A DNA stretch of 64,000 bases from a virus: IMG/VR virus record IMGVR_UViG_3300043803_000118, positions 1-64,000 of that record; one strand, 5' to 3'. The position numbers were made by a program, and so were the translations under genes. This document shows, in pieces, positions 1-64,000 of this stretch; the stretch's first letter is position 1; each line of letters opens with the position of its first letter. Below the pieces are notes generated by a model, which was not told where the DNA came from, made no database searches, and worked only from the letters and a program-made list of their open reading frames with translations.

Positions 1-1690
1 ATGTTAGGCTGTGCTGCCGTGATTACTGTGCCTGCTGTTGTTGCATTACCGCTTAGGTTTGCAGTTACAATGTTAGCACTAAAACTGCCGTTTGTGTCAC
101 GAATGACTACTGTGTTTGCTGTTGCGGCTGAGTCTGTGCTATAACCATCTAATAAATCAGCATTTAAATTTGTTACTTTAGTAGTTGATGATACAACTAA
201 TGGGGCAGTACCTGTCGCTATTGAAGATACTAATTGACCAGCAGTTGTGATATTACCACCAGTAACGTTGCCCGTTGCTGTGATCAATCCAGCAGTGCCT
301 AAATTACCTACGTTAGCATTACCTGTTGCATTCAATGTGCCTGTTACATTCGCACCAGTATCTGTTACAACTAATACGTTAGCCGTTCCGTTAACGCTGA
401 TGTTTACGTTGCCGGCTACGGCTGGAATATTTACATTACTGTTGCCATTTGCTAATGCACCACCAGTGATATTACCTGCTGAGATATTACCGCTGACAGT
501 CAAAGATGTGAGTGTACCAACACTAGTGATGTTAGGCTGTGCTGCCGTTGTTAACGTACCAGTTAATAAACTTGCGCCTATAGTACCTGAGTTAGCAAAC
601 ACGCTACCTGCTGTCGCTGTACCAGTGACAGTCAATGATGTCAATGTGCCTACGCTAGTGACGTTAGGCTGAGCCGCTGTTGTTAATGTGCCAGTTAATA
701 AACTTGCGCCAACGGTGCCGCTATTAGCATAAACGTTGCCGCTTGTAGTGTTTCCTGTTACTGTTAATGATGTCAATGTGCCTACGCTAGTGACATTTGG
801 CTGTGCGGCAGTTGTTAATGTGCCAGTCAATAATGAAGCACCAATCGTGCCTGAGTTAGCATAGACATTACCAGCAGTGACATTGCCTGTAACTGTAGCA
901 CTAGTTAGTGTACCAACACTAGTGATGTTAGGTTGTGCTGCCGTTGTTAATGTGCCGGTTACAAAGTTCGCTGTTAATAAATTACCGGCGTTAACATTAC
1001 CTGCGCTAGCATTACCTGTGATAGTCAAGCCTGTTAATGTGCCGATACTTGTGATATTCGGTTGAGCGGCTGTTGTTAGTGTGCCGCCTAGATAAGTTGC
1101 GCTAACTAAGTTAGCACCTGTTACTTCTGATGTTGCGCCGCTTAATGTGATGTCTGCGTTTGCAGCCATTGTCAAGCCAGTCAATGTACCAACACTAGTG
1201 ATATTAGACTGAGCCGCATCAACTACTGTGTTTGCTGTGCTTGCATGTGTTGCATTTGCTACCGTACCGGTTACGTTAGCACCAACGATAGAACTTAAAC
1301 CATTACCATTACCTGTAAATACGCCGGTGTTAGCAGTAAATGCAACTGCTGTTACAGTTCCATTAACATTTAGACCTGACAATGTGCCAAGACTTGTGAT
1401 GTTTGGTTGAGCATTGGTTGATAATGTGCCAGATACTGTAGTGAAGACTGCGTTGTTGCCACCTATGTTTCCAACGTTTGCATTACCTGTTACAGATAAT
1501 GTTGACAATGAACCGATACTAGTGATATTTGGCTGCGCGGCAGTAGTGAGTGTACCAGTCAAATAAGTTGCGCTGACTAAGTTTGCTCCGCTAATAGCAG
1601 AGTCTACACCGCTTGTAGTAACTAGTGCGTTAGCAACTAATGTTAGTCCTTGCAAAGTACCTACACTTGTGACGTTAGGTTGTGAACTAG
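1..1690 (-). repeat. About ten diverged copies of an AQPNITS-type fibre repeat
   Basis: On the plus strand the motif reads as variants of 'gtgatgttaggctgtgctgc', seen near 1, 530, 662, 792, 926, 1051, 1201, 1395, 1528 and 1672. Spacing is mostly 125-150 bp. In the coding frame this is (A/S)QPN(I/V)TS. Copies differ at many third positions, so the array is old and not a recent duplication. Confidence 0.8.
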
Positions 1691-2177
1691 AAGTCAATGT
1701 ACCAGTAACAAAATTTGCTGATACTAAATTACCAAGATTAGCGTTAGCGGCTGTTAAGTTACCTTGAAGTATGACAGCATTACTTGTTTTATCAAACGTG
1801 AATGCTCCGGAGCCACCAAATTGATCTGAATCATTGAACTGAATCTGTGAATTTGAGCCGCCAGGCAGTTGTAAGTCCCATGGATTACCGTTAGCATAAA
1901 GAAGATTGTCTGTCTTGATTCTAGTGGCAGCAACGTTACCAGTAATCGTTAATACGTTATTGTTCTTGTCCCATACAAAATCGTTGTCACCACCAATAGC
2001 AGTGCCGTCAGTAAATAATACCTGTGTGTTAGCAGTAGATATTGTGGGGAAAGTGTTTACGTTTCCATCACTGTCCTTAACAGACATTACACCATAATCG
2101 TCTATGAAAAGCGTGGCCTTACCTGAAGACGGTGTCGGTATGCTGTTGGCTGATTCTTCTTTAAGTATTATTGACAT
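1..2177 (-). CDS. Tail-fibre-like repeat protein (3' end outside window)
   Basis: The reading frame opens with ATG at 2177 and stays open to base 1, so at least 725 residues are present and the C-terminus is missing. The N-terminus (MSIILKEESANSIPTPSSGK) differs from the other three fibre genes, but residues about 95-130 carry the module found in all of them: a YANG-x-PWDLQ segment, then GGSNSQIQFNDSDQFGG and AFTFDKTSN. The rest is a long series of repeats built on AQPNITSVGTLT, about ten copies roughly 43 residues apart. Such Asn/Thr/Gly-rich beta-repeat proteins are known from marine T4-like phages as virion fibre or adhesin proteins. A late promoter box lies 28 bp upstream and AGAGAACG near the start could be a weak ribosome site. 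Fibre identity is inferred from composition and context; the receptor is unknown. Confidence 0.8.
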   Translation of the reverse strand, partial: MSIILKEESANSIPTPSSGKATLFIDDYGVMSVKDSDGNVNTFPTISTANTQVLFTDGTAIGGDNDFVWDKNNNVLTITGNVAATRIKTDNLLYANGNPWDLQLPGGSNSQIQFNDSDQFGGSGAFTFDKTSNAVILQGNLTAANANLGNLVSANFVTGTLTSSSQPNVTSVGTLQGLTLVANALVTTSGVDSAISGANLVSATYLTGTLTTAAQPNITSIGSLSTLSVTGNANVGNIGGNNAVFTTVSGTLSTNAQPNITSLGTLSGLNVNGTVTAVAFTANTGVFTGNGNGLSSIVGANVTGTVANATHASTANTVVDAAQSNITSVGTLTGLTMAANADITLSGATSEVTGANLVSATYLGGTLTTAAQPNITSIGTLTGLTITGNASAGNVNAGNLLTANFVTGTLTTAAQPNITSVGTLTSATVTGNVTAGNVYANSGTIGASLLTGTLTTAAQPNVTSVGTLTSLTVTGNTTSGNVYANSGTVGASLLTGTLTTAAQPNVTSVGTLTSLTVTGTATAGSVFANSGTIGASLLTGTLTTAAQPNITSVGTLTSLTVSGNISAGNITGGALANGNSNVNIPAVAGNVNISVNGTANVLVVTDTGANVTGTLNATGNANVGNLGTAGLITATGNVTGGNITTAGQLVSSIATGTAPLVVSSTTKVTNLNADLLDGYSTDSAATANTVVIRDTNGSFSANIVTANLSGNATTAGTVITAAQPN

Positions 2178-2205
2178 ATTCGTTCTCTGCTAATGCTATT
2201 CATTG

Positions 2206-2213
2206 TATTTATC
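2206..2213 (-). promoter_or_regulatory. Late promoter box GATAAATA
   Basis: GATAAATA read on the minus strand, between the stop of the 217-aa gene and the start of the gene at 2177. It matches the T4 late consensus TATAAATA except at the first base. By T4 geometry transcription would start near 2200, giving a leader of about 23 nt. Confidence 0.65.
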
Positions 2214-2218
2214 TTAAT

Positions 2219-2872
2219 TTACACCGCGCTATTATCGTGGACATAAGACCAACGATTGTTAGTACCATCCCAAAATGCAAGCATACCGGCTGGATTGCTG
2301 TTAGTTACTACGGCTATCTGACCAATACTACCTACAACGGCTGTTAATGCTGTGTTGCTATACGTAGTTAATTTTAAAAACGCACCTCCGTTGATAGAGC
2401 CAGGCACTGATAAATTTCCTGATGTCTTATCGAATGTAAATCCATTATTTCCTGAAGGTTCTCCGCCATCGTTAAAAGTTACTTGCGTATCTGTACCTGG
2501 GGCACCTTGACCACTCACATCTATCAATGCACCATCAATCTCTAATGTTCCATTGACAGTTAGAGGTGTCCCAAATAATCCCTGATAGTTAGCAGGAATA
2601 GTTAACGTATTACCTGCATCGATAACGATAGGCATCGGAGCCGCACTTTGCGTAACTGATACAGTAGTCCAAGTTAGATTACCTGAACCATTAGTTGTCA
2701 ATACTTGGTTGTTACTACCACCAGTAATGATAACGTTACCGTTCGCGCCTAGATTTGAAATTCCGTTAGCAGTAAAATTAACGGTGGTGATATCACCGTT
2801 AGCCTGTACTATCGTAACAGCAGGATCTCCTGTAGAGAATCCTGCTATGGAATTTAAAGGTCTGACTGCCAT
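2219..2872 (-). CDS. Short tail-fibre-like protein, paralogue of the next gene upstream
   Basis: A 217-residue protein. Its N-terminus (MAVRPLNSIAGFSTGDP) is nearly the same as that of the 1267-aa gene just upstream (MALKPLNSVGGFSVGE), and the start of the 992-aa protein is a weaker match. It has the QVTFNDGGEPSGNNGFTFDK module and a VLTTNGSGNLTW motif shared by the fibre family. The C-terminus is a compact domain (GSIGQIAVVTNSNPAGMLAF followed by WDGTNNRWSYV) that looks like a fibre tip or trimerisation cap rather than more repeats. It starts 20 bp after the upstream stop with a GAAAGAAG ribosome site and no clear promoter of its own, so it is probably co-transcribed. Likely a minor fibre or fibre-associated protein; exact role unknown. 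Confidence 0.75.
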   Translation of the reverse strand: MAVRPLNSIAGFSTGDPAVTIVQANGDITTVNFTANGISNLGANGNVIITGGSNNQVLTTNGSGNLTWTTVSVTQSAAPMPIVIDAGNTLTIPANYQGLFGTPLTVNGTLEIDGALIDVSGQGAPGTDTQVTFNDGGEPSGNNGFTFDKTSGNLSVPGSINGGAFLKLTTYSNTALTAVVGSIGQIAVVTNSNPAGMLAFWDGTNNRWSYVHDNSAV

Positions 2873-2892
2873 CTTCTTTCGTTACCTAACAA

Positions 2893-5800
2893 TTATATAG
2901 TTCTATACTGAGTTACCCATAAAGTTGAGTTAGAACTTGATGGGGTTACTTGTAGTGCTATATTACCGCCTGAGATATTAACTGCTAATGTACCTGTAGT
3001 ACCTCCTAATGTCACGCCGCCGAATGTTGAGAAATCAACAACTGACCCGTCTGTTACGGCCTGCACTGTTGCTACCGTGTACTTGCTACCAGTTGAATCA
3101 ATACCCTTGACTAACCATTGAACACCTGTTATACCAGTTGTTGATATAGTTGAGATAGTCTGGTTAGCCGTAGTTGCTATTGTAGTGACTTCAGCCCAAG
3201 TAATCTTAGTATTACCAATATTGACTGCTGTATTTGCAGTCAAATTAGTTGCTACAATGTTACCTACGCTAAAGTTACCTGATACACCTAAGTTACCTGT
3301 TACATTAGCACCGGTATCAGTCACAACGAATGATGTATTACCACCTGCTGTGATGTTTACGTTACCGTTAGTACTTGGTATCGCAACATTACTTGTGCCA
3401 TTTATCAATGTACCAGTAAAGAAATTAGCAGTAACTAGATTACCTAGATTTGCATTGGCTGCTACTACATTACCACTAAAGTTTGCTGTATTGCCAGCAA
3501 GTGCTAGATTTACAGTTAAATTACTTGTTGTGACATTACTTGCAATATTTGCAAAATTTGCTGTTAACAAGTTACCTGCATTTGTGTTTAATGCAACAAC
3601 GTTACCTGAGAAGTTAGCAGTATTGCCTGCTAGTTCTAAGTTTACAGTTAAATTTGGTACGATCACGTTACCGCTGAAGTTTGCTGTGTTACCCACCAAT
3701 GCTAGATTTACTGTAGCATTGCTTGTTACAAGATTAGCAGAAACGTTTGCGCTTGCTGTGTTCAACCAATTATTTGATGTAATGTTGTTTGATGTTGTGT
3801 TACCACCAACAACCAAGAAGTTTGATACATCGCTATTATTGCTATAGATATTAGCATTGCTATCAATATCATAAGTTACTTGTACATTTCCTGCAACAGT
3901 CAAGTTGCCGGTAATATTAGCAATGTTACTGATGCTCAAATTATTGGCTGTGACATTACCGTTGCTTAATGTATTCCAAGACAAACTACTGAATGTTGCG
4001 TCACCGAGATTTGGTGTTACAAGATTTGCGCTTGTCTTGACAACGATATTACCTGCACTAATTGCAGTAGTGTCATTGTCCACGTTTGCACTTATAACAG
4101 TACCATTGATTGCGATACCATTACCTGCACTATATGAACCTGATGCACTAAACTGACTGAATTGTATGTTTGTGAATCCAAACAATATTTCACCAACCGG
4201 TGAAGTTACAACGTATGAACTACCTGCATAACTTAGACCTTGTTGCACAAAGAAATAGTCGCCGTAGCCCAATGACGTAGTTGCTGTTGGACTGTATGTA
4301 TCTTCATCTGTCGCTCTTGTTAGTACCCAAGCAGTTGAACCGTCACCTACTGTTGTTACAGTATAGACACCGTTCTCAAACTGATTTGTCTGACCTTGAA
4401 CAAGAACTCTATTTGTTGATGCTAATGCAACGCTATCGATAGATAGTGCCGCATTTGCTCCGTTGTTAGTCAATGTTGCGCCAACACCAGTGTTTGCTCT
4501 TGCTGTCTGTGATAAGCCAGTACCGTTAGTTAATGTAGTGACTTCAGCACCGAAATAGCCTGCCTTGACTGTGATAGTATCGGCTGCTGGAGTGCTGTAG
4601 ACAAAGTATGGGTCATCACCAATAATATTATTGAATGAGTTATCCCAAGCAAGTTCATCGCCCACTGATAGGCCGTGAGCGGCACTAAACTGTATTGTTT
4701 TACCACCAGTGATTGCAATAGTAGTCAATACACTACCACCGTTAGCATATGTAGCATTTAAGTTTGTTACGCTTGTTACACGAACTGCTGTGTGAATCGT
4801 TAAACCTTGTGAAGTGCTATCAACATATTCTTTTGTTGCCGCATCATTTGGATTAATCGGACCATTAACTTGTATGATACGTGCTAATGACGCATCGATC
4901 ACACCATTAGGGCCACCAGGAACAAGATTGATGTTGACATTTGAACCTGAAGCAGTAATCATTAGATTACCATTTGCTGTGATGTTTGAAGTTAGTAAAC
5001 TACCAACATTTGCTTCACCTGTTACATTGGCATTCGCGCTGTTCAAGAAACTATTGGCTGATATATTACCATTAGCAAGAACATTACCTGCTGTTGATTC
5101 TATGTTGCCTACTACTAGTAATGAATTACCAGTAAATGTTGCAATGTTAGCAGTGCCATTGATACTGATCTCAACGTTTGAGTTACTATAAACTTTAACG
5201 TTGCTGTTACCGTTCGCTAATGCTCCGATCAAGTTTGGAGCAACAACATTGCCTGTGAAATTTGCTGTGTTACCTGCAAGTTCAAGATTTACTGTTAAGT
5301 TTGGTACTACGACATTACCGCTGAAGTTCGCAGTGTTACCTGTTATATCATTGTTTACCGTCAATGCATTAGTGATTGTTGTTCCAGTGACGTTTGCATT
5401 TGCAGTGAATACAGTTGAATTTGCAGTAACGTTTTGTGCGATAGTAGCACCGGTAAAGTTGGCTGTATTACCAGACAATTCTAAGTTGACATCAAAGTTA
5501 TTGACTTGAACATTGCCTAAGAAATTTGCTGTATTACCTGCAAGTTCTAAGTTGACATCAAAGTTATTGACTTGGACATTACCTAAAAACTGTGCTGTAT
5601 TACCAGCAATATTTAGGTTAACTTGCAAGTTGTTAGTGATAGTATTACTTGCAACGTTGACAAAGTTAGCATTTGCTACGTTGCCTAAATTTGCATTATT
5701 AAACTGACTATTACCTAATACTGTAAAGACTTGAGTAGTATCGTTGTATGTTAAATTCGCACTGGCTGCAAAGTTGTCGCCCATGTTATACTGTATTTCA

Positions 5801-6696
5801 GTATTTGAGCCTGCTGCTTCTTGTAGGTCCCAAGGCACTCCGTTAGCATACAATAGATTGTCGGTACGTACATTGCCTGCTTGCATTGTATCAGTAACAT
5901 TGACGTTACTTGACGCATTGACAAAGTTGGCTTCTGCTAGGTTACCGAGATTTGCATTTAATGATGTGATGTTACCACTGAAGTTTGCAGTATTACCTGA
6001 TAATGCAAGATTTACAGTTAAGTTGCTACTTATAATATTACTTGCAACGTTGACAAAGTTAGCAGTTGCTAGGTTACCGAGATTAGCATTCAATGAAGTC
6101 ACATTGCCACTAAAATTACCTGTTACAGCATTTAATGTGTTGGTGACATTAATGTTGTTGGCGTTAGCAATATTACCTTGAACCACTAAGTCATTGGTAA
6201 AGTTTGCATAATTGGCAACGACAAGATTACCGAGATTAGCGTTTAGAGTCTTTATGTTACCACTGAAGTTTGCAGTGTTACCTGCTAGTTCGAGGTTGAC
6301 AGTTAAATTACTAGTTATAGTATTTGACGCAATGTTAGCAAAATTGCTTGTGACAAGATTGCCGAGATTAGCATTGTTAAACTGTACGTTACCCACTACA
6401 GTCAATAAGTTAGTGACCGAATCAAACGTTAAGTTTGCGCTGGCACCAAAATCATTGTTATTGTTGAACTGTATCTGTGTGTTGGATCCTGCAGCCTGCT
6501 GCAAGTCCCAAGGTACACCGTTACTATAGTATAAATTATCTGTCAGTATACCATAGGCAGGATTAGTGTTGCTAATCGCAACGTTTCCTACGAAAGTACC
6601 TTTATTTGCTGTGATATCTGCATTCGCTAGTATCACATTAGCAGGGATTTCTCCTACTGAGAAGCCGCCTACTGAATTTAGTGGTTTAAGTGCCAT
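2893..6696 (-). CDS. Long tail-fibre-like protein
   Basis: A 1267-residue protein with the shared N-terminal segment MALKPLNSVGGFSVGE, which probably docks it to the tail. Two QIQFN/EIQYN-type modules follow (about residues 75 and 300), then repeats built on LAGNTANFSGN (about ten copies across the protein). Around residue 630 lies a PNDAATKEYVD motif, common in phage fibres, leading into a non-repetitive globular insert to about residue 830 (contains VRVLVQG-like and LTRATDEDTYSP stretches). Repeats then resume, and a distinct C-terminal domain ends in LWVTQYRTI. It has its own late promoter and a GGAG ribosome site. I infer a long adhesin made of a beta-repeat shaft with a central knob; the receptor is not predictable. 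Confidence 0.8.
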   Translation of the reverse strand: MALKPLNSVGGFSVGEIPANVILANADITANKGTFVGNVAISNTNPAYGILTDNLYYSNGVPWDLQQAAGSNTQIQFNNNNDFGASANLTFDSVTNLLTVVGNVQFNNANLGNLVTSNFANIASNTITSNLTVNLELAGNTANFSGNIKTLNANLGNLVVANYANFTNDLVVQGNIANANNINVTNTLNAVTGNFSGNVTSLNANLGNLATANFVNVASNIISSNLTVNLALSGNTANFSGNITSLNANLGNLAEANFVNASSNVNVTDTMQAGNVRTDNLLYANGVPWDLQEAAGSNTEIQYNMGDNFAASANLTYNDTTQVFTVLGNSQFNNANLGNVANANFVNVASNTITNNLQVNLNIAGNTAQFLGNVQVNNFDVNLELAGNTANFLGNVQVNNFDVNLELSGNTANFTGATIAQNVTANSTVFTANANVTGTTITNALTVNNDITGNTANFSGNVVVPNLTVNLELAGNTANFTGNVVAPNLIGALANGNSNVKVYSNSNVEISINGTANIATFTGNSLLVVGNIESTAGNVLANGNISANSFLNSANANVTGEANVGSLLTSNITANGNLMITASGSNVNINLVPGGPNGVIDASLARIIQVNGPINPNDAATKEYVDSTSQGLTIHTAVRVTSVTNLNATYANGGSVLTTIAITGGKTIQFSAAHGLSVGDELAWDNSFNNIIGDDPYFVYSTPAADTITVKAGYFGAEVTTLTNGTGLSQTARANTGVGATLTNNGANAALSIDSVALASTNRVLVQGQTNQFENGVYTVTTVGDGSTAWVLTRATDEDTYSPTATTSLGYGDYFFVQQGLSYAGSSYVVTSPVGEILFGFTNIQFSQFSASGSYSAGNGIAINGTVISANVDNDTTAISAGNIVVKTSANLVTPNLGDATFSSLSWNTLSNGNVTANNLSISNIANITGNLTVAGNVQVTYDIDSNANIYSNNSDVSNFLVVGGNTTSNNITSNNWLNTASANVSANLVTSNATVNLALVGNTANFSGNVIVPNLTVNLELAGNTANFSGNVVALNTNAGNLLTANFANIASNVTTSNLTVNLALAGNTANFSGNVVAANANLGNLVTANFFTGTLINGTSNVAIPSTNGNVNITAGGNTSFVVTDTGANVTGNLGVSGNFSVGNIVATNLTANTAVNIGNTKITWAEVTTIATTANQTISTISTTGITGVQWLVKGIDSTGSKYTVATVQAVTDGSVVDFSTFGGVTLGGTTGTLAVNISGGNIALQVTPSSSNSTLWVTQYRTI
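5479..5574 (-). repeat. 30-bp exact direct repeat, 66-bp spacing
   Basis: Bases 5479-5508 and 5545-5574 are the same 30 bases, starting 'ttctaagttgacatcaaagt' on the plus strand. The protein repeat is AGNTANFLGNVQVNNFDVNL. Identity at the DNA level shows a recent in-frame duplication of one 22-residue fibre repeat. Confidence 0.85.
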
Positions 6697-6720
6697 GTTT
6701 GATAATCTCCATCATTTTAG

Positions 6721-6728
6721 TATTTATC
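6721..6728 (-). promoter_or_regulatory. Late promoter box GATAAATA
   Basis: GATAAATA on the minus strand upstream of the 1267-aa fibre gene. The predicted start near 6715 gives a 19-nt leader containing GGAG before the ATG at 6696. Confidence 0.7.
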
Positions 6729-6732
6729 AATA

Positions 6733-9711
6733 CTAGTCATAATATGCTGTCACCATCATTTTGTGCGTCATTAAGTTTGCACTCTGTGGTGACATAACAA
6801 GTTGTATAGTAGCAGGGCTTATCACGTTTCCTGCATTATATAATACTTGAAAATCCCCTGTATACCCATTTACGGGTAACGTACTGTATTCTACATAATT
6901 TAAGGATGATCCTATGCGTACACATGAGATTTTCACAAAATTACGTATATTATTGTCTGTCGAAATAATTGTATAATCAACCCCTGCTACATTACCCCCG
7001 CTCACTCCGTCATCTGCTTCGATAGATAACAAGATTTGATTAGGAGAAACACTACTTGTAGTAGCAAAATAAACGTTACTATAACTAAACTGATAGATTC
7101 CTGAACCTATAGTTAAAGCATTCGCAGTTAAATTACCGGCGATTTGAACGTTATTAGATACCTCGTTAAATGTCAAGAATGGACTGCCGGCAAATGTACC
7201 TTGACTATTATATTGAATCTGAGTATTACTACCGCCCGGTGTGCCTCCACCGTTGCCGCCGCCTGCATTTTTCCAACTTAAGTTACCTGAACCGTCTGTG
7301 CTGAGTACATATCCATTAACACCGCCACTGATATGTATGTTGGCCACGTTTCCTAAATTGACATTCGCAGATCCATCTGTGTTTAAATTGCCTGCTACTG
7401 TCAATGTCCTAGTTGCTAGCAACGTAGTGTTTGATAAACTTATGGTACCACTTAAGTTCGCTGTTCCTGTAGCAGTAAAGTTGGCAGTATTCAGCGTTGT
7501 CAACACATTCATCGTACCTGCAACGTTGGCATTGCCTCCCAAGTACATATAATTCGTTACTTTATTCCAAGTTAACGTATTGTCTCCGCCGAATTCGCCG
7601 GCATCATTAAATTGTATCTGTGTATCTAATCCGCCAGGGATGCCATTGCCTCCGCCACCATTTGCTTGTGCTACCCAACTTAGATTACCTGCTCCGTCTG
7701 TGCTTAATACATAGTTGGCATTGCCGCCCAATATAGTGATGTTTGCTATATTTCCTAGATTGCTCTGTCCTACCACAGTCAATGATGACAGATTACCTAT
7801 ACTTGTGATGTTAGGTTGTGCCGGAGTAGTCAATGTGCCTATTAATAAATTAGCCTGCACATAATTACCTGCATTCAAGTTGCCAGTAATATTAATATTG
7901 CTACCTACACCTATGCCACTCATACTACCATTAAATGTTATATTACCGTTACTATTTGGTACGCTTGTATTAACATTTAACCAGCCCACATTTCCTAGAT
8001 AGTTTATATTCTGTTGTGAGTTTGTAGTTAATGTTCCAGAAATAAAATTCGCTGTTAGTAGATTACCAGCATTCACGTTACCTGCTGTAATGTTTCCTGT
8101 GACTGCTAATGTATTAGCATTGGCTAGATTTGAGGAAATATTTGAAACGTTTAGTGTATTTGTGATCGTGACATTGCCGGATACCGACAACTGATTTAAA
8201 GCGTTATTCCAAATGAAGTTGGTACTACCAGCAAAACTGCCGTTGTCATTATATTGAATCTGTGTGTTACTGCCACCTGGGGTGCCGTTACCGTTTCCAC
8301 CTACGCCCCAACTCAAATTGCCGGTGCCGTCAGTAGTCAACACATAACCATTAGTACCGCCGCCAATTCTTACATTTCCTACACTACCTAGATTAGAAAT
8401 ACCATTAACGTTTAATGATGTTAATGTACCTAGACTTGTGATATTAGGTTGTGCATTTACTGATACTGTTCCGGCTAATAATGCTGTTGCTGAGTAATTT
8501 GCATTTGTAGCATTTGTTGCAAAATTTGCTGAATTTGCTGAATTTGCTGTTAACGCGCTGTTTGCAACTCCATATAGATTACCTACAAAATAGTTTGCAG
8601 ATACACTATTACCTAATGTTGTGTTACCGCTGACAGTCAATGATGTGAGCGTACCTAAACTTGTAATGTTAGGTTGTGCTCCTAACGTTACATTTCTAGC
8701 AAGATTGGCTACACCGAACAAATTACCGATGAAATAGTTTGAAACTACTTGATTTCCTAATGTAGTGTTACCAACAACAGTTAAACTAGTTAGATTGCCT
8801 ACACTTGTGATGTTTGGTTGTGCTGATGTATAAACAGTGCCTGCGACTAATGCATTTGCTACTTGACCTGATACATTTGCGCCGGCTACATTATTCGCTA
8901 CGTTAGCAAATCCTACTTGACCACTGACATTTGCTCCTGCTACATTATTTGCTACGTTAGCGAAAGCAACTTGACCACTGACATTGGCTCCAACTAAACC
9001 AAATAAATTATATCCATTACCTGCAAAATAACTAGCATTGATCCAGTTAGCATTTGTTATATTGGCTGACAATGTGATATTTGATGCTAAAACATTTGTT
9101 ACTGATAACGTGCTATAAATCGTAGCATCTGTTACCGATAAATTTACGCCGGTAATAGCATTGCCGGAAGATATAGTATTTGCTACTGAAAGAGTATTGC
9201 TGACCTTGTTATAAGTGAATCCTGCATCTCCGCCGAATACACCTGCATCATTAAACTGAACTTGTGTGTTTGCACCGCCGGGAACACCGTTTCCTGTATT
9301 ACCGCCGTTACCTGCAGGCGCCCATGTGAGATTACCTGCACCGTCAGTCTGTAAGAAATATCCGTTAGTACCACCTAAGATGACAACGTTTGATACGTTG
9401 CCTAAGTTGGCATTACTACCTACTTGAAGTTTAGTTACTGCTAGAACATTAGTAGAACTGTTGAATGTGAATGCTGAACTCGCGCCCAACAATCCGTTGT
9501 TATTGTACTGAACTTGTGTGTTTGACCCTGAAGCACCTATGCTTAGTGGTGAACCATTCGCATAAAAATATGCATTAGCAAATACACGATTAGCGGTGAC
9601 GTTGGAGTTAGGTGCGTTGACGTTATTGACAACGTTACCATTAGCATCTATTACTAACTCCGGCGGGATACCAACTGAGTACCCACCAAGCGTGTTAAAC
9701 GGTTCTGACAT
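6733..9711 (-). CDS. Long tail-fibre-like protein
   Basis: A 992-residue member of the local fibre family. The N-terminus MSEPFNTLGGYSVGIPPELV is a diverged form of the PLNSVGGFSVG anchor. Modules in order: QVQYNNNGLLGASSAFTF, then NGYFLQTDGAGNLTW, then alternating AQPNITSxGTLTSL repeats and further pairs of TQIQFND and NGYVLxTDGxGNLSW, at least four pairs in all. A triplicated GANVSGQVAFANVANNVA segment occurs near residue 245. The final 120 residues are not repetitive and end in MTHKMMVTAYYD, a probable receptor-binding or trimerisation tip. It follows a late promoter with a GAGG ribosome site. This is the first gene of the fibre block in transcription order. Confidence 0.8.
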   Translation of the reverse strand: MSEPFNTLGGYSVGIPPELVIDANGNVVNNVNAPNSNVTANRVFANAYFYANGSPLSIGASGSNTQVQYNNNGLLGASSAFTFNSSTNVLAVTKLQVGSNANLGNVSNVVILGGTNGYFLQTDGAGNLTWAPAGNGGNTGNGVPGGANTQVQFNDAGVFGGDAGFTYNKVSNTLSVANTISSGNAITGVNLSVTDATIYSTLSVTNVLASNITLSANITNANWINASYFAGNGYNLFGLVGANVSGQVAFANVANNVAGANVSGQVGFANVANNVAGANVSGQVANALVAGTVYTSAQPNITSVGNLTSLTVVGNTTLGNQVVSNYFIGNLFGVANLARNVTLGAQPNITSLGTLTSLTVSGNTTLGNSVSANYFVGNLYGVANSALTANSANSANFATNATNANYSATALLAGTVSVNAQPNITSLGTLTSLNVNGISNLGSVGNVRIGGGTNGYVLTTDGTGNLSWGVGGNGNGTPGGSNTQIQYNDNGSFAGSTNFIWNNALNQLSVSGNVTITNTLNVSNISSNLANANTLAVTGNITAGNVNAGNLLTANFISGTLTTNSQQNINYLGNVGWLNVNTSVPNSNGNITFNGSMSGIGVGSNINITGNLNAGNYVQANLLIGTLTTPAQPNITSIGNLSSLTVVGQSNLGNIANITILGGNANYVLSTDGAGNLSWVAQANGGGGNGIPGGLDTQIQFNDAGEFGGDNTLTWNKVTNYMYLGGNANVAGTMNVLTTLNTANFTATGTANLSGTISLSNTTLLATRTLTVAGNLNTDGSANVNLGNVANIHISGGVNGYVLSTDGSGNLSWKNAGGGNGGGTPGGSNTQIQYNSQGTFAGSPFLTFNEVSNNVQIAGNLTANALTIGSGIYQFSYSNVYFATTSSVSPNQILLSIEADDGVSGGNVAGVDYTIISTDNNIRNFVKISCVRIGSSLNYVEYSTLPVNGYTGDFQVLYNAGNVISPATIQLVMSPQSANLMTHKMMVTAYYD

Positions 9712-9735
9712 TATTATACAAGTCCTCTATTATTA

Positions 9736-9743
9736 TATTTATC
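9736..9743 (-). promoter_or_regulatory. Late promoter box GATAAATA
   Basis: GATAAATA on the minus strand, predicted start near 9730 and ATG at 9711. The leader contains AGAGG. It heads the fibre gene block. Confidence 0.7.
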
Positions 9744-9792
9744 AAATATCTTTTGGGTAGACCACTAAAAAAAGAACCAACTAGAACTTTTT

Positions 9793-9800
9793 TCTAAATA
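9793..9800 (+). promoter_or_regulatory. Late-promoter-like box TCTAAATA, 5 nt from ATG
   Basis: TCTAAATA is followed by TCAGT and then the ATG at 9806, with no Shine-Dalgarno sequence. With T4 geometry the predicted +1 is the A of the ATG, so the mRNA would be leaderless. Confidence 0.45.
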
Positions 9801-9805
9801 TCAGT

Positions 9806-10174
9806 ATGTTAACAAAGCAAAAATCTCGCCCTGTATGTAGTCATTGCGGTCTAGTACCGGCGAAACCTAATGGCATAAGCAAGTTAGGATTCAAAAAATG
9901 GCACAAATATTGTGTAGATTGTAGCAAGATGATGTATAATGACAACTACAAGCATCTACAAAACAAGGGTGATCGTTGTGATTTTTGCGGATTTAAAGCA
10001 GTAGACAAATGCCAACTAGAAGTAGTCTTTAAAGATGGTAATAAGAAAAACAAGAAATCCGGAAATCTTAAAACATGTTGTAAAAATTGCGGAAGCCTAT
10101 ATAAAAAACGTCTTCGTAAAGGTAAGAAGTCAGTGATGAACATGACTGTCGATACAGATATTAGAATCGCATAA
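9806..10174 (+). CDS. Small zinc-binding protein with a degenerate HNH-like core
   Basis: A 122-residue basic protein with four CxxC pairs: C11/C14, C36/C39, C58/C61 and C92/C95, enough for two zinc sites. The second half follows the HNH endonuclease pattern (CxxC, then L-E-V-x-x-x-D-G-N with N82, then CxNC), but both histidines of the usual V-H-H-x-D-G-N are V74 and F75 and the final histidine is G96. D77, G78 and N79 are kept. I infer a nuclease fold that has lost catalysis and may now only bind nucleic acid. It is the only plus-strand gene in a 20-kb minus-strand block and faces the 3' end of gp23. It could be a moron or a decayed homing gene. Confidence 0.7.
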   Translation: MLTKQKSRPVCSHCGLVPAKPNGISKLGFKKWHKYCVDCSKMMYNDNYKHLQNKGDRCDFCGFKAVDKCQLEVVFKDGNKKNKKSGNLKTCCKNCGSLYKKRLRKGKKSVMNMTVDTDIRIA

Positions 10175-10197
10175 AAAGAAAGGGCGCCGAAGCGCCC
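10173..10197 (-). terminator. Rho-independent terminator of the gp23 operon
   Basis: On the minus strand: GGGCGC, loop TTCG, GCGCCC, then TTTCTTTTT. This is a 6-bp GC stem with a UUCG tetraloop and U-tract, 27 bp after the gp23 stop. On the plus strand the stem is followed by AATCTTTT, so it may act weakly on the zinc-protein transcript too. Confidence 0.85.
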
Positions 10198-10223
10198 AAT
10201 CTTTTGAACAACAAATCCAACTA

Positions 10224-11420
10224 TTATTGGAATGTTAAGTTCTGTACAGCGATCTCACCAACGTAGTCCGCAGCATTACCGAATGATGATGCTGTGTTAG
10301 TTAATTCGATATAGCCATAACGTGTCATGAATGACACGACTGGTTCGAATGTTGATGGATCTAGAACAACGCCGCTTGACATCAATGGGATGTATGGGCA
10401 GTAGAACGCGGCTGCGTCAGTCTCACTTGAACCCTTATAACCAACCAATACTGGCTGAGTATCTGGGGCGTATGAGTCAACGAATACGCGCATTGCACCG
10501 TTCAATGTACCAACGAACTTAGTGTTAGTTGGGGCTTCGAATGTGCCTTCAGTTGTTCTTGCGAATGCTGAAGTTGTTGCTGACTGTAGAACAGTCAATG
10601 ATGCTGGTGATACAACTGCCCAGTTACCTGCACCGCGACGAGTGCGCTGTGCAATCAAGTTTGCAACGCGGTTGATTAGAACTGCTAGAGCAGCATGTTC
10701 GTCACCGACGTATGTTGCAGTACCTGATACTGTTGCTTGGTTGTATGTGAACTCTGTTGAAGCAAGAGTACGCAATGACAACAAGATTTCTTGATCGATT
10801 TCAGCAGTGATTTCTTGGGCAAGTGCTGCCATGATTTCTGCTTCGATGTCGATACCGTGCTGTGACTGTGCATCCTGTGCTGCTTCAAATGTCCAACGTG
10901 CTTGCAACTTACGTGACTTGGCTTCAACAGCCTGACGCAAGATTTGTACGCTGATCTGCTTACCACCGTTACCTTCAAGGGCAGCAGTATCATTACCAGT
11001 GTAGTAATTTGATGTAGTTGCGCCTGATGGTGAACGTGAATAGGCCTGAGCAATTTTGAATGGGCTCAATGCTTCTTCACCAGCAGTTACGCTTGTTGCG
11101 GCTGCTGAGTTGTCAGTCAATGACTGAGCGTAACGCACACGTAGTGTGTGGATCTGACCAACTGGACCAGTCATTGGCTGAACGCCGACTAGTTCGTTAG
11201 CGATAACAGTTGGCATAACACGACGAATTACTGGAAGAATAACGCGATTTAGTGTTGCGATATTACCAGCAGTTGTTGTGCCAGCAGTAGATTCTGCGAG
11301 CAACTGCTTCTTGGTGTTCTCTAATATAACACCCATTGTGGAACGACGAGTTCCCTTCAAGCCTTCTAGTAGGGCCTCTTTTGTCTCGTCCCAACGGCTT
11401 TCTAAGAGTACTTTTGACAT
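10224..11420 (-). CDS. gp23: Major capsid protein gp23
   Basis: The 398-residue precursor matches the T4 gp23 family in its N-terminal targeting segment (start MSKVLLESRWDETKEALLEG), the core (VRYAQSL, EALSPFKIAQAYSRS, ARWTFEAAQDAQSQHGIDIE) and the C-terminus ending GEIAVQNLTFQ. It assembles the hexameric capsid lattice. T4 gp23 is cleaved by gp21 after an (I/L)xE motif; here L41-A42-E43 followed by S44 is the likely site, with I32-L33-E34 a second match. It is shorter than the 521 residues of T4 gp23. AGGAGA lies 7 nt before the ATG. It is last in the head operon and is followed by a strong terminator, suiting high expression. Confidence 0.96.
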   Translation of the reverse strand: MSKVLLESRWDETKEALLEGLKGTRRSTMGVILENTKKQLLAESTAGTTTAGNIATLNRVILPVIRRVMPTVIANELVGVQPMTGPVGQIHTLRVRYAQSLTDNSAAATSVTAGEEALSPFKIAQAYSRSPSGATTSNYYTGNDTAALEGNGGKQISVQILRQAVEAKSRKLQARWTFEAAQDAQSQHGIDIEAEIMAALAQEITAEIDQEILLSLRTLASTEFTYNQATVSGTATYVGDEHAALAVLINRVANLIAQRTRRGAGNWAVVSPASLTVLQSATTSAFARTTEGTFEAPTNTKFVGTLNGAMRVFVDSYAPDTQPVLVGYKGSSETDAAAFYCPYIPLMSSGVVLDPSTFEPVVSFMTRYGYIELTNTASSFGNAADYVGEIAVQNLTFQ

Positions 11421-11444
11421 TTGTATTATCTCCTAATCTATGTC

Positions 11445-12557
11445 TTACTTAAGCCCTGCCAGACGCTTGAGATCGATCACATTATTTTGCAATTCTGGAT
11501 CTTGCTCAACTTTCTTATTGGCAGTTTCTTTATCACCAGTTACTTCTTTTACAACACTTTCTGTGAGGGCAGTTTTAGCGCCTGCTTTTTCACTTCCAGT
11601 ATTAAGAACTGCTGGTAGATACTTGTCGAAAGCGGCTTTCAATTTTGGTGTCTGCACGCTTTCAAGCAAAGCCTTCATTACATCAGCCTTCTCTTTGTTT
11701 AGAGGAGATAGAAGTTTTTCCATATCCTTTTCACGCTGAGTTGATTCTTTTATAATTCGGACTTCACGATCCTTTGTTTCGACTAACTTCTGGGCTTCTA
11801 TAGCCTTTGAAGTAGCCTCAGCCAATGCTCTTTCTTTTTCTGCAATAACTGAATGAAGTTTGCGAGCCTCTGCCTTATCGTTTAGATAAGTTACAGAGTA
11901 TTCACTTGCAAACGCTTCAAACAACTTGCGTCCAAAAGCATTTTCTCGGGCTGTTTTGATGTCTTCTCTGAGTTGTGATAGTTCACCCTTCAAATGACCA
12001 GTAACAGCGGCGTTGACTCTCTTAGCACTTTCTGCAACAAATTTTTGCTTGAGTGCTTCAAGTTTCTCACGACCTTCTGCGACCAACTTGACACGAGCCT
12101 CAACAACTGCTTGTTTGTCTTGATTAAATTCCTTGATCTCTTTTGCAAGAGCATGTACAATGAATTTCTCTAACTTTTGTTGATTCTCTGTCTGGACTTT
12201 ACGATCATTACGTAGTTCTCTGATTTCTTCGGCTAGTTTAGTAACCATGAACTCATTGAACTTCGATGCATTTTCTTGCAATTTGATCTTAGCCTTTACG
12301 CGGTCTTCGTTTAAAGCCTTTCTCTCATCGTGAAATTCTGCAATTTCAGTTGAGAGGCTTTCTGTTACCATCTTATCAAGGGCTTCAACCATCACGCTAC
12401 GATCATGCTCGTAACGTTGCGCAAACTCTTCTCGGAGTTCTGCACGTACTTGATCGCGGGCTTCAGTCAACTTTGACTCCCAGACCTTTTGAATTTCGCC
12501 TGAGACTTCTTCATTGATTAGACCACTCTCTAGTAATGGTTTGATAGCATCTAACAT
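11445..12557 (-). CDS. gp22: Prohead core scaffolding protein gp22
   Basis: A 370-residue, highly charged and almost wholly helical protein, lying between gp21 and gp23 as in T4. It starts MLDAIKPLLESGLINEEVSG, and residues about 30-300 are heptad-rich Glu/Lys/Arg sequence typical of the long coiled-coil scaffold. The tail (VIDLKRLAGLK) may contact the shell. In T4 the scaffold is degraded by gp21 after assembly, and several LxE or IxE sites are present here. It is about 100 residues longer than T4 gp22. Ribosome site AGGGGAT. Its start lies 4 bp beyond the gp21 stop, suggesting translational coupling. Confidence 0.93.
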   Translation of the reverse strand: MLDAIKPLLESGLINEEVSGEIQKVWESKLTEARDQVRAELREEFAQRYEHDRSVMVEALDKMVTESLSTEIAEFHDERKALNEDRVKAKIKLQENASKFNEFMVTKLAEEIRELRNDRKVQTENQQKLEKFIVHALAKEIKEFNQDKQAVVEARVKLVAEGREKLEALKQKFVAESAKRVNAAVTGHLKGELSQLREDIKTARENAFGRKLFEAFASEYSVTYLNDKAEARKLHSVIAEKERALAEATSKAIEAQKLVETKDREVRIIKESTQREKDMEKLLSPLNKEKADVMKALLESVQTPKLKAAFDKYLPAVLNTGSEKAGAKTALTESVVKEVTGDKETANKKVEQDPELQNNVIDLKRLAGLK

Positions 12558-12561
12558 GCTT

Positions 12562-13209
12562 TTATCCCCTATTATTTAATTTAAGATCCTTGATGAGACG
12601 TTTAACTTCCTCACCTAAGTATCTTTGTACCTTTTTGTCGCCCCTTGCTTCTCTAGCGATATCCATAACTTTATGACCATGCTTCATATTCATGAGGCTT
12701 TCGTATATTGCTTTAGGATATGCGTTAGGTGCGCTTGGTTGTGCGACTATATCTACAGTGATGATTTCAAAATCACTGACCTTGCCATCTAAGTCGTTCA
12801 CATTACCTGATCCACGACTTGAAACGCCTAGTTTCACACCGCTCTCCAACATAGTTCTTACTAATTGACCCATTGGAGTTGGTAGAATTTTTAATTTACC
12901 GAAACCGTTTGCGCCATCCATCCACATACTTGTGATCATATGACTTACACGGTCTAGGTTAATCTTTAAATCGTCTGGGTGATCTACTTCACCCAACACT
13001 GAATAACCTTCAGATATTTGCTTGTTCAACGTTTCGACTGCGGTCTCAATTTCAGAAATGGGGTAAACACGCTCATTTGCGTTCTTTACCCCTCCCTGAA
13101 TGAAGATACCCTTCATATAGAGGGTCTTCAGATCGCCGTCTTCCTTTACGGATTCGACAACCATGTTCGCTCTATCGAACGTTAGGTGCTCTTTGAGATA
13201 CAAAGCCAT
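12562..13209 (-). CDS. gp21: Prohead protease gp21
   Basis: 215 residues, close to the T4 length. This is the serine protease that matures the prohead by cutting gp23, gp22 and other core proteins. Family features are visible: NANERVYP near 43-50, GEVDHPDD with the likely catalytic histidine H77, and KLGVSSRGSG with the likely catalytic serine S130 or S131, followed by FEIITVDIVAQPSAP, the conserved strand leading to the C-terminus. GGAG lies before the ATG. Order and spacing with gp22 and gp23 are as in T4. Confidence 0.94.
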   Translation of the reverse strand: MALYLKEHLTFDRANMVVESVKEDGDLKTLYMKGIFIQGGVKNANERVYPISEIETAVETLNKQISEGYSVLGEVDHPDDLKINLDRVSHMITSMWMDGANGFGKLKILPTPMGQLVRTMLESGVKLGVSSRGSGNVNDLDGKVSDFEIITVDIVAQPSAPNAYPKAIYESLMNMKHGHKVMDIAREARGDKKVQRYLGEEVKRLIKDLKLNNRG

Positions 13210-13231
13210 TGTTCTCCAAGTTTCCTTTTAA

Positions 13232-14026
13232 TTAGCCTTTGGCCACGATGCTCTTGCTATTTGCAGAGCCATCTTTGGTTACGGGTTTTGGTGCAGCAGT
13301 TAAATCAACTTTTGCTTTACCACCTGGTACGTTCTTGAATGAACCTGCACCTGGTAGATCGCCTTCTTTCTTGCTGTACTCATTTGATGGGCCTTTTGGA
13401 CCATTTGGTACAGACTCAGCAGCGCCTGCGAATTTGACAGGCTTGCTGTCCATTCCCTTTGCTCCTGAATTTGCTGTTACTGGGCTCTTTGTTTGAGCGC
13501 CATTATCACCGTGTGTTACTGATACTTTCTGAAGTTGTACTGCTTCCATAACTTCTTCTTCCATAGCATCATCTGACATTTCCATCATGTCATCTTCAAC
13601 TTCTTCTTCGTCGCCCATGTCTGCGTCACCGCTCATGAGTGATTCAAATTCAGCCATTAGATCATCTAGTTTATCTTTGATGTCGCCTAAGTCAGCCTTA
13701 TCAACTGAACCTTCTTCATCATGATCTGCTTCTAGATCGCCAGTTAAATCGTCGCCTGCTTCTTCTGCTTCATCGTCAAAATCGATGTCTGCTTCGTCTT
13801 CGGCTTCTACAACGTCACCTGACTCTTCGGCTGAGATTTCGTCCATTAGATCGCCTACTTCGCCCACCATTGATGATTCTTCAGTATCCATCATCTCTTC
13901 ATCCATGATTGACTCATAGATTTCACGGGACTTTTCGACCACGATCTCGTGGAATAATTCTTTTGCTCTGTCTTCTTGCTCATTGATAATGAGGTCAATA
14001 AGCTGTTCAAATTTCTTGTTTTCCAT
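13232..14026 (-). CDS. Acidic prohead core protein (gp67-like by architecture)
   Basis: 264 residues. Residues 1-45 are helical (MENKKFEQLIDLIINEQEDR, then AKELFHEIVVEKSREIYES). Residues 45-165 are very rich in Asp and Glu, and the last 100 are Gly/Pro/Lys-rich and probably disordered. T4 gp67, the precursor of the internal peptides, has a similar plan (short helix then acidic tail) and lies in the same part of the head operon, so I read this as the prohead core protein. It is far longer than the 80 residues of T4 gp67. AGGAGA precedes the ATG, with a late-promoter-like box and a terminator just upstream, so this gene may begin its own transcription unit with gp21-gp22-gp23. Confidence 0.7.
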   Translation of the reverse strand: MENKKFEQLIDLIINEQEDRAKELFHEIVVEKSREIYESIMDEEMMDTEESSMVGEVGDLMDEISAEESGDVVEAEDEADIDFDDEAEEAGDDLTGDLEADHDEEGSVDKADLGDIKDKLDDLMAEFESLMSGDADMGDEEEVEDDMMEMSDDAMEEEVMEAVQLQKVSVTHGDNGAQTKSPVTANSGAKGMDSKPVKFAGAAESVPNGPKGPSNEYSKKEGDLPGAGSFKNVPGGKAKVDLTAAPKPVTKDGSANSKSIVAKG

Positions 14027-14062
14027 TGTAAGTTCTCCTGGTTAAAAATGGCTTTGTAAAAT

Positions 14063-14070
14063 TATTTAGT
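14063..14070 (-). promoter_or_regulatory. Late-promoter-like box ACTAAATA
   Basis: ACTAAATA on the minus strand, just after the 14080-14101 hairpin. The predicted start near 14057 gives a 30-nt leader with AGGAGA before the ATG at 14026. Confidence 0.5.
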
Positions 14071-14079
14071 GCGTAGTTA

Positions 14080-14101
14080 TAAAAAGCACTCAATAAGTGC
14101 T
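14080..14101. terminator. Weak bidirectional terminator hairpin
   Basis: AGCACT (14085-14090), loop CAATA, AGTGCT (14096-14101). On the minus strand a run of five T ends the stem; on the plus strand the stem is followed by ATTTTTTT. It lies between the 76-aa gene and the acidic core gene, so it would separate portal-side from capsid-side transcripts in part. Confidence 0.5.
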
Positions 14102-14144
14102 ATTTTTTTACGTTTTTGTGGAAATAAGGCTAAGAATAGCCAGA

Positions 14145-14375
14145 TTAGGCAGCAGCCTGTTCTTGAGGCTGATTGGCCGCGCCATACTGCTCACGCACTT
14201 TCTTTAGATGTTCTCTCTTTTCATAGTTACGAACATCCAACATCTTGCGCAATTTACGCAATTGTTTCAACGTTAATTTAGTTTTGCGTGAAGTTCTCCA
14301 TACAGGTTTGCTGTTATCTTGATTGACATCTTGATAACCTGCTATTGGAGCATCAAACATTTCAAATAGTTTCAT
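14145..14375 (-). CDS. Small basic protein between portal and prohead core genes
   Basis: 76 residues. An N-terminal MKLFEMFDAPIAGYQ is followed by a strongly basic helical stretch (RTSRKTKLTLKQLRKLRKML) and a short KKVREQYGAA tail. The place between gp20 and the core genes corresponds to the T4 gene 67-68 interval, so a prohead core role is likely, but I cannot assign it to gp67 or gp68 by sequence. The late promoter box GATAAATA ends 5 nt before the ATG and there is no Shine-Dalgarno sequence, which predicts a leaderless message. A weak terminator follows the gene. Confidence 0.75.
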   Translation of the reverse strand: MKLFEMFDAPIAGYQDVNQDNSKPVWRTSRKTKLTLKQLRKLRKMLDVRNYEKREHLKKVREQYGAANQPQEQAAA

Positions 14376-14380
14376 ACTAT

Positions 14381-14388
14381 TATTTATC
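14381..14388 (-). promoter_or_regulatory. Late promoter box GATAAATA, 5 nt from ATG
   Basis: GATAAATA on the minus strand touches the gp20 stop codon (14389-14391) and is followed by ATAGT and the ATG at 14375. T4 geometry puts +1 on the A of the ATG. Confidence 0.65.
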
Positions 14389-16188
14389 TTATACTGGTGG
14401 ACTTGCGGGAGTAGCGGGTGCCGCGGCGCCGCCTGTTTCAGGTCCTGTTCCCGCAGGAGTTGCGCTTACTGGGCCTGCAACATCCATACCTTCTTCACCT
14501 TCAGGAGGTGCCTCCATCTCGTCTCCAGTCTGTTCGTCTGTTTCGATGTCAGCATTACTTACACCCACGCTACGTAGATCGTTGCCTTTAGGTTCCTCTA
14601 ACGGTTCTTTGCCGTTCTCTTCACGCCACATCTTCTCATTTTGTGTTATCTCTTCTTCAGATAAACCTAAGAAACGTTCCATAGCAAAACGTTTACTCAT
14701 GTATGGAAACGCTTCCATTGTTTGGAATACACTAACTCTGGCTGTATCTAATTCGCTTTGGCGATATGCAGCAAAGTTCTGTGGTGGATTGAATGTTAAT
14801 TTAAAGAGACCACTATCAATATTGAAGCCTCTCCAACGTAAGAACAATTTGAACTCTTCGTCTAGTGTGATAGACATATAGTTCTGTAGTCTTTCGCAAT
14901 ATTGATTAAAACGATATTCTTGAATCAATGCTGTGCCAACACGACCATCACTTAATGGTCTATCGCTGTCATCTGGACCTGTTGGTAAATATGAACTTGG
15001 TACACGCAATCCACGTGCTAATCTGTTATTGAAATAACGCAAGTCATCGATCTCGCCTAGATTCTGACCACCTGGCATGACTTCTACACTTGATCCACGA
15101 CCATCTGCTGTGACGGGAAAGAAATAGTCTTCGTTCATCGACAGTGGATTATACGTAGCATCTACGATAGATTGCCCACCATACACGCTTGGTATTCTAC
15201 GTTGATGAATCTCATTCTTGATACGCTCAACGAATGCCATAGCCATGTGACTTGGCATGTTACCTACATCAATCTTGAACAATCTACGTTCTGGTGCACG
15301 TTGAACACGATAGATTAGCACAGCATCTTCAAGCAATTCTTTTTGCTTATAGACTTTGAAGATGTTTTCTAATATACTCTGACCAAACGGCCAAAATCTA
15401 TCTAAACCTTCAGTCAGACTTAAATGTACTATATGTTTCGCATCAATAGCGGCTTCACTCTGACCTAATGTAAAACGGCTACCAGATGTATTGTATGGCA
15501 TTGCTGGAACTGTGTATGGCGTGTTAGTTCCGCCTCCACTACCGCCTAATCCAGTTGCGGGGTTAGCGGCAAAATCAGTGTTCGTTTTTTGAGCCACCGA
15601 TAGATTCTGTAAATTAATATTAAGGTCTTTAATAACATATTGTTCCGGTAATTTACCTTCACTCTCATTGACAATGACTTTGATCACTTTGACCATATCG
15701 ACCCAATATAGTTTAAAGTTTTCCGGGTCGCGAACGAATACTTGATCACCGTATTTGACAACGTTACGGAATATCTTAAAGATTCTTTGATCAAATTCGT
15801 TTAATTTACACCATTGCTGTAACTGTTGCTTCAATATATTAACTTCATGAGGTGTGGGATCTTCAGTGAAATCAATATTGAATGGTGTGCCATTGTGTTC
15901 GTTCTTCTGTGTACTGAATTCTGAAATGATGTCTAAACATGCGTTGATTTCTGCGTCAACGTCCATCATCTCATACTGATTATAACGTTCTATTCTATTT
16001 GGATGCCCTGTATAAACTTCAGGGAGCCTACTCATATAGTTGCGGTATCCCCAATCGGCATTATTATAGCCGTCGCTAACACCCCCATTATTATTTGGGC
16101 TATTGTTCCATGTGCCCGAATTGCTGTTAGCGCCGCTAATAGGGCTAGTGAAACCGGATTTGTTTAAGAATCGTTTAACGTATGGCAT
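14389..16188 (-). CDS. gp20: Portal vertex protein gp20
   Basis: 599 residues, homologous to the T4 portal, which forms the dodecameric ring at the DNA-packaging vertex and nucleates the prohead. Recognisable gp20 segments include YNQYEMMDVDAEINACLDII (about 68-87), NEFDQRIFKIFRNVVKYGDQ, a DRFWPFGQSILE segment, VLIYRVQRAPERRLFKIDVG with the clip and stem region after it, and the conserved VEVMPGGQNLGEIDDLRYF. Residues 1-45 are Asn/Ser/Gly-rich and the last 60 are Pro/Ala/Glu-rich, both probably disordered and making it longer than the 524 of T4. An ACTAAATA box lies 7 nt before the ATG with no obvious ribosome site. Confidence 0.96.
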   Translation of the reverse strand: MPYVKRFLNKSGFTSPISGANSNSGTWNNSPNNNGGVSDGYNNADWGYRNYMSRLPEVYTGHPNRIERYNQYEMMDVDAEINACLDIISEFSTQKNEHNGTPFNIDFTEDPTPHEVNILKQQLQQWCKLNEFDQRIFKIFRNVVKYGDQVFVRDPENFKLYWVDMVKVIKVIVNESEGKLPEQYVIKDLNINLQNLSVAQKTNTDFAANPATGLGGSGGGTNTPYTVPAMPYNTSGSRFTLGQSEAAIDAKHIVHLSLTEGLDRFWPFGQSILENIFKVYKQKELLEDAVLIYRVQRAPERRLFKIDVGNMPSHMAMAFVERIKNEIHQRRIPSVYGGQSIVDATYNPLSMNEDYFFPVTADGRGSSVEVMPGGQNLGEIDDLRYFNNRLARGLRVPSSYLPTGPDDSDRPLSDGRVGTALIQEYRFNQYCERLQNYMSITLDEEFKLFLRWRGFNIDSGLFKLTFNPPQNFAAYRQSELDTARVSVFQTMEAFPYMSKRFAMERFLGLSEEEITQNEKMWREENGKEPLEEPKGNDLRSVGVSNADIETDEQTGDEMEAPPEGEEGMDVAGPVSATPAGTGPETGGAAAPATPASPPV

Positions 16189-16195
16189 TGTCTAG

Positions 16196-16203
16196 TATTT
16201 AGT
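16196..16203 (-). promoter_or_regulatory. Late-promoter-like box ACTAAATA, 7 nt from ATG
   Basis: ACTAAATA on the minus strand, immediately after the tape measure stop, followed by CTAGACA and the gp20 ATG at 16188. Predicted leader is 0-2 nt. Confidence 0.45.
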
Positions 16204-16204
16204 G

Positions 16205-19200
16205 TTAGGCTTGACTATACTTCAATAACTTGTCTTGTGTACTATTACTTGTTTCAAGCCTATTGATTACTGAATCTAATTTATTAGACATCATTTCCAT
16301 CATTGATTGATTGATAGCGACTAACTCCTTGAACGCTTCTGGATCTTTACTACCCATTGCGGCTGCTTTGTCTTGCATTTGTGCCTGTATTTCTGTATTA
16401 GTTTTCTTACCTAATTCTGCTAAGAAACTGTTAGGATCTAGTGGCACGATCATTTCATTACCGTGCAATGTTGCTGGATATCCAGTTTCTGGACCCATTG
16501 CTAATCCACCTGCATCCGCGCTAACTTTTGTAGGTATTTTACCTGATCGCAATGCTTCTGCAAGAGTCTTTCCTTCAGTAGCCTGTTTATGACTTGATGT
16601 TTCGCCGTGACCAAATACCATAGACGCGCCAAATTTAGACATCAAACTTTTACCTAAATCAAATCCTGATTTTAATTGTGCGGTGCTTACATCAGAATCG
16701 TCTTTTGCTACTAAAGAAATACTTACAGAGTTGCTATTAGTAAGTCCAGGTTGCTTGTCTGTTTTTCCTGCGTGCCATGCTTTTTGATCTCCAGGGACAA
16801 ATTCTGTGATAGAGCCGTCTTGATCAACCATGTAATGGTAACCTAGACCTCTAGCCTTAAGTGTCGATATAGCACTTTGCAATCCTCTACCACCTGTATG
16901 GTGAACTATGATACCATCTGTCTTTTTTCTAGGTCCTTTTGCTGCGTCTCCTGCATCAGCCGCTCCCATTTTTAATGGGCCTGCAGGACCGCCACCTCCA
17001 CCACCTACTTTTCCTTCAGCGTCATCAGATGGTACTTTCTCAGAATCTTTTGATCCGCCACCTAATAATTTAGAAGCCCATCCAGAAGCCCAATCCATCA
17101 CTCCACCACCGGATGGCGTTGAAGGAACACTTACTCCGCCACCGCCACCGCCAACAGCCGCGGCTGGTTTACTACCGCTTCCTCCCCCGCCACCACCTGT
17201 TCCGCCTCCGGTAGTAGCACCTGGCTTAACCGGTTTAGCCTGCGGTGCTGCTGTTCCTCCGCCTGCCGTACCACTCATTGCTGAACTATAGGCAGCAAAT
17301 GCTTGTCCTAATTTTAACGCTCTATCTGGATCAACATCAAGTTTAGTAAACTTGACGAATTTACCCATGACATCATCACCACCAAACATTTTGACGATGC
17401 CACCAACGATGTTATCTGCGGCATTCGCGAGTTCTCCGCCGCCTTTAAATTCTGCTAATGCTTGACTAAAATATACGAATGCTTGTGCGTTAGTTTTGAC
17501 ACGTTTAGCACCATCTGACCCTAGATCGATCTTAGCAAATTTTTCCATCTTATTATAAGGTGCGTCAATTTGGAAGAATGATGCTACTCCCTCACTTAAC
17601 GTACCCCACATGCCTTGATCAGTACCTTTATATTTCGACATCGCATCGCCAAACGATGCCATTGCTTCTGCGTTATTTTTTACATTTGCAGAATTGATCT
17701 TGAGTTCACCAAACTCTTGTAGTTTCTTGAACGGGCCTTCTATTCCTAATCTACTTGAGATTTTATCTGTGAATCCACCTATCAAGTTGCCCATGCCGCC
17801 CACTGCTGATGCTCCACCGCCTACAGCAAATGCTTTATTGAATGCCATGAATGCTTCAGCATTCTTCTTGACTCTATCGCCGTCTATCTTGAGTTTATCG
17901 AACTCTTCAAGTTTCTTCATAGGACCATCTACGCCTAAGAAATTACCTAACTTATCACTTAGACCTCCTATGATTCCACCGATGCCTGCGGCCGCACCAC
18001 CTGCACCGAATACAGCAAGACCACCACCTATAGCAGCGATACCTTTGCCTGAATCAACTAACTTACTGCCGTCTAACTTCTCAAATGGTTGCAAGCCTTC
18101 TGCTAATGAAGGTAGTGCTTTGCCCATGATCCATGTAGCACCTGCAAGACCTGCGCCTACTGCGGCTATCGCTACACCGAATCCTGCCGCACCTGCAAGA
18201 ACCATTGGGTTCGCAAATGCTTTAAGACCTTTTGCCGCGCCTTCTAATATGTTACCACCACCTGCACCTAATGCTCCGGCTGCTTTACCTGCATTTCCGG
18301 CGGCGCCGGCTGATGCCGGAGACACATTAGGTATGCCAGATGCACCGCCGGGCACTACACCACCTGTGCCAGGCAACCCTCCACCTGCACCACCACCGAA
18401 CGGCATTATTCCTTTGATCTTGTCCATGACGCCACCAGCGGACGCTTTCTTGGCGGCTAGGACTAGCATACCTAATGCTCCTGCGGCTGCAAGAGCCGCA
18501 GTTGCCATTATTGGGAGTTTCATCGCTACGTCTTCTACTGCACCTGATGCTTTTATAGTTGCTTCTTGAATTTTAGCCTGAGCGTCTGCTGGTGCATCTT
18601 GACCTGGTTGTTGTGCTTTTTTACGTCCAGCTCGAATATCTATTAAATCTTGCTCTAAATTTTGATTCATTCTTTGAGAACGTTTCTTGTTGTCTTCTAC
18701 GTTATTAAAGTCAAAATCTTTTCTTGCTTGTTCCGAAACAAGCAATGCTCTTTCGCTTGATCTTAATCTGTTCTTTTGCTCTGCATAGTAATCTTGTTCT
18801 ACTTTTGCTGTTGCAAGTTGAGCATCTTTTCCTTCTTTCAATGAGTTAGCAAACTCAGCCATTGGACCTTGCATATTGTTACGTGCAAGTTTTCTTGATT
18901 CTTCACCAGATATAGTTCCAGTGATAAGCATTTCTTTAGCACCTTTTCTTAGTGCTTCGGGTGCATCGGCTAATGCATCTAATGCTTTTTCGCGTTGCTC
19001 CATTTCTCTTCTAACGGCTGCGGCTTCATCTAGACGACCTGCTTTAGTTAGATCATCAATCTTAATTTGATCCGCCATCAGTTTTACTTGGCGTTGAGCA
19101 TCTAGTGCATTTTCTTTTTGTTTTTCTTTAAGTGAAGCAACATCTTTACCAGTCAATGACGCAAGATCCATCAAACTAGTTTGATAATCTATGCTTGCTC

Positions 19201-20029
19201 TTCTTAATTTTTCTCTATCTTGTAATTCACCTTTAATTGAACGTCCCGATGCCGCTTGTAATGCAAGATAATCTGCGGTACCCTGCATCATCTCTTCTTG
19301 GGATATGCCAAGACGCATCATCTCTGCACGTTCTTCTGATGTAGCCTTGACTAACTGTGCGAATTCTTTTTGTGCGGCGCCGGCATTATTACCAAGAATC
19401 ATTATATCAGAGCCCAAACCCTTCATAGGTTTGATCATGCGACCTAATGTCTCGGCATTTAGGTCCGCATCACGGGCCATCTTTCTCAATGATTCAGTAG
19501 TATGGGCTCCTGCGGCGCCCATCTTGTTTAATTCATTTTTGCCGTCTAAGTAACTCTGTGTTATTTTTAGTTGTGCTTCAAGTAATACCGTAAGACCTTT
19601 AGTCAAACCACCTATGAGTAGCGCCCAACCACCTAATGCCTTACCTACACTTAGTGCGGCATCACCGACAGAACTGATGGCTCCGCCGAATTTAGTTATA
19701 TTAATAGACTGATCTAGTAATGCGCCGCCGAATGATCCTAACGCTTGTTTTGCTTTGTCAGACGCATCTTTGAGATGCATCTCGCTTTCACGTAGTTTTT
19801 TCTGTGCTTCAAGTCTGGCTAATTCGGCTTCAGTCAATCCCCTCGCACTTCTAGTCAGTCCGTCAATCGCTTGACCTGCCGTTTGACCTGCGGCACCTTG
19901 CGCTTTAACGCTGCCTGTAGTCTTTATACTGACTTGTCCAAAATCAGCCAAATTGGTCGATAGGGAGTTTAGCGTCCTATTTAAACGGTCTATGGAATCA
20001 TTCAGTTCGTCTATGTTGATATCAGCCAT
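16205..20029 (-). CDS. Tail tape-measure-like protein with peptidoglycan amidase domain
   Basis: 1274 residues. The N-terminal 500 are helical and coiled-coil-like; residues about 505-660 hold Gly/Ala-rich hydrophobic stretches typical of tape measures. Repeated FxKLDGSKL-type segments follow to about 940, then a Gly/Pro-rich linker. Residues about 1038-1160 look like an Amidase_2/PGRP domain: VHHTGG (H1043/H1044), YHYMVDQDG, WHAGK and FGHGE with H1141; E1152 stands where the third zinc ligand is usually Asp or Cys. A GPETGYPATLHGNEMIVPL motif near 1180 is common at the ends of tape measures. I infer that it sets tail length and cuts cell wall during entry. A separate VrlC-like structural role is an alternative. 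Read from a perfect TATAAATA promoter. Confidence 0.75.
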   Translation of the reverse strand: MADINIDELNDSIDRLNRTLNSLSTNLADFGQVSIKTTGSVKAQGAAGQTAGQAIDGLTRSARGLTEAELARLEAQKKLRESEMHLKDASDKAKQALGSFGGALLDQSINITKFGGAISSVGDAALSVGKALGGWALLIGGLTKGLTVLLEAQLKITQSYLDGKNELNKMGAAGAHTTESLRKMARDADLNAETLGRMIKPMKGLGSDIMILGNNAGAAQKEFAQLVKATSEERAEMMRLGISQEEMMQGTADYLALQAASGRSIKGELQDREKLRRASIDYQTSLMDLASLTGKDVASLKEKQKENALDAQRQVKLMADQIKIDDLTKAGRLDEAAAVRREMEQREKALDALADAPEALRKGAKEMLITGTISGEESRKLARNNMQGPMAEFANSLKEGKDAQLATAKVEQDYYAEQKNRLRSSERALLVSEQARKDFDFNNVEDNKKRSQRMNQNLEQDLIDIRAGRKKAQQPGQDAPADAQAKIQEATIKASGAVEDVAMKLPIMATAALAAAGALGMLVLAAKKASAGGVMDKIKGIMPFGGGAGGGLPGTGGVVPGGASGIPNVSPASAGAAGNAGKAAGALGAGGGNILEGAAKGLKAFANPMVLAGAAGFGVAIAAVGAGLAGATWIMGKALPSLAEGLQPFEKLDGSKLVDSGKGIAAIGGGLAVFGAGGAAAGIGGIIGGLSDKLGNFLGVDGPMKKLEEFDKLKIDGDRVKKNAEAFMAFNKAFAVGGGASAVGGMGNLIGGFTDKISSRLGIEGPFKKLQEFGELKINSANVKNNAEAMASFGDAMSKYKGTDQGMWGTLSEGVASFFQIDAPYNKMEKFAKIDLGSDGAKRVKTNAQAFVYFSQALAEFKGGGELANAADNIVGGIVKMFGGDDVMGKFVKFTKLDVDPDRALKLGQAFAAYSSAMSGTAGGGTAAPQAKPVKPGATTGGGTGGGGGGSGSKPAAAVGGGGGGVSVPSTPSGGGVMDWASGWASKLLGGGSKDSEKVPSDDAEGKVGGGGGGPAGPLKMGAADAGDAAKGPRKKTDGIIVHHTGGRGLQSAISTLKARGLGYHYMVDQDGSITEFVPGDQKAWHAGKTDKQPGLTNSNSVSISLVAKDDSDVSTAQLKSGFDLGKSLMSKFGASMVFGHGETSSHKQATEGKTLAEALRSGKIPTKVSADAGGLAMGPETGYPATLHGNEMIVPLDPNSFLAELGKKTNTEIQAQMQDKAAAMGSKDPEAFKELVAINQSMMEMMSNKLDSVINRLETSNSTQDKLLKYSQA

Positions 20030-20063
20030 ATTGCTCTACTTTTTTCTGGGTGTTTTTTATACC

Positions 20064-20071
20064 TATAAATA
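20064..20071 (+). promoter_or_regulatory. Late promoter TATAAATA for gp26-gp51
   Basis: Exact T4 late consensus. The predicted start near 20077 gives a 46-nt leader ending in CGAGGACAAAAC before the gp26 ATG. It lies face to face with the minus-strand promoter at 20079-20086. Confidence 0.8.
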
Positions 20072-20078
20072 ACAATAC

Positions 20079-20086
20079 TATTTATA
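20079..20086 (-). promoter_or_regulatory. Late promoter TATAAATA for the tape measure gene
   Basis: Exact T4 late consensus on the minus strand. Predicted start near 20073, leader about 43 nt. The two transcripts overlap at their 5' ends, so each would be initiated through the other's promoter box. Confidence 0.8.
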
Positions 20087-20122
20087 ATTGGAAACATATC
20101 CAATATTTAACGAGGACAAAAC

Positions 20123-20947
20123 ATGGAAAACAACCCACTAAAGCAGTATTTTCGTAGACCAGCAGTACATTTCAGACTTCCCAGCGAGGGTAAAGGATAC
20201 ATGCTTGGTGTCATAGACATCCCTGAATCAGGGGAAGTTCCTGTCTATCCCATGACTGCGCTTGACGAAATTACTATCAGAACACCCGACGCATTGTTTA
20301 ATGGTAGCGCGGTTGTAGAATTGATCAAGAGTTGCATACCTGCAATCAAAAATCCATGGCGATTAAACGCAAATGACTTAGATGCGGTATTGATCGCTAT
20401 CAGAGCGGCAAGTGGTCAAGATCAGTTAGAGGTTTTAACAACATGTCCAAAATGCGAGACAGCATCAACTTATGGATTGAAACTAAATGCTATATTGGCT
20501 CAGTTGAAGCAAGGAGATTATGATACTCCTTTATTAGTGAATGACTTGAGTATCAAATTCAGACCATTGACATATAAAGAGATGAATGAAGCATCCGTTG
20601 AACAATTCAAGATACAACGTCTTTATGGAAACATTGACGACATCAAGGATGAAGAAGAAAAGAATAAAAAGACACAGGACGCAATACGTGCTATCACAGA
20701 AATAACGATGAAAATCATTGCAAACACTGTTGAATATATCGAAACTCCTAATGCAAGAGTTGAAGAAAAACAATATGTCGATGATTTCTTGCACAACTGT
20801 GATGGTAGTGTCTACGTAGCGATTCGTGACCATAACGCAAAATTAAAGAACAGTACTGAATTAAAGCCATTAAATGTCAAGTGTATGAATTGCACTCATG
20901 AATATGAACAACCCTACACATTAAACGCCAGCGATTTTTTCGGCTAA
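20123..20947 (+). CDS. gp26: Baseplate hub protein gp26
   Basis: 274 residues, longer than the 208 of T4 gp26. The opening (QYFRRPAVHFRLPSEGKGY) and the segment VYPMTALDEITIRTPDALFN are family hallmarks. C108/C111 (CPKC) and C254/C257 (CMNC) form a probable zinc site. The protein is needed for hub assembly at the centre of the baseplate. The start has a GAGGA ribosome site. The last codons are GAT TTT TTC GGC TAA, which contain a U UUU UUC slippery heptamer; a -1 shift there continues into the gp51 frame. I infer two products, gp26 and a gp26-gp51 fusion of about 349 residues, like the G and GT chaperones of lambda. Confidence 0.9.
   Translation: MENNPLKQYFRRPAVHFRLPSEGKGYMLGVIDIPESGEVPVYPMTALDEITIRTPDALFNGSAVVELIKSCIPAIKNPWRLNANDLDAVLIAIRAASGQDQLEVLTTCPKCETASTYGLKLNAILAQLKQGDYDTPLLVNDLSIKFRPLTYKEMNEASVEQFKIQRLYGNIDDIKDEEEKNKKTQDAIRAITEITMKIIANTVEYIETPNARVEEKQYVDDFLHNCDGSVYVAIRDHNAKLKNSTELKPLNVKCMNCTHEYEQPYTLNASDFFG
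20935..20941 (+). promoter_or_regulatory. Probable -1 programmed frameshift site, T TTT TTC
   Basis: In the gp26 frame the codons are GAT TTT TTC GGC TAA. The heptamer T TTT TTC fits X XXY YYZ, so both tRNAs can re-pair after slipping back one base, and the next codon is CGG in the gp51 frame. The gp26 stop is one codon past the site. CGGC (20941-20944) can pair with GCCG (20971-20974) as a possible weak stimulatory stem. Confidence 0.7.
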
Positions 20948-21171
20948 GACTTCTTACCGCTGGCCCCGAAGCCGTAGAGAAGTATATTCAAGAATTGGAC
21001 AAAGAAGTAGAGGGCATCCGTAAATCAGCACTAACCATGTCCTGGTACATGAGAGGTGGTGCTACTTACGAGGATGTTCTAAACATGTCTAATTCGGAAA
21101 GAAAAGCAATCAGTGAATTAATCGATGACCACATCGATGTAACTAAGAAAACTCAACTTCCGTTCTTCTAA
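20941..21171 (+). CDS. gp51: Baseplate hub assembly protein gp51, probably made as a gp26-gp51 fusion
   Basis: The frame is open from 20908 (after a TGA) to the TAA at 21169-21171. From 20941 it encodes 76 residues starting RLRLLTAGPEAVEKYIQELD and ending with the gp51-type core: MSWYMRGGATYEDVLNMS, then RKAISELIDD, then TKKTQLPFF. No ATG, GTG or ribosome site precedes this core; the first in-frame ATG (21037) is the methionine inside the core and would give only 44 residues. gp51 in T4 catalyses hub assembly and is not in the virion. I therefore annotate it as the C-terminal part of a frameshift product. Initiation at TTG (about 20992) or at 21037 cannot be excluded from sequence alone. Confidence 0.8.
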   Translation, partial: RLRLLTAGPEAVEKYIQELDKEVEGIRKSALTMSWYMRGGATYEDVLNMSNSERKAISELIDDHIDVTKKTQLPFF

Positions 21172-21605
21172 TCTGTTTGGAAGACAAACTTCGTTTGTCT
21201 AAGTCTTCGCTGTCGCTCAGACTTATATTTTCTTTTGTTATCGGATTATATTGCCGCCTTAGAGTCCATGGTAGTGCTATTCAGCACTACCATTGGTAAA
21301 GACATTGCCATGCCCTATCACCCATGTCGTCTATTCCCCAACACACTAGCCTGTTTGCTGTATGTTGCTACCGGTTGCCCTGTAAAGTTTATGGGACTGT
21401 AGTGAGATACTGTTACATATCTCGGCAACGCATGTTCTATAATCGCAAGACAAAGTAGATTATAGACTCATTGAGGGTTCGCAAACCTGTCGATTGCCCT
21501 CTCGGTTTTCCGTAGATGTTATTCTACGCTTACTCCAGATCCGTCGGCACAGCACTACCTGTACTTCCTCAAGGAGGGTCGAGCACCTCGACCAAACTAA
21601 TTGTA
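21172..21605. other. Hairpin-rich noncoding region, possible structured RNA
   Basis: 434 bp with no credible ORF on either strand, between the convergent gp26-gp51 and gp55-gp47-gp46 operons. It looks richer in G+C than its surroundings. Perfect stems include AGACAAAC/GTTTGTCT (21182-21200), an 11-bp ATGGTAGTGCT/AGCACTACCAT (21268-21293), GTTGCC/GGCAAC (21374-21379 with 21424-21429) enclosing and abutting GAGATA/TATCTC (21404-21423), a 9-bp TCTATAATC/GATTATAGA (21436-21466), GAGGG/CCCTC (21473-21501), CGTAGA/TCTACG (21511-21528) and GGTCGAG/CTCGACC (21577-21593). I do not recognise a tRNA, tmRNA, RNase P or group I intron core. It could be a phage ncRNA or a long structured 3' end; the strand is unclear. 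Confidence 0.5.
21182..21236 (+). terminator. Tandem-hairpin terminator after gp51
   Basis: Hairpin AGACAAAC-TTC-GTTTGTCT (21182-21200) is followed directly by AAGTCT (21201-21206) pairing with AGACTT (21219-21224), then ATATTTTCTTTT. GAAGAC (21180-21185) can instead pair with GTCTTC (21203-21208), so two folds compete. The T-rich tract makes the second hairpin a plausible terminator. Confidence 0.55.
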
Positions 21606-22205
21606 TTAAACGATGTTTTGTATTTTATCTATTGTGATGTTGTATGCTGATTTTGAGTCGGTCTCTGTTTTGCCTGAACAATATGATTTAAGTAGGTCTT
21701 TGTTGAGTTTGAAAAAATGATCAAATTCGATTATGAGCCAATCTTTGTGTTTAGTAGACGAGTAATATAAAAAATTGTCAGTAACCCAAGTCACGCTAGT
21801 TTGTACTGCTACAAACTTGCCCTTCCTGTTAAACTTCATGAACAATATGTTTAAGTCATCGTTTTCAGCAACAGCCATCATCTGATCAAGCCATGCATCT
21901 AATGTCTTACAGTCTCCTGCAAGAACTTGATGAAATGGAAAATCAGCGTAACTTTTGCACTCTGCGTTCATTTTACTGAAACTTTGTCCGGGCACGATGT
22001 CGCCTTTGAAACTGCGAATCTGCCCTTCGTGTAATATCTGAGTGCGCACTTGATTCTTACCTCCCACATATGCCCCAGATCCGGGGGCGCGAATAAAACT
22101 CTCATTATAGAGTTTGCTAAGATGTATAGCGACTTCGCGCTCAAAACTGTTTCCTTTTTGTTTCTGTGGGTTAGGCATATCTTGATTTATCTTGTTTTCA
22201 CGCAC
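21606..22205 (-). CDS. PD-(D/E)xK nuclease-like protein
   Basis: 199 residues from a GTG start at 22205; an ATG at 22178 (residue 10) is an alternative and may be the true start. The sequence fits a small PD-(D/E)xK nuclease: KGNSFEREVAIHLSKLY with E22 or E24, RAPGSGAYVGG, then KGDIV with D69 and NAECKSY with E82 and K84. This arrangement is shared by Holliday-junction-resolvase-like and restriction-type nucleases. Last in the gp55-gp47-gp46 operon, 7 bp after the radical SAM gene, it would act on DNA in recombination, repair or packaging. The substrate is not predictable. The gene ends beside the structured noncoding region. Confidence 0.7.
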   Translation of the reverse strand: MRENKINQDMPNPQKQKGNSFEREVAIHLSKLYNESFIRAPGSGAYVGGKNQVRTQILHEGQIRSFKGDIVPGQSFSKMNAECKSYADFPFHQVLAGDCKTLDAWLDQMMAVAENDDLNILFMKFNRKGKFVAVQTSVTWVTDNFLYYSSTKHKDWLIIEFDHFFKLNKDLLKSYCSGKTETDSKSAYNITIDKIQNIV

Positions 22206-22212
22206 TAAAAAA

Positions 22213-23334
22213 TTAATTAGTCAAATAACCTACGCTGTAACTCTCATTACTTACAGCACAGTTATTGCACTTCTCTTCACATTCTACAAATGCTTTTTCT
22301 TTATCTTTAAAACTTCCGAACAACTTTTCCCACACATCATCGTTGATTATCTCTTCGAGGGTGCGTGTTTTTATATTCATCAAGTGTTCATATTTTCTGA
22401 ATAGACTTTCTTTACCTGCTATCACCTTATCAGTGATAGGACTTTGTCGTTGATAATACGGGGCGGCTACCCAACTACAAGGATATATCTGTCCATCAGC
22501 GTTTAAGTACAGACCTCGATTACCTATTAAACATAATGGCATGATATAATCGTCTTCATATTCTTTCTTTATCTCAAGCCACTTTTGTTTGTTTGTGTCT
22601 AGGTATTCTGTGTTATCTAATACTCTATTGCTTAATTTAATGGTACGTCTTTCATAGCGACCAGACTTGCTGATATATTCGCTTCTTGGTTCTAACGCAT
22701 CGTAATTATCATCTGTGTTGTAAGTACCGAATCTACTACCGAACTTTATGCTTCTAGTCAATTGCAAACTATCGCAGCCGTATTTTTGTGCCATAGTACG
22801 TATCTGTTGTAGATGGTCTTGATTGAAACTGAATATGATACTGGCCCATGTCACATATGCTTTTTTATTTGTAGTGACAGTGGTGAGACCTTCTATGATA
22901 CTGTCCCAATTGCTGTTTACTCTATATAGGTTGTTGCTAGCATCATCATATCCATCTATGCTAAATGCTATGGTGTCGCGTTCGTTAGATATTTCGCGCA
23001 ACTCCTCCCACCATTCTTTCTTTCTATAACTACCATTGGTGATCGTGTAGATGTGTATGTTTGGATTCACTGTCTTCACGTAACGTATGATATCGAGATA
23101 ATCTTTACAATATATAGGATCACCTACGTCACCACACATAGTCAAACGTTTTACCTGCGTCAATAATAATTCTTCGCTAAAACATTTCTTGAAAAGTTCT
23201 AATGATATTTCTTTTTGCAGCCATGGGATATCCTTGCGCATCTCTGTGCGCGGACATCGCGGGCACCTAATAGGACATTTACTGCTAGGTTCTATATGCC
23301 AGTGGTAAAATTGAAATCCATATTTGTTAAGCAT
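22213..23334 (-). CDS. Radical SAM protein with SPASM-like C-terminus
   Basis: 373 residues. C20-x3-C24-x2-C27 (SKCPIRCPRCPRT) is the radical SAM 4Fe-4S motif, followed by LTMCGDVGDPIYCKDYLDII (the GGE-like region) and TITNGS. The C-terminus has further cysteines (CLIGNRGLYLNADG, YPCSW, then CEEKCNNC near residue 355), as in SPASM auxiliary clusters. SPASM proteins often modify peptides or sugars; no substrate peptide is visible next to it. It overlaps the SDR gene by 8 bp (23327-23334), which couples the two. I infer an auxiliary metabolic or modification enzyme. Confidence 0.85.
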   Translation of the reverse strand: MLNKYGFQFYHWHIEPSSKCPIRCPRCPRTEMRKDIPWLQKEISLELFKKCFSEELLLTQVKRLTMCGDVGDPIYCKDYLDIIRYVKTVNPNIHIYTITNGSYRKKEWWEELREISNERDTIAFSIDGYDDASNNLYRVNSNWDSIIEGLTTVTTNKKAYVTWASIIFSFNQDHLQQIRTMAQKYGCDSLQLTRSIKFGSRFGTYNTDDNYDALEPRSEYISKSGRYERRTIKLSNRVLDNTEYLDTNKQKWLEIKKEYEDDYIMPLCLIGNRGLYLNADGQIYPCSWVAAPYYQRQSPITDKVIAGKESLFRKYEHLMNIKTRTLEEIINDDVWEKLFGSFKDKEKAFVECEEKCNNCAVSNESYSVGYLTN

Positions 23335-23854
23335 ATATCATTAATTCTTTTATAAACTTATTTTCTAATGCATACCGAACGACTTTAGCGACCTCTAATG
23401 GGGCCATCTTCACACAGTCATGTTGTTTTATCATGTCTGTGTCAGTGGCACCTGGACTTATTAATACTAATCTGCAGGACATAGGAAAACCAATCATTCT
23501 CCTAAACGAATCACGTAATGCACGTTTGTGATTACGATATGGCCAGTCTTGATTATCTAATTGTCGTTCTATTCTAGGATAGTCAGTGACTATGCTTCCT
23601 ATACTTATGATAACTTTATCTGTACCTTTCCATTGAATATTCATCGTCTTTAATATTTTTTCTTGTTCGAATTCATGATACGCATTATTGATGAACACAT
23701 CACAATCTTTAGAAGCGTCTACTATTTTTTGCGTATCCTTGATGTCATATCCATTACTACGGCTCAGACCGATCACTTCATACCCTTGATCTGAAAATAC
23801 ATCAGCAATCGCTTTACCTATGCCCTTAGTATGGCCTGTTATCGCTATCTTCAT
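23327..23854 (-). CDS. Short-chain dehydrogenase/reductase (SDR)
   Basis: 175 residues, Rossmann fold. ITGHTKGIG (residues 4-12) is the cofactor-binding TGxxxGIG; NNAYH corresponds to NNAG; IGS provides the catalytic serine; and Y-R-N-H-K supplies the YxxxK pair. Then ISPGATDT follows the usual PG motif. All key residues are present although the protein is shorter than the usual 240-250, lacking part of the middle and C-terminal regions. It overlaps gp46 by 4 bp and the radical SAM gene by 8 bp. The reaction is probably NAD(P)-dependent oxidation or reduction of a small molecule; substrate unknown. Confidence 0.82.
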   Translation of the reverse strand: MKIAITGHTKGIGKAIADVFSDQGYEVIGLSRSNGYDIKDTQKIVDASKDCDVFINNAYHEFEQEKILKTMNIQWKGTDKVIISIGSIVTDYPRIERQLDNQDWPYRNHKRALRDSFRRMIGFPMSCRLVLISPGATDTDMIKQHDCVKMAPLEVAKVVRYALENKFIKELMIYA

Positions 23855-25614
23855 ACTAAATCATGACTGGTATTATATGTAGTGAAACCATTCTCTTTCA
23901 CGACCTTCAATACGCTAGGCACACGTCCTGCTAATTCTTCTCGGTGTGATACTAACCATACAGATTTGTTTCTGTTACGGCTCATATCTTTGAGTATAGC
24001 CATACTATTCTCAACACCTACACTATCCATACCGCTATCAATCAATTCATCGATGAACAATGTATTGATCGGACTGTATAAACTTTCCCATACATCACGG
24101 AACGCAAACGATAAACCTAATATCAATCTATTGCGTTCGCCGCGAGAAAGATTATCGAAATCTAATTCACGACCCAGTTCTGTGATTTGTACAGATAGGT
24201 CATTCAAGAATACGACTTGATGAGGTAAGCCGATCTTATCAAGGTAGTGTGTGAGCCTTGCGTTCAAGTAACTTAGATTTTGATCGATAATCTTCTTGCG
24301 GACGAAACTATCTTTGCTTGTCAGTAAGTCAAGCAAGAATTTTTGATGATCATTAATTTTTGTCAGTTCATTGATCTTATCAAAATTTATTTCTTGTAAT
24401 GCTTTATTCTCCATATCTGTTATTTGTTCAGTGTATGGATTTTCTTCTTTGGACTTTTCATCAATCTTGCTTATCAATGCGTCTACCAAACTACGATGCT
24501 GAAATGCTTCTTGTTCAGTATCATAATATAATTTTGGCTGCTTACCTACCGTTCCTAATTCGTTCTTTGCTGTGTTTAAATTAGCCAGATCGGTGTTCAA
24601 TGTCTCAATAGTAGTCGTAGTTGTCTTTACTAACTTTTCTTGTTCTTTCAATAGTTTGGCGTGCTGATCGTCATGTATCGCATGACCACAAGTATGACAC
24701 TTATGTTCTCTCAACAATTTTAATTCTTTTTCGGCTTTCTTTAATGCCTTCTCTTCACGCCCGATATCGCTTTCTGTTCGCGTGATCGCTTTATCAAGAT
24801 CGGCTAAGTCTTTCTTCTTTTGATTGTACGCAGCCAGATCCTTATGACCCTGTAATTCTTTTTCGATATCTAACTTCTGTAATTCTTCTAGGTCTTCTAC
24901 TAGTTTGTTCAAGTCTTCATCATGTTTCGTATCCCACAACTTAGCCCTGCGCTTTAGATTTTCGATTTGCTCTTGTATGCGTTTATTAGCCTCTTCGATA
25001 GCCTTGACCTTGTACTCTTCTTCTGTGATGGTGTCTTTGGTATTTTTGATCAATATTTTGATCAACTCAGCCTTCTCGCTCAACAATGTGATACCAAGTA
25101 ACTGTTCAATGATGTTACGTTGGTCGTTTGTTTTCATAGCCAGGAACGGTTCGCTGTATGTGTTCAATGCGATAATTTGCTTGAACATATCTGGAGTCAT
25201 GCCGATAGCACGTTCGATGTGTTCCTGCGTTTCTTTATTCTCACCTTGAGCATCATTTACTGCTTCTTCTTCTTTGTTATCTATATAAAACTTAAGCACG
25301 TTTGGCTTTCGCCCACGCTCAATCTTATAGTCAATACCATTCACAGCAAACTCTAATGTGACCATCATACCCTTAGCATTGGTTCTGTTGATTAGATTGT
25401 CTTTGCGAATTTGATTAATGGGCGTACCAAACAATACATAACTCAATCCTTGTATCAATGTAGTCTTGCCAGTACCGTTTCTGGCCCCGTCACCACCTAG
25501 ATCAAGGTTCTCACCTAAAATCAACGTGAGTTCCTTGCTATCAAAGTTCACGGCTTGCGTGACTTGACCAATCGATAAAAAGTTTCTTAGTGTTATGTTT
25601 TTTAATAGAATCAT
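23851..25614 (-). CDS. gp46: Recombination nuclease ATPase subunit gp46 (Rad50-like)
   Basis: 587 residues. With gp47 it forms the SMC-like exonuclease complex that resects ends and drives recombination-dependent replication and host DNA degradation. The N-terminus LKNITLRNFLSIGQ is typical, with Walker A in GARNGTGKTTLIQG near 45-58. Two long coiled-coil arms flank the zinc hook CHTC near residue 305. The signature LSRGERNRL is near 480 and Walker B TLFIDELID near 520, followed by the D-loop and a switch histidine in SHREE. Its ATG overlaps the sulfotransferase stop by 4 bp, so translation is probably coupled. Confidence 0.95.
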   Translation of the reverse strand: MILLKNITLRNFLSIGQVTQAVNFDSKELTLILGENLDLGGDGARNGTGKTTLIQGLSYVLFGTPINQIRKDNLINRTNAKGMMVTLEFAVNGIDYKIERGRKPNVLKFYIDNKEEEAVNDAQGENKETQEHIERAIGMTPDMFKQIIALNTYSEPFLAMKTNDQRNIIEQLLGITLLSEKAELIKILIKNTKDTITEEEYKVKAIEEANKRIQEQIENLKRRAKLWDTKHDEDLNKLVEDLEELQKLDIEKELQGHKDLAAYNQKKKDLADLDKAITRTESDIGREEKALKKAEKELKLLREHKCHTCGHAIHDDQHAKLLKEQEKLVKTTTTTIETLNTDLANLNTAKNELGTVGKQPKLYYDTEQEAFQHRSLVDALISKIDEKSKEENPYTEQITDMENKALQEINFDKINELTKINDHQKFLLDLLTSKDSFVRKKIIDQNLSYLNARLTHYLDKIGLPHQVVFLNDLSVQITELGRELDFDNLSRGERNRLILGLSFAFRDVWESLYSPINTLFIDELIDSGMDSVGVENSMAILKDMSRNRNKSVWLVSHREELAGRVPSVLKVVKENGFTTYNTSHDLV

Positions 25615-26276
25615 GTGCGCTTCCAGTGTGATAGATCACGATCTAATGTTGCTTCTATCACAGATATACCTTCATTAATATACTTGATTATGTCTTCATT
25701 GTCAAATACTAATGGATTGTTGATATCCGTTTTGAATTTGATCCCTATGTTTTTATAATATCTATTCAAACCTAAGTGATCGCAGATATTATAGAAATAT
25801 GTTTTGGGATCGTTGACTAGATCATCATAGAATAGATACTTTACTGGAATCTTACAAGTATTCCAGTATTCGAATATTTGTTTTGCATCACCATAAGTTT
25901 TGTGATATCGTTCGATATATTCTTTAGGTTCAACTTTATAGTTAGCGTTTCTATTTCTCTCAAGATTATACATAGAATTCATTACTTCGTATGGGCTACG
26001 CAATATCATAGTGATATGTGTAGTATGTTCATGAATGCGATCAGGATTGATATAGTGACCTTCGGGAAACACCTTAGCGAAGGCATGTGTATCTAGATTT
26101 ATAGACACATTGTATTTTTCGTAAAGTTTTTTGTACGAATCTAGACTATGACCCCTGTATTCTTTATACATAGTATGTAGCCTACAGTCAACTTGTGGGT
26201 GGCTCATGAACTGAACCCACAACCAATTAGTGCCGGTCTTAGGGAAACCTATGTTCCTATAATGTACTTGCTTCAT
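25611..26276 (-). CDS. Sulfotransferase-like protein embedded between gp47 and gp46
   Basis: 221 residues. The opening NIGFPKTGTNWLW matches the 5'-phosphosulfate-binding loop of PAPS-dependent sulfotransferases (PKSGTxxL), and MILRSPYEVMNSMY near 90-105 matches the 3'-phosphate-binding segment. KYLFYDDLVNDPKTYF followed by a helical C-terminus is also usual for the family. It would transfer sulfate from PAPS to a sugar, lipid or protein, possibly at the cell surface or on a virion glycan; the acceptor cannot be told. It shares 4 bp with gp47 upstream and 4 bp with gp46 downstream, so it sits cleanly inside a replication operon where T4 has small unrelated ORFs. Confidence 0.85.
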   Translation of the reverse strand: MKQVHYRNIGFPKTGTNWLWVQFMSHPQVDCRLHTMYKEYRGHSLDSYKKLYEKYNVSINLDTHAFAKVFPEGHYINPDRIHEHTTHITMILRSPYEVMNSMYNLERNRNANYKVEPKEYIERYHKTYGDAKQIFEYWNTCKIPVKYLFYDDLVNDPKTYFYNICDHLGLNRYYKNIGIKFKTDINNPLVFDNEDIIKYINEGISVIEATLDRDLSHWKRT

Positions 26277-27292
26277 AGGTTTTTGTAGATGTCTAATAAT
26301 ATTTTTTGATCGTAGAATTGACTCTCAATGTTGCTGATTTGATCCATGATGATCTGATCTACGCTTTCAAACTTGATCTCACCCGGTGCTAGGTCAAGTT
26401 GATGTTGCTCTAACTTCATAGGTATCAATGCCATCTCACGTAAAAGATGTTTAGGCATCAATGTTTCTTTGATATAATTAGCCTCTTCATAACTGATATC
26501 TATGTCAAGGTGTACTCGCACGTTGCTTCTGGGCAATAACAACCCATCAGGGTTATCTAATATCTCGCTCAACTTATACACACGGAAAACAGGCTGCTTA
26601 GGCCATGCTTTGAATATAGGATCTTGCCCCCATTCAAGTATCATCATGCCTCGCTGATCATCACCGGCGTCAGCATAATTATGTGGAAAAGCATTACCGA
26701 TATACCAAATGTTCTTACGTGCTTGACGTTTATGAAAATGCCCGCTAAACACCTGATCGAATTGTTTGACATGGGTTTCGTTGACCTCTCCCACATCAGG
26801 CATCTCGACCATAGCGTTCATATAAAAATGGGGTAATTCAAGATGGCTGAATAGATATTTGCCACTCATCTTAGCCAACTTCTTATAATCATCGCCTACT
26901 AACCATGGCGCGATAATAACATCACCTTGATTGAACCAATCGTTAACGATAACTACATTGGATAGATGTTTTGCCCACTCAACACTGTGAATATCTCTAC
27001 GGTCACGATAATATAAATCATGATTACCGGGAATAAAATAAACAACATCGAATGCATCGTTGAGTTTTTCTAAGGCCCGCAATCCATATTGCATCGTGTG
27101 TATGTTGATGCTGGCGCGGTGATGATTATAATCACCCAAGAAAATACAAGTATCGCAACCTTCTTGTTTGGCAGTCTGTATGAACCAATCAACAAAGTCT
27201 GAGCAGTCCTGATTGTGTTCAAGACTGTTGCTCTTTAGACCAAAATGTATATCAGTAAAACATGCTGCCTTTTTAAATAAATTAGACATCAA
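26273..27292 (-). CDS. gp47: Recombination nuclease gp47 (Mre11-like)
   Basis: 339 residues, the same length as T4 gp47. Metallophosphoesterase motifs in order: FTDIHFG (D14, H16), FLGDYNHHR near 51-59, GNHDLYY near 89-95, FSHLELPH, and SGHFHKRQ near 185. These bind two Mn ions for the exo- and endonuclease activity. It pairs with gp46, encoded two genes downstream with a sulfotransferase in between. The start is a double ATG (MMSNLF); either could be used. Confidence 0.95.
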   Translation of the reverse strand: MMSNLFKKAACFTDIHFGLKSNSLEHNQDCSDFVDWFIQTAKQEGCDTCIFLGDYNHHRASINIHTMQYGLRALEKLNDAFDVVYFIPGNHDLYYRDRRDIHSVEWAKHLSNVVIVNDWFNQGDVIIAPWLVGDDYKKLAKMSGKYLFSHLELPHFYMNAMVEMPDVGEVNETHVKQFDQVFSGHFHKRQARKNIWYIGNAFPHNYADAGDDQRGMMILEWGQDPIFKAWPKQPVFRVYKLSEILDNPDGLLLPRSNVRVHLDIDISYEEANYIKETLMPKHLLREMALIPMKLEQHQLDLAPGEIKFESVDQIIMDQISNIESQFYDQKILLDIYKNL

Positions 27293-27333
27293 GATATTTT
27301 ATATAACTCTTTGTATTTGTTCAAGTTTTATGG

Positions 27334-28230
27334 TTACTCTTCGTAACTGTCAAATTTCATACCCGACATTTGACGAGAATGGCTTGGGTTCAACCCATTC
27401 ATCTCTAAGATGTCATCACGGATATTTTGATTACGCTTTTCGGTATTCAATACACGGCAGAAACTATTCGTGATAGCGGCTGTGTAATAAGCGAACGGGT
27501 TAGCACTCTTTGCTTCATTGAATCGTAACCCAACATATGTCAACTGAAGAATGGCGCTGTTACGCATCTCATCATTGTATGTGTAGCCACGCCAGTTAAA
27601 TTTCATAGCATACTTCTCACAAAGCATGATGAACATACGTGCTAGTTTGTCTGTCAATTGACCATGATCCTTGCTAAACTCGCCGGTCTTGACACCGCCT
27701 GTCCAATGACTCTTACCAACACAAACTGCGCTACCGTTTTCGTCAATCTTGAAATGCTGAAAGGGCGGGAAGTTTACCTTGACATGAACCATGTCATCTA
27801 TTTCGTCTTTGGTTGTTGTATCTTCTAAATCTTCAAATAGATTTTCTTCTTCAAGATCATCAAAGTCTAGGATATCTCTAGCAGTCTTTTTCTTAACTAC
27901 TTTTCTGGCTTGCTTTGGGTTCATGGGAACATGCTCCCAAGTCATTACACGAAATACTAAATCAGTTACAGGGATGTCTTTGAGTTTAACTTCCTCACCC
28001 GTCTCTAACATTAATCTTGCGGCTCTGACTTCTTTTGCAGCCTTGATGTTTTTGGGTCTTGATATCTGTGCTAGGTTTTTCTCTAACGGTTCTAACGGAG
28101 CATCAATTATCAGATCATACTGATGATATTCTTGTCGTGAGAAACTACAGTAACTAGTCTTGCTAGCATGTATTTCTTTCAGAATATCTTTATTGTTTAA
28201 GTAGTTAACGGGTTTTTTGGCGGTAGACAT
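27334..28230 (-). CDS. gp55: Late sigma factor gp55
   Basis: 298 residues versus 185 in T4. The N-terminus VNYLNNKDILKEI resembles the start of T4 gp55. Residues 190-285 hold the sigma-2-like core (LTDKLARMFIMLCEKYA, NWRGYTYNDEMRNSAILQ, FAYYTAAITNSFCRVLN). Between them lies about 150 extra residues including an acidic stretch (DDLEEENLFEDLED) and FPPFQHFKID with SHWTGGVKTGEFSKDHG. The end MKFDSYEE is a plausible sliding-clamp-binding tail. It directs RNA polymerase to the ATAAATA boxes found throughout this window. AGAGAGG precedes the ATG. It is first in its operon, with both a sigma70-like and a late-type box upstream. Confidence 0.93.
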   Translation of the reverse strand: MSTAKKPVNYLNNKDILKEIHASKTSYCSFSRQEYHQYDLIIDAPLEPLEKNLAQISRPKNIKAAKEVRAARLMLETGEEVKLKDIPVTDLVFRVMTWEHVPMNPKQARKVVKKKTARDILDFDDLEEENLFEDLEDTTTKDEIDDMVHVKVNFPPFQHFKIDENGSAVCVGKSHWTGGVKTGEFSKDHGQLTDKLARMFIMLCEKYAMKFNWRGYTYNDEMRNSAILQLTYVGLRFNEAKSANPFAYYTAAITNSFCRVLNTEKRNQNIRDDILEMNGLNPSHSRQMSGMKFDSYEE

Positions 28231-28258
28231 CTATTCCTCTCTTATTGTCATAGAAAGA

Positions 28259-28287
28259 ATGATACATCTTTTGTTGCGCAAAAGCAA
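28259..28287 (-). promoter_or_regulatory. Sigma70-like promoter for gp55 operon
   Basis: Minus-strand TTGCTT (28282-28287), 17-bp spacer, TATCAT (28259-28264). This would allow host polymerase to make gp55 before late transcription. A perfect hairpin TGTTGC/GCAACA (28272-28289) overlaps the -35 element and could be an operator or RNA element. Confidence 0.4.
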
Positions 28288-28320
28288 CAGAAGAGGGTAA
28301 AATTCGGTGATTTTTGTGGC

Positions 28321-28328
28321 GATAAATA
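28321..28328 (+). promoter_or_regulatory. Late promoter GATAAATA heading the baseplate block
   Basis: GATAAATA, predicted start near 28334, leader about 41 nt to the ATG at 28375 with AAGAGAAACG before it. It faces the minus-strand box at 28342-28349. Confidence 0.7.
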
Positions 28329-28341
28329 TATGCAGACATGC

Positions 28342-28349
28342 TATTTATG
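28342..28349 (-). promoter_or_regulatory. Late-promoter-like box CATAAATA upstream of gp55
   Basis: CATAAATA on the minus strand, predicted start near 28336, leader about 105 nt. It would let gp55 activate its own operon late in infection. Confidence 0.5.
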
Positions 28350-28374
28350 CGGTCTGTAACTGAAGAGAAACGAT

Positions 28375-29922
28375 ATGGCCATAAATTGTGCGGCGCTAGG
28401 ATCCGAAGTAAGTGCGATAGCATCTACATATAATAGCCTCAATTCGCAATGGGGTACAACGTTATCCAGCGGTCTTAATGCCGCACAAACAGATCAAGTA
28501 GGTGTCGCAACCAGTGCATTAAATCAACTAATCAATACCAGAGATAAGATTTCCGATCTGGAAGATCAACTTGATTTTCTTCTTGATGAAGCAGAAGAAG
28601 GCAATTGTGCAGATGTTATAACTTACGGTGATGAATATAGTTTTAGACTATTCCAAACTAGAGAAGCGATAAGCGCCGGAATAAGCAATTTAAGAGCCGC
28701 TATAAAAACATCTAATGATAGATTGGCAGCATCGCAAAAGGCTACTACAAGTAAAAGCAATCCCGGTACAGGAACACCGGGAACCGCTGAACCTGATGAA
28801 GAGTTTTTAGATGAGGATGCTGAGATTATAGATGACGAACCTTTACCAGAAGTTGATGATTTCGTAGACGGCACCGGCCTAACCGAACCTCCAATTGGAG
28901 ATGAAGATGATTTCTTAGGTATTGATGGTGATACAGATGATTTCTTAGGTATTGATGGTGATACAGATGAGTTCTTGGGTGACGATAACACTAATCAAGG
29001 CTTAGACGGTGATATTATCGATGCACAATCACAAACGACATTACAAGACGAAGCCAATTTCTTACAGACGCCTGACTGGCGCGTGAAATTGAGTTTGAGT
29101 CCCGGATCATACTATCTTTATAATGACGAACAGAACGTGTTATTGGAACCACTAAGAAGAACTGATGGTATCATATTTCCATATACACCTACCATCAGCG
29201 TGACATACGGTGCTAACTATCAGAGCAATAACCCGGTACATAGCAATTACAAGATATTCCAATATGAAAATAGTTATGTAGATTCATTCACTATAACTTG
29301 CGACTTTACTGCACAAGACAGTGAAGAGGCAAAATATCTATTAGCAGTCATACATTTTTTAAGGTCAGCGACTAAGATGTTTTATGGTCAAGACCAAAAT
29401 CCAAAACCTGGCACACCACCGCCGTTAGTGTATATTTTTGGTATGGGCGAGTTTCAATTCAATGCACACCCATTAGTCATTAATAACTTTACATATAGCC
29501 TGCCACCTGACGTAGATTATATAAGAGCCGGAGAAGTCACACAAGCAGCCGGCGTGAATAGGGGTGCTACAGCAGACGCCGGACAGACCAAATCATTTTT
29601 GAAATCAGCCGGTTCTTTAATTCAGGGTGAGATTCAAGCAAGATTAGATCAGGGCATTGCGGCAGTGGGAAATGCATTAGGCTTGAAATTGCAACCGGGC
29701 GGTTCATCGCAAGGATACCAGTTTGGTATGTCTAATAGATTCAATGCAGCATATCCACCGGGCACAAAAGAGCCTACGTATGTTCCTACAAAGATGAATA
29801 TTAGCATCAGTGCCTTACCAATAGTAAGTAGATATGATGTCAGCAATAACTTTAGCGTCAAAGATTATGCTAATGGTTCGTTGTTGCAGGGTGTTAAACG
29901 TAAGAGTGGAGGATTCTGGTAA
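28375..29922 (+). CDS. Tail or baseplate protein, possibly tail-tube-cap-like (gp48/gp54 type)
   Basis: 515 residues. Residues 1-125 are helical; 125-220 form an acidic linker with tandem repeats of DDFLGIDGDT; 230-400 form a beta-rich domain (WRVKLSLSPGSYYLYN, LLEPLRRTDGIIFPYTPTIS, SVDSF-like and HFLRSATKMFYGQDQNP); and the C-terminus has PTKMNISISALPIVSRYDV. The layout of the C-terminal half, a tube-like beta domain with a buried helix, resembles gp48/gp54 tail-tube caps, and the place directly before gp53 fits. The assignment is by architecture only. The stop shares one base with the gp53 start. Confidence 0.7.
   Translation: MAINCAALGSEVSAIASTYNSLNSQWGTTLSSGLNAAQTDQVGVATSALNQLINTRDKISDLEDQLDFLLDEAEEGNCADVITYGDEYSFRLFQTREAISAGISNLRAAIKTSNDRLAASQKATTSKSNPGTGTPGTAEPDEEFLDEDAEIIDDEPLPEVDDFVDGTGLTEPPIGDEDDFLGIDGDTDDFLGIDGDTDEFLGDDNTNQGLDGDIIDAQSQTTLQDEANFLQTPDWRVKLSLSPGSYYLYNDEQNVLLEPLRRTDGIIFPYTPTISVTYGANYQSNNPVHSNYKIFQYENSYVDSFTITCDFTAQDSEEAKYLLAVIHFLRSATKMFYGQDQNPKPGTPPPLVYIFGMGEFQFNAHPLVINNFTYSLPPDVDYIRAGEVTQAAGVNRGATADAGQTKSFLKSAGSLIQGEIQARLDQGIAAVGNALGLKLQPGGSSQGYQFGMSNRFNAAYPPGTKEPTYVPTKMNISISALPIVSRYDVSNNFSVKDYANGSLLQGVKRKSGGFW
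28906..28983 (+). repeat. 30-bp tandem repeat coding DDFLGIDGDT
   Basis: Copies at 28906-28935 and 28936-28965 are identical, with a third partial, diverged copy from 28966. The D-G-D-T-D pattern resembles Ca-binding loops. Perfect DNA identity points to recent slippage. Confidence 0.85.
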
Positions 29923-30236
29923 TGGCTACAAACAGTCTATATCCTAAAACTAGTCCGTATAATGATACGGGTGTGTTTAATGAAAAGTTTTTAGACTTCA
30001 TGGTGAACAGACGTATACCTAGTCAACCTAGTGATGTGCTGTATACACTACCGGCGGTGTATCAATATCGTCCTGATCTTCTTGCTAACGACTTATATAA
30101 TGACAGCAGATTGTGGTGGGTATTCGCCGCACGAAATCCTAATAGATTAGGGTTTGATCCTTATTTCGATTTCGTTGCAGGCGTAGAATTTTATATCCCT
30201 AAACTGACATCACTACAACAGGTATTGGGTATTTGA
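29922..30236 (+). CDS. gp53: Baseplate wedge protein gp53
   Basis: 104 residues. The gp53 core is clear: YQYRPDLLANDLYNDSRLWW followed by VFAARNPNRLGFDP, then DFVAGVEFYIPK. In T4, gp53 joins neighbouring wedges around the hub to close the baseplate. T4 gp53 has 196 residues; this short form lacks the C-terminal part. The ATG overlaps the previous stop by one base, so translation is coupled. Confidence 0.93.
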   Translation: MATNSLYPKTSPYNDTGVFNEKFLDFMVNRRIPSQPSDVLYTLPAVYQYRPDLLANDLYNDSRLWWVFAARNPNRLGFDPYFDFVAGVEFYIPKLTSLQQVLGI

Positions 30237-30239
30237 TAA

Positions 30240-32612
30240 ATGTCAAATGTTAATCAAGTAGATGACGATTTAAATAATCTTGCTAAAACATCTCTAGGAC
30301 AACTACAAAACGTAGTAGCAGCAGGATCAGGAGTAGCGACAACCATATCAAGTCGGGGTAATGCCACTGGCACTACAGTGAATCCTGGACCTAGCGGTAG
30401 AGGTGGTACCGGTAGACCTGGAAAAAGATTATACAATCCATTAAGTAAATTGGCTAGTTATACATATAATATTAGCCTGTACATGATTACCCCAGACGCA
30501 TACGAACAGTTTGTGGCTAGCGGTAGACAAAAGATACAAGCATTGACTAATGCAGGTCCGGTCAATGGGGAAATCTCATCAGGTGCATTCGTGATCGCTC
30601 AAAGCGGGGGTACCAATAACTCAACAACTGCCCGCGCTCCTGGTTTTGAATTAGATTATTATATAGATAATCTAAAATTTAAAACTATGACCAGCAGTAA
30701 ATCTGCTGGTACAAACACCAGTGCCGTAGCAGATTTTTCATTCACTATAACAGAACCATATGGTTTCAGTTTTTTAACTAATCTAAAAAAAGCGACAGAC
30801 GCATTAAAAAGATATAATGATACCACTGAATATAAGCAGTTAACTAATGACTTCAAACAAATCTATATCTTAGGAATAAGATTTTACGGATATGATATAA
30901 ATGGCAGAGAAGTCACAGCACCTACAGAATTATATGGTGAGCCTATAGACCCGTTAGGTTCAGGGGCACTATTTGAAAATTACTACGACATACAAATATC
31001 AAATGTGAAATTCAAATTAGACGGCAGAGCAGTCGTTTATAATGTTGAAGCCGTGGGTATGAATGCACAGGCACTATTGGGAGTCAAGAGAGGTAGAATG
31101 CCTACCGGCTTGAGGATACAAGGTGGCACAGTAGATGACGCATTACAGGGCCCTAATGGACTGTTCACTAAGATCAATGCTACTGAAGTTGCTAAGTCAA
31201 GCAAAGATCCTCCGGACTCTACATATCCTAACGTATATCAAGTAGTATACCAAGGAGATGCAGAAGCAAGAATAGGTAAGGCTAGCATCGTCACACAATC
31301 AGACTTAGATAAGACACGCTGGCCCGGCTCTAATGCTAGAAACACAGTAGAAGCGACAGAGGCTAAGGGTGCCAAACCGCCTGATCCTAACGAAAGAATG
31401 TTCACGTTTAATAATGATGTTTCTATCATGCAGGCTATAGAACAGATCATCAAGAAAAGTTCTTATATGGAACAGGCATTGAAGACGATCTATTCAAACA
31501 CTAAACAACCTGATCCTAATCAAAAGAACAATCCTCAGATCGATAGAGAGAATCCTGTACCATTATCTTGGTTCAATGTGAGTTGTGACATAAGAAGTCT
31601 ACAATGGGATCCTAAACTGCAAGACTGGGCTATGGTGACTAGTTATGTGATAACAACATATGAGATACCCGCAGTCATGACACCATTCGCGCCTGATACT
31701 AATAGATATTATGGCGCACATAAACGTTATGATTATTGGTTCACTGGTCAAAATAGCGAAGTATTGGACTATCAATTAACCTTTAATAATCTATTCTTCA
31801 ACACTGTGTTGGGTATAGAATCAAAAGATTTCAAACTAATAGGACAAGCGAATTCAGAGGGCGGAGGAAGAGAACAGGGTGCTAGTGGTCCTGGATCAGG
31901 GCCTACATCAGGTGACGGAAAAACTACGTCTAACAATAAAGGTACCAAAGCAGATCCTCCGCCGCCAGGCACTAGAGACGCTAGCGCGGGCACTGCAACA
32001 GCAGGCGGTACTAGCGTACAACCCGGTGTTAAATCAAATGCGAATAGAACAGGTACATTGGCAGTAGGATTGGAAGCTCAAAATAGTATCGTTACTAGTC
32101 TTCATGATATTGAAGCATTCAGTAGCGGACAAATACGAATAATGGGCGATCCTGATTTCTTGATACGTGATGCAGCCACTTCTATAACAGAGTTATATAA
32201 TAAATTTTATGATACAAATGGATACACTGTAAGCGCACAGGGAGGTCAAATATTCATTGAAGTCAAATTCAATGAAGCAACTGATTATACTCATAGTGAT
32301 GGTCTCATGCAGATCAATGAAAGTATATTTTTCTTGAATTATCCGCAATATATCAAAGATATGACACAAGGCGCGATCATATATGAATTAGTAGAAGTAG
32401 ATAGTGTGTTCTCAAGCGGAACATTCACACAGACATTACATCTTATCATGGCACCATTTGATACCGGCGAACCCCCTCCTGTTGGCACAGGCGGTCCGTC
32501 TGGGGGGACGACAACTACCGGCACTGGCGCAGCCGCAGCCACTGATCCTGATGCGCTTGATAAGGATGGTCTTGAAAAAGATGGATTAGAAGATTTAGGA
32601 AGAGACGGTTAA
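30240..32612 (+). CDS. Putative baseplate hub structural protein
   Basis: 790 residues, not recognisable as a single T4 protein. A Gly/Pro/Thr-rich N-terminus leads to a beta domain (about 65-300: ASYTYNISLYMITPDAYEQF, DFSFTITEPYGFSF, KQIYILGIRFYGYDING, VYNVEAVGMNAQALLGVKRG). A second region follows (about 430-560: LSWFNVSCDIRSLQWDPKLQ). After a long low-complexity linker (565-640) comes a third domain (LHDIEAFSSGQIRIMGDPDF, then FLNYPQYIKDMTQGAIIYEL). It sits between gp53 and gp5, where a hub protein that carries the gp5 spike is expected, so a gp27-like role is plausible. It starts 3 bp after the gp53 stop and ends in an acidic tail. Confidence 0.75.
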   Translation: MSNVNQVDDDLNNLAKTSLGQLQNVVAAGSGVATTISSRGNATGTTVNPGPSGRGGTGRPGKRLYNPLSKLASYTYNISLYMITPDAYEQFVASGRQKIQALTNAGPVNGEISSGAFVIAQSGGTNNSTTARAPGFELDYYIDNLKFKTMTSSKSAGTNTSAVADFSFTITEPYGFSFLTNLKKATDALKRYNDTTEYKQLTNDFKQIYILGIRFYGYDINGREVTAPTELYGEPIDPLGSGALFENYYDIQISNVKFKLDGRAVVYNVEAVGMNAQALLGVKRGRMPTGLRIQGGTVDDALQGPNGLFTKINATEVAKSSKDPPDSTYPNVYQVVYQGDAEARIGKASIVTQSDLDKTRWPGSNARNTVEATEAKGAKPPDPNERMFTFNNDVSIMQAIEQIIKKSSYMEQALKTIYSNTKQPDPNQKNNPQIDRENPVPLSWFNVSCDIRSLQWDPKLQDWAMVTSYVITTYEIPAVMTPFAPDTNRYYGAHKRYDYWFTGQNSEVLDYQLTFNNLFFNTVLGIESKDFKLIGQANSEGGGREQGASGPGSGPTSGDGKTTSNNKGTKADPPPPGTRDASAGTATAGGTSVQPGVKSNANRTGTLAVGLEAQNSIVTSLHDIEAFSSGQIRIMGDPDFLIRDAATSITELYNKFYDTNGYTVSAQGGQIFIEVKFNEATDYTHSDGLMQINESIFFLNYPQYIKDMTQGAIIYELVEVDSVFSSGTFTQTLHLIMAPFDTGEPPPVGTGGPSGGTTTTGTGAAAATDPDALDKDGLEKDGLEDLGRDG

Positions 32613-32623
32613 GGAGATAAGGC

Positions 32624-35600
32624 ATGGCAGTAGATATTCAAAAACCAGCAGGCACGCTTAAGAGAAGCAGTCCTGAAGCAGGTGGTGCTAATCCTAGATT
32701 AGTACCTGCATTAGGTATCGTCAAAGATAATGTCGATCCTAAACGCATGGGCCAATTGATGGTCTATCTTACTGACAACAGCGGATTAGATCCTGACAAC
32801 AAAGATAGTTGGCGTCCTGTACAGATGTTGAGTCCTTTCTTTGGATATACCAGGGGCGATGCCGCTGGTGACAGTCTTGGAACATATAAAACAAATCCAA
32901 GCAGTTATGGTATGTGGATGAGTCCACCCGATATCGGCACGACAGTATTATGTATATTCGTTGAAGGTGATTTGAACTATGGTTTCTATATAGGTTCTGT
33001 GCCACAACCAGAAGCACTACAGATGATACCTGCCATTGGTGCAACTGATAACATCATACCAAACGGCGGTGAAGCAAACAGTTATGGCGGCGCATTACGA
33101 TTGCCAGTAACGAATATCAACTTAAACAACAAAGATGTAGCAGACAGTTCAGAATATTTGACTGCTCCTAAACCTGTACATAGTTATACATCTGCTATTA
33201 TGTTTCAGCAAGGTATATTGCGTGATCCTATAAGAGGTCCTATAGGTTCTAGTTCGCAAAGAGAAACACCGAGCAGAGTAGGTTGGGGTATCATCACACC
33301 GGGTAGACCTATATATGAGGGTGGATATGATGATAAACAAATCGCATCAAATCTAAAAGCAGACAACTCACAGAAATTAAGAGTAGTATCACGCAGAGGT
33401 GGTCATAGCATTGTCATGGATGATGGTGACGTGATCGGTCGTGATAACCTAGTAAGAATTAGAACTAGTTTAGGTCATCAGATATTGATGAGCGATGATG
33501 GTCAAACATTGATGCTGTTACATAGCAATGGACAAAGTTACATTGAGTTAGGTAAAGAAGGCACCGTAGATGTTTATGCTACAAACTCTATAAATTTACG
33601 AACACAAGGTGATCTTAACTTACACGCTGATAATAATGTGAATATTCATGCTACGAAAAACTTGAATCTTCAAGGTGAAAATATCCATATTAATACTGAA
33701 AAAGAATTAAAAACTAGAGTAGGAACTGACTATAGTTTATCTGCTTTGGGTAAACATTTGACCAAAGTTACAGGAGCCATGAGCATGGAAAGTTCCGGCG
33801 ATATAAGCATGGCAAGTACTTCTATTGCATATGTTAATGGCAGCAAAGTAAATTTAAATTCAGGACAGACTGGTACTAGACCAACTGATGTGCCTGCAAT
33901 CGATAAAGTATTACATACAGATACATTATTTGATAGCGTGAAGGGTTTCTTGGCAGCACCTGCAAAATTAGTCAGCATTACAAGCCGCGCTCCTGCACAT
34001 GCGCCGTGGTCTAATGCTGGTCAAGGTGTAGATGTTAAAGTAGATTTGAATGCAAGCACACAATTGCCAGAAGCGCCGCCTACAGCCGTGAGCAATACAA
34101 ATGAAGCCGCGGCATCTGTACTAGATAATCCTGTTAGAACTTCTACGGCTGCGGCAGCACCTGAAGTTCCTGCGGCAAGTAAAGCCTTGAATACAGATGT
34201 AACTACTGCCATGACTGGTGCAGTGGCACAAGCAGCACCTACTGGCCCATTGGCTAATGCCGTGACGCAAGGTGTGACTGTAGCCAATGTTGGTAATAGC
34301 GTACAAGTGGGTGTAGGTAAATTCGCACTAACTCCTGGACAACTAGAACAAGCAGGTACTATCAAACCGGGCAGTTCAGCACTAATTAATTCATTAGCAG
34401 CCACCACCGGTAATGCAGTAACTAGTATGACAAATAATTTGTTTACTGGACAGCCTGGCGCACAAACATTGAATCAACTTGTGAGCAACGTGGGCGCGCA
34501 AGCAACCGCATTGTCAACTACATTCCAAAAAGCACAGACTACATTACAAAACTCCGGTGTGTTATCAGGAGCAGAGACCGCATCTCAGATAGGCGGTGCA
34601 GTATTGGCAGGTGCTACAAAAGGAATCACAGACACTATAGGAGCCATACAGCAAATAGGTTCCGGTGCAGCATTAGATGGTCTAACTAATCAAGCCAATG
34701 CTATATTAGGTGATATATCATCTGGAAATTTTGCGGCAGCAGTTGGTGAAGGAATAAACGGAGCGATATCAGGATTGCAAGATTCTGTATCAGCACTAAC
34801 ACAACAATCACCTTCACTATCTGGTGTCATAGAATCGACTAAGGGACTGGCAGCATCAGCGTTCCAATCAATAGCGGCATCCATGAAACCAATGGAGCCA
34901 AACGTACCACAGAATCTAACCGAGTTGGCTAAGCAGGCTGCTGAAGAAACTATGGCCATAGCGACAGACACATTGGAAGACCTCGAGGCTGCGGCGTCTG
35001 GCTTAGCCGATGATTTATTAGCCGCAGTACCGACCGGTGGTATATCCGGAGCATTATCAAACGCATTACCCAATGGATCTTCTTTAGCAGACAGTCTAGA
35101 AAAAGCAAGCCAAGGCTTGGCGGGTGCGTTAGGTAATACTGCGGTGTCATCTGCTATGAGTAAATTGACAGGAGTCGCTAAGGCGGCAGATTCAACAGTT
35201 GCGGCCTTTGCAACGCCTAATCAATCTAACCCACTCAACAAGAATGCATTGATAGGTGCAGCCAATACTATAGCAAGCGGTATCACATCGTCTGTGACAT
35301 CAACAGTGGCGAGCGGCTTAAGCAAATTACCGGGAGGAGCCGGAGTAGCCGCAGCAGTAACAAATCTAGGATCTGGTTCTTTACCTGCATTGCCCGGAAC
35401 TGATACATTGAAAGACGCTATCACAGGATCGTTCGCTACAGCACTAACCGGCGTCAATCAGTTGACAGCAAATGCACAGGCATTGCTTGATGGAGCACAG
35501 ACACAAATCGGCGGTGTGAAAGAACTATTATCATCGGTGCTACCACCGGGCGCTGCCAGCCAGTTACAATCTGCGTTGTCCTCATTGACATCATCTGGAT

Positions 35601-36019
35601 CGGGAATCAAGATTCCAAGTATTGCCTTGAATACAACTGACAGAGCAAGCCTAACTGATGCTATATCCAGCACATTAGGAGATCCTGGTATACCGGCGCC
35701 GAACTTTGGTGAAGTAGATGAAGCCGTTAAGGGTATAGCGGCAGACTTTGATACTCAAAAGACTGAATACATTTTGGCACAAGGTGAATTAGTGCTTCAA
35801 CGTCTTGAAGATGAAAACAACATAGCAATCGCACTTGACGAATGGTTGACCGCACAAAATACATTACCACCGGGTGACCCCTCAATCGATGAGGCCAAAG
35901 ATGCATATGATGATGCTATAGCAACATGGGAATCTACTGTGCAAGAATTAGAAGATTTGGACAAAGATTATCCACTAATCGCCGCTGCCATATATGGTAC
36001 GCCAACCCAGTCTGCGTAA
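32624..36019 (+). CDS. gp5: Baseplate central spike gp5, lysozyme domain not seen, long C-terminal extension
   Basis: 1131 residues versus 575 in T4. An OB-fold domain (about 25-125: LGIVKDNVDPKRMGQLMVYL, PPDIGTTVLCIFVEGDLNYG) is followed by a region with no lysozyme motif that I can recognise. The VgrG-like beta-helix spans about 255-400 (GTVDVYATNSINLRTQGDLN, LHADNNVNIHATKNLNLQ). After residue 440 comes about 690 residues of Ala/Thr/Ser/Gly-rich, largely helical sequence with no known domain, ending in an acidic helix. I infer a trimeric membrane-piercing spike. The wall-cutting activity that T4 gp5 supplies may be provided here by the amidase in the tape measure. Ribosome site AAGGAGAT before the ATG. 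Confidence 0.88.
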   Translation: MAVDIQKPAGTLKRSSPEAGGANPRLVPALGIVKDNVDPKRMGQLMVYLTDNSGLDPDNKDSWRPVQMLSPFFGYTRGDAAGDSLGTYKTNPSSYGMWMSPPDIGTTVLCIFVEGDLNYGFYIGSVPQPEALQMIPAIGATDNIIPNGGEANSYGGALRLPVTNINLNNKDVADSSEYLTAPKPVHSYTSAIMFQQGILRDPIRGPIGSSSQRETPSRVGWGIITPGRPIYEGGYDDKQIASNLKADNSQKLRVVSRRGGHSIVMDDGDVIGRDNLVRIRTSLGHQILMSDDGQTLMLLHSNGQSYIELGKEGTVDVYATNSINLRTQGDLNLHADNNVNIHATKNLNLQGENIHINTEKELKTRVGTDYSLSALGKHLTKVTGAMSMESSGDISMASTSIAYVNGSKVNLNSGQTGTRPTDVPAIDKVLHTDTLFDSVKGFLAAPAKLVSITSRAPAHAPWSNAGQGVDVKVDLNASTQLPEAPPTAVSNTNEAAASVLDNPVRTSTAAAAPEVPAASKALNTDVTTAMTGAVAQAAPTGPLANAVTQGVTVANVGNSVQVGVGKFALTPGQLEQAGTIKPGSSALINSLAATTGNAVTSMTNNLFTGQPGAQTLNQLVSNVGAQATALSTTFQKAQTTLQNSGVLSGAETASQIGGAVLAGATKGITDTIGAIQQIGSGAALDGLTNQANAILGDISSGNFAAAVGEGINGAISGLQDSVSALTQQSPSLSGVIESTKGLAASAFQSIAASMKPMEPNVPQNLTELAKQAAEETMAIATDTLEDLEAAASGLADDLLAAVPTGGISGALSNALPNGSSLADSLEKASQGLAGALGNTAVSSAMSKLTGVAKAADSTVAAFATPNQSNPLNKNALIGAANTIASGITSSVTSTVASGLSKLPGGAGVAAAVTNLGSGSLPALPGTDTLKDAITGSFATALTGVNQLTANAQALLDGAQTQIGGVKELLSSVLPPGAASQLQSALSSLTSSGSGIKIPSIALNTTDRASLTDAISSTLGDPGIPAPNFGEVDEAVKGIAADFDTQKTEYILAQGELVLQRLEDENNIAIALDEWLTAQNTLPPGDPSIDEAKDAYDDAIATWESTVQELEDLDKDYPLIAAAIYGTPTQSA

Positions 36020-36023
36020 GGTA

Positions 36024-36031
36024 AATAAATA
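36024..36031 (+). promoter_or_regulatory. Late-promoter-like box AATAAATA, 5 nt from ATG
   Basis: AATAAATA then AAGTT then the gp25 ATG at 36037; no Shine-Dalgarno sequence. Predicted +1 coincides with the ATG. Confidence 0.5.
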
Positions 36032-36036
36032 AAGTT

Positions 36037-36489
36037 ATGTCAGAATATATCGGATTCAGCACACTCAATGCTAATAAACCAAAATCAACCAACCTTAGCG
36101 TAGGTGTAGCGGGTGGCGTGGGAACCATCACTCAGGGGTTAGTTCCCGGTAAGAAATTTAAGTTAACTGATCAGCAGTTAGTCATACAAGATTTCATTAA
36201 TGCATTAAACATCCGACGCGGAGAGAAAGTAGGAAAACCTAGTTACGGTACTACTTTATGGAATTTCGTGTTCGAACCTAACACCAGCGATGTACAAATA
36301 GCATTAGAACAAGAAATCAGACGAGTTGCTAGCAGTGATCCTAGAATATTAATCGATTATGTCAGAGCATTTCCTAAAGAAAATGGCATATTGATGGAAG
36401 TGCAATTAGGAATTCAGCCGTATAATCAAGCATTATTACTCAGCGTGTTTTTCAATAGCAACACGAATAAAGCATCTATCCAATCTTAA
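36037..36489 (+). CDS. gp25: Baseplate wedge protein gp25
   Basis: 150 residues, the GPW/gp25 family with a lysozyme-like fold but no catalysis. Conserved stretches: IQDFINALNIRRGEKVGKPS, YGTTLWNFVFEPNTSD and RVASSDPRILID. It forms the inner wedge that initiates sheath polymerisation. A 45-residue N-terminal extension is specific to this version. The late box 5 nt before the ATG predicts a leaderless mRNA; read-through from gp5 is also likely. Confidence 0.93.
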   Translation: MSEYIGFSTLNANKPKSTNLSVGVAGGVGTITQGLVPGKKFKLTDQQLVIQDFINALNIRRGEKVGKPSYGTTLWNFVFEPNTSDVQIALEQEIRRVASSDPRILIDYVRAFPKENGILMEVQLGIQPYNQALLLSVFFNSNTNKASIQS

Positions 36490-36509
36490 AAACACGGTTT
36501 TTCAGGTTT

Positions 36510-36517
36510 GATAAATA
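36510..36517 (+). promoter_or_regulatory. Late promoter GATAAATA for gp6 and the giant gene
   Basis: GATAAATA, predicted start near 36523, leader 14 nt with only a weak AGAGA ribosome site. Confidence 0.65.
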
Positions 36518-36536
36518 CTCAAATCAGAGATAAACT

Positions 36537-39500
36537 ATGGCTAAGAGTTCAAGACAAGCAGCGTTATTCGGAATTAACGATTGGAAGGCGATTTATCAGA
36601 CCTTCCGAGAAGCAGACTTCCGCAGTTACGATTATGAAACACTACGTAAGAGTTTCATAGATTACCTTCGCGTTTACTACCCGGAAACGTTTAACGATTA
36701 TATTGAATCAAGCGAGTTTATCGCATTGCTTGATGTCATGGCATTCATGGGGCAGGGTCTAGCATTCAGAAATGACTTGAATGCTCGCGAAAACTTCATC
36801 GATACAGCAGAACGCCGCGATAGCGTCATCAAATTAGCCAATCTTGTTAGTTATACCCCTAAACGCAATCTATGCTCAGAGGGTGTACTAAAAGTAACAA
36901 GCATACAGACCACCCAGAATATCACAGACTTGAATGGCGTGAATCTAGGGAATCTTCCTATATTATGGAATGATCCTGCGAATCCAAGTTGGTTCGAACA
37001 ATTCAACACTATCATCAATTCAGCATTGGTCAGTACACAAAGAGTAGGTAAGCCCGGAAATATATCTGACCTATTAGGTATCACAACTGCTGAATATAGC
37101 CTACAAATACCTGATGGCACACTGCCTATAGTACCATTCACTAGCACAGTCGATGGTAAGACTATGGATTTTGAATTAGTTAGTGTGACTAGCATAGACG
37201 AGAGTTATCTTTACGAGATTCCCCCGGCCCCTACAGGTCGTTTCAATATGCTCTATCAAAATGATAGATTAGGATTCGCTAGCGCAAATACTGGTTACTT
37301 CTTTTATTTCAAGCAAGGTATTTTAAACAACTATGATTTCGTTCTTGAGCAACAGATCTCCAATCAGACAGTAGATGTCAACATACAAGGTATTAATAAT
37401 ACAGATACTTGGTTATATCAATTAAACACTAATAATAACACAAGAACATTATGGAATAAAGTCGATAACGTTTATGCTGACGCATACTTGCAGACAGAGA
37501 CTAGCAAGAAGAGTATTTTTAGTGTAAGTTCAAGATTTAACGATCAAGTCACATATAATTTCGGTGATGGTGTGTTCAGCAACATTCCAGTAGGAACATT
37601 TCGTGCATACGTTCGCGCAAGTAATGGATTGACATACACTGTAGATCCTAGTGAGATGCAGGGTATTAGTGTAGCATTCACATACATCAGCCGCGAAGGT
37701 CGTGCTGAGACATTGACAGTAGGATTAGAATTAACACAACCCGTGAGTAATGCACAGGCACGTGAGAGTTTGCCGAGCATCAAGCAACGCGCACCAACAC
37801 GTTATTATACACAGAATCGTATGGTTAATGGCGAAGACTATAATAACTTCCCATATACATTATACAGTTCTATCATCAAATCAAAAGCGGTCAATCGCAG
37901 TAGTATCGGTGTGTCAAAGAATTTAGATTTGCTTGATCCAACAGGCAAATATTCAAGCATCAATAGCATAGGCAGTGATGGTGGATTATGGAGTGATAGT
38001 GATAATGGATTCTTAGAATTAAATGTCAATAATACAAGCACTATCATATCATTCTTAGCCGATACATTGACCGGTACGTTAGCACAGAATAGAGCGACAC
38101 AATTTTATCTAAATGCTACCGACGATCCTACAAACACACATTATCAAAGATTTAGTATCGACCAAGCGTCAGGTGATGGCACAGTATATTGGAATACTAG
38201 TAACGTTAACGGTAGTAGTGAGAACGGATATTTTTATATACTAGATAATACTGTGGAAACACCTATCATGATAGGTACTTTTTCAACTAACAATGTCAAG
38301 TATGTTACTAAAGGTGCGTTGGTTAAATTCATAGCACCGTCCGGTTATTATTTTGATAAAAATAATCGTCTAGCACCAGGACTACCGGGCCCAAGTGATA
38401 GCAGTTTCATATGGACAACTGTGTTAAATGTGGCAGGTGACGGCAGCAATACTGGTCAAGGAAATTTCAGCAACGGTATAGGTCCAGTGACATTAAATGG
38501 TTATGTTCCTGGTGGTGCTATACTCACTACTGTTATCCCTGCGTTTGATAACGCTTTCCCTGTACAGGTTATACAGCAAGCGATACAGCAAGTAGAATTA
38601 CAAAGAAATTTTACTTTAGTATTTTACAACAATCGCACGATTAATCAACCGCGTTGGGAAATAAGCAGTGCAAACGATCCAAATTGGTTCGTTAAGTTTC
38701 AAAACATCGGTGAAAATAGATGGACTGTATTATTCAAATCATTGCGTTATTATTTCGGTAGTGTCGATGAAACACGTTTCACTTATGCATTGAACGAACT
38801 TGTATATGATCCTTTCTCAGGAAAGATACTACAAGACTTTATCAATGTTTTGGGTATCAATACTCAACCTAATACTGTTAATGCGATAGGCAAAGATACA
38901 AAGGTTAACATCATAGGTCAAACTGTTGAAAGCGACGGTTATGTAAATGATTTTGAAGTAGAGATTGCAAGCACAGATGTTAATAATAGAGTGCTAGTGT
39001 TGAATCCAGACTTCTTTGAAGAATTAACCGGCATTGTGCCCGGAAGCACTAACATCGGTAAGTATGCATTTTTTGAAATAGTACAGGATGCAGTCAATCT
39101 AACAAGATTACAACTCTTACCAAGCACCGATGTTAATTATCAATACTCAGTAAAAAATCAAATTGAAATTGTAAAATATGATTATCCTGTAGGACAATTG
39201 TTCTATGCTTACACTGATAATAAATTTTATAAGACAGTACAGGACATCACAGTAACACAGACTAGTTACGTGCTTACGGAACAAACAAATTATCTTGTAA
39301 AACCGGGCCGTCAGGGTTTAAGTTATCAATATCGCCATAATAGCAACAACACTACTCGCATAGACCCTGCAACTACTAATATAATCGATTTGTATGTTGT
39401 GACACAGGCTTATTATACACAATATCAGAATTATATTCAAGATACTACAGACACAGTACCAGAACCAAGTAGACCAACTATCGCAGAATTAAGTGCGGCG

Positions 39501-39932
39501 TATGGTCAGGTTCAAGATTACAAAATGTTGAGTGATTCTGTGGTATTAAATAGTGTAGTGTTCAAGCCATTGTTTGGACCCAAAGCAGTGCCGGCGCTAA
39601 GAGGAACTATTAAAGTGATTAAGACTAGTGATACTACAGCGAGTGAAAGTGAAATACGTAGTGCGGTGTTATCAGCGATGAACACTTATTTCGATATTAA
39701 TAATTGGAATTTCGGAGACACATTCTATTTCAGTGAACTCAGCGCATATCTACACAATGAATTAGGTGATTTGATCAGTTCAGCAGTATTGGTACCAAAT
39801 GATCCCACTGAGCCATTCGGTACATTATATGAGATCAAATGTAAGCCGTATGAAATATTCGTCAATGGTGCAGTAGCAGATAGCATTTTAGTAATATCAG
39901 CATTAACACCAGATCAATTACAAGTAGCATAA
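36537..39932 (+). CDS. gp6: Baseplate wedge protein gp6
   Basis: 1131 residues versus 660 in T4. The N-terminus is diagnostic: DYLRVYYPETFNDYIESSEF, then IALLDVMAFMGQGLAFRNDL, then NARENFIDTAERRDSVIKLA. The middle has VNGEDYNNFPYTLYSS, the J-like wedge segment shared with other contractile tails, and the C-terminus has YFDINNWNFGDTFYFSELSA with a YLHNELGD segment. It forms the iris-like ring of the baseplate as a heterotrimer with gp7. The extra length is in a central beta-rich insertion (about 480-760). Confidence 0.94.
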   Translation: MAKSSRQAALFGINDWKAIYQTFREADFRSYDYETLRKSFIDYLRVYYPETFNDYIESSEFIALLDVMAFMGQGLAFRNDLNARENFIDTAERRDSVIKLANLVSYTPKRNLCSEGVLKVTSIQTTQNITDLNGVNLGNLPILWNDPANPSWFEQFNTIINSALVSTQRVGKPGNISDLLGITTAEYSLQIPDGTLPIVPFTSTVDGKTMDFELVSVTSIDESYLYEIPPAPTGRFNMLYQNDRLGFASANTGYFFYFKQGILNNYDFVLEQQISNQTVDVNIQGINNTDTWLYQLNTNNNTRTLWNKVDNVYADAYLQTETSKKSIFSVSSRFNDQVTYNFGDGVFSNIPVGTFRAYVRASNGLTYTVDPSEMQGISVAFTYISREGRAETLTVGLELTQPVSNAQARESLPSIKQRAPTRYYTQNRMVNGEDYNNFPYTLYSSIIKSKAVNRSSIGVSKNLDLLDPTGKYSSINSIGSDGGLWSDSDNGFLELNVNNTSTIISFLADTLTGTLAQNRATQFYLNATDDPTNTHYQRFSIDQASGDGTVYWNTSNVNGSSENGYFYILDNTVETPIMIGTFSTNNVKYVTKGALVKFIAPSGYYFDKNNRLAPGLPGPSDSSFIWTTVLNVAGDGSNTGQGNFSNGIGPVTLNGYVPGGAILTTVIPAFDNAFPVQVIQQAIQQVELQRNFTLVFYNNRTINQPRWEISSANDPNWFVKFQNIGENRWTVLFKSLRYYFGSVDETRFTYALNELVYDPFSGKILQDFINVLGINTQPNTVNAIGKDTKVNIIGQTVESDGYVNDFEVEIASTDVNNRVLVLNPDFFEELTGIVPGSTNIGKYAFFEIVQDAVNLTRLQLLPSTDVNYQYSVKNQIEIVKYDYPVGQLFYAYTDNKFYKTVQDITVTQTSYVLTEQTNYLVKPGRQGLSYQYRHNSNNTTRIDPATTNIIDLYVVTQAYYTQYQNYIQDTTDTVPEPSRPTIAELSAAYGQVQDYKMLSDSVVLNSVVFKPLFGPKAVPALRGTIKVIKTSDTTASESEIRSAVLSAMNTYFDINNWNFGDTFYFSELSAYLHNELGDLISSAVLVPNDPTEPFGTLYEIKCKPYEIFVNGAVADSILVISALTPDQLQVA

Positions 39933-39933
39933 G

Positions 39934-42900
39934 ATGACCAGAATACGTACACTAGAATTTTTACCGGGCATATTCCAAACTGAAACTAATAGTCAGTTCT
40001 TAGCAGCCACGCTCGACCAATTAGTCAATCCTCCTGTAACACAAACTATACAAGGATTCGTGGGTAGTAAATTTGGTTATGGTGTTGACGCTAAAGATTA
40101 CTATGTAACAGAACCAAATAAAGTTCGTAGAGATTATCAATTAGAACCGGGTGTAGTATTCTTAAAGGACAATGAAACTACTGCCTACGATTTTATTAGT
40201 TATCCTGGCATAATTGACTCATTGAAGTTGCAAGGTGCTATCACTAGTAGAAACGATGAGTTATTTGAAAGTCAGTTCTATAGTTGGGACAGTTTTACTA
40301 ACTTAGATAAGATCATCAACTATAATCAGTATTACTGGTTACCTGACGGTCCTCCCGCCGTAATAGTTGCGGCTTCAACTGTCTTTACAGAAAACGATTA
40401 CATAGTCAATTCACTGCCAGAAGCATACAATATCAGAGCAGTAGGCGCAGGTGTTGGTACTAATAATCCAACAATCACCTTATTAAGAGGTGGTACATAT
40501 AATTTTATAGTAGATCAAAACACAAGATTTTGGATACAGGGCGAGCCGGGAGTAACAGGCTATAGTCCTACGCAGCCTAATTTAAATACTAGAGACGTAT
40601 ACGGCGTTAACAACAACGGTGAAGACCGCGGCGTAGTATCATTTCAAGTACCTCAAAAAGATGCACAGAATGAATTCAATTACCCCGGTAATAATACAGT
40701 AGGTGTTGTTAGCACAAGACCTTTTAGCCAGATCAATGGTGCAAGATTAGCAGACATTGGCGGTATTGATGGGGTCACGGCACTAAATGGTAGAACAGTT
40801 ATGTTCTACAATACCGGCGTAACTAACGAGATAGGCTATGTTAGTTCATTCTTTGATCAATCAGCATATGATAGAAATACAGGATCTATTTCCTCACCGC
40901 TGACTATCAATGCTAGTTCGATAAATGGATTAGGTGCGATCACAGTAAGCAACGTTTCACAATTACAGATAGGACAGACTGTAACATTTGTAGGAACTGG
41001 TTTTGGTGGTATACAGGCATATAATGCTGACGTAGAAAATGCTATATCTACCAATAGTTTGATTGTAGGAAAGAAATATTTCATCGATCAAGTGGGAACG
41101 AGTAACTGGATCAATCTTGGCGTAGCATCAAGCGCAATAGTAGACGCACAGATTGTAGGTACACAGTTAAGAGTTTATAAAACTGTTTCTGGTTCATTCA
41201 GTATAGGTGATACATTAAATGGTTCAGGCGTAACTACAGGCACCAAGATTCTTGATTTTGATGAGATTGCTACCAACAATAATTATTTGAATGCGTCAAG
41301 TGTCACAGTAGGTGATTCATATCTTGTAAGATCATTTGTAGACGGTGCAGGAAATACAACCGACTTCACAGCGATGGGCGCTCCTGCTTCTGGCGTTATC
41401 AACGGTAGCATAGTAGGTACTGTGTTGACTGTGAACAGTATATCATCAGGTGCAGTCAATGTAGGATCTTATATAACAGGTCCCGGCATAGTAAAAGGTA
41501 CTTACATCGTAAGTCAAGGTACTACGGCTAACACATATGTTATAAACAAGACACAGGTCGTCACTGGTCCTATGACATTACAGCCAAGCGTGAACACATT
41601 GTTTACGGCTACTGCTGTGGGTTCAGGTTCAGGAACAGTGAGCATACCTACATATACAGTAAGCATCAACCAAACTGTTGCTAGAAGTAATATCAATGTC
41701 TATCCTATACAAGAAGGTACTATATTCACAGCAGCCGCAAACGATGCAGGCAACGGCTTTGTAATCCCATTTAATCCAGACATTTATTATGTGACTGGTA
41801 TTAATACTGGAACAAATCAAATCACTATAAGCCAATCATTAAATGGTCCTACGTTCTTACCTACTAGCCCCGCTAGCGGTTCTATGACTGTTAGAATCAA
41901 TCAAGGATTGTATGAGCAAGGATTTTATACTCAAGTAAACGACACATTCTATACTGTAGTATTCTTGGGTGATGCAGATGATCCTGTTCTTAGCCTAAGA
42001 CCTGCAGGTTCTATACCTATCGAACAAAAGATCACACCGCAATACGGTACACAATATGTTGGACTGCATTTCGTTAAAAATTCTACTGGTGTGATACAAG
42101 AATTACCGTACATCTCTGCCCCATTAGACACATTATATTATCAAGACGGTACTAATCCTAACAGAGTAGGCGTCATCAAATTGATTGAAAACAATGAGAC
42201 TAACTTGATCGATGTTGACGCTGATATATTAGGTAAAACGAATTATACATCAAAGAATGGTGTAGTATTCACTAATGGTTTGAAAGTCTCATTTGATGGA
42301 GATGTCATACCACGAAGTTATCTAAGTGGTGAATACTATGTAGAAGGTGTGGGCACTGCTATAGAATTAATATCTGTGACTTCATTGGAAGTTCCGGAGC
42401 CCTTCACTACATCAACATACAGCCCATATGATATATTACCATATGACATAGGACCGTTTGATGAAGGTTTAAATATACCTAACAATTCAGACTATATCAC
42501 AATAGCAAGAAATAGCATTAACAAAAATGCATGGGCGCGTAGCAATCGTTGGTTCCATATACAAGTCATACAAGCGACTGCGGATTATAACGATAACTCA
42601 GCCATACTTGATGAATATGCCAAATCAACAAATAAAGCAAAAAGACCTATACTTGAATTTTATCCTAACTTAAAATTATTCAACTCAGGTACTATAGGTA
42701 AAACTGCTGTAGATTTTGTTGATACTAGAACAACCAATGCATTTGAGTATGTAGAGAATCAACAGAATTATTATCCTGATGTACAAACATATACCGCATA
42801 TCAAGGAACTGTAAATTCTAACAACACACCTATCACTGTAGCCAATTTATTGATAGATCAATATTATGCTATAGAGACTTTAGGATCGACTTCTACTGTC

Positions 42901-45900
42901 ACTTGGCAATCATTGGGTGCAATACAAGATCAAGATGGTGGATTTGAAATAGGTGTAGAATATATCATAACAGATTTGGGTACCACTACACAGGCTAATT
43001 GGAATTTTATCGCTGGTACTACTACTACCCCAGTCTCATATTCGGTGGGCAATAAATTTACAGCAAAACAATCAGGTACAGGTACCGGCAACGGTACTGC
43101 GCTCAAAGTATTGTTCCAAACATCACTTGCCGGTGTATTGAATTCTGATGAACTTGCATCTGGTCAAATGTATACGATCACTTCATTGGGTACCACTCAG
43201 TGGAATAATATAGGCTATGTCGGTACTCCTATAATAGGTGGCACATTTACTGCTAGCGGCCCTGCTATTGGTACGGGTACTGCTATACAGGGTAACGGAA
43301 CTGTAAAACAAAAAACTACCACGACAGTAACTATCGATCCAGATCATGTCACGGGCACATTTAGTCAAGGTCAATGGATAAATGATCTAAGATTGAATAA
43401 TCCAAGCGCGTTGCCTATAGGTACTAGAATACTTTCTATAGAAAATACAGATCCTTATCAGATGACTGTATACTGGCCTATACCATCTAACAACATAGTT
43501 TCGGCAGTGACCAGTGCATCATTTGTAGCAAGCACAAAAGACAATACTGATTTATTGTTGTTTCCCGGCGCTAGAGTTGTGTTCGCAGCAGATGAAAACC
43601 TATTGATAAGAAACAAGATTTATGTTGTGGGCTTCAACAACACTGGATCAGAATCATATCCAGTCATCACATTGACTGAAGCAGAAGACGGCTTAGTTTT
43701 AGAAAACGACATGTTCAGCGTTGAGAAAGGTTTCTCTAATAAAGGAAAAACTTTCTATTTCGATAGTGATGAATATAAGCAAGCACAACAGAAACAAACA
43801 GTTAACCAAGCACCGTTATTTGATATCTTTGATGAAAACGGCATAAGTTATGGTGATGAAACTGTCTACAACAGTTCGTCATTTACTGGATGTAAACTGT
43901 TTAATTACAAGATCAGTGAAGGTATAAATGACACTATTCTAGGATTCCCTATCAGTTTTAGTTCTATTAACAACGTAGGTGATATCTCATTTGAAGTGTC
44001 ATTATATACACAGCAATTTGATTATATCGACAATGGAAGCTCAGTCACTTCATATGTAAATAATGGATTTGTTTATGATTACAATACCAGAGATGAATAT
44101 GATAGATTGATCGGCTGGCAGACAGCAGTAGCACCAAGTACACAGTATCAAGTATTTCAATTTGAATATGTTGCGAATGATCCTGCATTAGTCTTAGAGC
44201 CAGAACAGACTTTTGATTATGTAGTGACTGTAGACGTACCGCAATTAAGTGTTGATACAACGATATGGCCTAGCCTCGAAGTTTACAACAACAATAATAT
44301 ATTGACATTGGGTACAGATTATACTGTAGAAAACAAGATCGATTCTACAGTGATCACTATCAAGTTGTCTGAAGATATAGACACACCTATTGAAGTGTTG
44401 ATATTGAGTAACAAGGTAAGTGCAGATGCTTATTACACTATACCTATCAACTTAAGCAACAACCCATTCAATAGCAATCCAGATAATGTAGACATCGGTG
44501 ACATACGCGGTCATTATCAAACTATTTTTGATAATAATCCAGACACATCAGGCGTGATGTTTGGTTCTAACAATTATCGCGATCTAGGTAACATGGTACC
44601 ATGGGGCAATAGAATCATACAGAATAGCGCAAGCCTTGTATTGCCCGGCGCATTCTTGCGTAACCCAAGACATAACTTATTTGATTCTCTATTATTCAAC
44701 AGCAGAGAATATATCAAGTTCAAGACATTATTAGTCGATACCACAGACAAACTTAACATTCAGCAAAAATATGATCCGGCGCTTATACTTGATCTAGCAT
44801 TGGATACTATAACTTCAGTCAAGAGCCAAGACCAACCATTCTTCTGGTCTGACATGATACCTAACAAGGCACCATATATCAGTCAGACATATAACTTTAA
44901 TAATCAAGCAGAGACTAGTGTATTTCCATTAAGCAAGATTTACGATTTTAGTACTGCTAACTATGATGGTGTTCTAGTTTATCTACAAAGAAAGATACAG
45001 GGCATCGTAGTTACTAAGCAATTAGTAAGAGGCACAGATTATGTAGTAAGCATAGATAGTCCTAGCGTGACAGTCAACGTGTTTTTACAAACCAATGATA
45101 AAATCATAGTCAAAGAATATAATCAAACTTATGGTTCTTATATCCCCAACACTCCAACTAAGTTGGGTCTATATCCATTATATCTACCTTCAGTAGTATT
45201 GGATAATACATACATAGAACCTACTTATTTCATACAGGGTCATGATGGCTCATATAATAAACTATATGGTGATTATAATGAAACTCTAGGAATGTTAGTA
45301 GACTTCAGAGATCAAGTGTTATTAGAGTTTGAGACTAGAGTTTATAATAACATCAAACTAAGTAGAACATTACCTATCGAAACTGCTGAAATCGTTCCGG
45401 GTTATTTCCGCGACACAGCATTATCATATGTTGAATTCACAGAAATATATAGTAAGAATTTCTTAGATTGGATCGGTCAAAATAGACTTGATTACAAAAC
45501 ACAATTATATAACGCTAACGATCCTTATACATACAACTACAGAGACAGTAGTTTAAAATTAGATAATAGCACAGTGTTGCAAGGATATTGGAGAGGTATA
45601 TACGAATACTTGTATGATACTTCTACACCAAATTTGACACCGTGGGATATGATCGGTTATGCAAATAAGCCTGTCTGGTGGGAAGATCGTTATGGTCCTG
45701 CCCCATACACAAGCAATAACTTAATTTTGTGGACTGACCTACAAAACGGTATTGATTACAATGGCGGTCAACCAGTAGTAAGAACACTATATAAGAGACC
45801 GGGATTGCTAGAGATAATTCCTGTTGATAGTCAAGGAGAACTAAGACAACCAATAGATGCAGTCATAGGTAACTACAACCAACTGACATTTAAGCGCGAC

Positions 45901-48900
45901 TGGAGAGTAGGTGATGACGCACCTGTAGAATATTCATATCGTAAGAGTTCTACATATCCTTTCGATCTAATGAGACTTGAGGCATTATTGAAGCCAGCAG
46001 CATTCTTTAATTTGGGTGCTGACTTAGACAACTACAAATATAACGCTGAGTTCAATCAATTCTTGGTCAATGAAAGAAATCACTTAGTACCAGCCAACAT
46101 AGAAATTTATGGTAATGGTACTGCCAAGACAAGTTATATCAACTGGGTAGTTGACTACGAAAAACAATTGGGCGTTGATGCTACTAAGAATATCAAAGAA
46201 TTGCTAACTAATCTTGATGTAAGATTGGTATATCGTTTAGCAGGTTTTAGCGACAAGACACTATTGAAGTTTTTCGTTGAGAAGGGAACACCTGAGTCAC
46301 GTAATAGTTCATTGTTGATTCCTGACGAAAGTTATCAGATTCTACTATATCAGAATCAACCTATGACTAAGTTGATATATTCTGGTGTTGTAGTACAAAA
46401 AATGCAAGAGGGTTATGCTGTGTTCGGCAACAGCCAGACTACAGCATTCTTTAAAATATTGAAGCCTATATTGAACGGTCCTAAGAAAAGAGTCACTGTT
46501 CAAGATGCAACGGTAAATGTAGCAGACAATTATTCTAGCGAAGAAGAGATCGTGCCATATGGTACAATCTATTACAGTCTGCAAGATGTAAGCCAATTCT
46601 TGATGAGTTATGGTGCTTGGCTAACAGCCAATGGAGCAGTGTTTGATGATCAGATACAAAACGTTGCTATCACTTGGAATCAAATGGTAGCAGAATTCTT
46701 GTATTGGACACAAACTGGATTTATCGACGGTAGCATTATCACATTGAATCCTTCTGCTAGAAAGTTGACTATCGATAAAGAAAGTCAAGTTGTCCAGCCA
46801 TTGACATATGATAACAGTAATTTTGTATTGAACAATAATATGTATCCAATACAAAATAAAGATTTGAGCATTTTCAGAGATGGTACTAGATTTAGCATAT
46901 CACCATTAAATGAAGGTGATGCAGTATCATATGGTCAATTTAGTTTGAGCAATATTGAACATGCGGTCGTATTTCAAAATGAGACATTGTTCAACGACAC
47001 TATCTACAACTTGGAATCTGGATTGAAACAAAATCGTATCTATGTTCGCGGCACTAAGAGCGGTGAATGGAACGGTACATTGTTCGCATCAGGATTCATC
47101 TATAATCAAGATAACATACAAGAGTGGGTACCCGGATTAAAATATACTAAGGGTGCCATCATCAAGTACAAGAACAAATACTTCACAGCATTGAAGATAG
47201 TACAACCAAATCTAAAATTCAAAGAAGATGAATGGAAAGAAACTGACTACGATGAAGTTCAAAAAGGATTGCTACCTAACAGTAGCACACGTAGTTATGA
47301 AAGCGCATTGTACTATAATGCAAATAAAGCAAACCTAGAACAAGATGCAGACTTGTTGAGTTTTAGTTTGATAGGATTCAGACCACGTGAGTACATGGCA
47401 AGCGCAGACTTGACAGATATCACACAGGTAAATGTTTACAAAAATCTAATCAGAGAAAAAGGAACATTGAATGCAGTGAAGGCATTCAAGGGTGCAAACT
47501 TACCGCAAGGCGGAATCGATTATGATGTCTATGAAAACTGGGCTATAATGCAAGGCACGTTCGGCGGTACGTTGAACGATAACTTTGTTCAGTTCAGATT
47601 AAAAGAATCTAATCTCTCAAACAACCCGTCTATTGTAGGTATCACTGACGGCAATGATATAGAAGGTGCACAACAATTAGTACCGTTATATTCATTGTTT
47701 AATTACGGCAGACCTGTCACCGATCCTAATATACTACCTGAAGTAACTTCAGACATTCCTAGCGCAACATTCCCTACAGCGGGATATGTAAACGTAAACG
47801 ATGTTAAGATGTCAGCATATTTCTATAGCAATCTACCAACTGCTGTGGGTAAAGACGGTCTAACTGTATCGTTATCACAACTTAATGTCGGCGATTATGT
47901 ATGGCTTGCTGACTATAAAGCAAGTTGGCAGATAATGACACCATCTAGCGTCGGTAGAGTATTGTTAGTTCGCAACAATTTAAACGGGACTAGCACAGTT
48001 CGATTTGCCGATAATCATAACTTGAATCGTTATGATATATTTGCTATCATCAATTTTGACGGCTCAGTAAACGGTTACTATGTAGCAAATAATATTATTG
48101 GTCCTAAAGAAGTATTGATAACGTTGACGTTATCTCCTAGCGTGAGAGCGGTTGTAGGTGAAGGGGCAGCATTGAGATTCGCCTCACAAAGAGTTACTAA
48201 GCCCGGCAATGTACAAAATCTACCGTTATTGAACAATGAATTCACAAAGAATACAGTTTGGGTAGATGAGAATAATGACGGAGGTTGGGCAGTATATCGC
48301 AAGAACATAAACTTTAAATATCAGCGAGAATTCACAAAAGAAAATAGTCAGAAGTTTGGTTCCGCGGTAGCGTACACTCCACTCATAGATTATTTGTTTA
48401 GTGATCCTAACTTGGGTAAGGTATATCGTTATCAGTTTGATGCAACCACTGGTGATTATGATCTTGATGAGATATTGTCCGGGGTCACAACTTTCGGTAC
48501 TACTATAGTTCATGAGCAGAACATAGTAGCAATCTCACAACCAGAGAACACACCTAAAGTTTCATTGTATACTGTAAACGATACAAGAGTCACTGATAAC
48601 ATCATATTATATCAAGAAATATTAGCATCAAGCATAGGTGCTTCTATAACTAATTTCGGTAAGGGATTGGCACTGTCAGGTGATACTAATTGGTTGTTCA
48701 TAAGCGACTACAATGAAAATCCTATAGGCACAAGAAACAAAGTACATGTATTGCGCAAGAGAAATCAGATCATCGATGTAGATAATACCACTGTTCTTGA
48801 CGCCGCGGCGACATATCAGATACTTGATCCTGGCACAGTTAATTGGGTTGATCTAGCACTTGAACCTATCGCTAATGAAACAGGCATATACCTTAAGTGG

Positions 48901-51900
48901 GACGGAACGACAACACCGACAGGCGAGGGCACGGCTATACGTTGCGATTATCAATATGTCGCTACTATTGACGGGGACGCTACAATAGATAGATTTGGTT
49001 ATTCATTGTCCACTAATAATGATGGCACTATACTAGTCGTAGGTGCACCAAGCAAAGATTTAGATGTGGTGAATCAAGGTCGTTCATATGTATACAATAG
49101 ATTAGTACAGAATTATGAAGTACCCATAGGAACAACAGCCCCGTTGACATTCACACTAGCATGGAGCCCTACTGTAGGGTTACCACTGACAGTTTCTAAA
49201 AATGGAATCGTTATAGATCCTAGCGATTATTCGTTCTCCGGAACTACGTTTATTTTTACCGGCACTTATGCAGTAGGTGATATCATCACAGTAAGTGGCA
49301 ATCAGTTCGTCAAAATACAAGAGATGAATGTCTCAGAAGACAATACTAGAATAGGCCCGCAGTTTGGACATTGTGTCGATAGCAACACCTTTGCTACTGA
49401 AATATTAATAGGTGCTCCTTTCTATATTAGTTCTATTAATTCGGAAGGATCAGTGACTAGATATACCAACGGGTCTGCAAGATTCGGAACAATCACTAGC
49501 ACTTCAGATGTAAACGTAACGACTACTAGACAATTATTGATAAATGGTTACTTAGTAAGCATACCAGCCGGCAATGCGAGTGCGGCCGCATCGGCTATCA
49601 ATAATGCTACGATCACAAATGTAGTTGCATCTGCGAACGGTTCTAAATTAACCATTAGCCTAATTAATTCTAATCTAGCATTAAGCAATCAAGAATTATT
49701 GATATCAGTGACAAACAATGTTACATTGTCTGAGTTAGGGTTTCAACTCTATGCTAAGACACAGACCATACTCAATCCGCACTTGACCGGACCTAGCCAG
49801 TTCGGCACTGTGATCAAGTTTAACGAACACAATAGCGTAGCAATTAGCGCACCATCTGGTACTCGTTATGCGCTAACTACTTTTGATTTTATTGATGATG
49901 AAAATTATCAAAATGATACAATCTTTGATAATAATTCAACACAATTCTTAGACTCATTTGCAAACGCAGGTGCTGTATACGCATATGACTATCTAAGTAA
50001 CTATAATGAATCGCTATTGAACATAGGTAATTACACTTATGCTCAAAGCGTAAATGATACTAGCCTAGATTATGGTGCTCAACCTAGATACGGTTCTGCT
50101 CTAGATTGGTCTGCTGGAAGAATTGTTATAGGATCTCCTGACTATAGACCAGAAGACCTAGACGGACAAGTAGTGATATATGATAACACATTAGGTACTA
50201 CAAACTGGATAGTTTTGAGACAGACTAGCCCTGTCGTTGACATCGACAAGGTTTATAATGTACAACTGTTCAGCGCAGAGACTAACAATACACTCAGCAA
50301 TTTAGATTACATGGATCCATTGCAGGGTAAATTATTAGGAGCGATCAGACAAAATATAGATGTAATATCTAATATCGATCCTGCAGGTTATAACAACTCA
50401 GCCGCTACTGCAACACTAGTATGGGGCGAAGCACAATTAGGAACTATATGGTTCGACACATCAAATATACGTTATGTCGATTATCATCAAAACGACAACA
50501 GTTATAACGCACGTTATTGGGGCTCATTATTCCCAGGCAGCGATGTTGCAGTATACAGTTGGGTAGGCAGTACTGTGCAGCCTTCTGCATATACTGGCCC
50601 AGGAACTCCTAAAGATATCTCTAGTTATACTGTACAAACAGTATTGAATAGTTCAAATACTATAGTACCTGTATATTATTTCTGGGTAAGAAACACAGGC
50701 ATCATTTACAATGGTAAGTCATTATCTGATATAAACATAACGCAATATTTGATCAATCCAAAATCATCCGGTATCAGTTATATGGCACCAGTCAGACCTG
50801 ATGCAGTAGCATTGTATAACGTAAAGCCATTCTTAAATTCTAATGATACTGTATTGCAATTAGGCTATAGCACCGGTAGCCAAGACAATCCTGCGCATCA
50901 ACAGTTTACATTGATTCGTCAAGATTTCCCCGATGATTTCTTGCCCGGTGTTCCCGGAACAAGAGGGTATGTCACACCTCAAACATTATACGATAGACTG
51001 TTAGATAGTATGAGCGGTGTTGACGAGACTGGTGCTGTGGTGCCAGATCCGTTCTTACCAAAAGCAGTTCAATCAGGCGTATTAGCAAGACCAAGACAAA
51101 GTTTCTTCTATAATCGCTATAAAGCGATACAGAATTATCTACAATATGCCAATACTATCATGGCATTGTATCCTATATCTGAGATTAGATCATTCAACTT
51201 CTTGAATACCTCAGGAAGATATTATGATACTACAGACTATTGGGAAAACATCAACTGGTGGGCACCTGGCTACGATAACAACACTAAGGCAGTATTACAG
51301 GTTCAAGTGTATGCTGACCTGTCTACATTGGAAGTCTCTATAGGAACTATAGTAACTGTAGCACAAAACAGCAATGGATCTGCTGAAACATATCGTTATG
51401 ACGGTGAAGGCGTATGGACTAGAATTGGATTACAGAACGGTACTATCAGATTCAAAGATGAATTATATGATTATTCTGCGGCTGGATATGGTTTCGGCGG
51501 CACGTTCTATGATACAGATAGTTTCGATGTGTTCCCGAGCGAAGAAACACGTTGGATCATACGTGCATTGAACGAGCAGATTTATACTAGTGAATTATTG
51601 ATATACAGAAACAAGAGTTTGATACTATTGTTTGAGTATATCCAAGAAGAGACTATAGAAAATCAAAACTACTTGCCATGGTTGAATAAGACATCATTGA
51701 TTGATGTATCACACAAAGTTCGCGAACTGAGAGAATTAAAGAATTTCGTCAGCGATAACGAACAGTTCCTAGAAGGTTATATCAATGAGACTAAACCTTA
51801 TCACGTAGTGATCAAAGAATTCTCATTCGACTATGAAAGAACTGATGTATATCCAGGCACATTGACTGACTTTGATCTACCTGCAACTTATGATACCAAT

Positions 51901-54900
51901 ATCGATAAGTTCGTCAGTCCGGAACTCGTATACAGCAATCCAAATACAGATTATGAGTTTTTACCAGATGATTCAGTATGGACTAACGAAAAATATACTG
52001 AATGGTTTAACAACTATGGTGTCAGTTTAACAGGTCAAGAAAACTATCATATAGCAAAACTTGAATCATACTTGACATTATCAAGTCAGAATATGATCGT
52101 AGATAATCCACAAGGATTCCCAGTTAACGGTACTGTGATTATCGGTGAAGAAAAAATAAGTTATGCTAACGTAGATAGAGGCACGGGATTGATCACTGGT
52201 TTGACTAGAGGTGTAGACCAAACTACAATCACTGATCATCTACCAGGCGCACAAATACGTATAGATTTGCCAGGAGTCTTAGTATTAGACACAGGTAGAA
52301 ACTATGCCAACCCACCAAGAATCTTAGCGTCTATTGATACTACGATATATCCAGAACCTAAACAAGAGGCTGTGCTTGAAGCAGTGATGAGTCTAGGTAG
52401 CGTTGTGGCAATTAATGTCATTGATCCGGGTCAAGGTTATGCTGTGACGCCAGAGATCGTGATAGATCCTGCTGAGAGATTCTCATTCAATAGCAGTAAC
52501 GTTAGTGTTGCTAACAATACTATCGATATCTATGCACCAATATTGGTGACAGGTGATCTAGTTCGTTATGTTGAAGGCACAGAAAACGTAGGTGGATTAG
52601 CAAACAAACAATACTATTATATCAACGTGTTGAGTTCAAGTCCTACAACTACATTAGCATTGTATACAACATATGCTGATGCGTTGAACGATAATAATCG
52701 CGTAAAATTCTTGACTCAAGGTACAGGAACTCAAAACTTTGAGTTTGGTGCTAGAGCAGTACCTATCACATCAAGCACTCCGATCAGAGAAAACAATATC
52801 ACGTTGCGTTTCGACAGAACAACATACAATACACAAGTATCTGACTGGACTGCTAACACTTTCTATGGTTCTGAATTCGTCAGTTATACATTAGAAGGTG
52901 CAAGTAGTGAGGTGTCATTGGCATCCGTTCAACCTGATATCAACAGAATATTATCAAGCGCACAGGGAACTGCATTTCCTATAGTGAACATAACTAATGA
53001 TAGAGATATAGAATGGTCGTCATTTGAGAGATCAATCGACTATATCGTATCTAATAATGAAATTAAGTTAGTATATACTAGTAGCCCCGGAGACGAAAAC
53101 CCATCTGGATCTACTGTAGGTTTCACTATTGGTATGCCAGTAAAATTCACTGGTGTCACTGGCCCGCAGATCATAGCAGGTCAGACATACTATATTTCTG
53201 AAATCGTAAGTCTTAGCGGATTCAAGATTAGTTTGACACAGGGCGGTAGCACACTAGCATTGACCCCGAACTCATACTTAGATATGAAGATGTTCACAGC
53301 GCAAGTCATAGATACTGCTGAGATCACTACAATATATTCAGGTTACAGAAATGTAACAGCAACTACTCAAAGCAACGATGCAGTCAAAGTAGAATTGACT
53401 GCTATAGGTACCGGTGGAACTAACGGGCTATACACAAACTTGCCGGTATACTTCACAGGAACAATATTCGGTGGACTAGAAGCAGACAAGATTTATTACG
53501 TAGTCTCAGTACTGGGCAGTGAACTATTCACGTTGTCAGAAACCCCTGATCCGGCTACAGTACGTGTGTTAGAGATGAATGCGGCAAGCCAGATAATAGT
53601 ACAAAACACAAATGGTTTAGAAGTCAATGATCCTATCGTATTCGATAGTATGTCAATTAATGGCGAAGCAGTAGATACATTTGGAAACATACAACGACAA
53701 GTGATATACTATATTAAGAGTATAGGTATCAACGTGATCACTATAAGCACCACACCAGGCGGTAGCACATTCAACACGGGTGTTGTTGCTCCGGCAAATG
53801 GCAATTATTGTTTCATCACTAGTCAGGCTAGTGTTAAGCAGTTGACCAACGCTACAGGTAGTTGCACTATGGTAGTGTCATTACCAGTAAGCCCGGGCCA
53901 AGTCGACGGACAGAAATTTACTTTCTATCCTACATCACAGCACTATGCAGATATCACAGCACCTAACTTGACATATGGTAATCTTTTACAAAAGAACATT
54001 GAACAAACATTATCGGATAATGATGTAGCGTTCTCATCAAACAGAACAGGTTTATATACCGGATTCCCATTCACTGTGTCAGCAACAGTAGGAGCAAATA
54101 TTCCTAGCAACATCGGTGGACTACAATCAGGCAAAACATATTATGCATACGACATAGGAAATGTAGAAATAGTATGTCAATCATCTACTTCTTCAACGCT
54201 AGTCTACAATGCATCATTCACTGGAACTACGATGAATGTCACATCTATCACTAGTGGTTCAGGTGTGTTGTATCCAGGCACATTAGTGACTGGTACCGGT
54301 GTTCAAACAAATACCTATATCAAGAGTTACATAAGCGGCACAGGTGGAGTAGGAACATATGAAATAAGCAAAGATTATTTCGTTCCAGTAGTAACTACCG
54401 ACACAACATCTGTGACTGGTATATTAACAGTAGCAACTGATTACAATACTAACATGATCTATGAGGGAATGCCTATAGTGTTCTCATTGATACCGTTGGG
54501 CGGTATAGTATCAGGATTCACTTACTATGTTAGACATATCATAAGCGGTACACGATTTACTGTAAGCCAAGTTAAAGACGAAGCATCTATATCACTGACA
54601 GTTAGCAATGGAACTATGTTGGGTACAGGTAGCCCTTCATTGAAGGCATACTTACCACTAGGATCATTGACGACTGGCTACAAGTACGTAATACGTGATG
54701 TGGGTGATGGCACACCATCGACCGCTTGGTCAACTATAGGTGCCACATATATAAACAACGTAGCGACATTGACTCCGGGTCAAAAAATCATCATTTATAC
54801 TACAGGAACTACTAACTGGAACATCATAGCCGGAACTACCGGAGTTACATACAATGTCAATGATATCCTCACAGTAGAAAATCCCGGTATATTGACGGTA

Positions 54901-57900
54901 GGAGCAGGTACTGCATTTATAGCGGAATTCACAGCCACAGGCACCGGGTCGTTGACTGATGCAGGTAGTGCTACAGTAGTCTTGGCAGCATCTGGCGATA
55001 CTGCTACATTAGATCAAGAAATAATCGCAGATCCTACATTTGATGTTGGATATATACTGGGCGGTTATAGTGTTGTTATAAACAACGGTGGTCTAGGATT
55101 CACACAAAATAACACTATCACTATACCGGGAACATTATTGGGCGGTACTACACCTGATAATGATTTGACACTAACGGTATCAAGAATCAATGCGATAGAA
55201 GCGGGTGCGTTTAGTTGGTCATTACCAAGAGAGAGTGACGGAGAGATCACAAAAGTTATAGAGTCCGGAACACCGATCGGTACTGCTACAAACTATTTCT
55301 TGAAAGTAACCGGCACTAATACTTTCAAGGTATACAGCGACCCATTGATGCAACTACCAGTAAGCGGAATCAATTTCCCGTATCAAGGATTCACACAGAA
55401 AAACGTGACGCAGATATCTGCTACTAGTATAACAATGAGTAACGTTACTGGTTTAGCAGTGAATGATAATATAGTATTCACTAACTTACCTACAGGGTTG
55501 AGCATAGTAGAAGGGCAAACTTATTATGTTCGTTCTATAATAAGCAATAACATTACCATAGCGACAGAACCAGGTGGTACAGCGATAACAGTGGGTACAG
55601 CAGGCCCGTTCACTACAAATTATCCTGTAGCGACTAAGCCAGGGTCATTCATGTTGCTACCAGAACCGTTCGCATTCACTCCAAGTATAGTTAAGTATAA
55701 CAATCGTGTTTGGATGTGTATTGTTTCTAATAACGATGACGAGTTTGTGTTTGGTAAATGGGAACAATTGAATAGCGGTGATCGCAGATTGAATGCATTA
55801 GATCGTGCTAAGGGTTACTACGATCCTGATGTGAACATGCCCGGTACAGACTTGACACAATTGTTCACTGGATTGACATATCCTAACACTACTTACAAGG
55901 GTAACGCATTCGAACCTGATCAGCAGTATCCGATAGATACTAGATTAGTAGATACACCATTTGATCCTACTCAGGTTAATGTTCCTGCTATTGAATGGGA
56001 TGGACAAAATTACATCGCTCCTGCAAACTTACCTAACTATGCGGCAGTAATCGCAGATATTGAAATACAAGATGAGTGGTTGCTATCAACATTAGCAAAT
56101 CAAACATTGTCGTTGACCGATATCACTAAGGGTGATGACGTTTACTTGATGACATCAGCCAACTCACCGACTCCGTTATTTAAGAGCGTAGATAAAGTAC
56201 GTTGGAGCACTAATGGATTTGTAGTACCTATAGGTACACCTCCCGAATCAGCAGACTTCTTCAAAGTAAGATTGATCGCGGCGGGCATACCATTGAATGC
56301 TGTCACATATCATGATGGCTTGTATGTGGCTGTAGGTAAGAGCATACTTACAAGCACAGATACTACGATGTGGTATGAGAGATTTAGATTCCCGATATTT
56401 GACCAATTTAGAGATTTGTTTGATGTTTCTTACGTAGAGACTACTGCATTCTCTGGTTATATCGCAGTAGGTGTAGACTTGCTCAATGACGCATTGATAT
56501 TAAGAAGCACAGACGGAGAGTTTTGGACTAGAGTTACAGGATTGAACGATAGAACTCTAAAGGGAGTGGCATCTGGATTCAATACGATTTATGTAGTGGG
56601 AACTAGTGCTGGATTGTTAACTAGCCCAGACGGAGTAGTTTGGCAGCAAGTATCATTGCCAGGTTCACCTAGCGACTTCAATGCGGTCACGTTCGCAGAT
56701 AATACATTGGTTATAGTCGGCAATGGTGGCCGTGTATATGTATCTACAGACGGCGTGAACTTCACACAGAAATTTACAGGCACACCACAAAATCTAAACG
56801 ATGTGATGTATGTTGAAGAAAGAGATCAATGGACTATTGTTGGAAATAATAATACGATATTACAAACTCAAAATATCGCAGCCAACCCGGTTACATGGGA
56901 TATCACTCAGGTGTTCTCAAGCCCTGATCCTGACTATACTGTGCAAGGTGATCCATTCTTAAGCGGCTACGGTCCAGAAGAAATGGTGCCCGGCATCGTA
57001 TCTGATCAATTAACTATGATTGTTAATACAAGAGCAGGAACAACTTGGCCAGCAACTGAGTATGCGCACGTGGGTTACAATGTTGTATCTACTGAGTATA
57101 CTATAGACACTGTTACAAACAAATATAGTTTTAACGGTATCGTTCAAGACCCCGCATACATCAATGTGTTCTTAGTTAACAACGGTACTAGCAGAACATT
57201 GTATTCTGGCTTGAACTCACCTAACTTGACATATACTGTAGACTGGGTCAATAAGACAGTCTCATTAGGAAATTATGTTTTCGCAACAGGTGATACATTA
57301 CGTATCGATGTATACGAAGTAGGTAATGGCGATCAGTTGGTCAAGTCAAGCACATATGATGATCCTATCGAACTTAACTTAACTACTGGATTCAGCGAGA
57401 TCGCATTAGACTGCAACTATAACAACGTTGGATATAGTAGCGGCGGCATCGTGTTACCAAATACTTCAGGTGAACTATATGCTAAACCAGCAGTATTCCA
57501 TAATGGTGTATTGCTCAACTCAGGTTTGACAAATTATGTATTGTCAACTCAAGCATCGACACATTATATCACAACTTACTCTACACAAGGTTTACTAGTA
57601 GATCAGCCTATCGTGTTTAGCGATACTATATTTGGTGGCATAACACCTAACACAACATATTATGTTCGTGGGATAATCAATGCTACACAATTCACTATCA
57701 AAGATGCAGCGGGAGATCCTATATATCTAACTACCGCTAGCGGTTCTGCAATATTCGTGACTAATGATTTTGCAGTAGGTATCGCAAACAACCAGATCAA
57801 TGCTAAAGTGATATTTGCTAAGAATTATAGTAAAGTGACAGATTATCTATCATACTCATTCTTTGGTCCTTCAGAGCCGATACAGTATGGTTTCACTATA

Positions 57901-59556
57901 CCGCAGACACAAATAGTCAAAGGTCAGGGTGTTACTGGTCCTTATGAATTAAACGACAACTATTTGGGTGGTGACAACGTAGAAAATGCTATCGTTGAGA
58001 TAGATGGATTAAGAATTGATCCAGATGAGTATTCGTTCGACATTGGTAATCACAATATCTCATTTGCTACTCTGACACCTAGCGTAAACTCATACATCGG
58101 AGTGACTACTTACAATGACACAGAAAGACAATATCTGTTCACTACTCAATATGATACTTCAGATAAGCAAGTCACACCTATCAGTCTAGTGAATAATAAT
58201 ATCACGTTAGCAGAACCAACTGTACGTATCACTACAACCATACCGCATAACTTACAAACTAATGATATCGTTAGGATAGATGGATGTAATGGTGCACAGC
58301 AGTTGAATGATCACCCTGTATTCATTGTAGAAAAAGTTGACAACTATACAGTTAAAATCTTTGACTACATAGAAGGCATACCATTGAGCGCAAGCGGTCC
58401 TGTAAACATAGTAGATGCATATCTAGGCGGCGGTTTTATATGGAAGGCATATAGTTGGATATTAGAAAACAAGAGAACAACTCAAGCCGTCAGTAACGAA
58501 CTAGTTGTTGCTAGCGTAAGAGGTCTAGTATCCGGTACTCCAGTGTACTTCACAGAAGAAGGTAAACAACCCGGCGACAATCTAACATTGCCGCAACTCA
58601 TATATGGTCAAAAATACTATATCAAGGAAGTAAACGAATTTACAAATAAATTCAGCATATCAACTACTAGAAATGGTAGCGAACTTTCATTGTCAAATAT
58701 GTCTGGACTTGATATCGTAGTGACTCAGTGGGAACAAGATAATGTAGACAGATTGTGGGTAACAGTAAACGGTCGCCGCCTCGCATCAAGTAATCTAAGA
58801 TTGAATGACGCTAATGAAGTTAGCATCATATCACAAGTATTACCAGGCGATGCAGTAATAATCACAAGCATGATGCCTTCAGCAACTCCTGATACTAACA
58901 CTTATCTACAGATGGTAAATGCTAACGGTGAAGGTCAAGTATACAGAGCAAACTCTGATACTACTACTTGGTTAGAAGAATCAGTAGGAGAGTTCACTAC
59001 TACGATTAAAGTGGGAGATGTAAGCAGAGTAACTAATGTTGTTACTCAAACTAATACTACACCTACAGTATCTTCAGGTACTTACAATATCGTATTGTTA
59101 GCAAATAGAATTGATATCGCAGAAGTCAGAGTGTATAATAATAATCCTGCAAGATTGGGATATATCGATCAAGATTATTTGAGCATCAATGTTTCCGGAG
59201 TAGGGGCAGTGGTAGAAATACAGCCCGGTACTTGGATACAGACTGGTGATATATTGACTATCACTACATTAGAAGGTAAGATGATATATATCAACGGCGA
59301 ATACATGACTATCCTTAGCGTGGATCAGGCAGCAAACTTGATCGAAGTTCAAAGGGGCGCAGCCGGTTCTATGGTCAATGTCTATAGTCCTGTATATAGC
59401 ACAGTATATGGTCTTTTAGAACAGAACCGTATGACTCAGATAAATTATGATATAACTTGGAATAAAATTCCCGGAATTTATAATGCGACTGAGGGCGATC
59501 CGTTACAGATAGCAGATAGTTCACAAGCAAGATTCTTAAGAACGGATATAACGTAA
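39934..59556 (+). CDS. Giant 6540-residue baseplate/tail structural protein
   Basis: A single unbroken frame of 19.6 kb, about 31% of the window. The start (MTRIRTLEFLPGIFQTETNS, then SKFGYGVDAKDYYVTEPNKV) and its place one base after gp6 suggest it takes the role of T4 gp7 and perhaps of gp8 and gp10, none of which is found here. Visible modules: scattered LGTTxW repeats; a wedge-like core (about 1700-2450); six FG-GAP-like propeller blades (about 2805-3420); eight PIVF...YYV modules (about 4400-6250); and an Asp-box propeller (about 5410-5650) with STDGxxW motifs. Large repeat-built structural proteins are known after gp6 in marine T4-like phages. It has no upstream promoter or clear ribosome site and is probably coupled to gp6. 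Function is inferred. Confidence 0.88.
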   Translation: MTRIRTLEFLPGIFQTETNSQFLAATLDQLVNPPVTQTIQGFVGSKFGYGVDAKDYYVTEPNKVRRDYQLEPGVVFLKDNETTAYDFISYPGIIDSLKLQGAITSRNDELFESQFYSWDSFTNLDKIINYNQYYWLPDGPPAVIVAASTVFTENDYIVNSLPEAYNIRAVGAGVGTNNPTITLLRGGTYNFIVDQNTRFWIQGEPGVTGYSPTQPNLNTRDVYGVNNNGEDRGVVSFQVPQKDAQNEFNYPGNNTVGVVSTRPFSQINGARLADIGGIDGVTALNGRTVMFYNTGVTNEIGYVSSFFDQSAYDRNTGSISSPLTINASSINGLGAITVSNVSQLQIGQTVTFVGTGFGGIQAYNADVENAISTNSLIVGKKYFIDQVGTSNWINLGVASSAIVDAQIVGTQLRVYKTVSGSFSIGDTLNGSGVTTGTKILDFDEIATNNNYLNASSVTVGDSYLVRSFVDGAGNTTDFTAMGAPASGVINGSIVGTVLTVNSISSGAVNVGSYITGPGIVKGTYIVSQGTTANTYVINKTQVVTGPMTLQPSVNTLFTATAVGSGSGTVSIPTYTVSINQTVARSNINVYPIQEGTIFTAAANDAGNGFVIPFNPDIYYVTGINTGTNQITISQSLNGPTFLPTSPASGSMTVRINQGLYEQGFYTQVNDTFYTVVFLGDADDPVLSLRPAGSIPIEQKITPQYGTQYVGLHFVKNSTGVIQELPYISAPLDTLYYQDGTNPNRVGVIKLIENNETNLIDVDADILGKTNYTSKNGVVFTNGLKVSFDGDVIPRSYLSGEYYVEGVGTAIELISVTSLEVPEPFTTSTYSPYDILPYDIGPFDEGLNIPNNSDYITIARNSINKNAWARSNRWFHIQVIQATADYNDNSAILDEYAKSTNKAKRPILEFYPNLKLFNSGTIGKTAVDFVDTRTTNAFEYVENQQNYYPDVQTYTAYQGTVNSNNTPITVANLLIDQYYAIETLGSTSTVTWQSLGAIQDQDGGFEIGVEYIITDLGTTTQANWNFIAGTTTTPVSYSVGNKFTAKQSGTGTGNGTALKVLFQTSLAGVLNSDELASGQMYTITSLGTTQWNNIGYVGTPIIGGTFTASGPAIGTGTAIQGNGTVKQKTTTTVTIDPDHVTGTFSQGQWINDLRLNNPSALPIGTRILSIENTDPYQMTVYWPIPSNNIVSAVTSASFVASTKDNTDLLLFPGARVVFAADENLLIRNKIYVVGFNNTGSESYPVITLTEAEDGLVLENDMFSVEKGFSNKGKTFYFDSDEYKQAQQKQTVNQAPLFDIFDENGISYGDETVYNSSSFTGCKLFNYKISEGINDTILGFPISFSSINNVGDISFEVSLYTQQFDYIDNGSSVTSYVNNGFVYDYNTRDEYDRLIGWQTAVAPSTQYQVFQFEYVANDPALVLEPEQTFDYVVTVDVPQLSVDTTIWPSLEVYNNNNILTLGTDYTVENKIDSTVITIKLSEDIDTPIEVLILSNKVSADAYYTIPINLSNNPFNSNPDNVDIGDIRGHYQTIFDNNPDTSGVMFGSNNYRDLGNMVPWGNRIIQNSASLVLPGAFLRNPRHNLFDSLLFNSREYIKFKTLLVDTTDKLNIQQKYDPALILDLALDTITSVKSQDQPFFWSDMIPNKAPYISQTYNFNNQAETSVFPLSKIYDFSTANYDGVLVYLQRKIQGIVVTKQLVRGTDYVVSIDSPSVTVNVFLQTNDKIIVKEYNQTYGSYIPNTPTKLGLYPLYLPSVVLDNTYIEPTYFIQGHDGSYNKLYGDYNETLGMLVDFRDQVLLEFETRVYNNIKLSRTLPIETAEIVPGYFRDTALSYVEFTEIYSKNFLDWIGQNRLDYKTQLYNANDPYTYNYRDSSLKLDNSTVLQGYWRGIYEYLYDTSTPNLTPWDMIGYANKPVWWEDRYGPAPYTSNNLILWTDLQNGIDYNGGQPVVRTLYKRPGLLEIIPVDSQGELRQPIDAVIGNYNQLTFKRDWRVGDDAPVEYSYRKSSTYPFDLMRLEALLKPAAFFNLGADLDNYKYNAEFNQFLVNERNHLVPANIEIYGNGTAKTSYINWVVDYEKQLGVDATKNIKELLTNLDVRLVYRLAGFSDKTLLKFFVEKGTPESRNSSLLIPDESYQILLYQNQPMTKLIYSGVVVQKMQEGYAVFGNSQTTAFFKILKPILNGPKKRVTVQDATVNVADNYSSEEEIVPYGTIYYSLQDVSQFLMSYGAWLTANGAVFDDQIQNVAITWNQMVAEFLYWTQTGFIDGSIITLNPSARKLTIDKESQVVQPLTYDNSNFVLNNNMYPIQNKDLSIFRDGTRFSISPLNEGDAVSYGQFSLSNIEHAVVFQNETLFNDTIYNLESGLKQNRIYVRGTKSGEWNGTLFASGFIYNQDNIQEWVPGLKYTKGAIIKYKNKYFTALKIVQPNLKFKEDEWKETDYDEVQKGLLPNSSTRSYESALYYNANKANLEQDADLLSFSLIGFRPREYMASADLTDITQVNVYKNLIREKGTLNAVKAFKGANLPQGGIDYDVYENWAIMQGTFGGTLNDNFVQFRLKESNLSNNPSIVGITDGNDIEGAQQLVPLYSLFNYGRPVTDPNILPEVTSDIPSATFPTAGYVNVNDVKMSAYFYSNLPTAVGKDGLTVSLSQLNVGDYVWLADYKASWQIMTPSSVGRVLLVRNNLNGTSTVRFADNHNLNRYDIFAIINFDGSVNGYYVANNIIGPKEVLITLTLSPSVRAVVGEGAALRFASQRVTKPGNVQNLPLLNNEFTKNTVWVDENNDGGWAVYRKNINFKYQREFTKENSQKFGSAVAYTPLIDYLFSDPNLGKVYRYQFDATTGDYDLDEILSGVTTFGTTIVHEQNIVAISQPENTPKVSLYTVNDTRVTDNIILYQEILASSIGASITNFGKGLALSGDTNWLFISDYNENPIGTRNKVHVLRKRNQIIDVDNTTVLDAAATYQILDPGTVNWVDLALEPIANETGIYLKWDGTTTPTGEGTAIRCDYQYVATIDGDATIDRFGYSLSTNNDGTILVVGAPSKDLDVVNQGRSYVYNRLVQNYEVPIGTTAPLTFTLAWSPTVGLPLTVSKNGIVIDPSDYSFSGTTFIFTGTYAVGDIITVSGNQFVKIQEMNVSEDNTRIGPQFGHCVDSNTFATEILIGAPFYISSINSEGSVTRYTNGSARFGTITSTSDVNVTTTRQLLINGYLVSIPAGNASAAASAINNATITNVVASANGSKLTISLINSNLALSNQELLISVTNNVTLSELGFQLYAKTQTILNPHLTGPSQFGTVIKFNEHNSVAISAPSGTRYALTTFDFIDDENYQNDTIFDNNSTQFLDSFANAGAVYAYDYLSNYNESLLNIGNYTYAQSVNDTSLDYGAQPRYGSALDWSAGRIVIGSPDYRPEDLDGQVVIYDNTLGTTNWIVLRQTSPVVDIDKVYNVQLFSAETNNTLSNLDYMDPLQGKLLGAIRQNIDVISNIDPAGYNNSAATATLVWGEAQLGTIWFDTSNIRYVDYHQNDNSYNARYWGSLFPGSDVAVYSWVGSTVQPSAYTGPGTPKDISSYTVQTVLNSSNTIVPVYYFWVRNTGIIYNGKSLSDINITQYLINPKSSGISYMAPVRPDAVALYNVKPFLNSNDTVLQLGYSTGSQDNPAHQQFTLIRQDFPDDFLPGVPGTRGYVTPQTLYDRLLDSMSGVDETGAVVPDPFLPKAVQSGVLARPRQSFFYNRYKAIQNYLQYANTIMALYPISEIRSFNFLNTSGRYYDTTDYWENINWWAPGYDNNTKAVLQVQVYADLSTLEVSIGTIVTVAQNSNGSAETYRYDGEGVWTRIGLQNGTIRFKDELYDYSAAGYGFGGTFYDTDSFDVFPSEETRWIIRALNEQIYTSELLIYRNKSLILLFEYIQEETIENQNYLPWLNKTSLIDVSHKVRELRELKNFVSDNEQFLEGYINETKPYHVVIKEFSFDYERTDVYPGTLTDFDLPATYDTNIDKFVSPELVYSNPNTDYEFLPDDSVWTNEKYTEWFNNYGVSLTGQENYHIAKLESYLTLSSQNMIVDNPQGFPVNGTVIIGEEKISYANVDRGTGLITGLTRGVDQTTITDHLPGAQIRIDLPGVLVLDTGRNYANPPRILASIDTTIYPEPKQEAVLEAVMSLGSVVAINVIDPGQGYAVTPEIVIDPAERFSFNSSNVSVANNTIDIYAPILVTGDLVRYVEGTENVGGLANKQYYYINVLSSSPTTTLALYTTYADALNDNNRVKFLTQGTGTQNFEFGARAVPITSSTPIRENNITLRFDRTTYNTQVSDWTANTFYGSEFVSYTLEGASSEVSLASVQPDINRILSSAQGTAFPIVNITNDRDIEWSSFERSIDYIVSNNEIKLVYTSSPGDENPSGSTVGFTIGMPVKFTGVTGPQIIAGQTYYISEIVSLSGFKISLTQGGSTLALTPNSYLDMKMFTAQVIDTAEITTIYSGYRNVTATTQSNDAVKVELTAIGTGGTNGLYTNLPVYFTGTIFGGLEADKIYYVVSVLGSELFTLSETPDPATVRVLEMNAASQIIVQNTNGLEVNDPIVFDSMSINGEAVDTFGNIQRQVIYYIKSIGINVITISTTPGGSTFNTGVVAPANGNYCFITSQASVKQLTNATGSCTMVVSLPVSPGQVDGQKFTFYPTSQHYADITAPNLTYGNLLQKNIEQTLSDNDVAFSSNRTGLYTGFPFTVSATVGANIPSNIGGLQSGKTYYAYDIGNVEIVCQSSTSSTLVYNASFTGTTMNVTSITSGSGVLYPGTLVTGTGVQTNTYIKSYISGTGGVGTYEISKDYFVPVVTTDTTSVTGILTVATDYNTNMIYEGMPIVFSLIPLGGIVSGFTYYVRHIISGTRFTVSQVKDEASISLTVSNGTMLGTGSPSLKAYLPLGSLTTGYKYVIRDVGDGTPSTAWSTIGATYINNVATLTPGQKIIIYTTGTTNWNIIAGTTGVTYNVNDILTVENPGILTVGAGTAFIAEFTATGTGSLTDAGSATVVLAASGDTATLDQEIIADPTFDVGYILGGYSVVINNGGLGFTQNNTITIPGTLLGGTTPDNDLTLTVSRINAIEAGAFSWSLPRESDGEITKVIESGTPIGTATNYFLKVTGTNTFKVYSDPLMQLPVSGINFPYQGFTQKNVTQISATSITMSNVTGLAVNDNIVFTNLPTGLSIVEGQTYYVRSIISNNITIATEPGGTAITVGTAGPFTTNYPVATKPGSFMLLPEPFAFTPSIVKYNNRVWMCIVSNNDDEFVFGKWEQLNSGDRRLNALDRAKGYYDPDVNMPGTDLTQLFTGLTYPNTTYKGNAFEPDQQYPIDTRLVDTPFDPTQVNVPAIEWDGQNYIAPANLPNYAAVIADIEIQDEWLLSTLANQTLSLTDITKGDDVYLMTSANSPTPLFKSVDKVRWSTNGFVVPIGTPPESADFFKVRLIAAGIPLNAVTYHDGLYVAVGKSILTSTDTTMWYERFRFPIFDQFRDLFDVSYVETTAFSGYIAVGVDLLNDALILRSTDGEFWTRVTGLNDRTLKGVASGFNTIYVVGTSAGLLTSPDGVVWQQVSLPGSPSDFNAVTFADNTLVIVGNGGRVYVSTDGVNFTQKFTGTPQNLNDVMYVEERDQWTIVGNNNTILQTQNIAANPVTWDITQVFSSPDPDYTVQGDPFLSGYGPEEMVPGIVSDQLTMIVNTRAGTTWPATEYAHVGYNVVSTEYTIDTVTNKYSFNGIVQDPAYINVFLVNNGTSRTLYSGLNSPNLTYTVDWVNKTVSLGNYVFATGDTLRIDVYEVGNGDQLVKSSTYDDPIELNLTTGFSEIALDCNYNNVGYSSGGIVLPNTSGELYAKPAVFHNGVLLNSGLTNYVLSTQASTHYITTYSTQGLLVDQPIVFSDTIFGGITPNTTYYVRGIINATQFTIKDAAGDPIYLTTASGSAIFVTNDFAVGIANNQINAKVIFAKNYSKVTDYLSYSFFGPSEPIQYGFTIPQTQIVKGQGVTGPYELNDNYLGGDNVENAIVEIDGLRIDPDEYSFDIGNHNISFATLTPSVNSYIGVTTYNDTERQYLFTTQYDTSDKQVTPISLVNNNITLAEPTVRITTTIPHNLQTNDIVRIDGCNGAQQLNDHPVFIVEKVDNYTVKIFDYIEGIPLSASGPVNIVDAYLGGGFIWKAYSWILENKRTTQAVSNELVVASVRGLVSGTPVYFTEEGKQPGDNLTLPQLIYGQKYYIKEVNEFTNKFSISTTRNGSELSLSNMSGLDIVVTQWEQDNVDRLWVTVNGRRLASSNLRLNDANEVSIISQVLPGDAVIITSMMPSATPDTNTYLQMVNANGEGQVYRANSDTTTWLEESVGEFTTTIKVGDVSRVTNVVTQTNTTPTVSSGTYNIVLLANRIDIAEVRVYNNNPARLGYIDQDYLSINVSGVGAVVEIQPGTWIQTGDILTITTLEGKMIYINGEYMTILSVDQAANLIEVQRGAAGSMVNVYSPVYSTVYGLLEQNRMTQINYDITWNKIPGIYNATEGDPLQIADSSQARFLRTDIT
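48358..50190 (+). repeat. FG-GAP-like beta-propeller region of the giant protein
   Basis: Six blade-start motifs at residues about 2808 (FGSAVAYT), 2907 (FGKGLALSGD), 3020 (FGYSLSTNNDG), 3143 (FGHCVDSN), 3289 (FGTVIKFNE) and 3385 (YGSALDWS). Several are followed by VVGAP, IGAP, ISAP or IGSP about 10 residues on, the FG...GAP signature. Spacing of 95-145 residues means the blades carry insertions. Confidence 0.7.
53131..58690 (+). repeat. Eight dispersed PIVF...YYV modules in the giant protein
   Basis: The pattern P-(I/V)-x-F, a short loop often with GG(I/L), Y-Y-(V/I/A), then a beta-strand ending F-x-(I/V/L) occurs at residues about 4400, 4505, 4567, 4712, 4847, 5180, 5892 and 6204. Examples are TIFGGITPNTTYYVRGII and TIFGGLEADKIYYVVSVL. 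DNA copies are diverged. Confidence 0.65.
56168..56880 (+). repeat. Asp-box (BNR-like) beta-propeller region of the giant protein
   Basis: About five repeats between residues 5410 and 5650 in which a strand (YVAVGK, YIAVGV, YVVGTS, LVIVGN, WTIVGN) is followed by an Asp-box-like turn (STDTTMWY, STDGEFWT, SPDGVVWQ, STDGVNFT). This is a sialidase/YCF48-type propeller signature, possibly a glycan- or receptor-binding head. Confidence 0.7.
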
Positions 59557-59721
59557 ATGATAAATAAATCTATAGGACAAAATTTGAAACCAGACGAGAA
59601 AAAAGAGGAAGTAAATTCCAAAAAACCCAACGAAAATAGCGGGGTTTATCTGTCGTCACATGTTAAGATTTTTGACCCTAACACGAAAGAGATTTTTGTG
59701 CAGAAGAGGGCTGACGATTAA
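59557..59721 (+). CDS. 54-residue conserved small protein
   Basis: ATG at 59557 directly follows the giant gene's stop and the TAA at 59719-59721 is followed at once by the next ATG, so the frame fits its gap exactly. The first 30 residues are Lys/Glu/Asn-rich; the end (VKIFDPNTKEIFVQKRAD) matches the start of the next protein (LKIYDPNSMEVFVDKKNA) in 11 of 18 positions. A duplicated beta-hairpin or capping motif is likely. A late promoter box overlaps its start codon, so transcripts from that box would lack its ATG and it would depend on read-through from upstream. Function unknown. Confidence 0.65.
   Translation: MINKSIGQNLKPDEKKEEVNSKKPNENSGVYLSSHVKIFDPNTKEIFVQKRADD
59559..59566 (+). promoter_or_regulatory. 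Late promoter GATAAATA overlapping the small gene's start
   Basis: GATAAATA shares its G with the ATG at 59557-59559. The predicted start near 59572 gives a 150-nt leader for the gene at 59722. Confidence 0.6.
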
Positions 59722-60336
59722 ATGATCACATTAAGTTACAAAATTGAGGGTTTCTTGAAAATCTACGATCCAAATTCAATGGAAGTTTTCGTAGATAAAA
59801 AGAACGCCATCAACTACGAGAATATGAGTGAAGCACTTGCTGACACATTAAGCAATCGTGGTTACGGTGAGATTTATCAGATGGCCTTCGGTAACGGAGG
59901 TGCTAGCGTAGATGAAACAGGTATTATCACATACCTTCCCCCGAATACAACGGGGCAAAATGCTGCTCTTTATAACGAAACCTACGCAAAGATTGTTGAC
60001 GATACCAGTGTTTTCAACTTAGATCCCACAAGAAATAAGATGACAGTGAATCATACTTCAGGTAGATTATATACTGATATTTTAGTTCAATGCTTGTTGG
60101 ATTACGGTGAGCCTGCAGGACAAGGTGCTTTTGATAATAGCACACAAACGGATTCTAGTTTTATATTTGACGAATTAGGACTATTAGCGAATTACGGCAC
60201 TGATAACAACGGTGAAGTCATAACTAGACTTTTGACCCATGTTATCTTTCACCCGGTTCAAAAATCACTAAACCGTCAAATTCAGATAGATTATACTGTG
60301 AGAATACAAAGTCTCACAAACCAGATCACTATATAA
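59722..60336 (+). CDS. Conserved virion structural protein
   Basis: 204 residues. N-terminal LKIYDPNSMEVFVDKKNAIN followed by a region with ALADTLSNRGYGEIYQMAFG and a C-terminal FDELGLLANYG, LLTHVIFHPVQKSLNRQIQI, DYTVRIQSL segment. I recall similar proteins in the structural blocks of marine T4-like phages, but no biochemical role is known to me. Its place after the giant wedge protein and before fibre-type proteins suggests a baseplate or connector part. The ATG directly abuts the previous stop. Confidence 0.75.
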   Translation: MITLSYKIEGFLKIYDPNSMEVFVDKKNAINYENMSEALADTLSNRGYGEIYQMAFGNGGASVDETGIITYLPPNTTGQNAALYNETYAKIVDDTSVFNLDPTRNKMTVNHTSGRLYTDILVQCLLDYGEPAGQGAFDNSTQTDSSFIFDELGLLANYGTDNNGEVITRLLTHVIFHPVQKSLNRQIQIDYTVRIQSLTNQITI

Positions 60337-60338
60337 GA

Positions 60339-60346
60339 GATAAATA
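60339..60346 (+). promoter_or_regulatory. Late promoter GATAAATA
   Basis: GATAAATA 2 bp after the previous stop; predicted start near 60352, 16-nt leader with GGAG before the ATG at 60368. Confidence 0.7.
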
Positions 60347-60367
60347 AGATAGCGGAGTTATTTTACT

Positions 60368-61297
60368 ATGGCATATACGATTGTTAAAAGCGACGGAACT
60401 GTATTGACGACCATCGCCGATGGCACTATCAATACGGATTCTACATCACTAGGTCTACCTGGTAGAAACTACGCTGGATATGGACAGTCTTTAGACACTA
60501 ATTTCGTCCATGTATTAGAGAATTTTGCAGACAGCACCCCACCCGCTAATCCATTACGCGGTCAGTTATGGTTCAATACCAATGATAACACATTGCGTGT
60601 ATGCCCGTCTGACGGCGAAGCAGTAGCGAGTGAGTGGTTGATATTAGCATCAACAAGTAGCACCGGAACAACAACTTTTGGTAGCGTCACAGTAACAGGT
60701 AATCTAGCAGCCAATAACGCTACATTCACTAACAATCTTACTGCCGCTTCTATAGACACTATCAATATCTCTGTATCAGGCAATGCTAATATTGCTACAG
60801 GTAACATAACTGCATTACGCACAACTAGCATCACTACAGGTGGTGTAGGAATTAACGGTTCTATCACAGGTATATGGCAACTAGTCGGAGCATCAAGATT
60901 GCAAGCGACATATGCTGACTTGGCAGAACGTTTCGAATCTGAGACTGCTTTAGAGCCGGGCACAGTAGTAGAACTGGGCGGTAAGAAAGAGATTAGAGCA
61001 GTTCGATATGAACTATCAGAAGACGTATTCGGAGTGATTTCTGATACGGCAGCATACTTGATGAACAGCGGTGCAGGAAGCGATGAAACACATCCTCCGG
61101 TTGCTGTGTCAGGAAGGGTAAAAGTTAAAGTCACAGGAAAAGTGGTCAAAGGACAACGATTAGTCAGTGCAGGCCAGGGTTTTGCTAGGGCTGCTATTGA
61201 CGGTGAGGCCAATGCTTTCAATACTATAGGTCGTAGTTTGCAGGACAAGGTTACTGAAGACGAGGGCACGGTCGAAGCCATCGTCATCATAAGATAA
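60368..61297 (+). CDS. Fibre or tip protein with a G2-peptidase/chaperone-like C-terminus
   Basis: 309 residues. The N-terminal domain (LGLPGRNYAGYGQSLDTNFV, then NPLRGQLWFNTND) is a tail-attachment module; a short fibre-type repeat (VTVTGNLAANNATFTNNL) follows; the C-terminal 130 residues run YADLAERFES, LEPGTVVELGGKKE, DVFGVISDTAAYLMN, VAVSGRVKVKVTGKVVKGQR and end VEAIVIIR. This C-terminal pattern is like the peptidase G2/intramolecular chaperone domains that trimerise phage fibres and may be cut off. I cannot identify a catalytic residue with certainty. Probably a short fibre. Confidence 0.75.
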   Translation: MAYTIVKSDGTVLTTIADGTINTDSTSLGLPGRNYAGYGQSLDTNFVHVLENFADSTPPANPLRGQLWFNTNDNTLRVCPSDGEAVASEWLILASTSSTGTTTFGSVTVTGNLAANNATFTNNLTAASIDTINISVSGNANIATGNITALRTTSITTGGVGINGSITGIWQLVGASRLQATYADLAERFESETALEPGTVVELGGKKEIRAVRYELSEDVFGVISDTAAYLMNSGAGSDETHPPVAVSGRVKVKVTGKVVKGQRLVSAGQGFARAAIDGEANAFNTIGRSLQDKVTEDEGTVEAIVIIR

Positions 61298-61300
61298 ATA
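61293..61300 (+). promoter_or_regulatory. Late promoter GATAAATA overlapping a stop codon
   Basis: The TAA stop of the preceding gene (61295-61297) lies within the box. Predicted start near 61306; leader 24 nt with TAGGAA. Confidence 0.7.
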
Positions 61301-61329
61301 AGATTATAAATTGGTAGGAATTTTAAAAC

Positions 61330-62262
61330 ATGTCATACGCACAATATAACTTGATTGAAGCATCGGATTATAATAACCTTACAGGTGGTCCGACATCAAC
61401 CACAGCAAGCACATTAAATGTTACTTGGGCAGGAGGCACCGGTAACGCAGGTTATGGTCAGACTGCTGAAGCAAACGTTGCCATTGGTGACATAGTAAGT
61501 GCCGCAAAATGGGCTAACCTAGTTAATAAGACGTCCAATATAGCGACTCACCAAGGCACATCGATCACTAGCGTAAGCGCACCAGTAGCCGGCGGTTTGA
61601 TACAATACGTTTCTGCTATTCCTACTAACTTAACAACAGTTTATAACGCAAGACTAAATGCCCAGACAGTAGGCAGCACTACTGCTAGCACAGCAACTCG
61701 CGCAACAACATGGTCAACAGGATTGACATTCACACATACTGCAACATTTGCTAACGCAGATGCCGCACGTTATTTCTTTAATGCGGGTGGTTCATTAAAA
61801 ATCACTTGCTCACATCCAGGTTCAACTGGAATTGACTTGCTATTCAATAATCTAGCAAGTAATGTAGGTACAATAGTATTAAGTTCACCTGTCAGTGGTT
61901 CTATCACAGTAGCCAGCGTGACATATAACGGTGTTACTCAAGTAGGCGGTAACGCAGGTGGAAGTGGCGCACAGACTATTGCTACAAATTCTGGCTTCTA
62001 TGCATTGACTGGTGCTAATACTCAACTCTTTAATAAAGTAGCATCTACTGGTCCTGCGGCTTATCTCTCTTCATATATAAGAGTGATCGGAGCATACACA
62101 TCACCAGTTGTTACGTTGTACACAGTATGGGATGAAGTCCCTGATGGATACACTGCGGCTTTAGGTACTGCGGTCACGTTGACTGCACAAGCACCTGAAA
62201 CGACAAATCTATCCAATACTTGGGGTACAATTTCACTTGCTAGTTCAGTAGCCGGCTCATAA
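61330..62262 (+). CDS. Virion structural protein, beta-rich
   Basis: 310 residues. The N-terminal half has VTWAGGTGNAGYGQTAEANV, then VSAAKWANLVNKTSN and HQGTSITSV; the second half is a Thr/Ser/Ala-rich beta domain (FTHTATFANADAARYFFNAG, LDLLFNN-like and TVWDEVPDGYTAALGTAVTL). I recall this type next to fibre genes in marine myophages. No enzyme motif is visible. A late promoter and an AGGA ribosome site precede it, and no terminator follows within the 54-bp gap. Probably a minor tail or fibre-tip protein. Confidence 0.7.
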   Translation: MSYAQYNLIEASDYNNLTGGPTSTTASTLNVTWAGGTGNAGYGQTAEANVAIGDIVSAAKWANLVNKTSNIATHQGTSITSVSAPVAGGLIQYVSAIPTNLTTVYNARLNAQTVGSTTASTATRATTWSTGLTFTHTATFANADAARYFFNAGGSLKITCSHPGSTGIDLLFNNLASNVGTIVLSSPVSGSITVASVTYNGVTQVGGNAGGSGAQTIATNSGFYALTGANTQLFNKVASTGPAAYLSSYIRVIGAYTSPVVTLYTVWDEVPDGYTAALGTAVTLTAQAPETTNLSNTWGTISLASSVAGS

Positions 62263-62287
62263 TTTTTTAAGTACCCTATAATATCCA

Positions 62288-62295
62288 TCTAAATA
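62288..62295 (+). promoter_or_regulatory. Late-promoter-like box TCTAAATA
   Basis: TCTAAATA; the predicted start near 62301 puts GAGGAG at the very 5' end of a 16-nt leader before the ATG at 62317. Confidence 0.5.
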
Positions 62296-62316
62296 CTCGC
62301 GAGGAGTATATTAAGC

Positions 62317-62622
62317 ATGGATATCAATACACTTTTGGCTGACGCCAAAGCCCGTTTCAGTCACAATTCAGCAAAGCATTATCTAAAAGAGAAATACAAT
62401 TCAAAATTAACCTTTGCCGATCAAGGTGGATTATGGAAGGCTGATAAAGAAACTATCAGCGTATTAAATGCATTCGATTCGGAAAGAGTTGTCATTATGG
62501 ACACCTTCGAAAATCCAGTAGAAGTAGATAGAAAAGAATTATTAAGAAAGTTGACTGCTATCTATAACGAAACTATGTCAGCATGGGTCGCTGAGTTAAA
62601 GGAATTAGAGGGTAAACGATGA
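62317..62622 (+). CDS. Conserved small phage protein
   Basis: 101 residues: MDINTLLADAKARFSHNSAK followed by HYLKEKYNSKLTFADQGGLW, then a short segment with DTFENPVEVDRKELLRKL and a helical end. Proteins of this type are, from memory, shared among marine T4-like phages without a known function. It is soluble, mixed alpha/beta, without cysteines. Strong ribosome site GAGGAG. Its stop overlaps the glycosyltransferase-like gene by 4 bp, so the two are likely co-translated. Confidence 0.75.
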   Translation: MDINTLLADAKARFSHNSAKHYLKEKYNSKLTFADQGGLWKADKETISVLNAFDSERVVIMDTFENPVEVDRKELLRKLTAIYNETMSAWVAELKELEGKR

Positions 62623-63428
62623 CACGTGGTGCGATACTTTTCGCATTCAATAGTCCTAAATATGATTATTACGCTATGGCAGAACATACTGCTAAACGTA
62701 TTAATCATTTTTTAGACATGCCAGTAACGATTGTTACTGATGAATCATCATTGGCAAGCAAGACAGATTACGAATTTGATAAAACGGTAATCATCGAACC
62801 TGATCGTACTAATCGTAGAGATTGGGGAATATGGATCAATAAAGGTAGATATCAAGCATATGAGTTAAGTCCCTATGATGAGACATTATTGCTTGATGTT
62901 GATTATATGGTCAATAGTAATAAATTATTAACGTGCTTTGAGTTATATGATGATTTTTTCTGCCACGATACAACTAGTTTTGCTATGTATCCCAAGGCTC
63001 CTCAAGAAGTATTAAGCGGGTATAGTTTTAATACATTGTGGGCTACCGCAATAGTATTCAAAAAGACACAAAGAGTCAAACAAATATTTGAGTCATTAGA
63101 GATGGTTCAAAAGAATTTTGCGCATTATTCTAATATTCATCATTTCATTGCTAACACTTTTAGAAATGATTATGGACTTACGTTAGCACTGCGATTAGTT
63201 AACGGACACACATTACCTAAACAAGACATAATTCCCTGGAATCTATTTCACATAGGCAAAAATACCACTGTGTATGCAAACAGTGATGACGAATTCAATA
63301 CTGAGTATACTATACTTTTTGATAATTGGCAAAGAGGTAAAATAAGAAAAGAATACATCACTGTAAAAGATATGGATTTTCATGTCATGAATAAAGATAA
63401 TTTTGTGGAGTTGATCAATCATGGATAA
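62619..63428 (+). CDS. Glycosyltransferase-like protein (GT-A type)
   Basis: 269 residues. The N-terminus (GAILFAFNSPKYDYYAMAEH, PVTIVTDESS) is a nucleotide-sugar-binding Rossmann-like start, and LLLDVDYMVN near residue 92 contains the D-x-D metal-binding motif of GT-A enzymes. IPWNLFHIGKNT and the C-terminal DFHVMNKDNF give a possible second metal or acceptor region. It may add sugar to a virion protein, DNA base or host glycan; the donor is not predictable. It overlaps the preceding gene by 4 bp and the next by 8 bp. Confidence 0.7.
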   Translation: MTRGAILFAFNSPKYDYYAMAEHTAKRINHFLDMPVTIVTDESSLASKTDYEFDKTVIIEPDRTNRRDWGIWINKGRYQAYELSPYDETLLLDVDYMVNSNKLLTCFELYDDFFCHDTTSFAMYPKAPQEVLSGYSFNTLWATAIVFKKTQRVKQIFESLEMVQKNFAHYSNIHHFIANTFRNDYGLTLALRLVNGHTLPKQDIIPWNLFHIGKNTTVYANSDDEFNTEYTILFDNWQRGKIRKEYITVKDMDFHVMNKDNFVELINHG

Positions 63429-64000
63429 AGGATTTGTAATATTAGCACAGAATACTGAATTCGTGAATTATGTCAAGTGCGCAGAAGTATTAGCGGGAAG
63501 CATAAAAAAACATATGCCCAATGCTAATATTTCATTGATAAGTGATGATGTGGATGACGCAAAGAATTTTGATCAAGTAATAGCATTACCATATGGTGAT
63601 TTGGATCCTATAGGTAATTGGAAACTAGTCAATGACTGGCAAGTATATGAAGCAAGCCCGTACGAATACACTATCAAGTTAGAAGCAGACATGTTCTTGC
63701 CGAAATCTGTAGATTACTGGTGGGATACTTTGATGCATAGAGATGTAGTATTGTGTTCAACTATCAGAAATTTTCGTCAAGACATAAGCAAGGAAAGATT
63801 CTATCGTAGATTCATCGATGAGAATAAACTTCCTGATGTTTATAATGCTATAACTTATTTTAAGAAAAGCGAAACCGCTGAACATTTTTTTAAGTTAGTT
63901 CGATTCATCTTTGAGAATTGGCCTGCAATAAGGGGAACATTGAAGTGTAACTCAAATGAGCCGGCTACTACAGACTGGGTTTATGCTTATGCCGCACACA
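63421..64000 (+). CDS. Second glycosyltransferase-like protein (3' end outside window)
   Basis: Opens with ATG at 63421, overlapping the previous gene by 8 bp, and stays open to the window edge (193 residues seen). It starts MDKGFVILAQNTEFVNYVKC and has ISLISDD and YTIKLEADMFLP near residue 90, where E-A-D stands in place of the usual D-x-D. The arrangement is like the preceding gene, so the two are probably distant paralogues acting on related substrates. Confidence 0.7.
   Translation, partial: MDKGFVILAQNTEFVNYVKCAEVLAGSIKKHMPNANISLISDDVDDAKNFDQVIALPYGDLDPIGNWKLVNDWQVYEASPYEYTIKLEADMFLPKSVDYWWDTLMHRDVVLCSTIRNFRQDISKERFYRRFIDENKLPDVYNAITYFKKSETAEHFFKLVRFIFENWPAIRGTLKCNSNEPATTDWVYAYAAH

Follow-up and report, generated by a model that had tools for sequence, protein, structure and literature searches.

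Does the gp26-like gene of an uncultured T4-like virus end at its stop codon, or is its frame also joined, by a programmed -1 frameshift, to the frame that lies behind it? The gene is found in the window, i.e. the whole stretch of 64,000 nucleotides analysed here, which is part of a 70-kb virus record carrying T4-like head, portal, gp46/47-type, late sigma and baseplate genes; the source is an uncultured T4-like virus of bacteria. As judged from the comparative data presented below, one gene very probably gives rise to two tail-assembly chaperones through a -1 frameshift at T_TTT_TTC, stimulated by a stem. The features of the locus are collected in Table 1. Elsewhere in the window, a gene for a radical SAM protein (22213-23334, minus strand) lies between the chaperone locus and the gp46/47-type nuclease genes, and a single ORF of 6540 codons (39934-59556, plus strand) lies downstream of a baseplate wedge gene.

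Table 1. Features of the gp26-like locus and its surroundings (positions in the window).
Feature	Position	Strand	Evidence or remark
gp26-like gene, short form (TAC-N), 274 aa	20123-20947	+	PF12322 T4_baseplate, E 4.5e-19
Slippery heptamer T_TTT_TTC	20935-20941	+	in frame, one codon before the stop
0-frame stop codon TAA	20945-20947	+	within the spacer separating slip from stem
Stimulatory stem-loop (predicted)	20949-20983	+	covariation, MFE, alifold
-1 frame (TAC-C), 76 codons, then stop	20941-21168, stop 21169-21171	+	conserved domain, pS >> pN
Two hairpins, then T-rich tract, terminator-like	21172-21238	+	sequence and alignment; role inferred
Structured RNA, about 360 nt, without Rfam match	~21239-21605	+	3' of the chaperone gene
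Probable tape measure protein, 1274 aa, C-terminal Amidase_2	16205-20029	-	Amidase_2, E 1.6e-18

Slip site and -1 frame

The end of the gp26-like gene (20933-20947) reads GAT TTT TTC GGC TAA. A previous reading of the window from its sequence only had claimed that this frame closes with T_TTT_TTC one codon before the stop and that a -1 slip leads into the downstream frame; direct reading bears out both statements. Past the slip the sequence is read as CGG CTA AGA CTT CTT and so on, and the frame, which opens 37 nt upstream of the first stop, remains open through 21168. In the larger ORFs of the window (about 19,600 codons), an in-frame T_TTT_TTY occurs three times, and only one of these lies at a gene end; the presence of T_TTT_TTC at the end of this gene is more than chance.

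The same reading had proposed to align the junction in related phages, in search of a conserved slip and a missing downstream start. A first search with the gp26 protein returned 45 loci, and the junction could be read in 41 sequences (the window and 40 loci), all of which keep T_TTT_TTC in frame (41/41). A second search with an alignment, overlapping partially with the first set, gave 80 loci, of which 79 were readable, and again the heptamer was kept in every one (79/79). Distant contigs such as L027, L030, L042 and L043 retain the slip, with the stop moved 4-6 codons beyond it. In a phage collection, T_TTT_TTC or T_TTT_TTT was present in 14 of the 15 records read, the former in Phosso, Atu_ph07, Vibrio 2.275.O, 121Q, PA5oct, RaK2, Munch, SCTP-2, GAP32, XaC1, cyanophage S-SSM7 and Schizotequatrovirus PC-Liy1, and the latter in XacN1 and CM1; Vibrio phage SD25 (Ackermannviridae) has neither motif at its junction.

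Conservation extends to positions that are silent in the protein. On a tree of 98 sequences, parsimony assigned 0 and 1 silent changes to the third bases of the two slip Phe codons, compared with 15-32 changes at each of 13 other conserved twofold-degenerate codons. The codon before the slip may encode D, N, S, H, Y, R or A, and its third base is always T. Because these silent positions are frozen and the preceding codon always ends in T, selection acts on the nucleotides and not only on the Phe-Phe pair.

As the sequence-only reading had stated, ATG and GTG are both lacking in the window's -1 frame ahead of its conserved core. The only near-start codon is a TTG at 20995, which lies 18 codons beyond the slip and already within the conserved domain, and the first ATG falls in ALTMSWYM, in the core. 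The missing start holds for most relatives and not for all: between the upstream stop and 10 codons past the slip, ATG, GTG and TTG are all absent in 46 of 63 non-redundant loci, while in the remaining 17 a start does lie close to the slip, and reinitiation could add some product there.

The product of the -1 frame is conserved across relatives as a protein (RLLL...WYMRGG...ETTKK...LPFF), and pS greatly exceeds pN in most pairs; by this measure the frame is under purifying, protein-coding selection. The AlphaFold2 model of TAC-C is all-helical (pLDDT 85.7). A Foldseek search with this model gave no match, and the C-terminal domain of 74-76 aa matched nothing in Pfam or PHROGs. In the public records NC_071039, NC_042013, KM507819 and NC_019526, the -1 frame of the chaperone is either absent or cut short, or else it is annotated as a hypothetical gene of its own.

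Downstream stem-loop and competing explanations

A predicted stimulatory RNA structure lies at suitable spacing from the slip. In the window, its outer stem pairs ACTTCT (20949-20954) with AGAAGT (20978-20983) and begins 7 nt past the slip; most relatives have GCTTCT with AGAAGC instead. Across 74 sequences, the outer stem is closed by GC in 55, AU in 13 and GU in 4, and the stem contains 84 double-change cells versus 34.6 in shuffles, with none of 500 shuffles as high. A control with slid partners showed far less pairing than the true stem partners.

Folding energies agree with this covariation. The 44 nt after the slip have a mean MFE of -14.0 kcal/mol versus about -3.5 elsewhere in the gene, and when the -1 frame was resampled synonymously, the observed value was -13.9 versus -5.8, with z < -1 in 99%. 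For the stem-loop itself, the MFE is -12.0 versus -6.8 in synonymous resampling, and alifold of the stem alignment gave -10.7 versus -0.9 after column shuffling. It should be noted that RNAalifold on the 74-row alignment returned no structure at first, and that the stem appears with RIBOSUM scoring. Single-sequence folding of the window's own stem against dinucleotide shuffling gave a modest z of -1.04, and the case for the stem therefore rests on the comparative data. Long perfect stems at a similar distance from the slip are present in Atu_ph07 and S-SSM7, and folding revealed no strong stem after the slip in RaK2, Munch and GAP32. A second dip in MFE, about 80 nt downstream, can be put down to amino-acid content (z -0.13). 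No Shine-Dalgarno-like stimulator was found upstream of the slip, and a limited literature search returned no description of this stem-loop. Overall, the slip site and its supporting hairpin are unusually well conserved at this gp26-like locus.

According to the proposed mechanism, most ribosomes would terminate at the 0-frame TAA (20945-20947) and release the short form TAC-N, while a minority, held by the stem 7 nt downstream, would slip back one base at T_TTT_TTC and translate through the stem in the -1 frame. The predicted long form, TAC-NC, is 349 aa long, i.e. gp26 residues 1-273 plus 76 aa. The two forms, made in a fixed ratio, would coat or fold the tape measure protein during assembly of the tail and baseplate hub, as lambda gpG and gpGT do. 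Slippage, its efficiency and the chaperone role are what we infer here, the last of these because of the published gp26/gp51 assignment.

The downstream frame could instead be a separate gene, reached by translational coupling or by reinitiation at a start near the gp26 stop. Some relatives do have an ATG at the overlap (e.g. 121Q, L006 and L014), Phosso and 121Q are annotated in GenBank with separate genes that overlap, and the junction of SD25 reads TAATG without T_TTT_TTC. However, the window offers neither ATG nor GTG, its TTG lies 18 codons along and inside the domain, 46 of the 63 relatives have no near start, and coupling would account neither for the frozen Phe codons nor for a stem placed at frameshifting distance, all of which makes a separate gene very unlikely. 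Even less probable is slippage of RNA polymerase on the run of six T, which would yield a mixed mRNA pool with the frames fused. The homopolymer run does exist and the same protein would result, but six T make a short run for a polymerase to slip on, the relatives with T_TTT_TTC show no lengthening of it, every one of them keeps the run exactly in phase with the 0-frame codons, and the stem 7 nt downstream suits a ribosomal signal.

It might finally be supposed that TTT TTC is kept only for its two phenylalanines, FF being invariant at the protein level, and that the open -1 frame is due to chance or to a sequencing error. Silent positions are frozen only at the slip, though, and the -1 frame is under coding selection, which refutes this explanation; moreover, about 100 contigs, and isolates as well, show the same arrangement, and we regard the probability of this last reading as negligible. 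The programmed -1 frameshift joining both frames, as the sequence-only reading had suggested, is thus strongly supported by the invariant slip codons, the covarying stem, the purifying selection and the mostly absent starts. The same comparative evidence supports the prediction that the locus follows the logic of lambda G/GT.

Relation to T4 gp26/gp51 and to other systems

TAC-N belongs with the T4 baseplate proteins: it scores 69.4 bits against PF12322 T4_baseplate, the gp26/gp51 family (curated cut-off 24.5), and matches phrog_150, baseplate hub, with E 2.3e-21. Among BFVD entries, its AlphaFold2 model (pLDDT 87) is similar to hub proteins of T4-like baseplates (best E 2.2e-23), and no match was found among PDB structures.

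In T4, both gp26 (208 aa) and gp51 (249 aa) match PF12322, and gp51 consists of the same N-terminal domain as gp26 with a C-terminal extension continued in frame. T4 thus has two PF12322 genes, while every other record searched has at most one and none was detected in SCTP-2. The 70-kb record contains one PF12322 match, and no second complete PF12322 gene with a C-terminal extension, as in T4 gp51; this record is a fragment, and the whole genome may hold more. T4 gene 26 ends GAG TTC TTT GAG TTA CTA TAA and, since it reads TTC TTT, the slip is absent. The idea that T4 gp26/gp51 themselves obey the same frameshift logic is therefore wrong: T4 has two genes of one family, and the slip is gone.

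The naming of the downstream frame as gp51 also needs qualification. It corresponds to the C-terminal part of gp51 and not to the whole protein, because T4 gp51 is itself a gp26-type PF12322 domain followed by a C-terminal extension. A further link is phrog_634, common to the C-terminus of T4 gp51 and the small cyanophage frame called gp51; it ties only the cyanophage frame, and not the C-domain of the window, to T4 gp51. Direct homology of the window's C-domain to the end of T4 gp51 is weakly supported: in a comparison of the two, an HMM search run against decoys was not significant (E 0.47), and hhalign gave a probability of 75% (E 2.4e-5). The cyanophage in question, Synechococcus phage S-SSM7, has GAT TTT TTC GCC TAA followed by a perfect 12-bp hairpin, and its C-terminal domain aligns weakly with that of the window (hhalign probability 75%).

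The abstract of a study by Vladimirov, Gautam and Davidson (2022, Virology 566:9-15) is said to state that frameshifting is conserved in several T4-like groups and that T4 uses genes 26 and 51. Among papers that cite this study, PMC10885494 (PRFect) mentions that frameshifting is replaced, in some T4-like phages, by a pair of chaperone genes, one short and one long, and PMC12846349 that TAC-N genes of T4-like phages are known to carry poly-T slip signals. As these citing passages report it, tail-chaperone frameshifting in T4-like phages is of a known kind, and the impression that none had been described for T4-like hubs gives way to an earlier report (Vladimirov et al., 2022, via PMC10885494 and PMC12846349). 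The T4-like chaperones of that report resemble those of the window in having a gp26-type short form, a longer form extended by a C-terminal domain and a poly-T slip (as described in PMC12846349); the uncultured lineage of the window may not be included in its set, and T4 uses two PF12322 genes.

A T-rich slip, a -1 frame open in all members and a hypothetical annotation elsewhere are also features of phage Adele and the Vandenendeviridae, which differ in the motif (GTTTTT, not T_TTT_TTC) and belong to another phage family (PMC12846349). The lambda pair G/GT likewise comprises a short and a long form from one gene, the long one arising by -1 slippage just ahead of the stop (Xu, Hendrix and Duda, 2004), and acts with the tape measure protein, as is proposed for the pair of the window. 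The lambda chaperone gene lies upstream of the tape measure gene in the same operon, whereas that of the window is divergent. The slip and the protein family of the window (T_TTT_TTC and PF12322) are different from those of lambda. The lambda slip is GGGAAAG.

Neighbouring tape measure gene and structured RNA

The chaperone gene adjoins, in divergent orientation, a putative tape measure gene. Its 1274-aa product gave a BLASTP match (E 7e-07) to RaK2 ORF088, a protein recorded as similar to a tape measure protein, and carries an N-acetylmuramoyl-L-alanine amidase domain (Amidase_2) at its C-terminus. There is moderate support for regarding it as the tape measure protein, the presumed client of the chaperones.

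On the other side, about 70 nt past the TAC-C stop and beyond the terminator-like hairpins, an ORF-poor stretch begins that shows strong covariation and contains a probable pseudoknot (21327-21332/21448-21453). Its DNA identity is 68-90% across most close relatives, and the consensus fold scores -120 versus -52.5 for shuffled columns (z -10.8). Wherever both TAC-C and the RNA were visible in newly fetched loci (114 of 114), the RNA lay on the same strand as TAC-C and downstream of it; in the loci outside this set, either the locus ends before the RNA or the match is spurious. Examples from relatives are L067:3637-4032, L101:4372-4778 and L070:3676-4105.

An Rfam search with the RNA found no family, with one weak opposite-strand fragment match in L098, far below the cut-off. 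In isolated phages, blastn returned nothing and the RNA model scored at most 18 bits, compared with 148 for the window, which is not convincing. Pattern matching in genome contigs gave three hits, about as many as chance would produce with 18 specified bases in 257 Gb. In the isolated jumbo phages 121Q (L052:3547-4382), Munch (L055:3541-4223), GAP32 (L058:3544-4347) and XaC1 (L061:4469-5260), the chaperone locus is followed by unannotated gaps of about 0.7-0.8 kb, none of which matched the new RNA model. We tentatively suggest that the chaperone gene and an undescribed RNA specific to this lineage (about 360 nt) belong together as a fixed unit. This RNA would comprise at least ten helices, mostly covarying, besides the probable pseudoknot, and might act in tail assembly or operon control.

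This locus provides a clean comparative case for gp26/gp51 -1 frameshifting: in about 100 uncultured contigs the slip codons are frozen and the stem, at canonical spacing, covaries. As a finding, the structured RNA next to the gene is probably more novel than the frameshift. The slip recurs in cultured jumbo phages whose long form lacks annotation. The findings fit the view that a frameshifted single gene was replaced by separate gp26 and gp51 in T4, a view that becomes testable in culturable phages such as 121Q and Atu_ph07.
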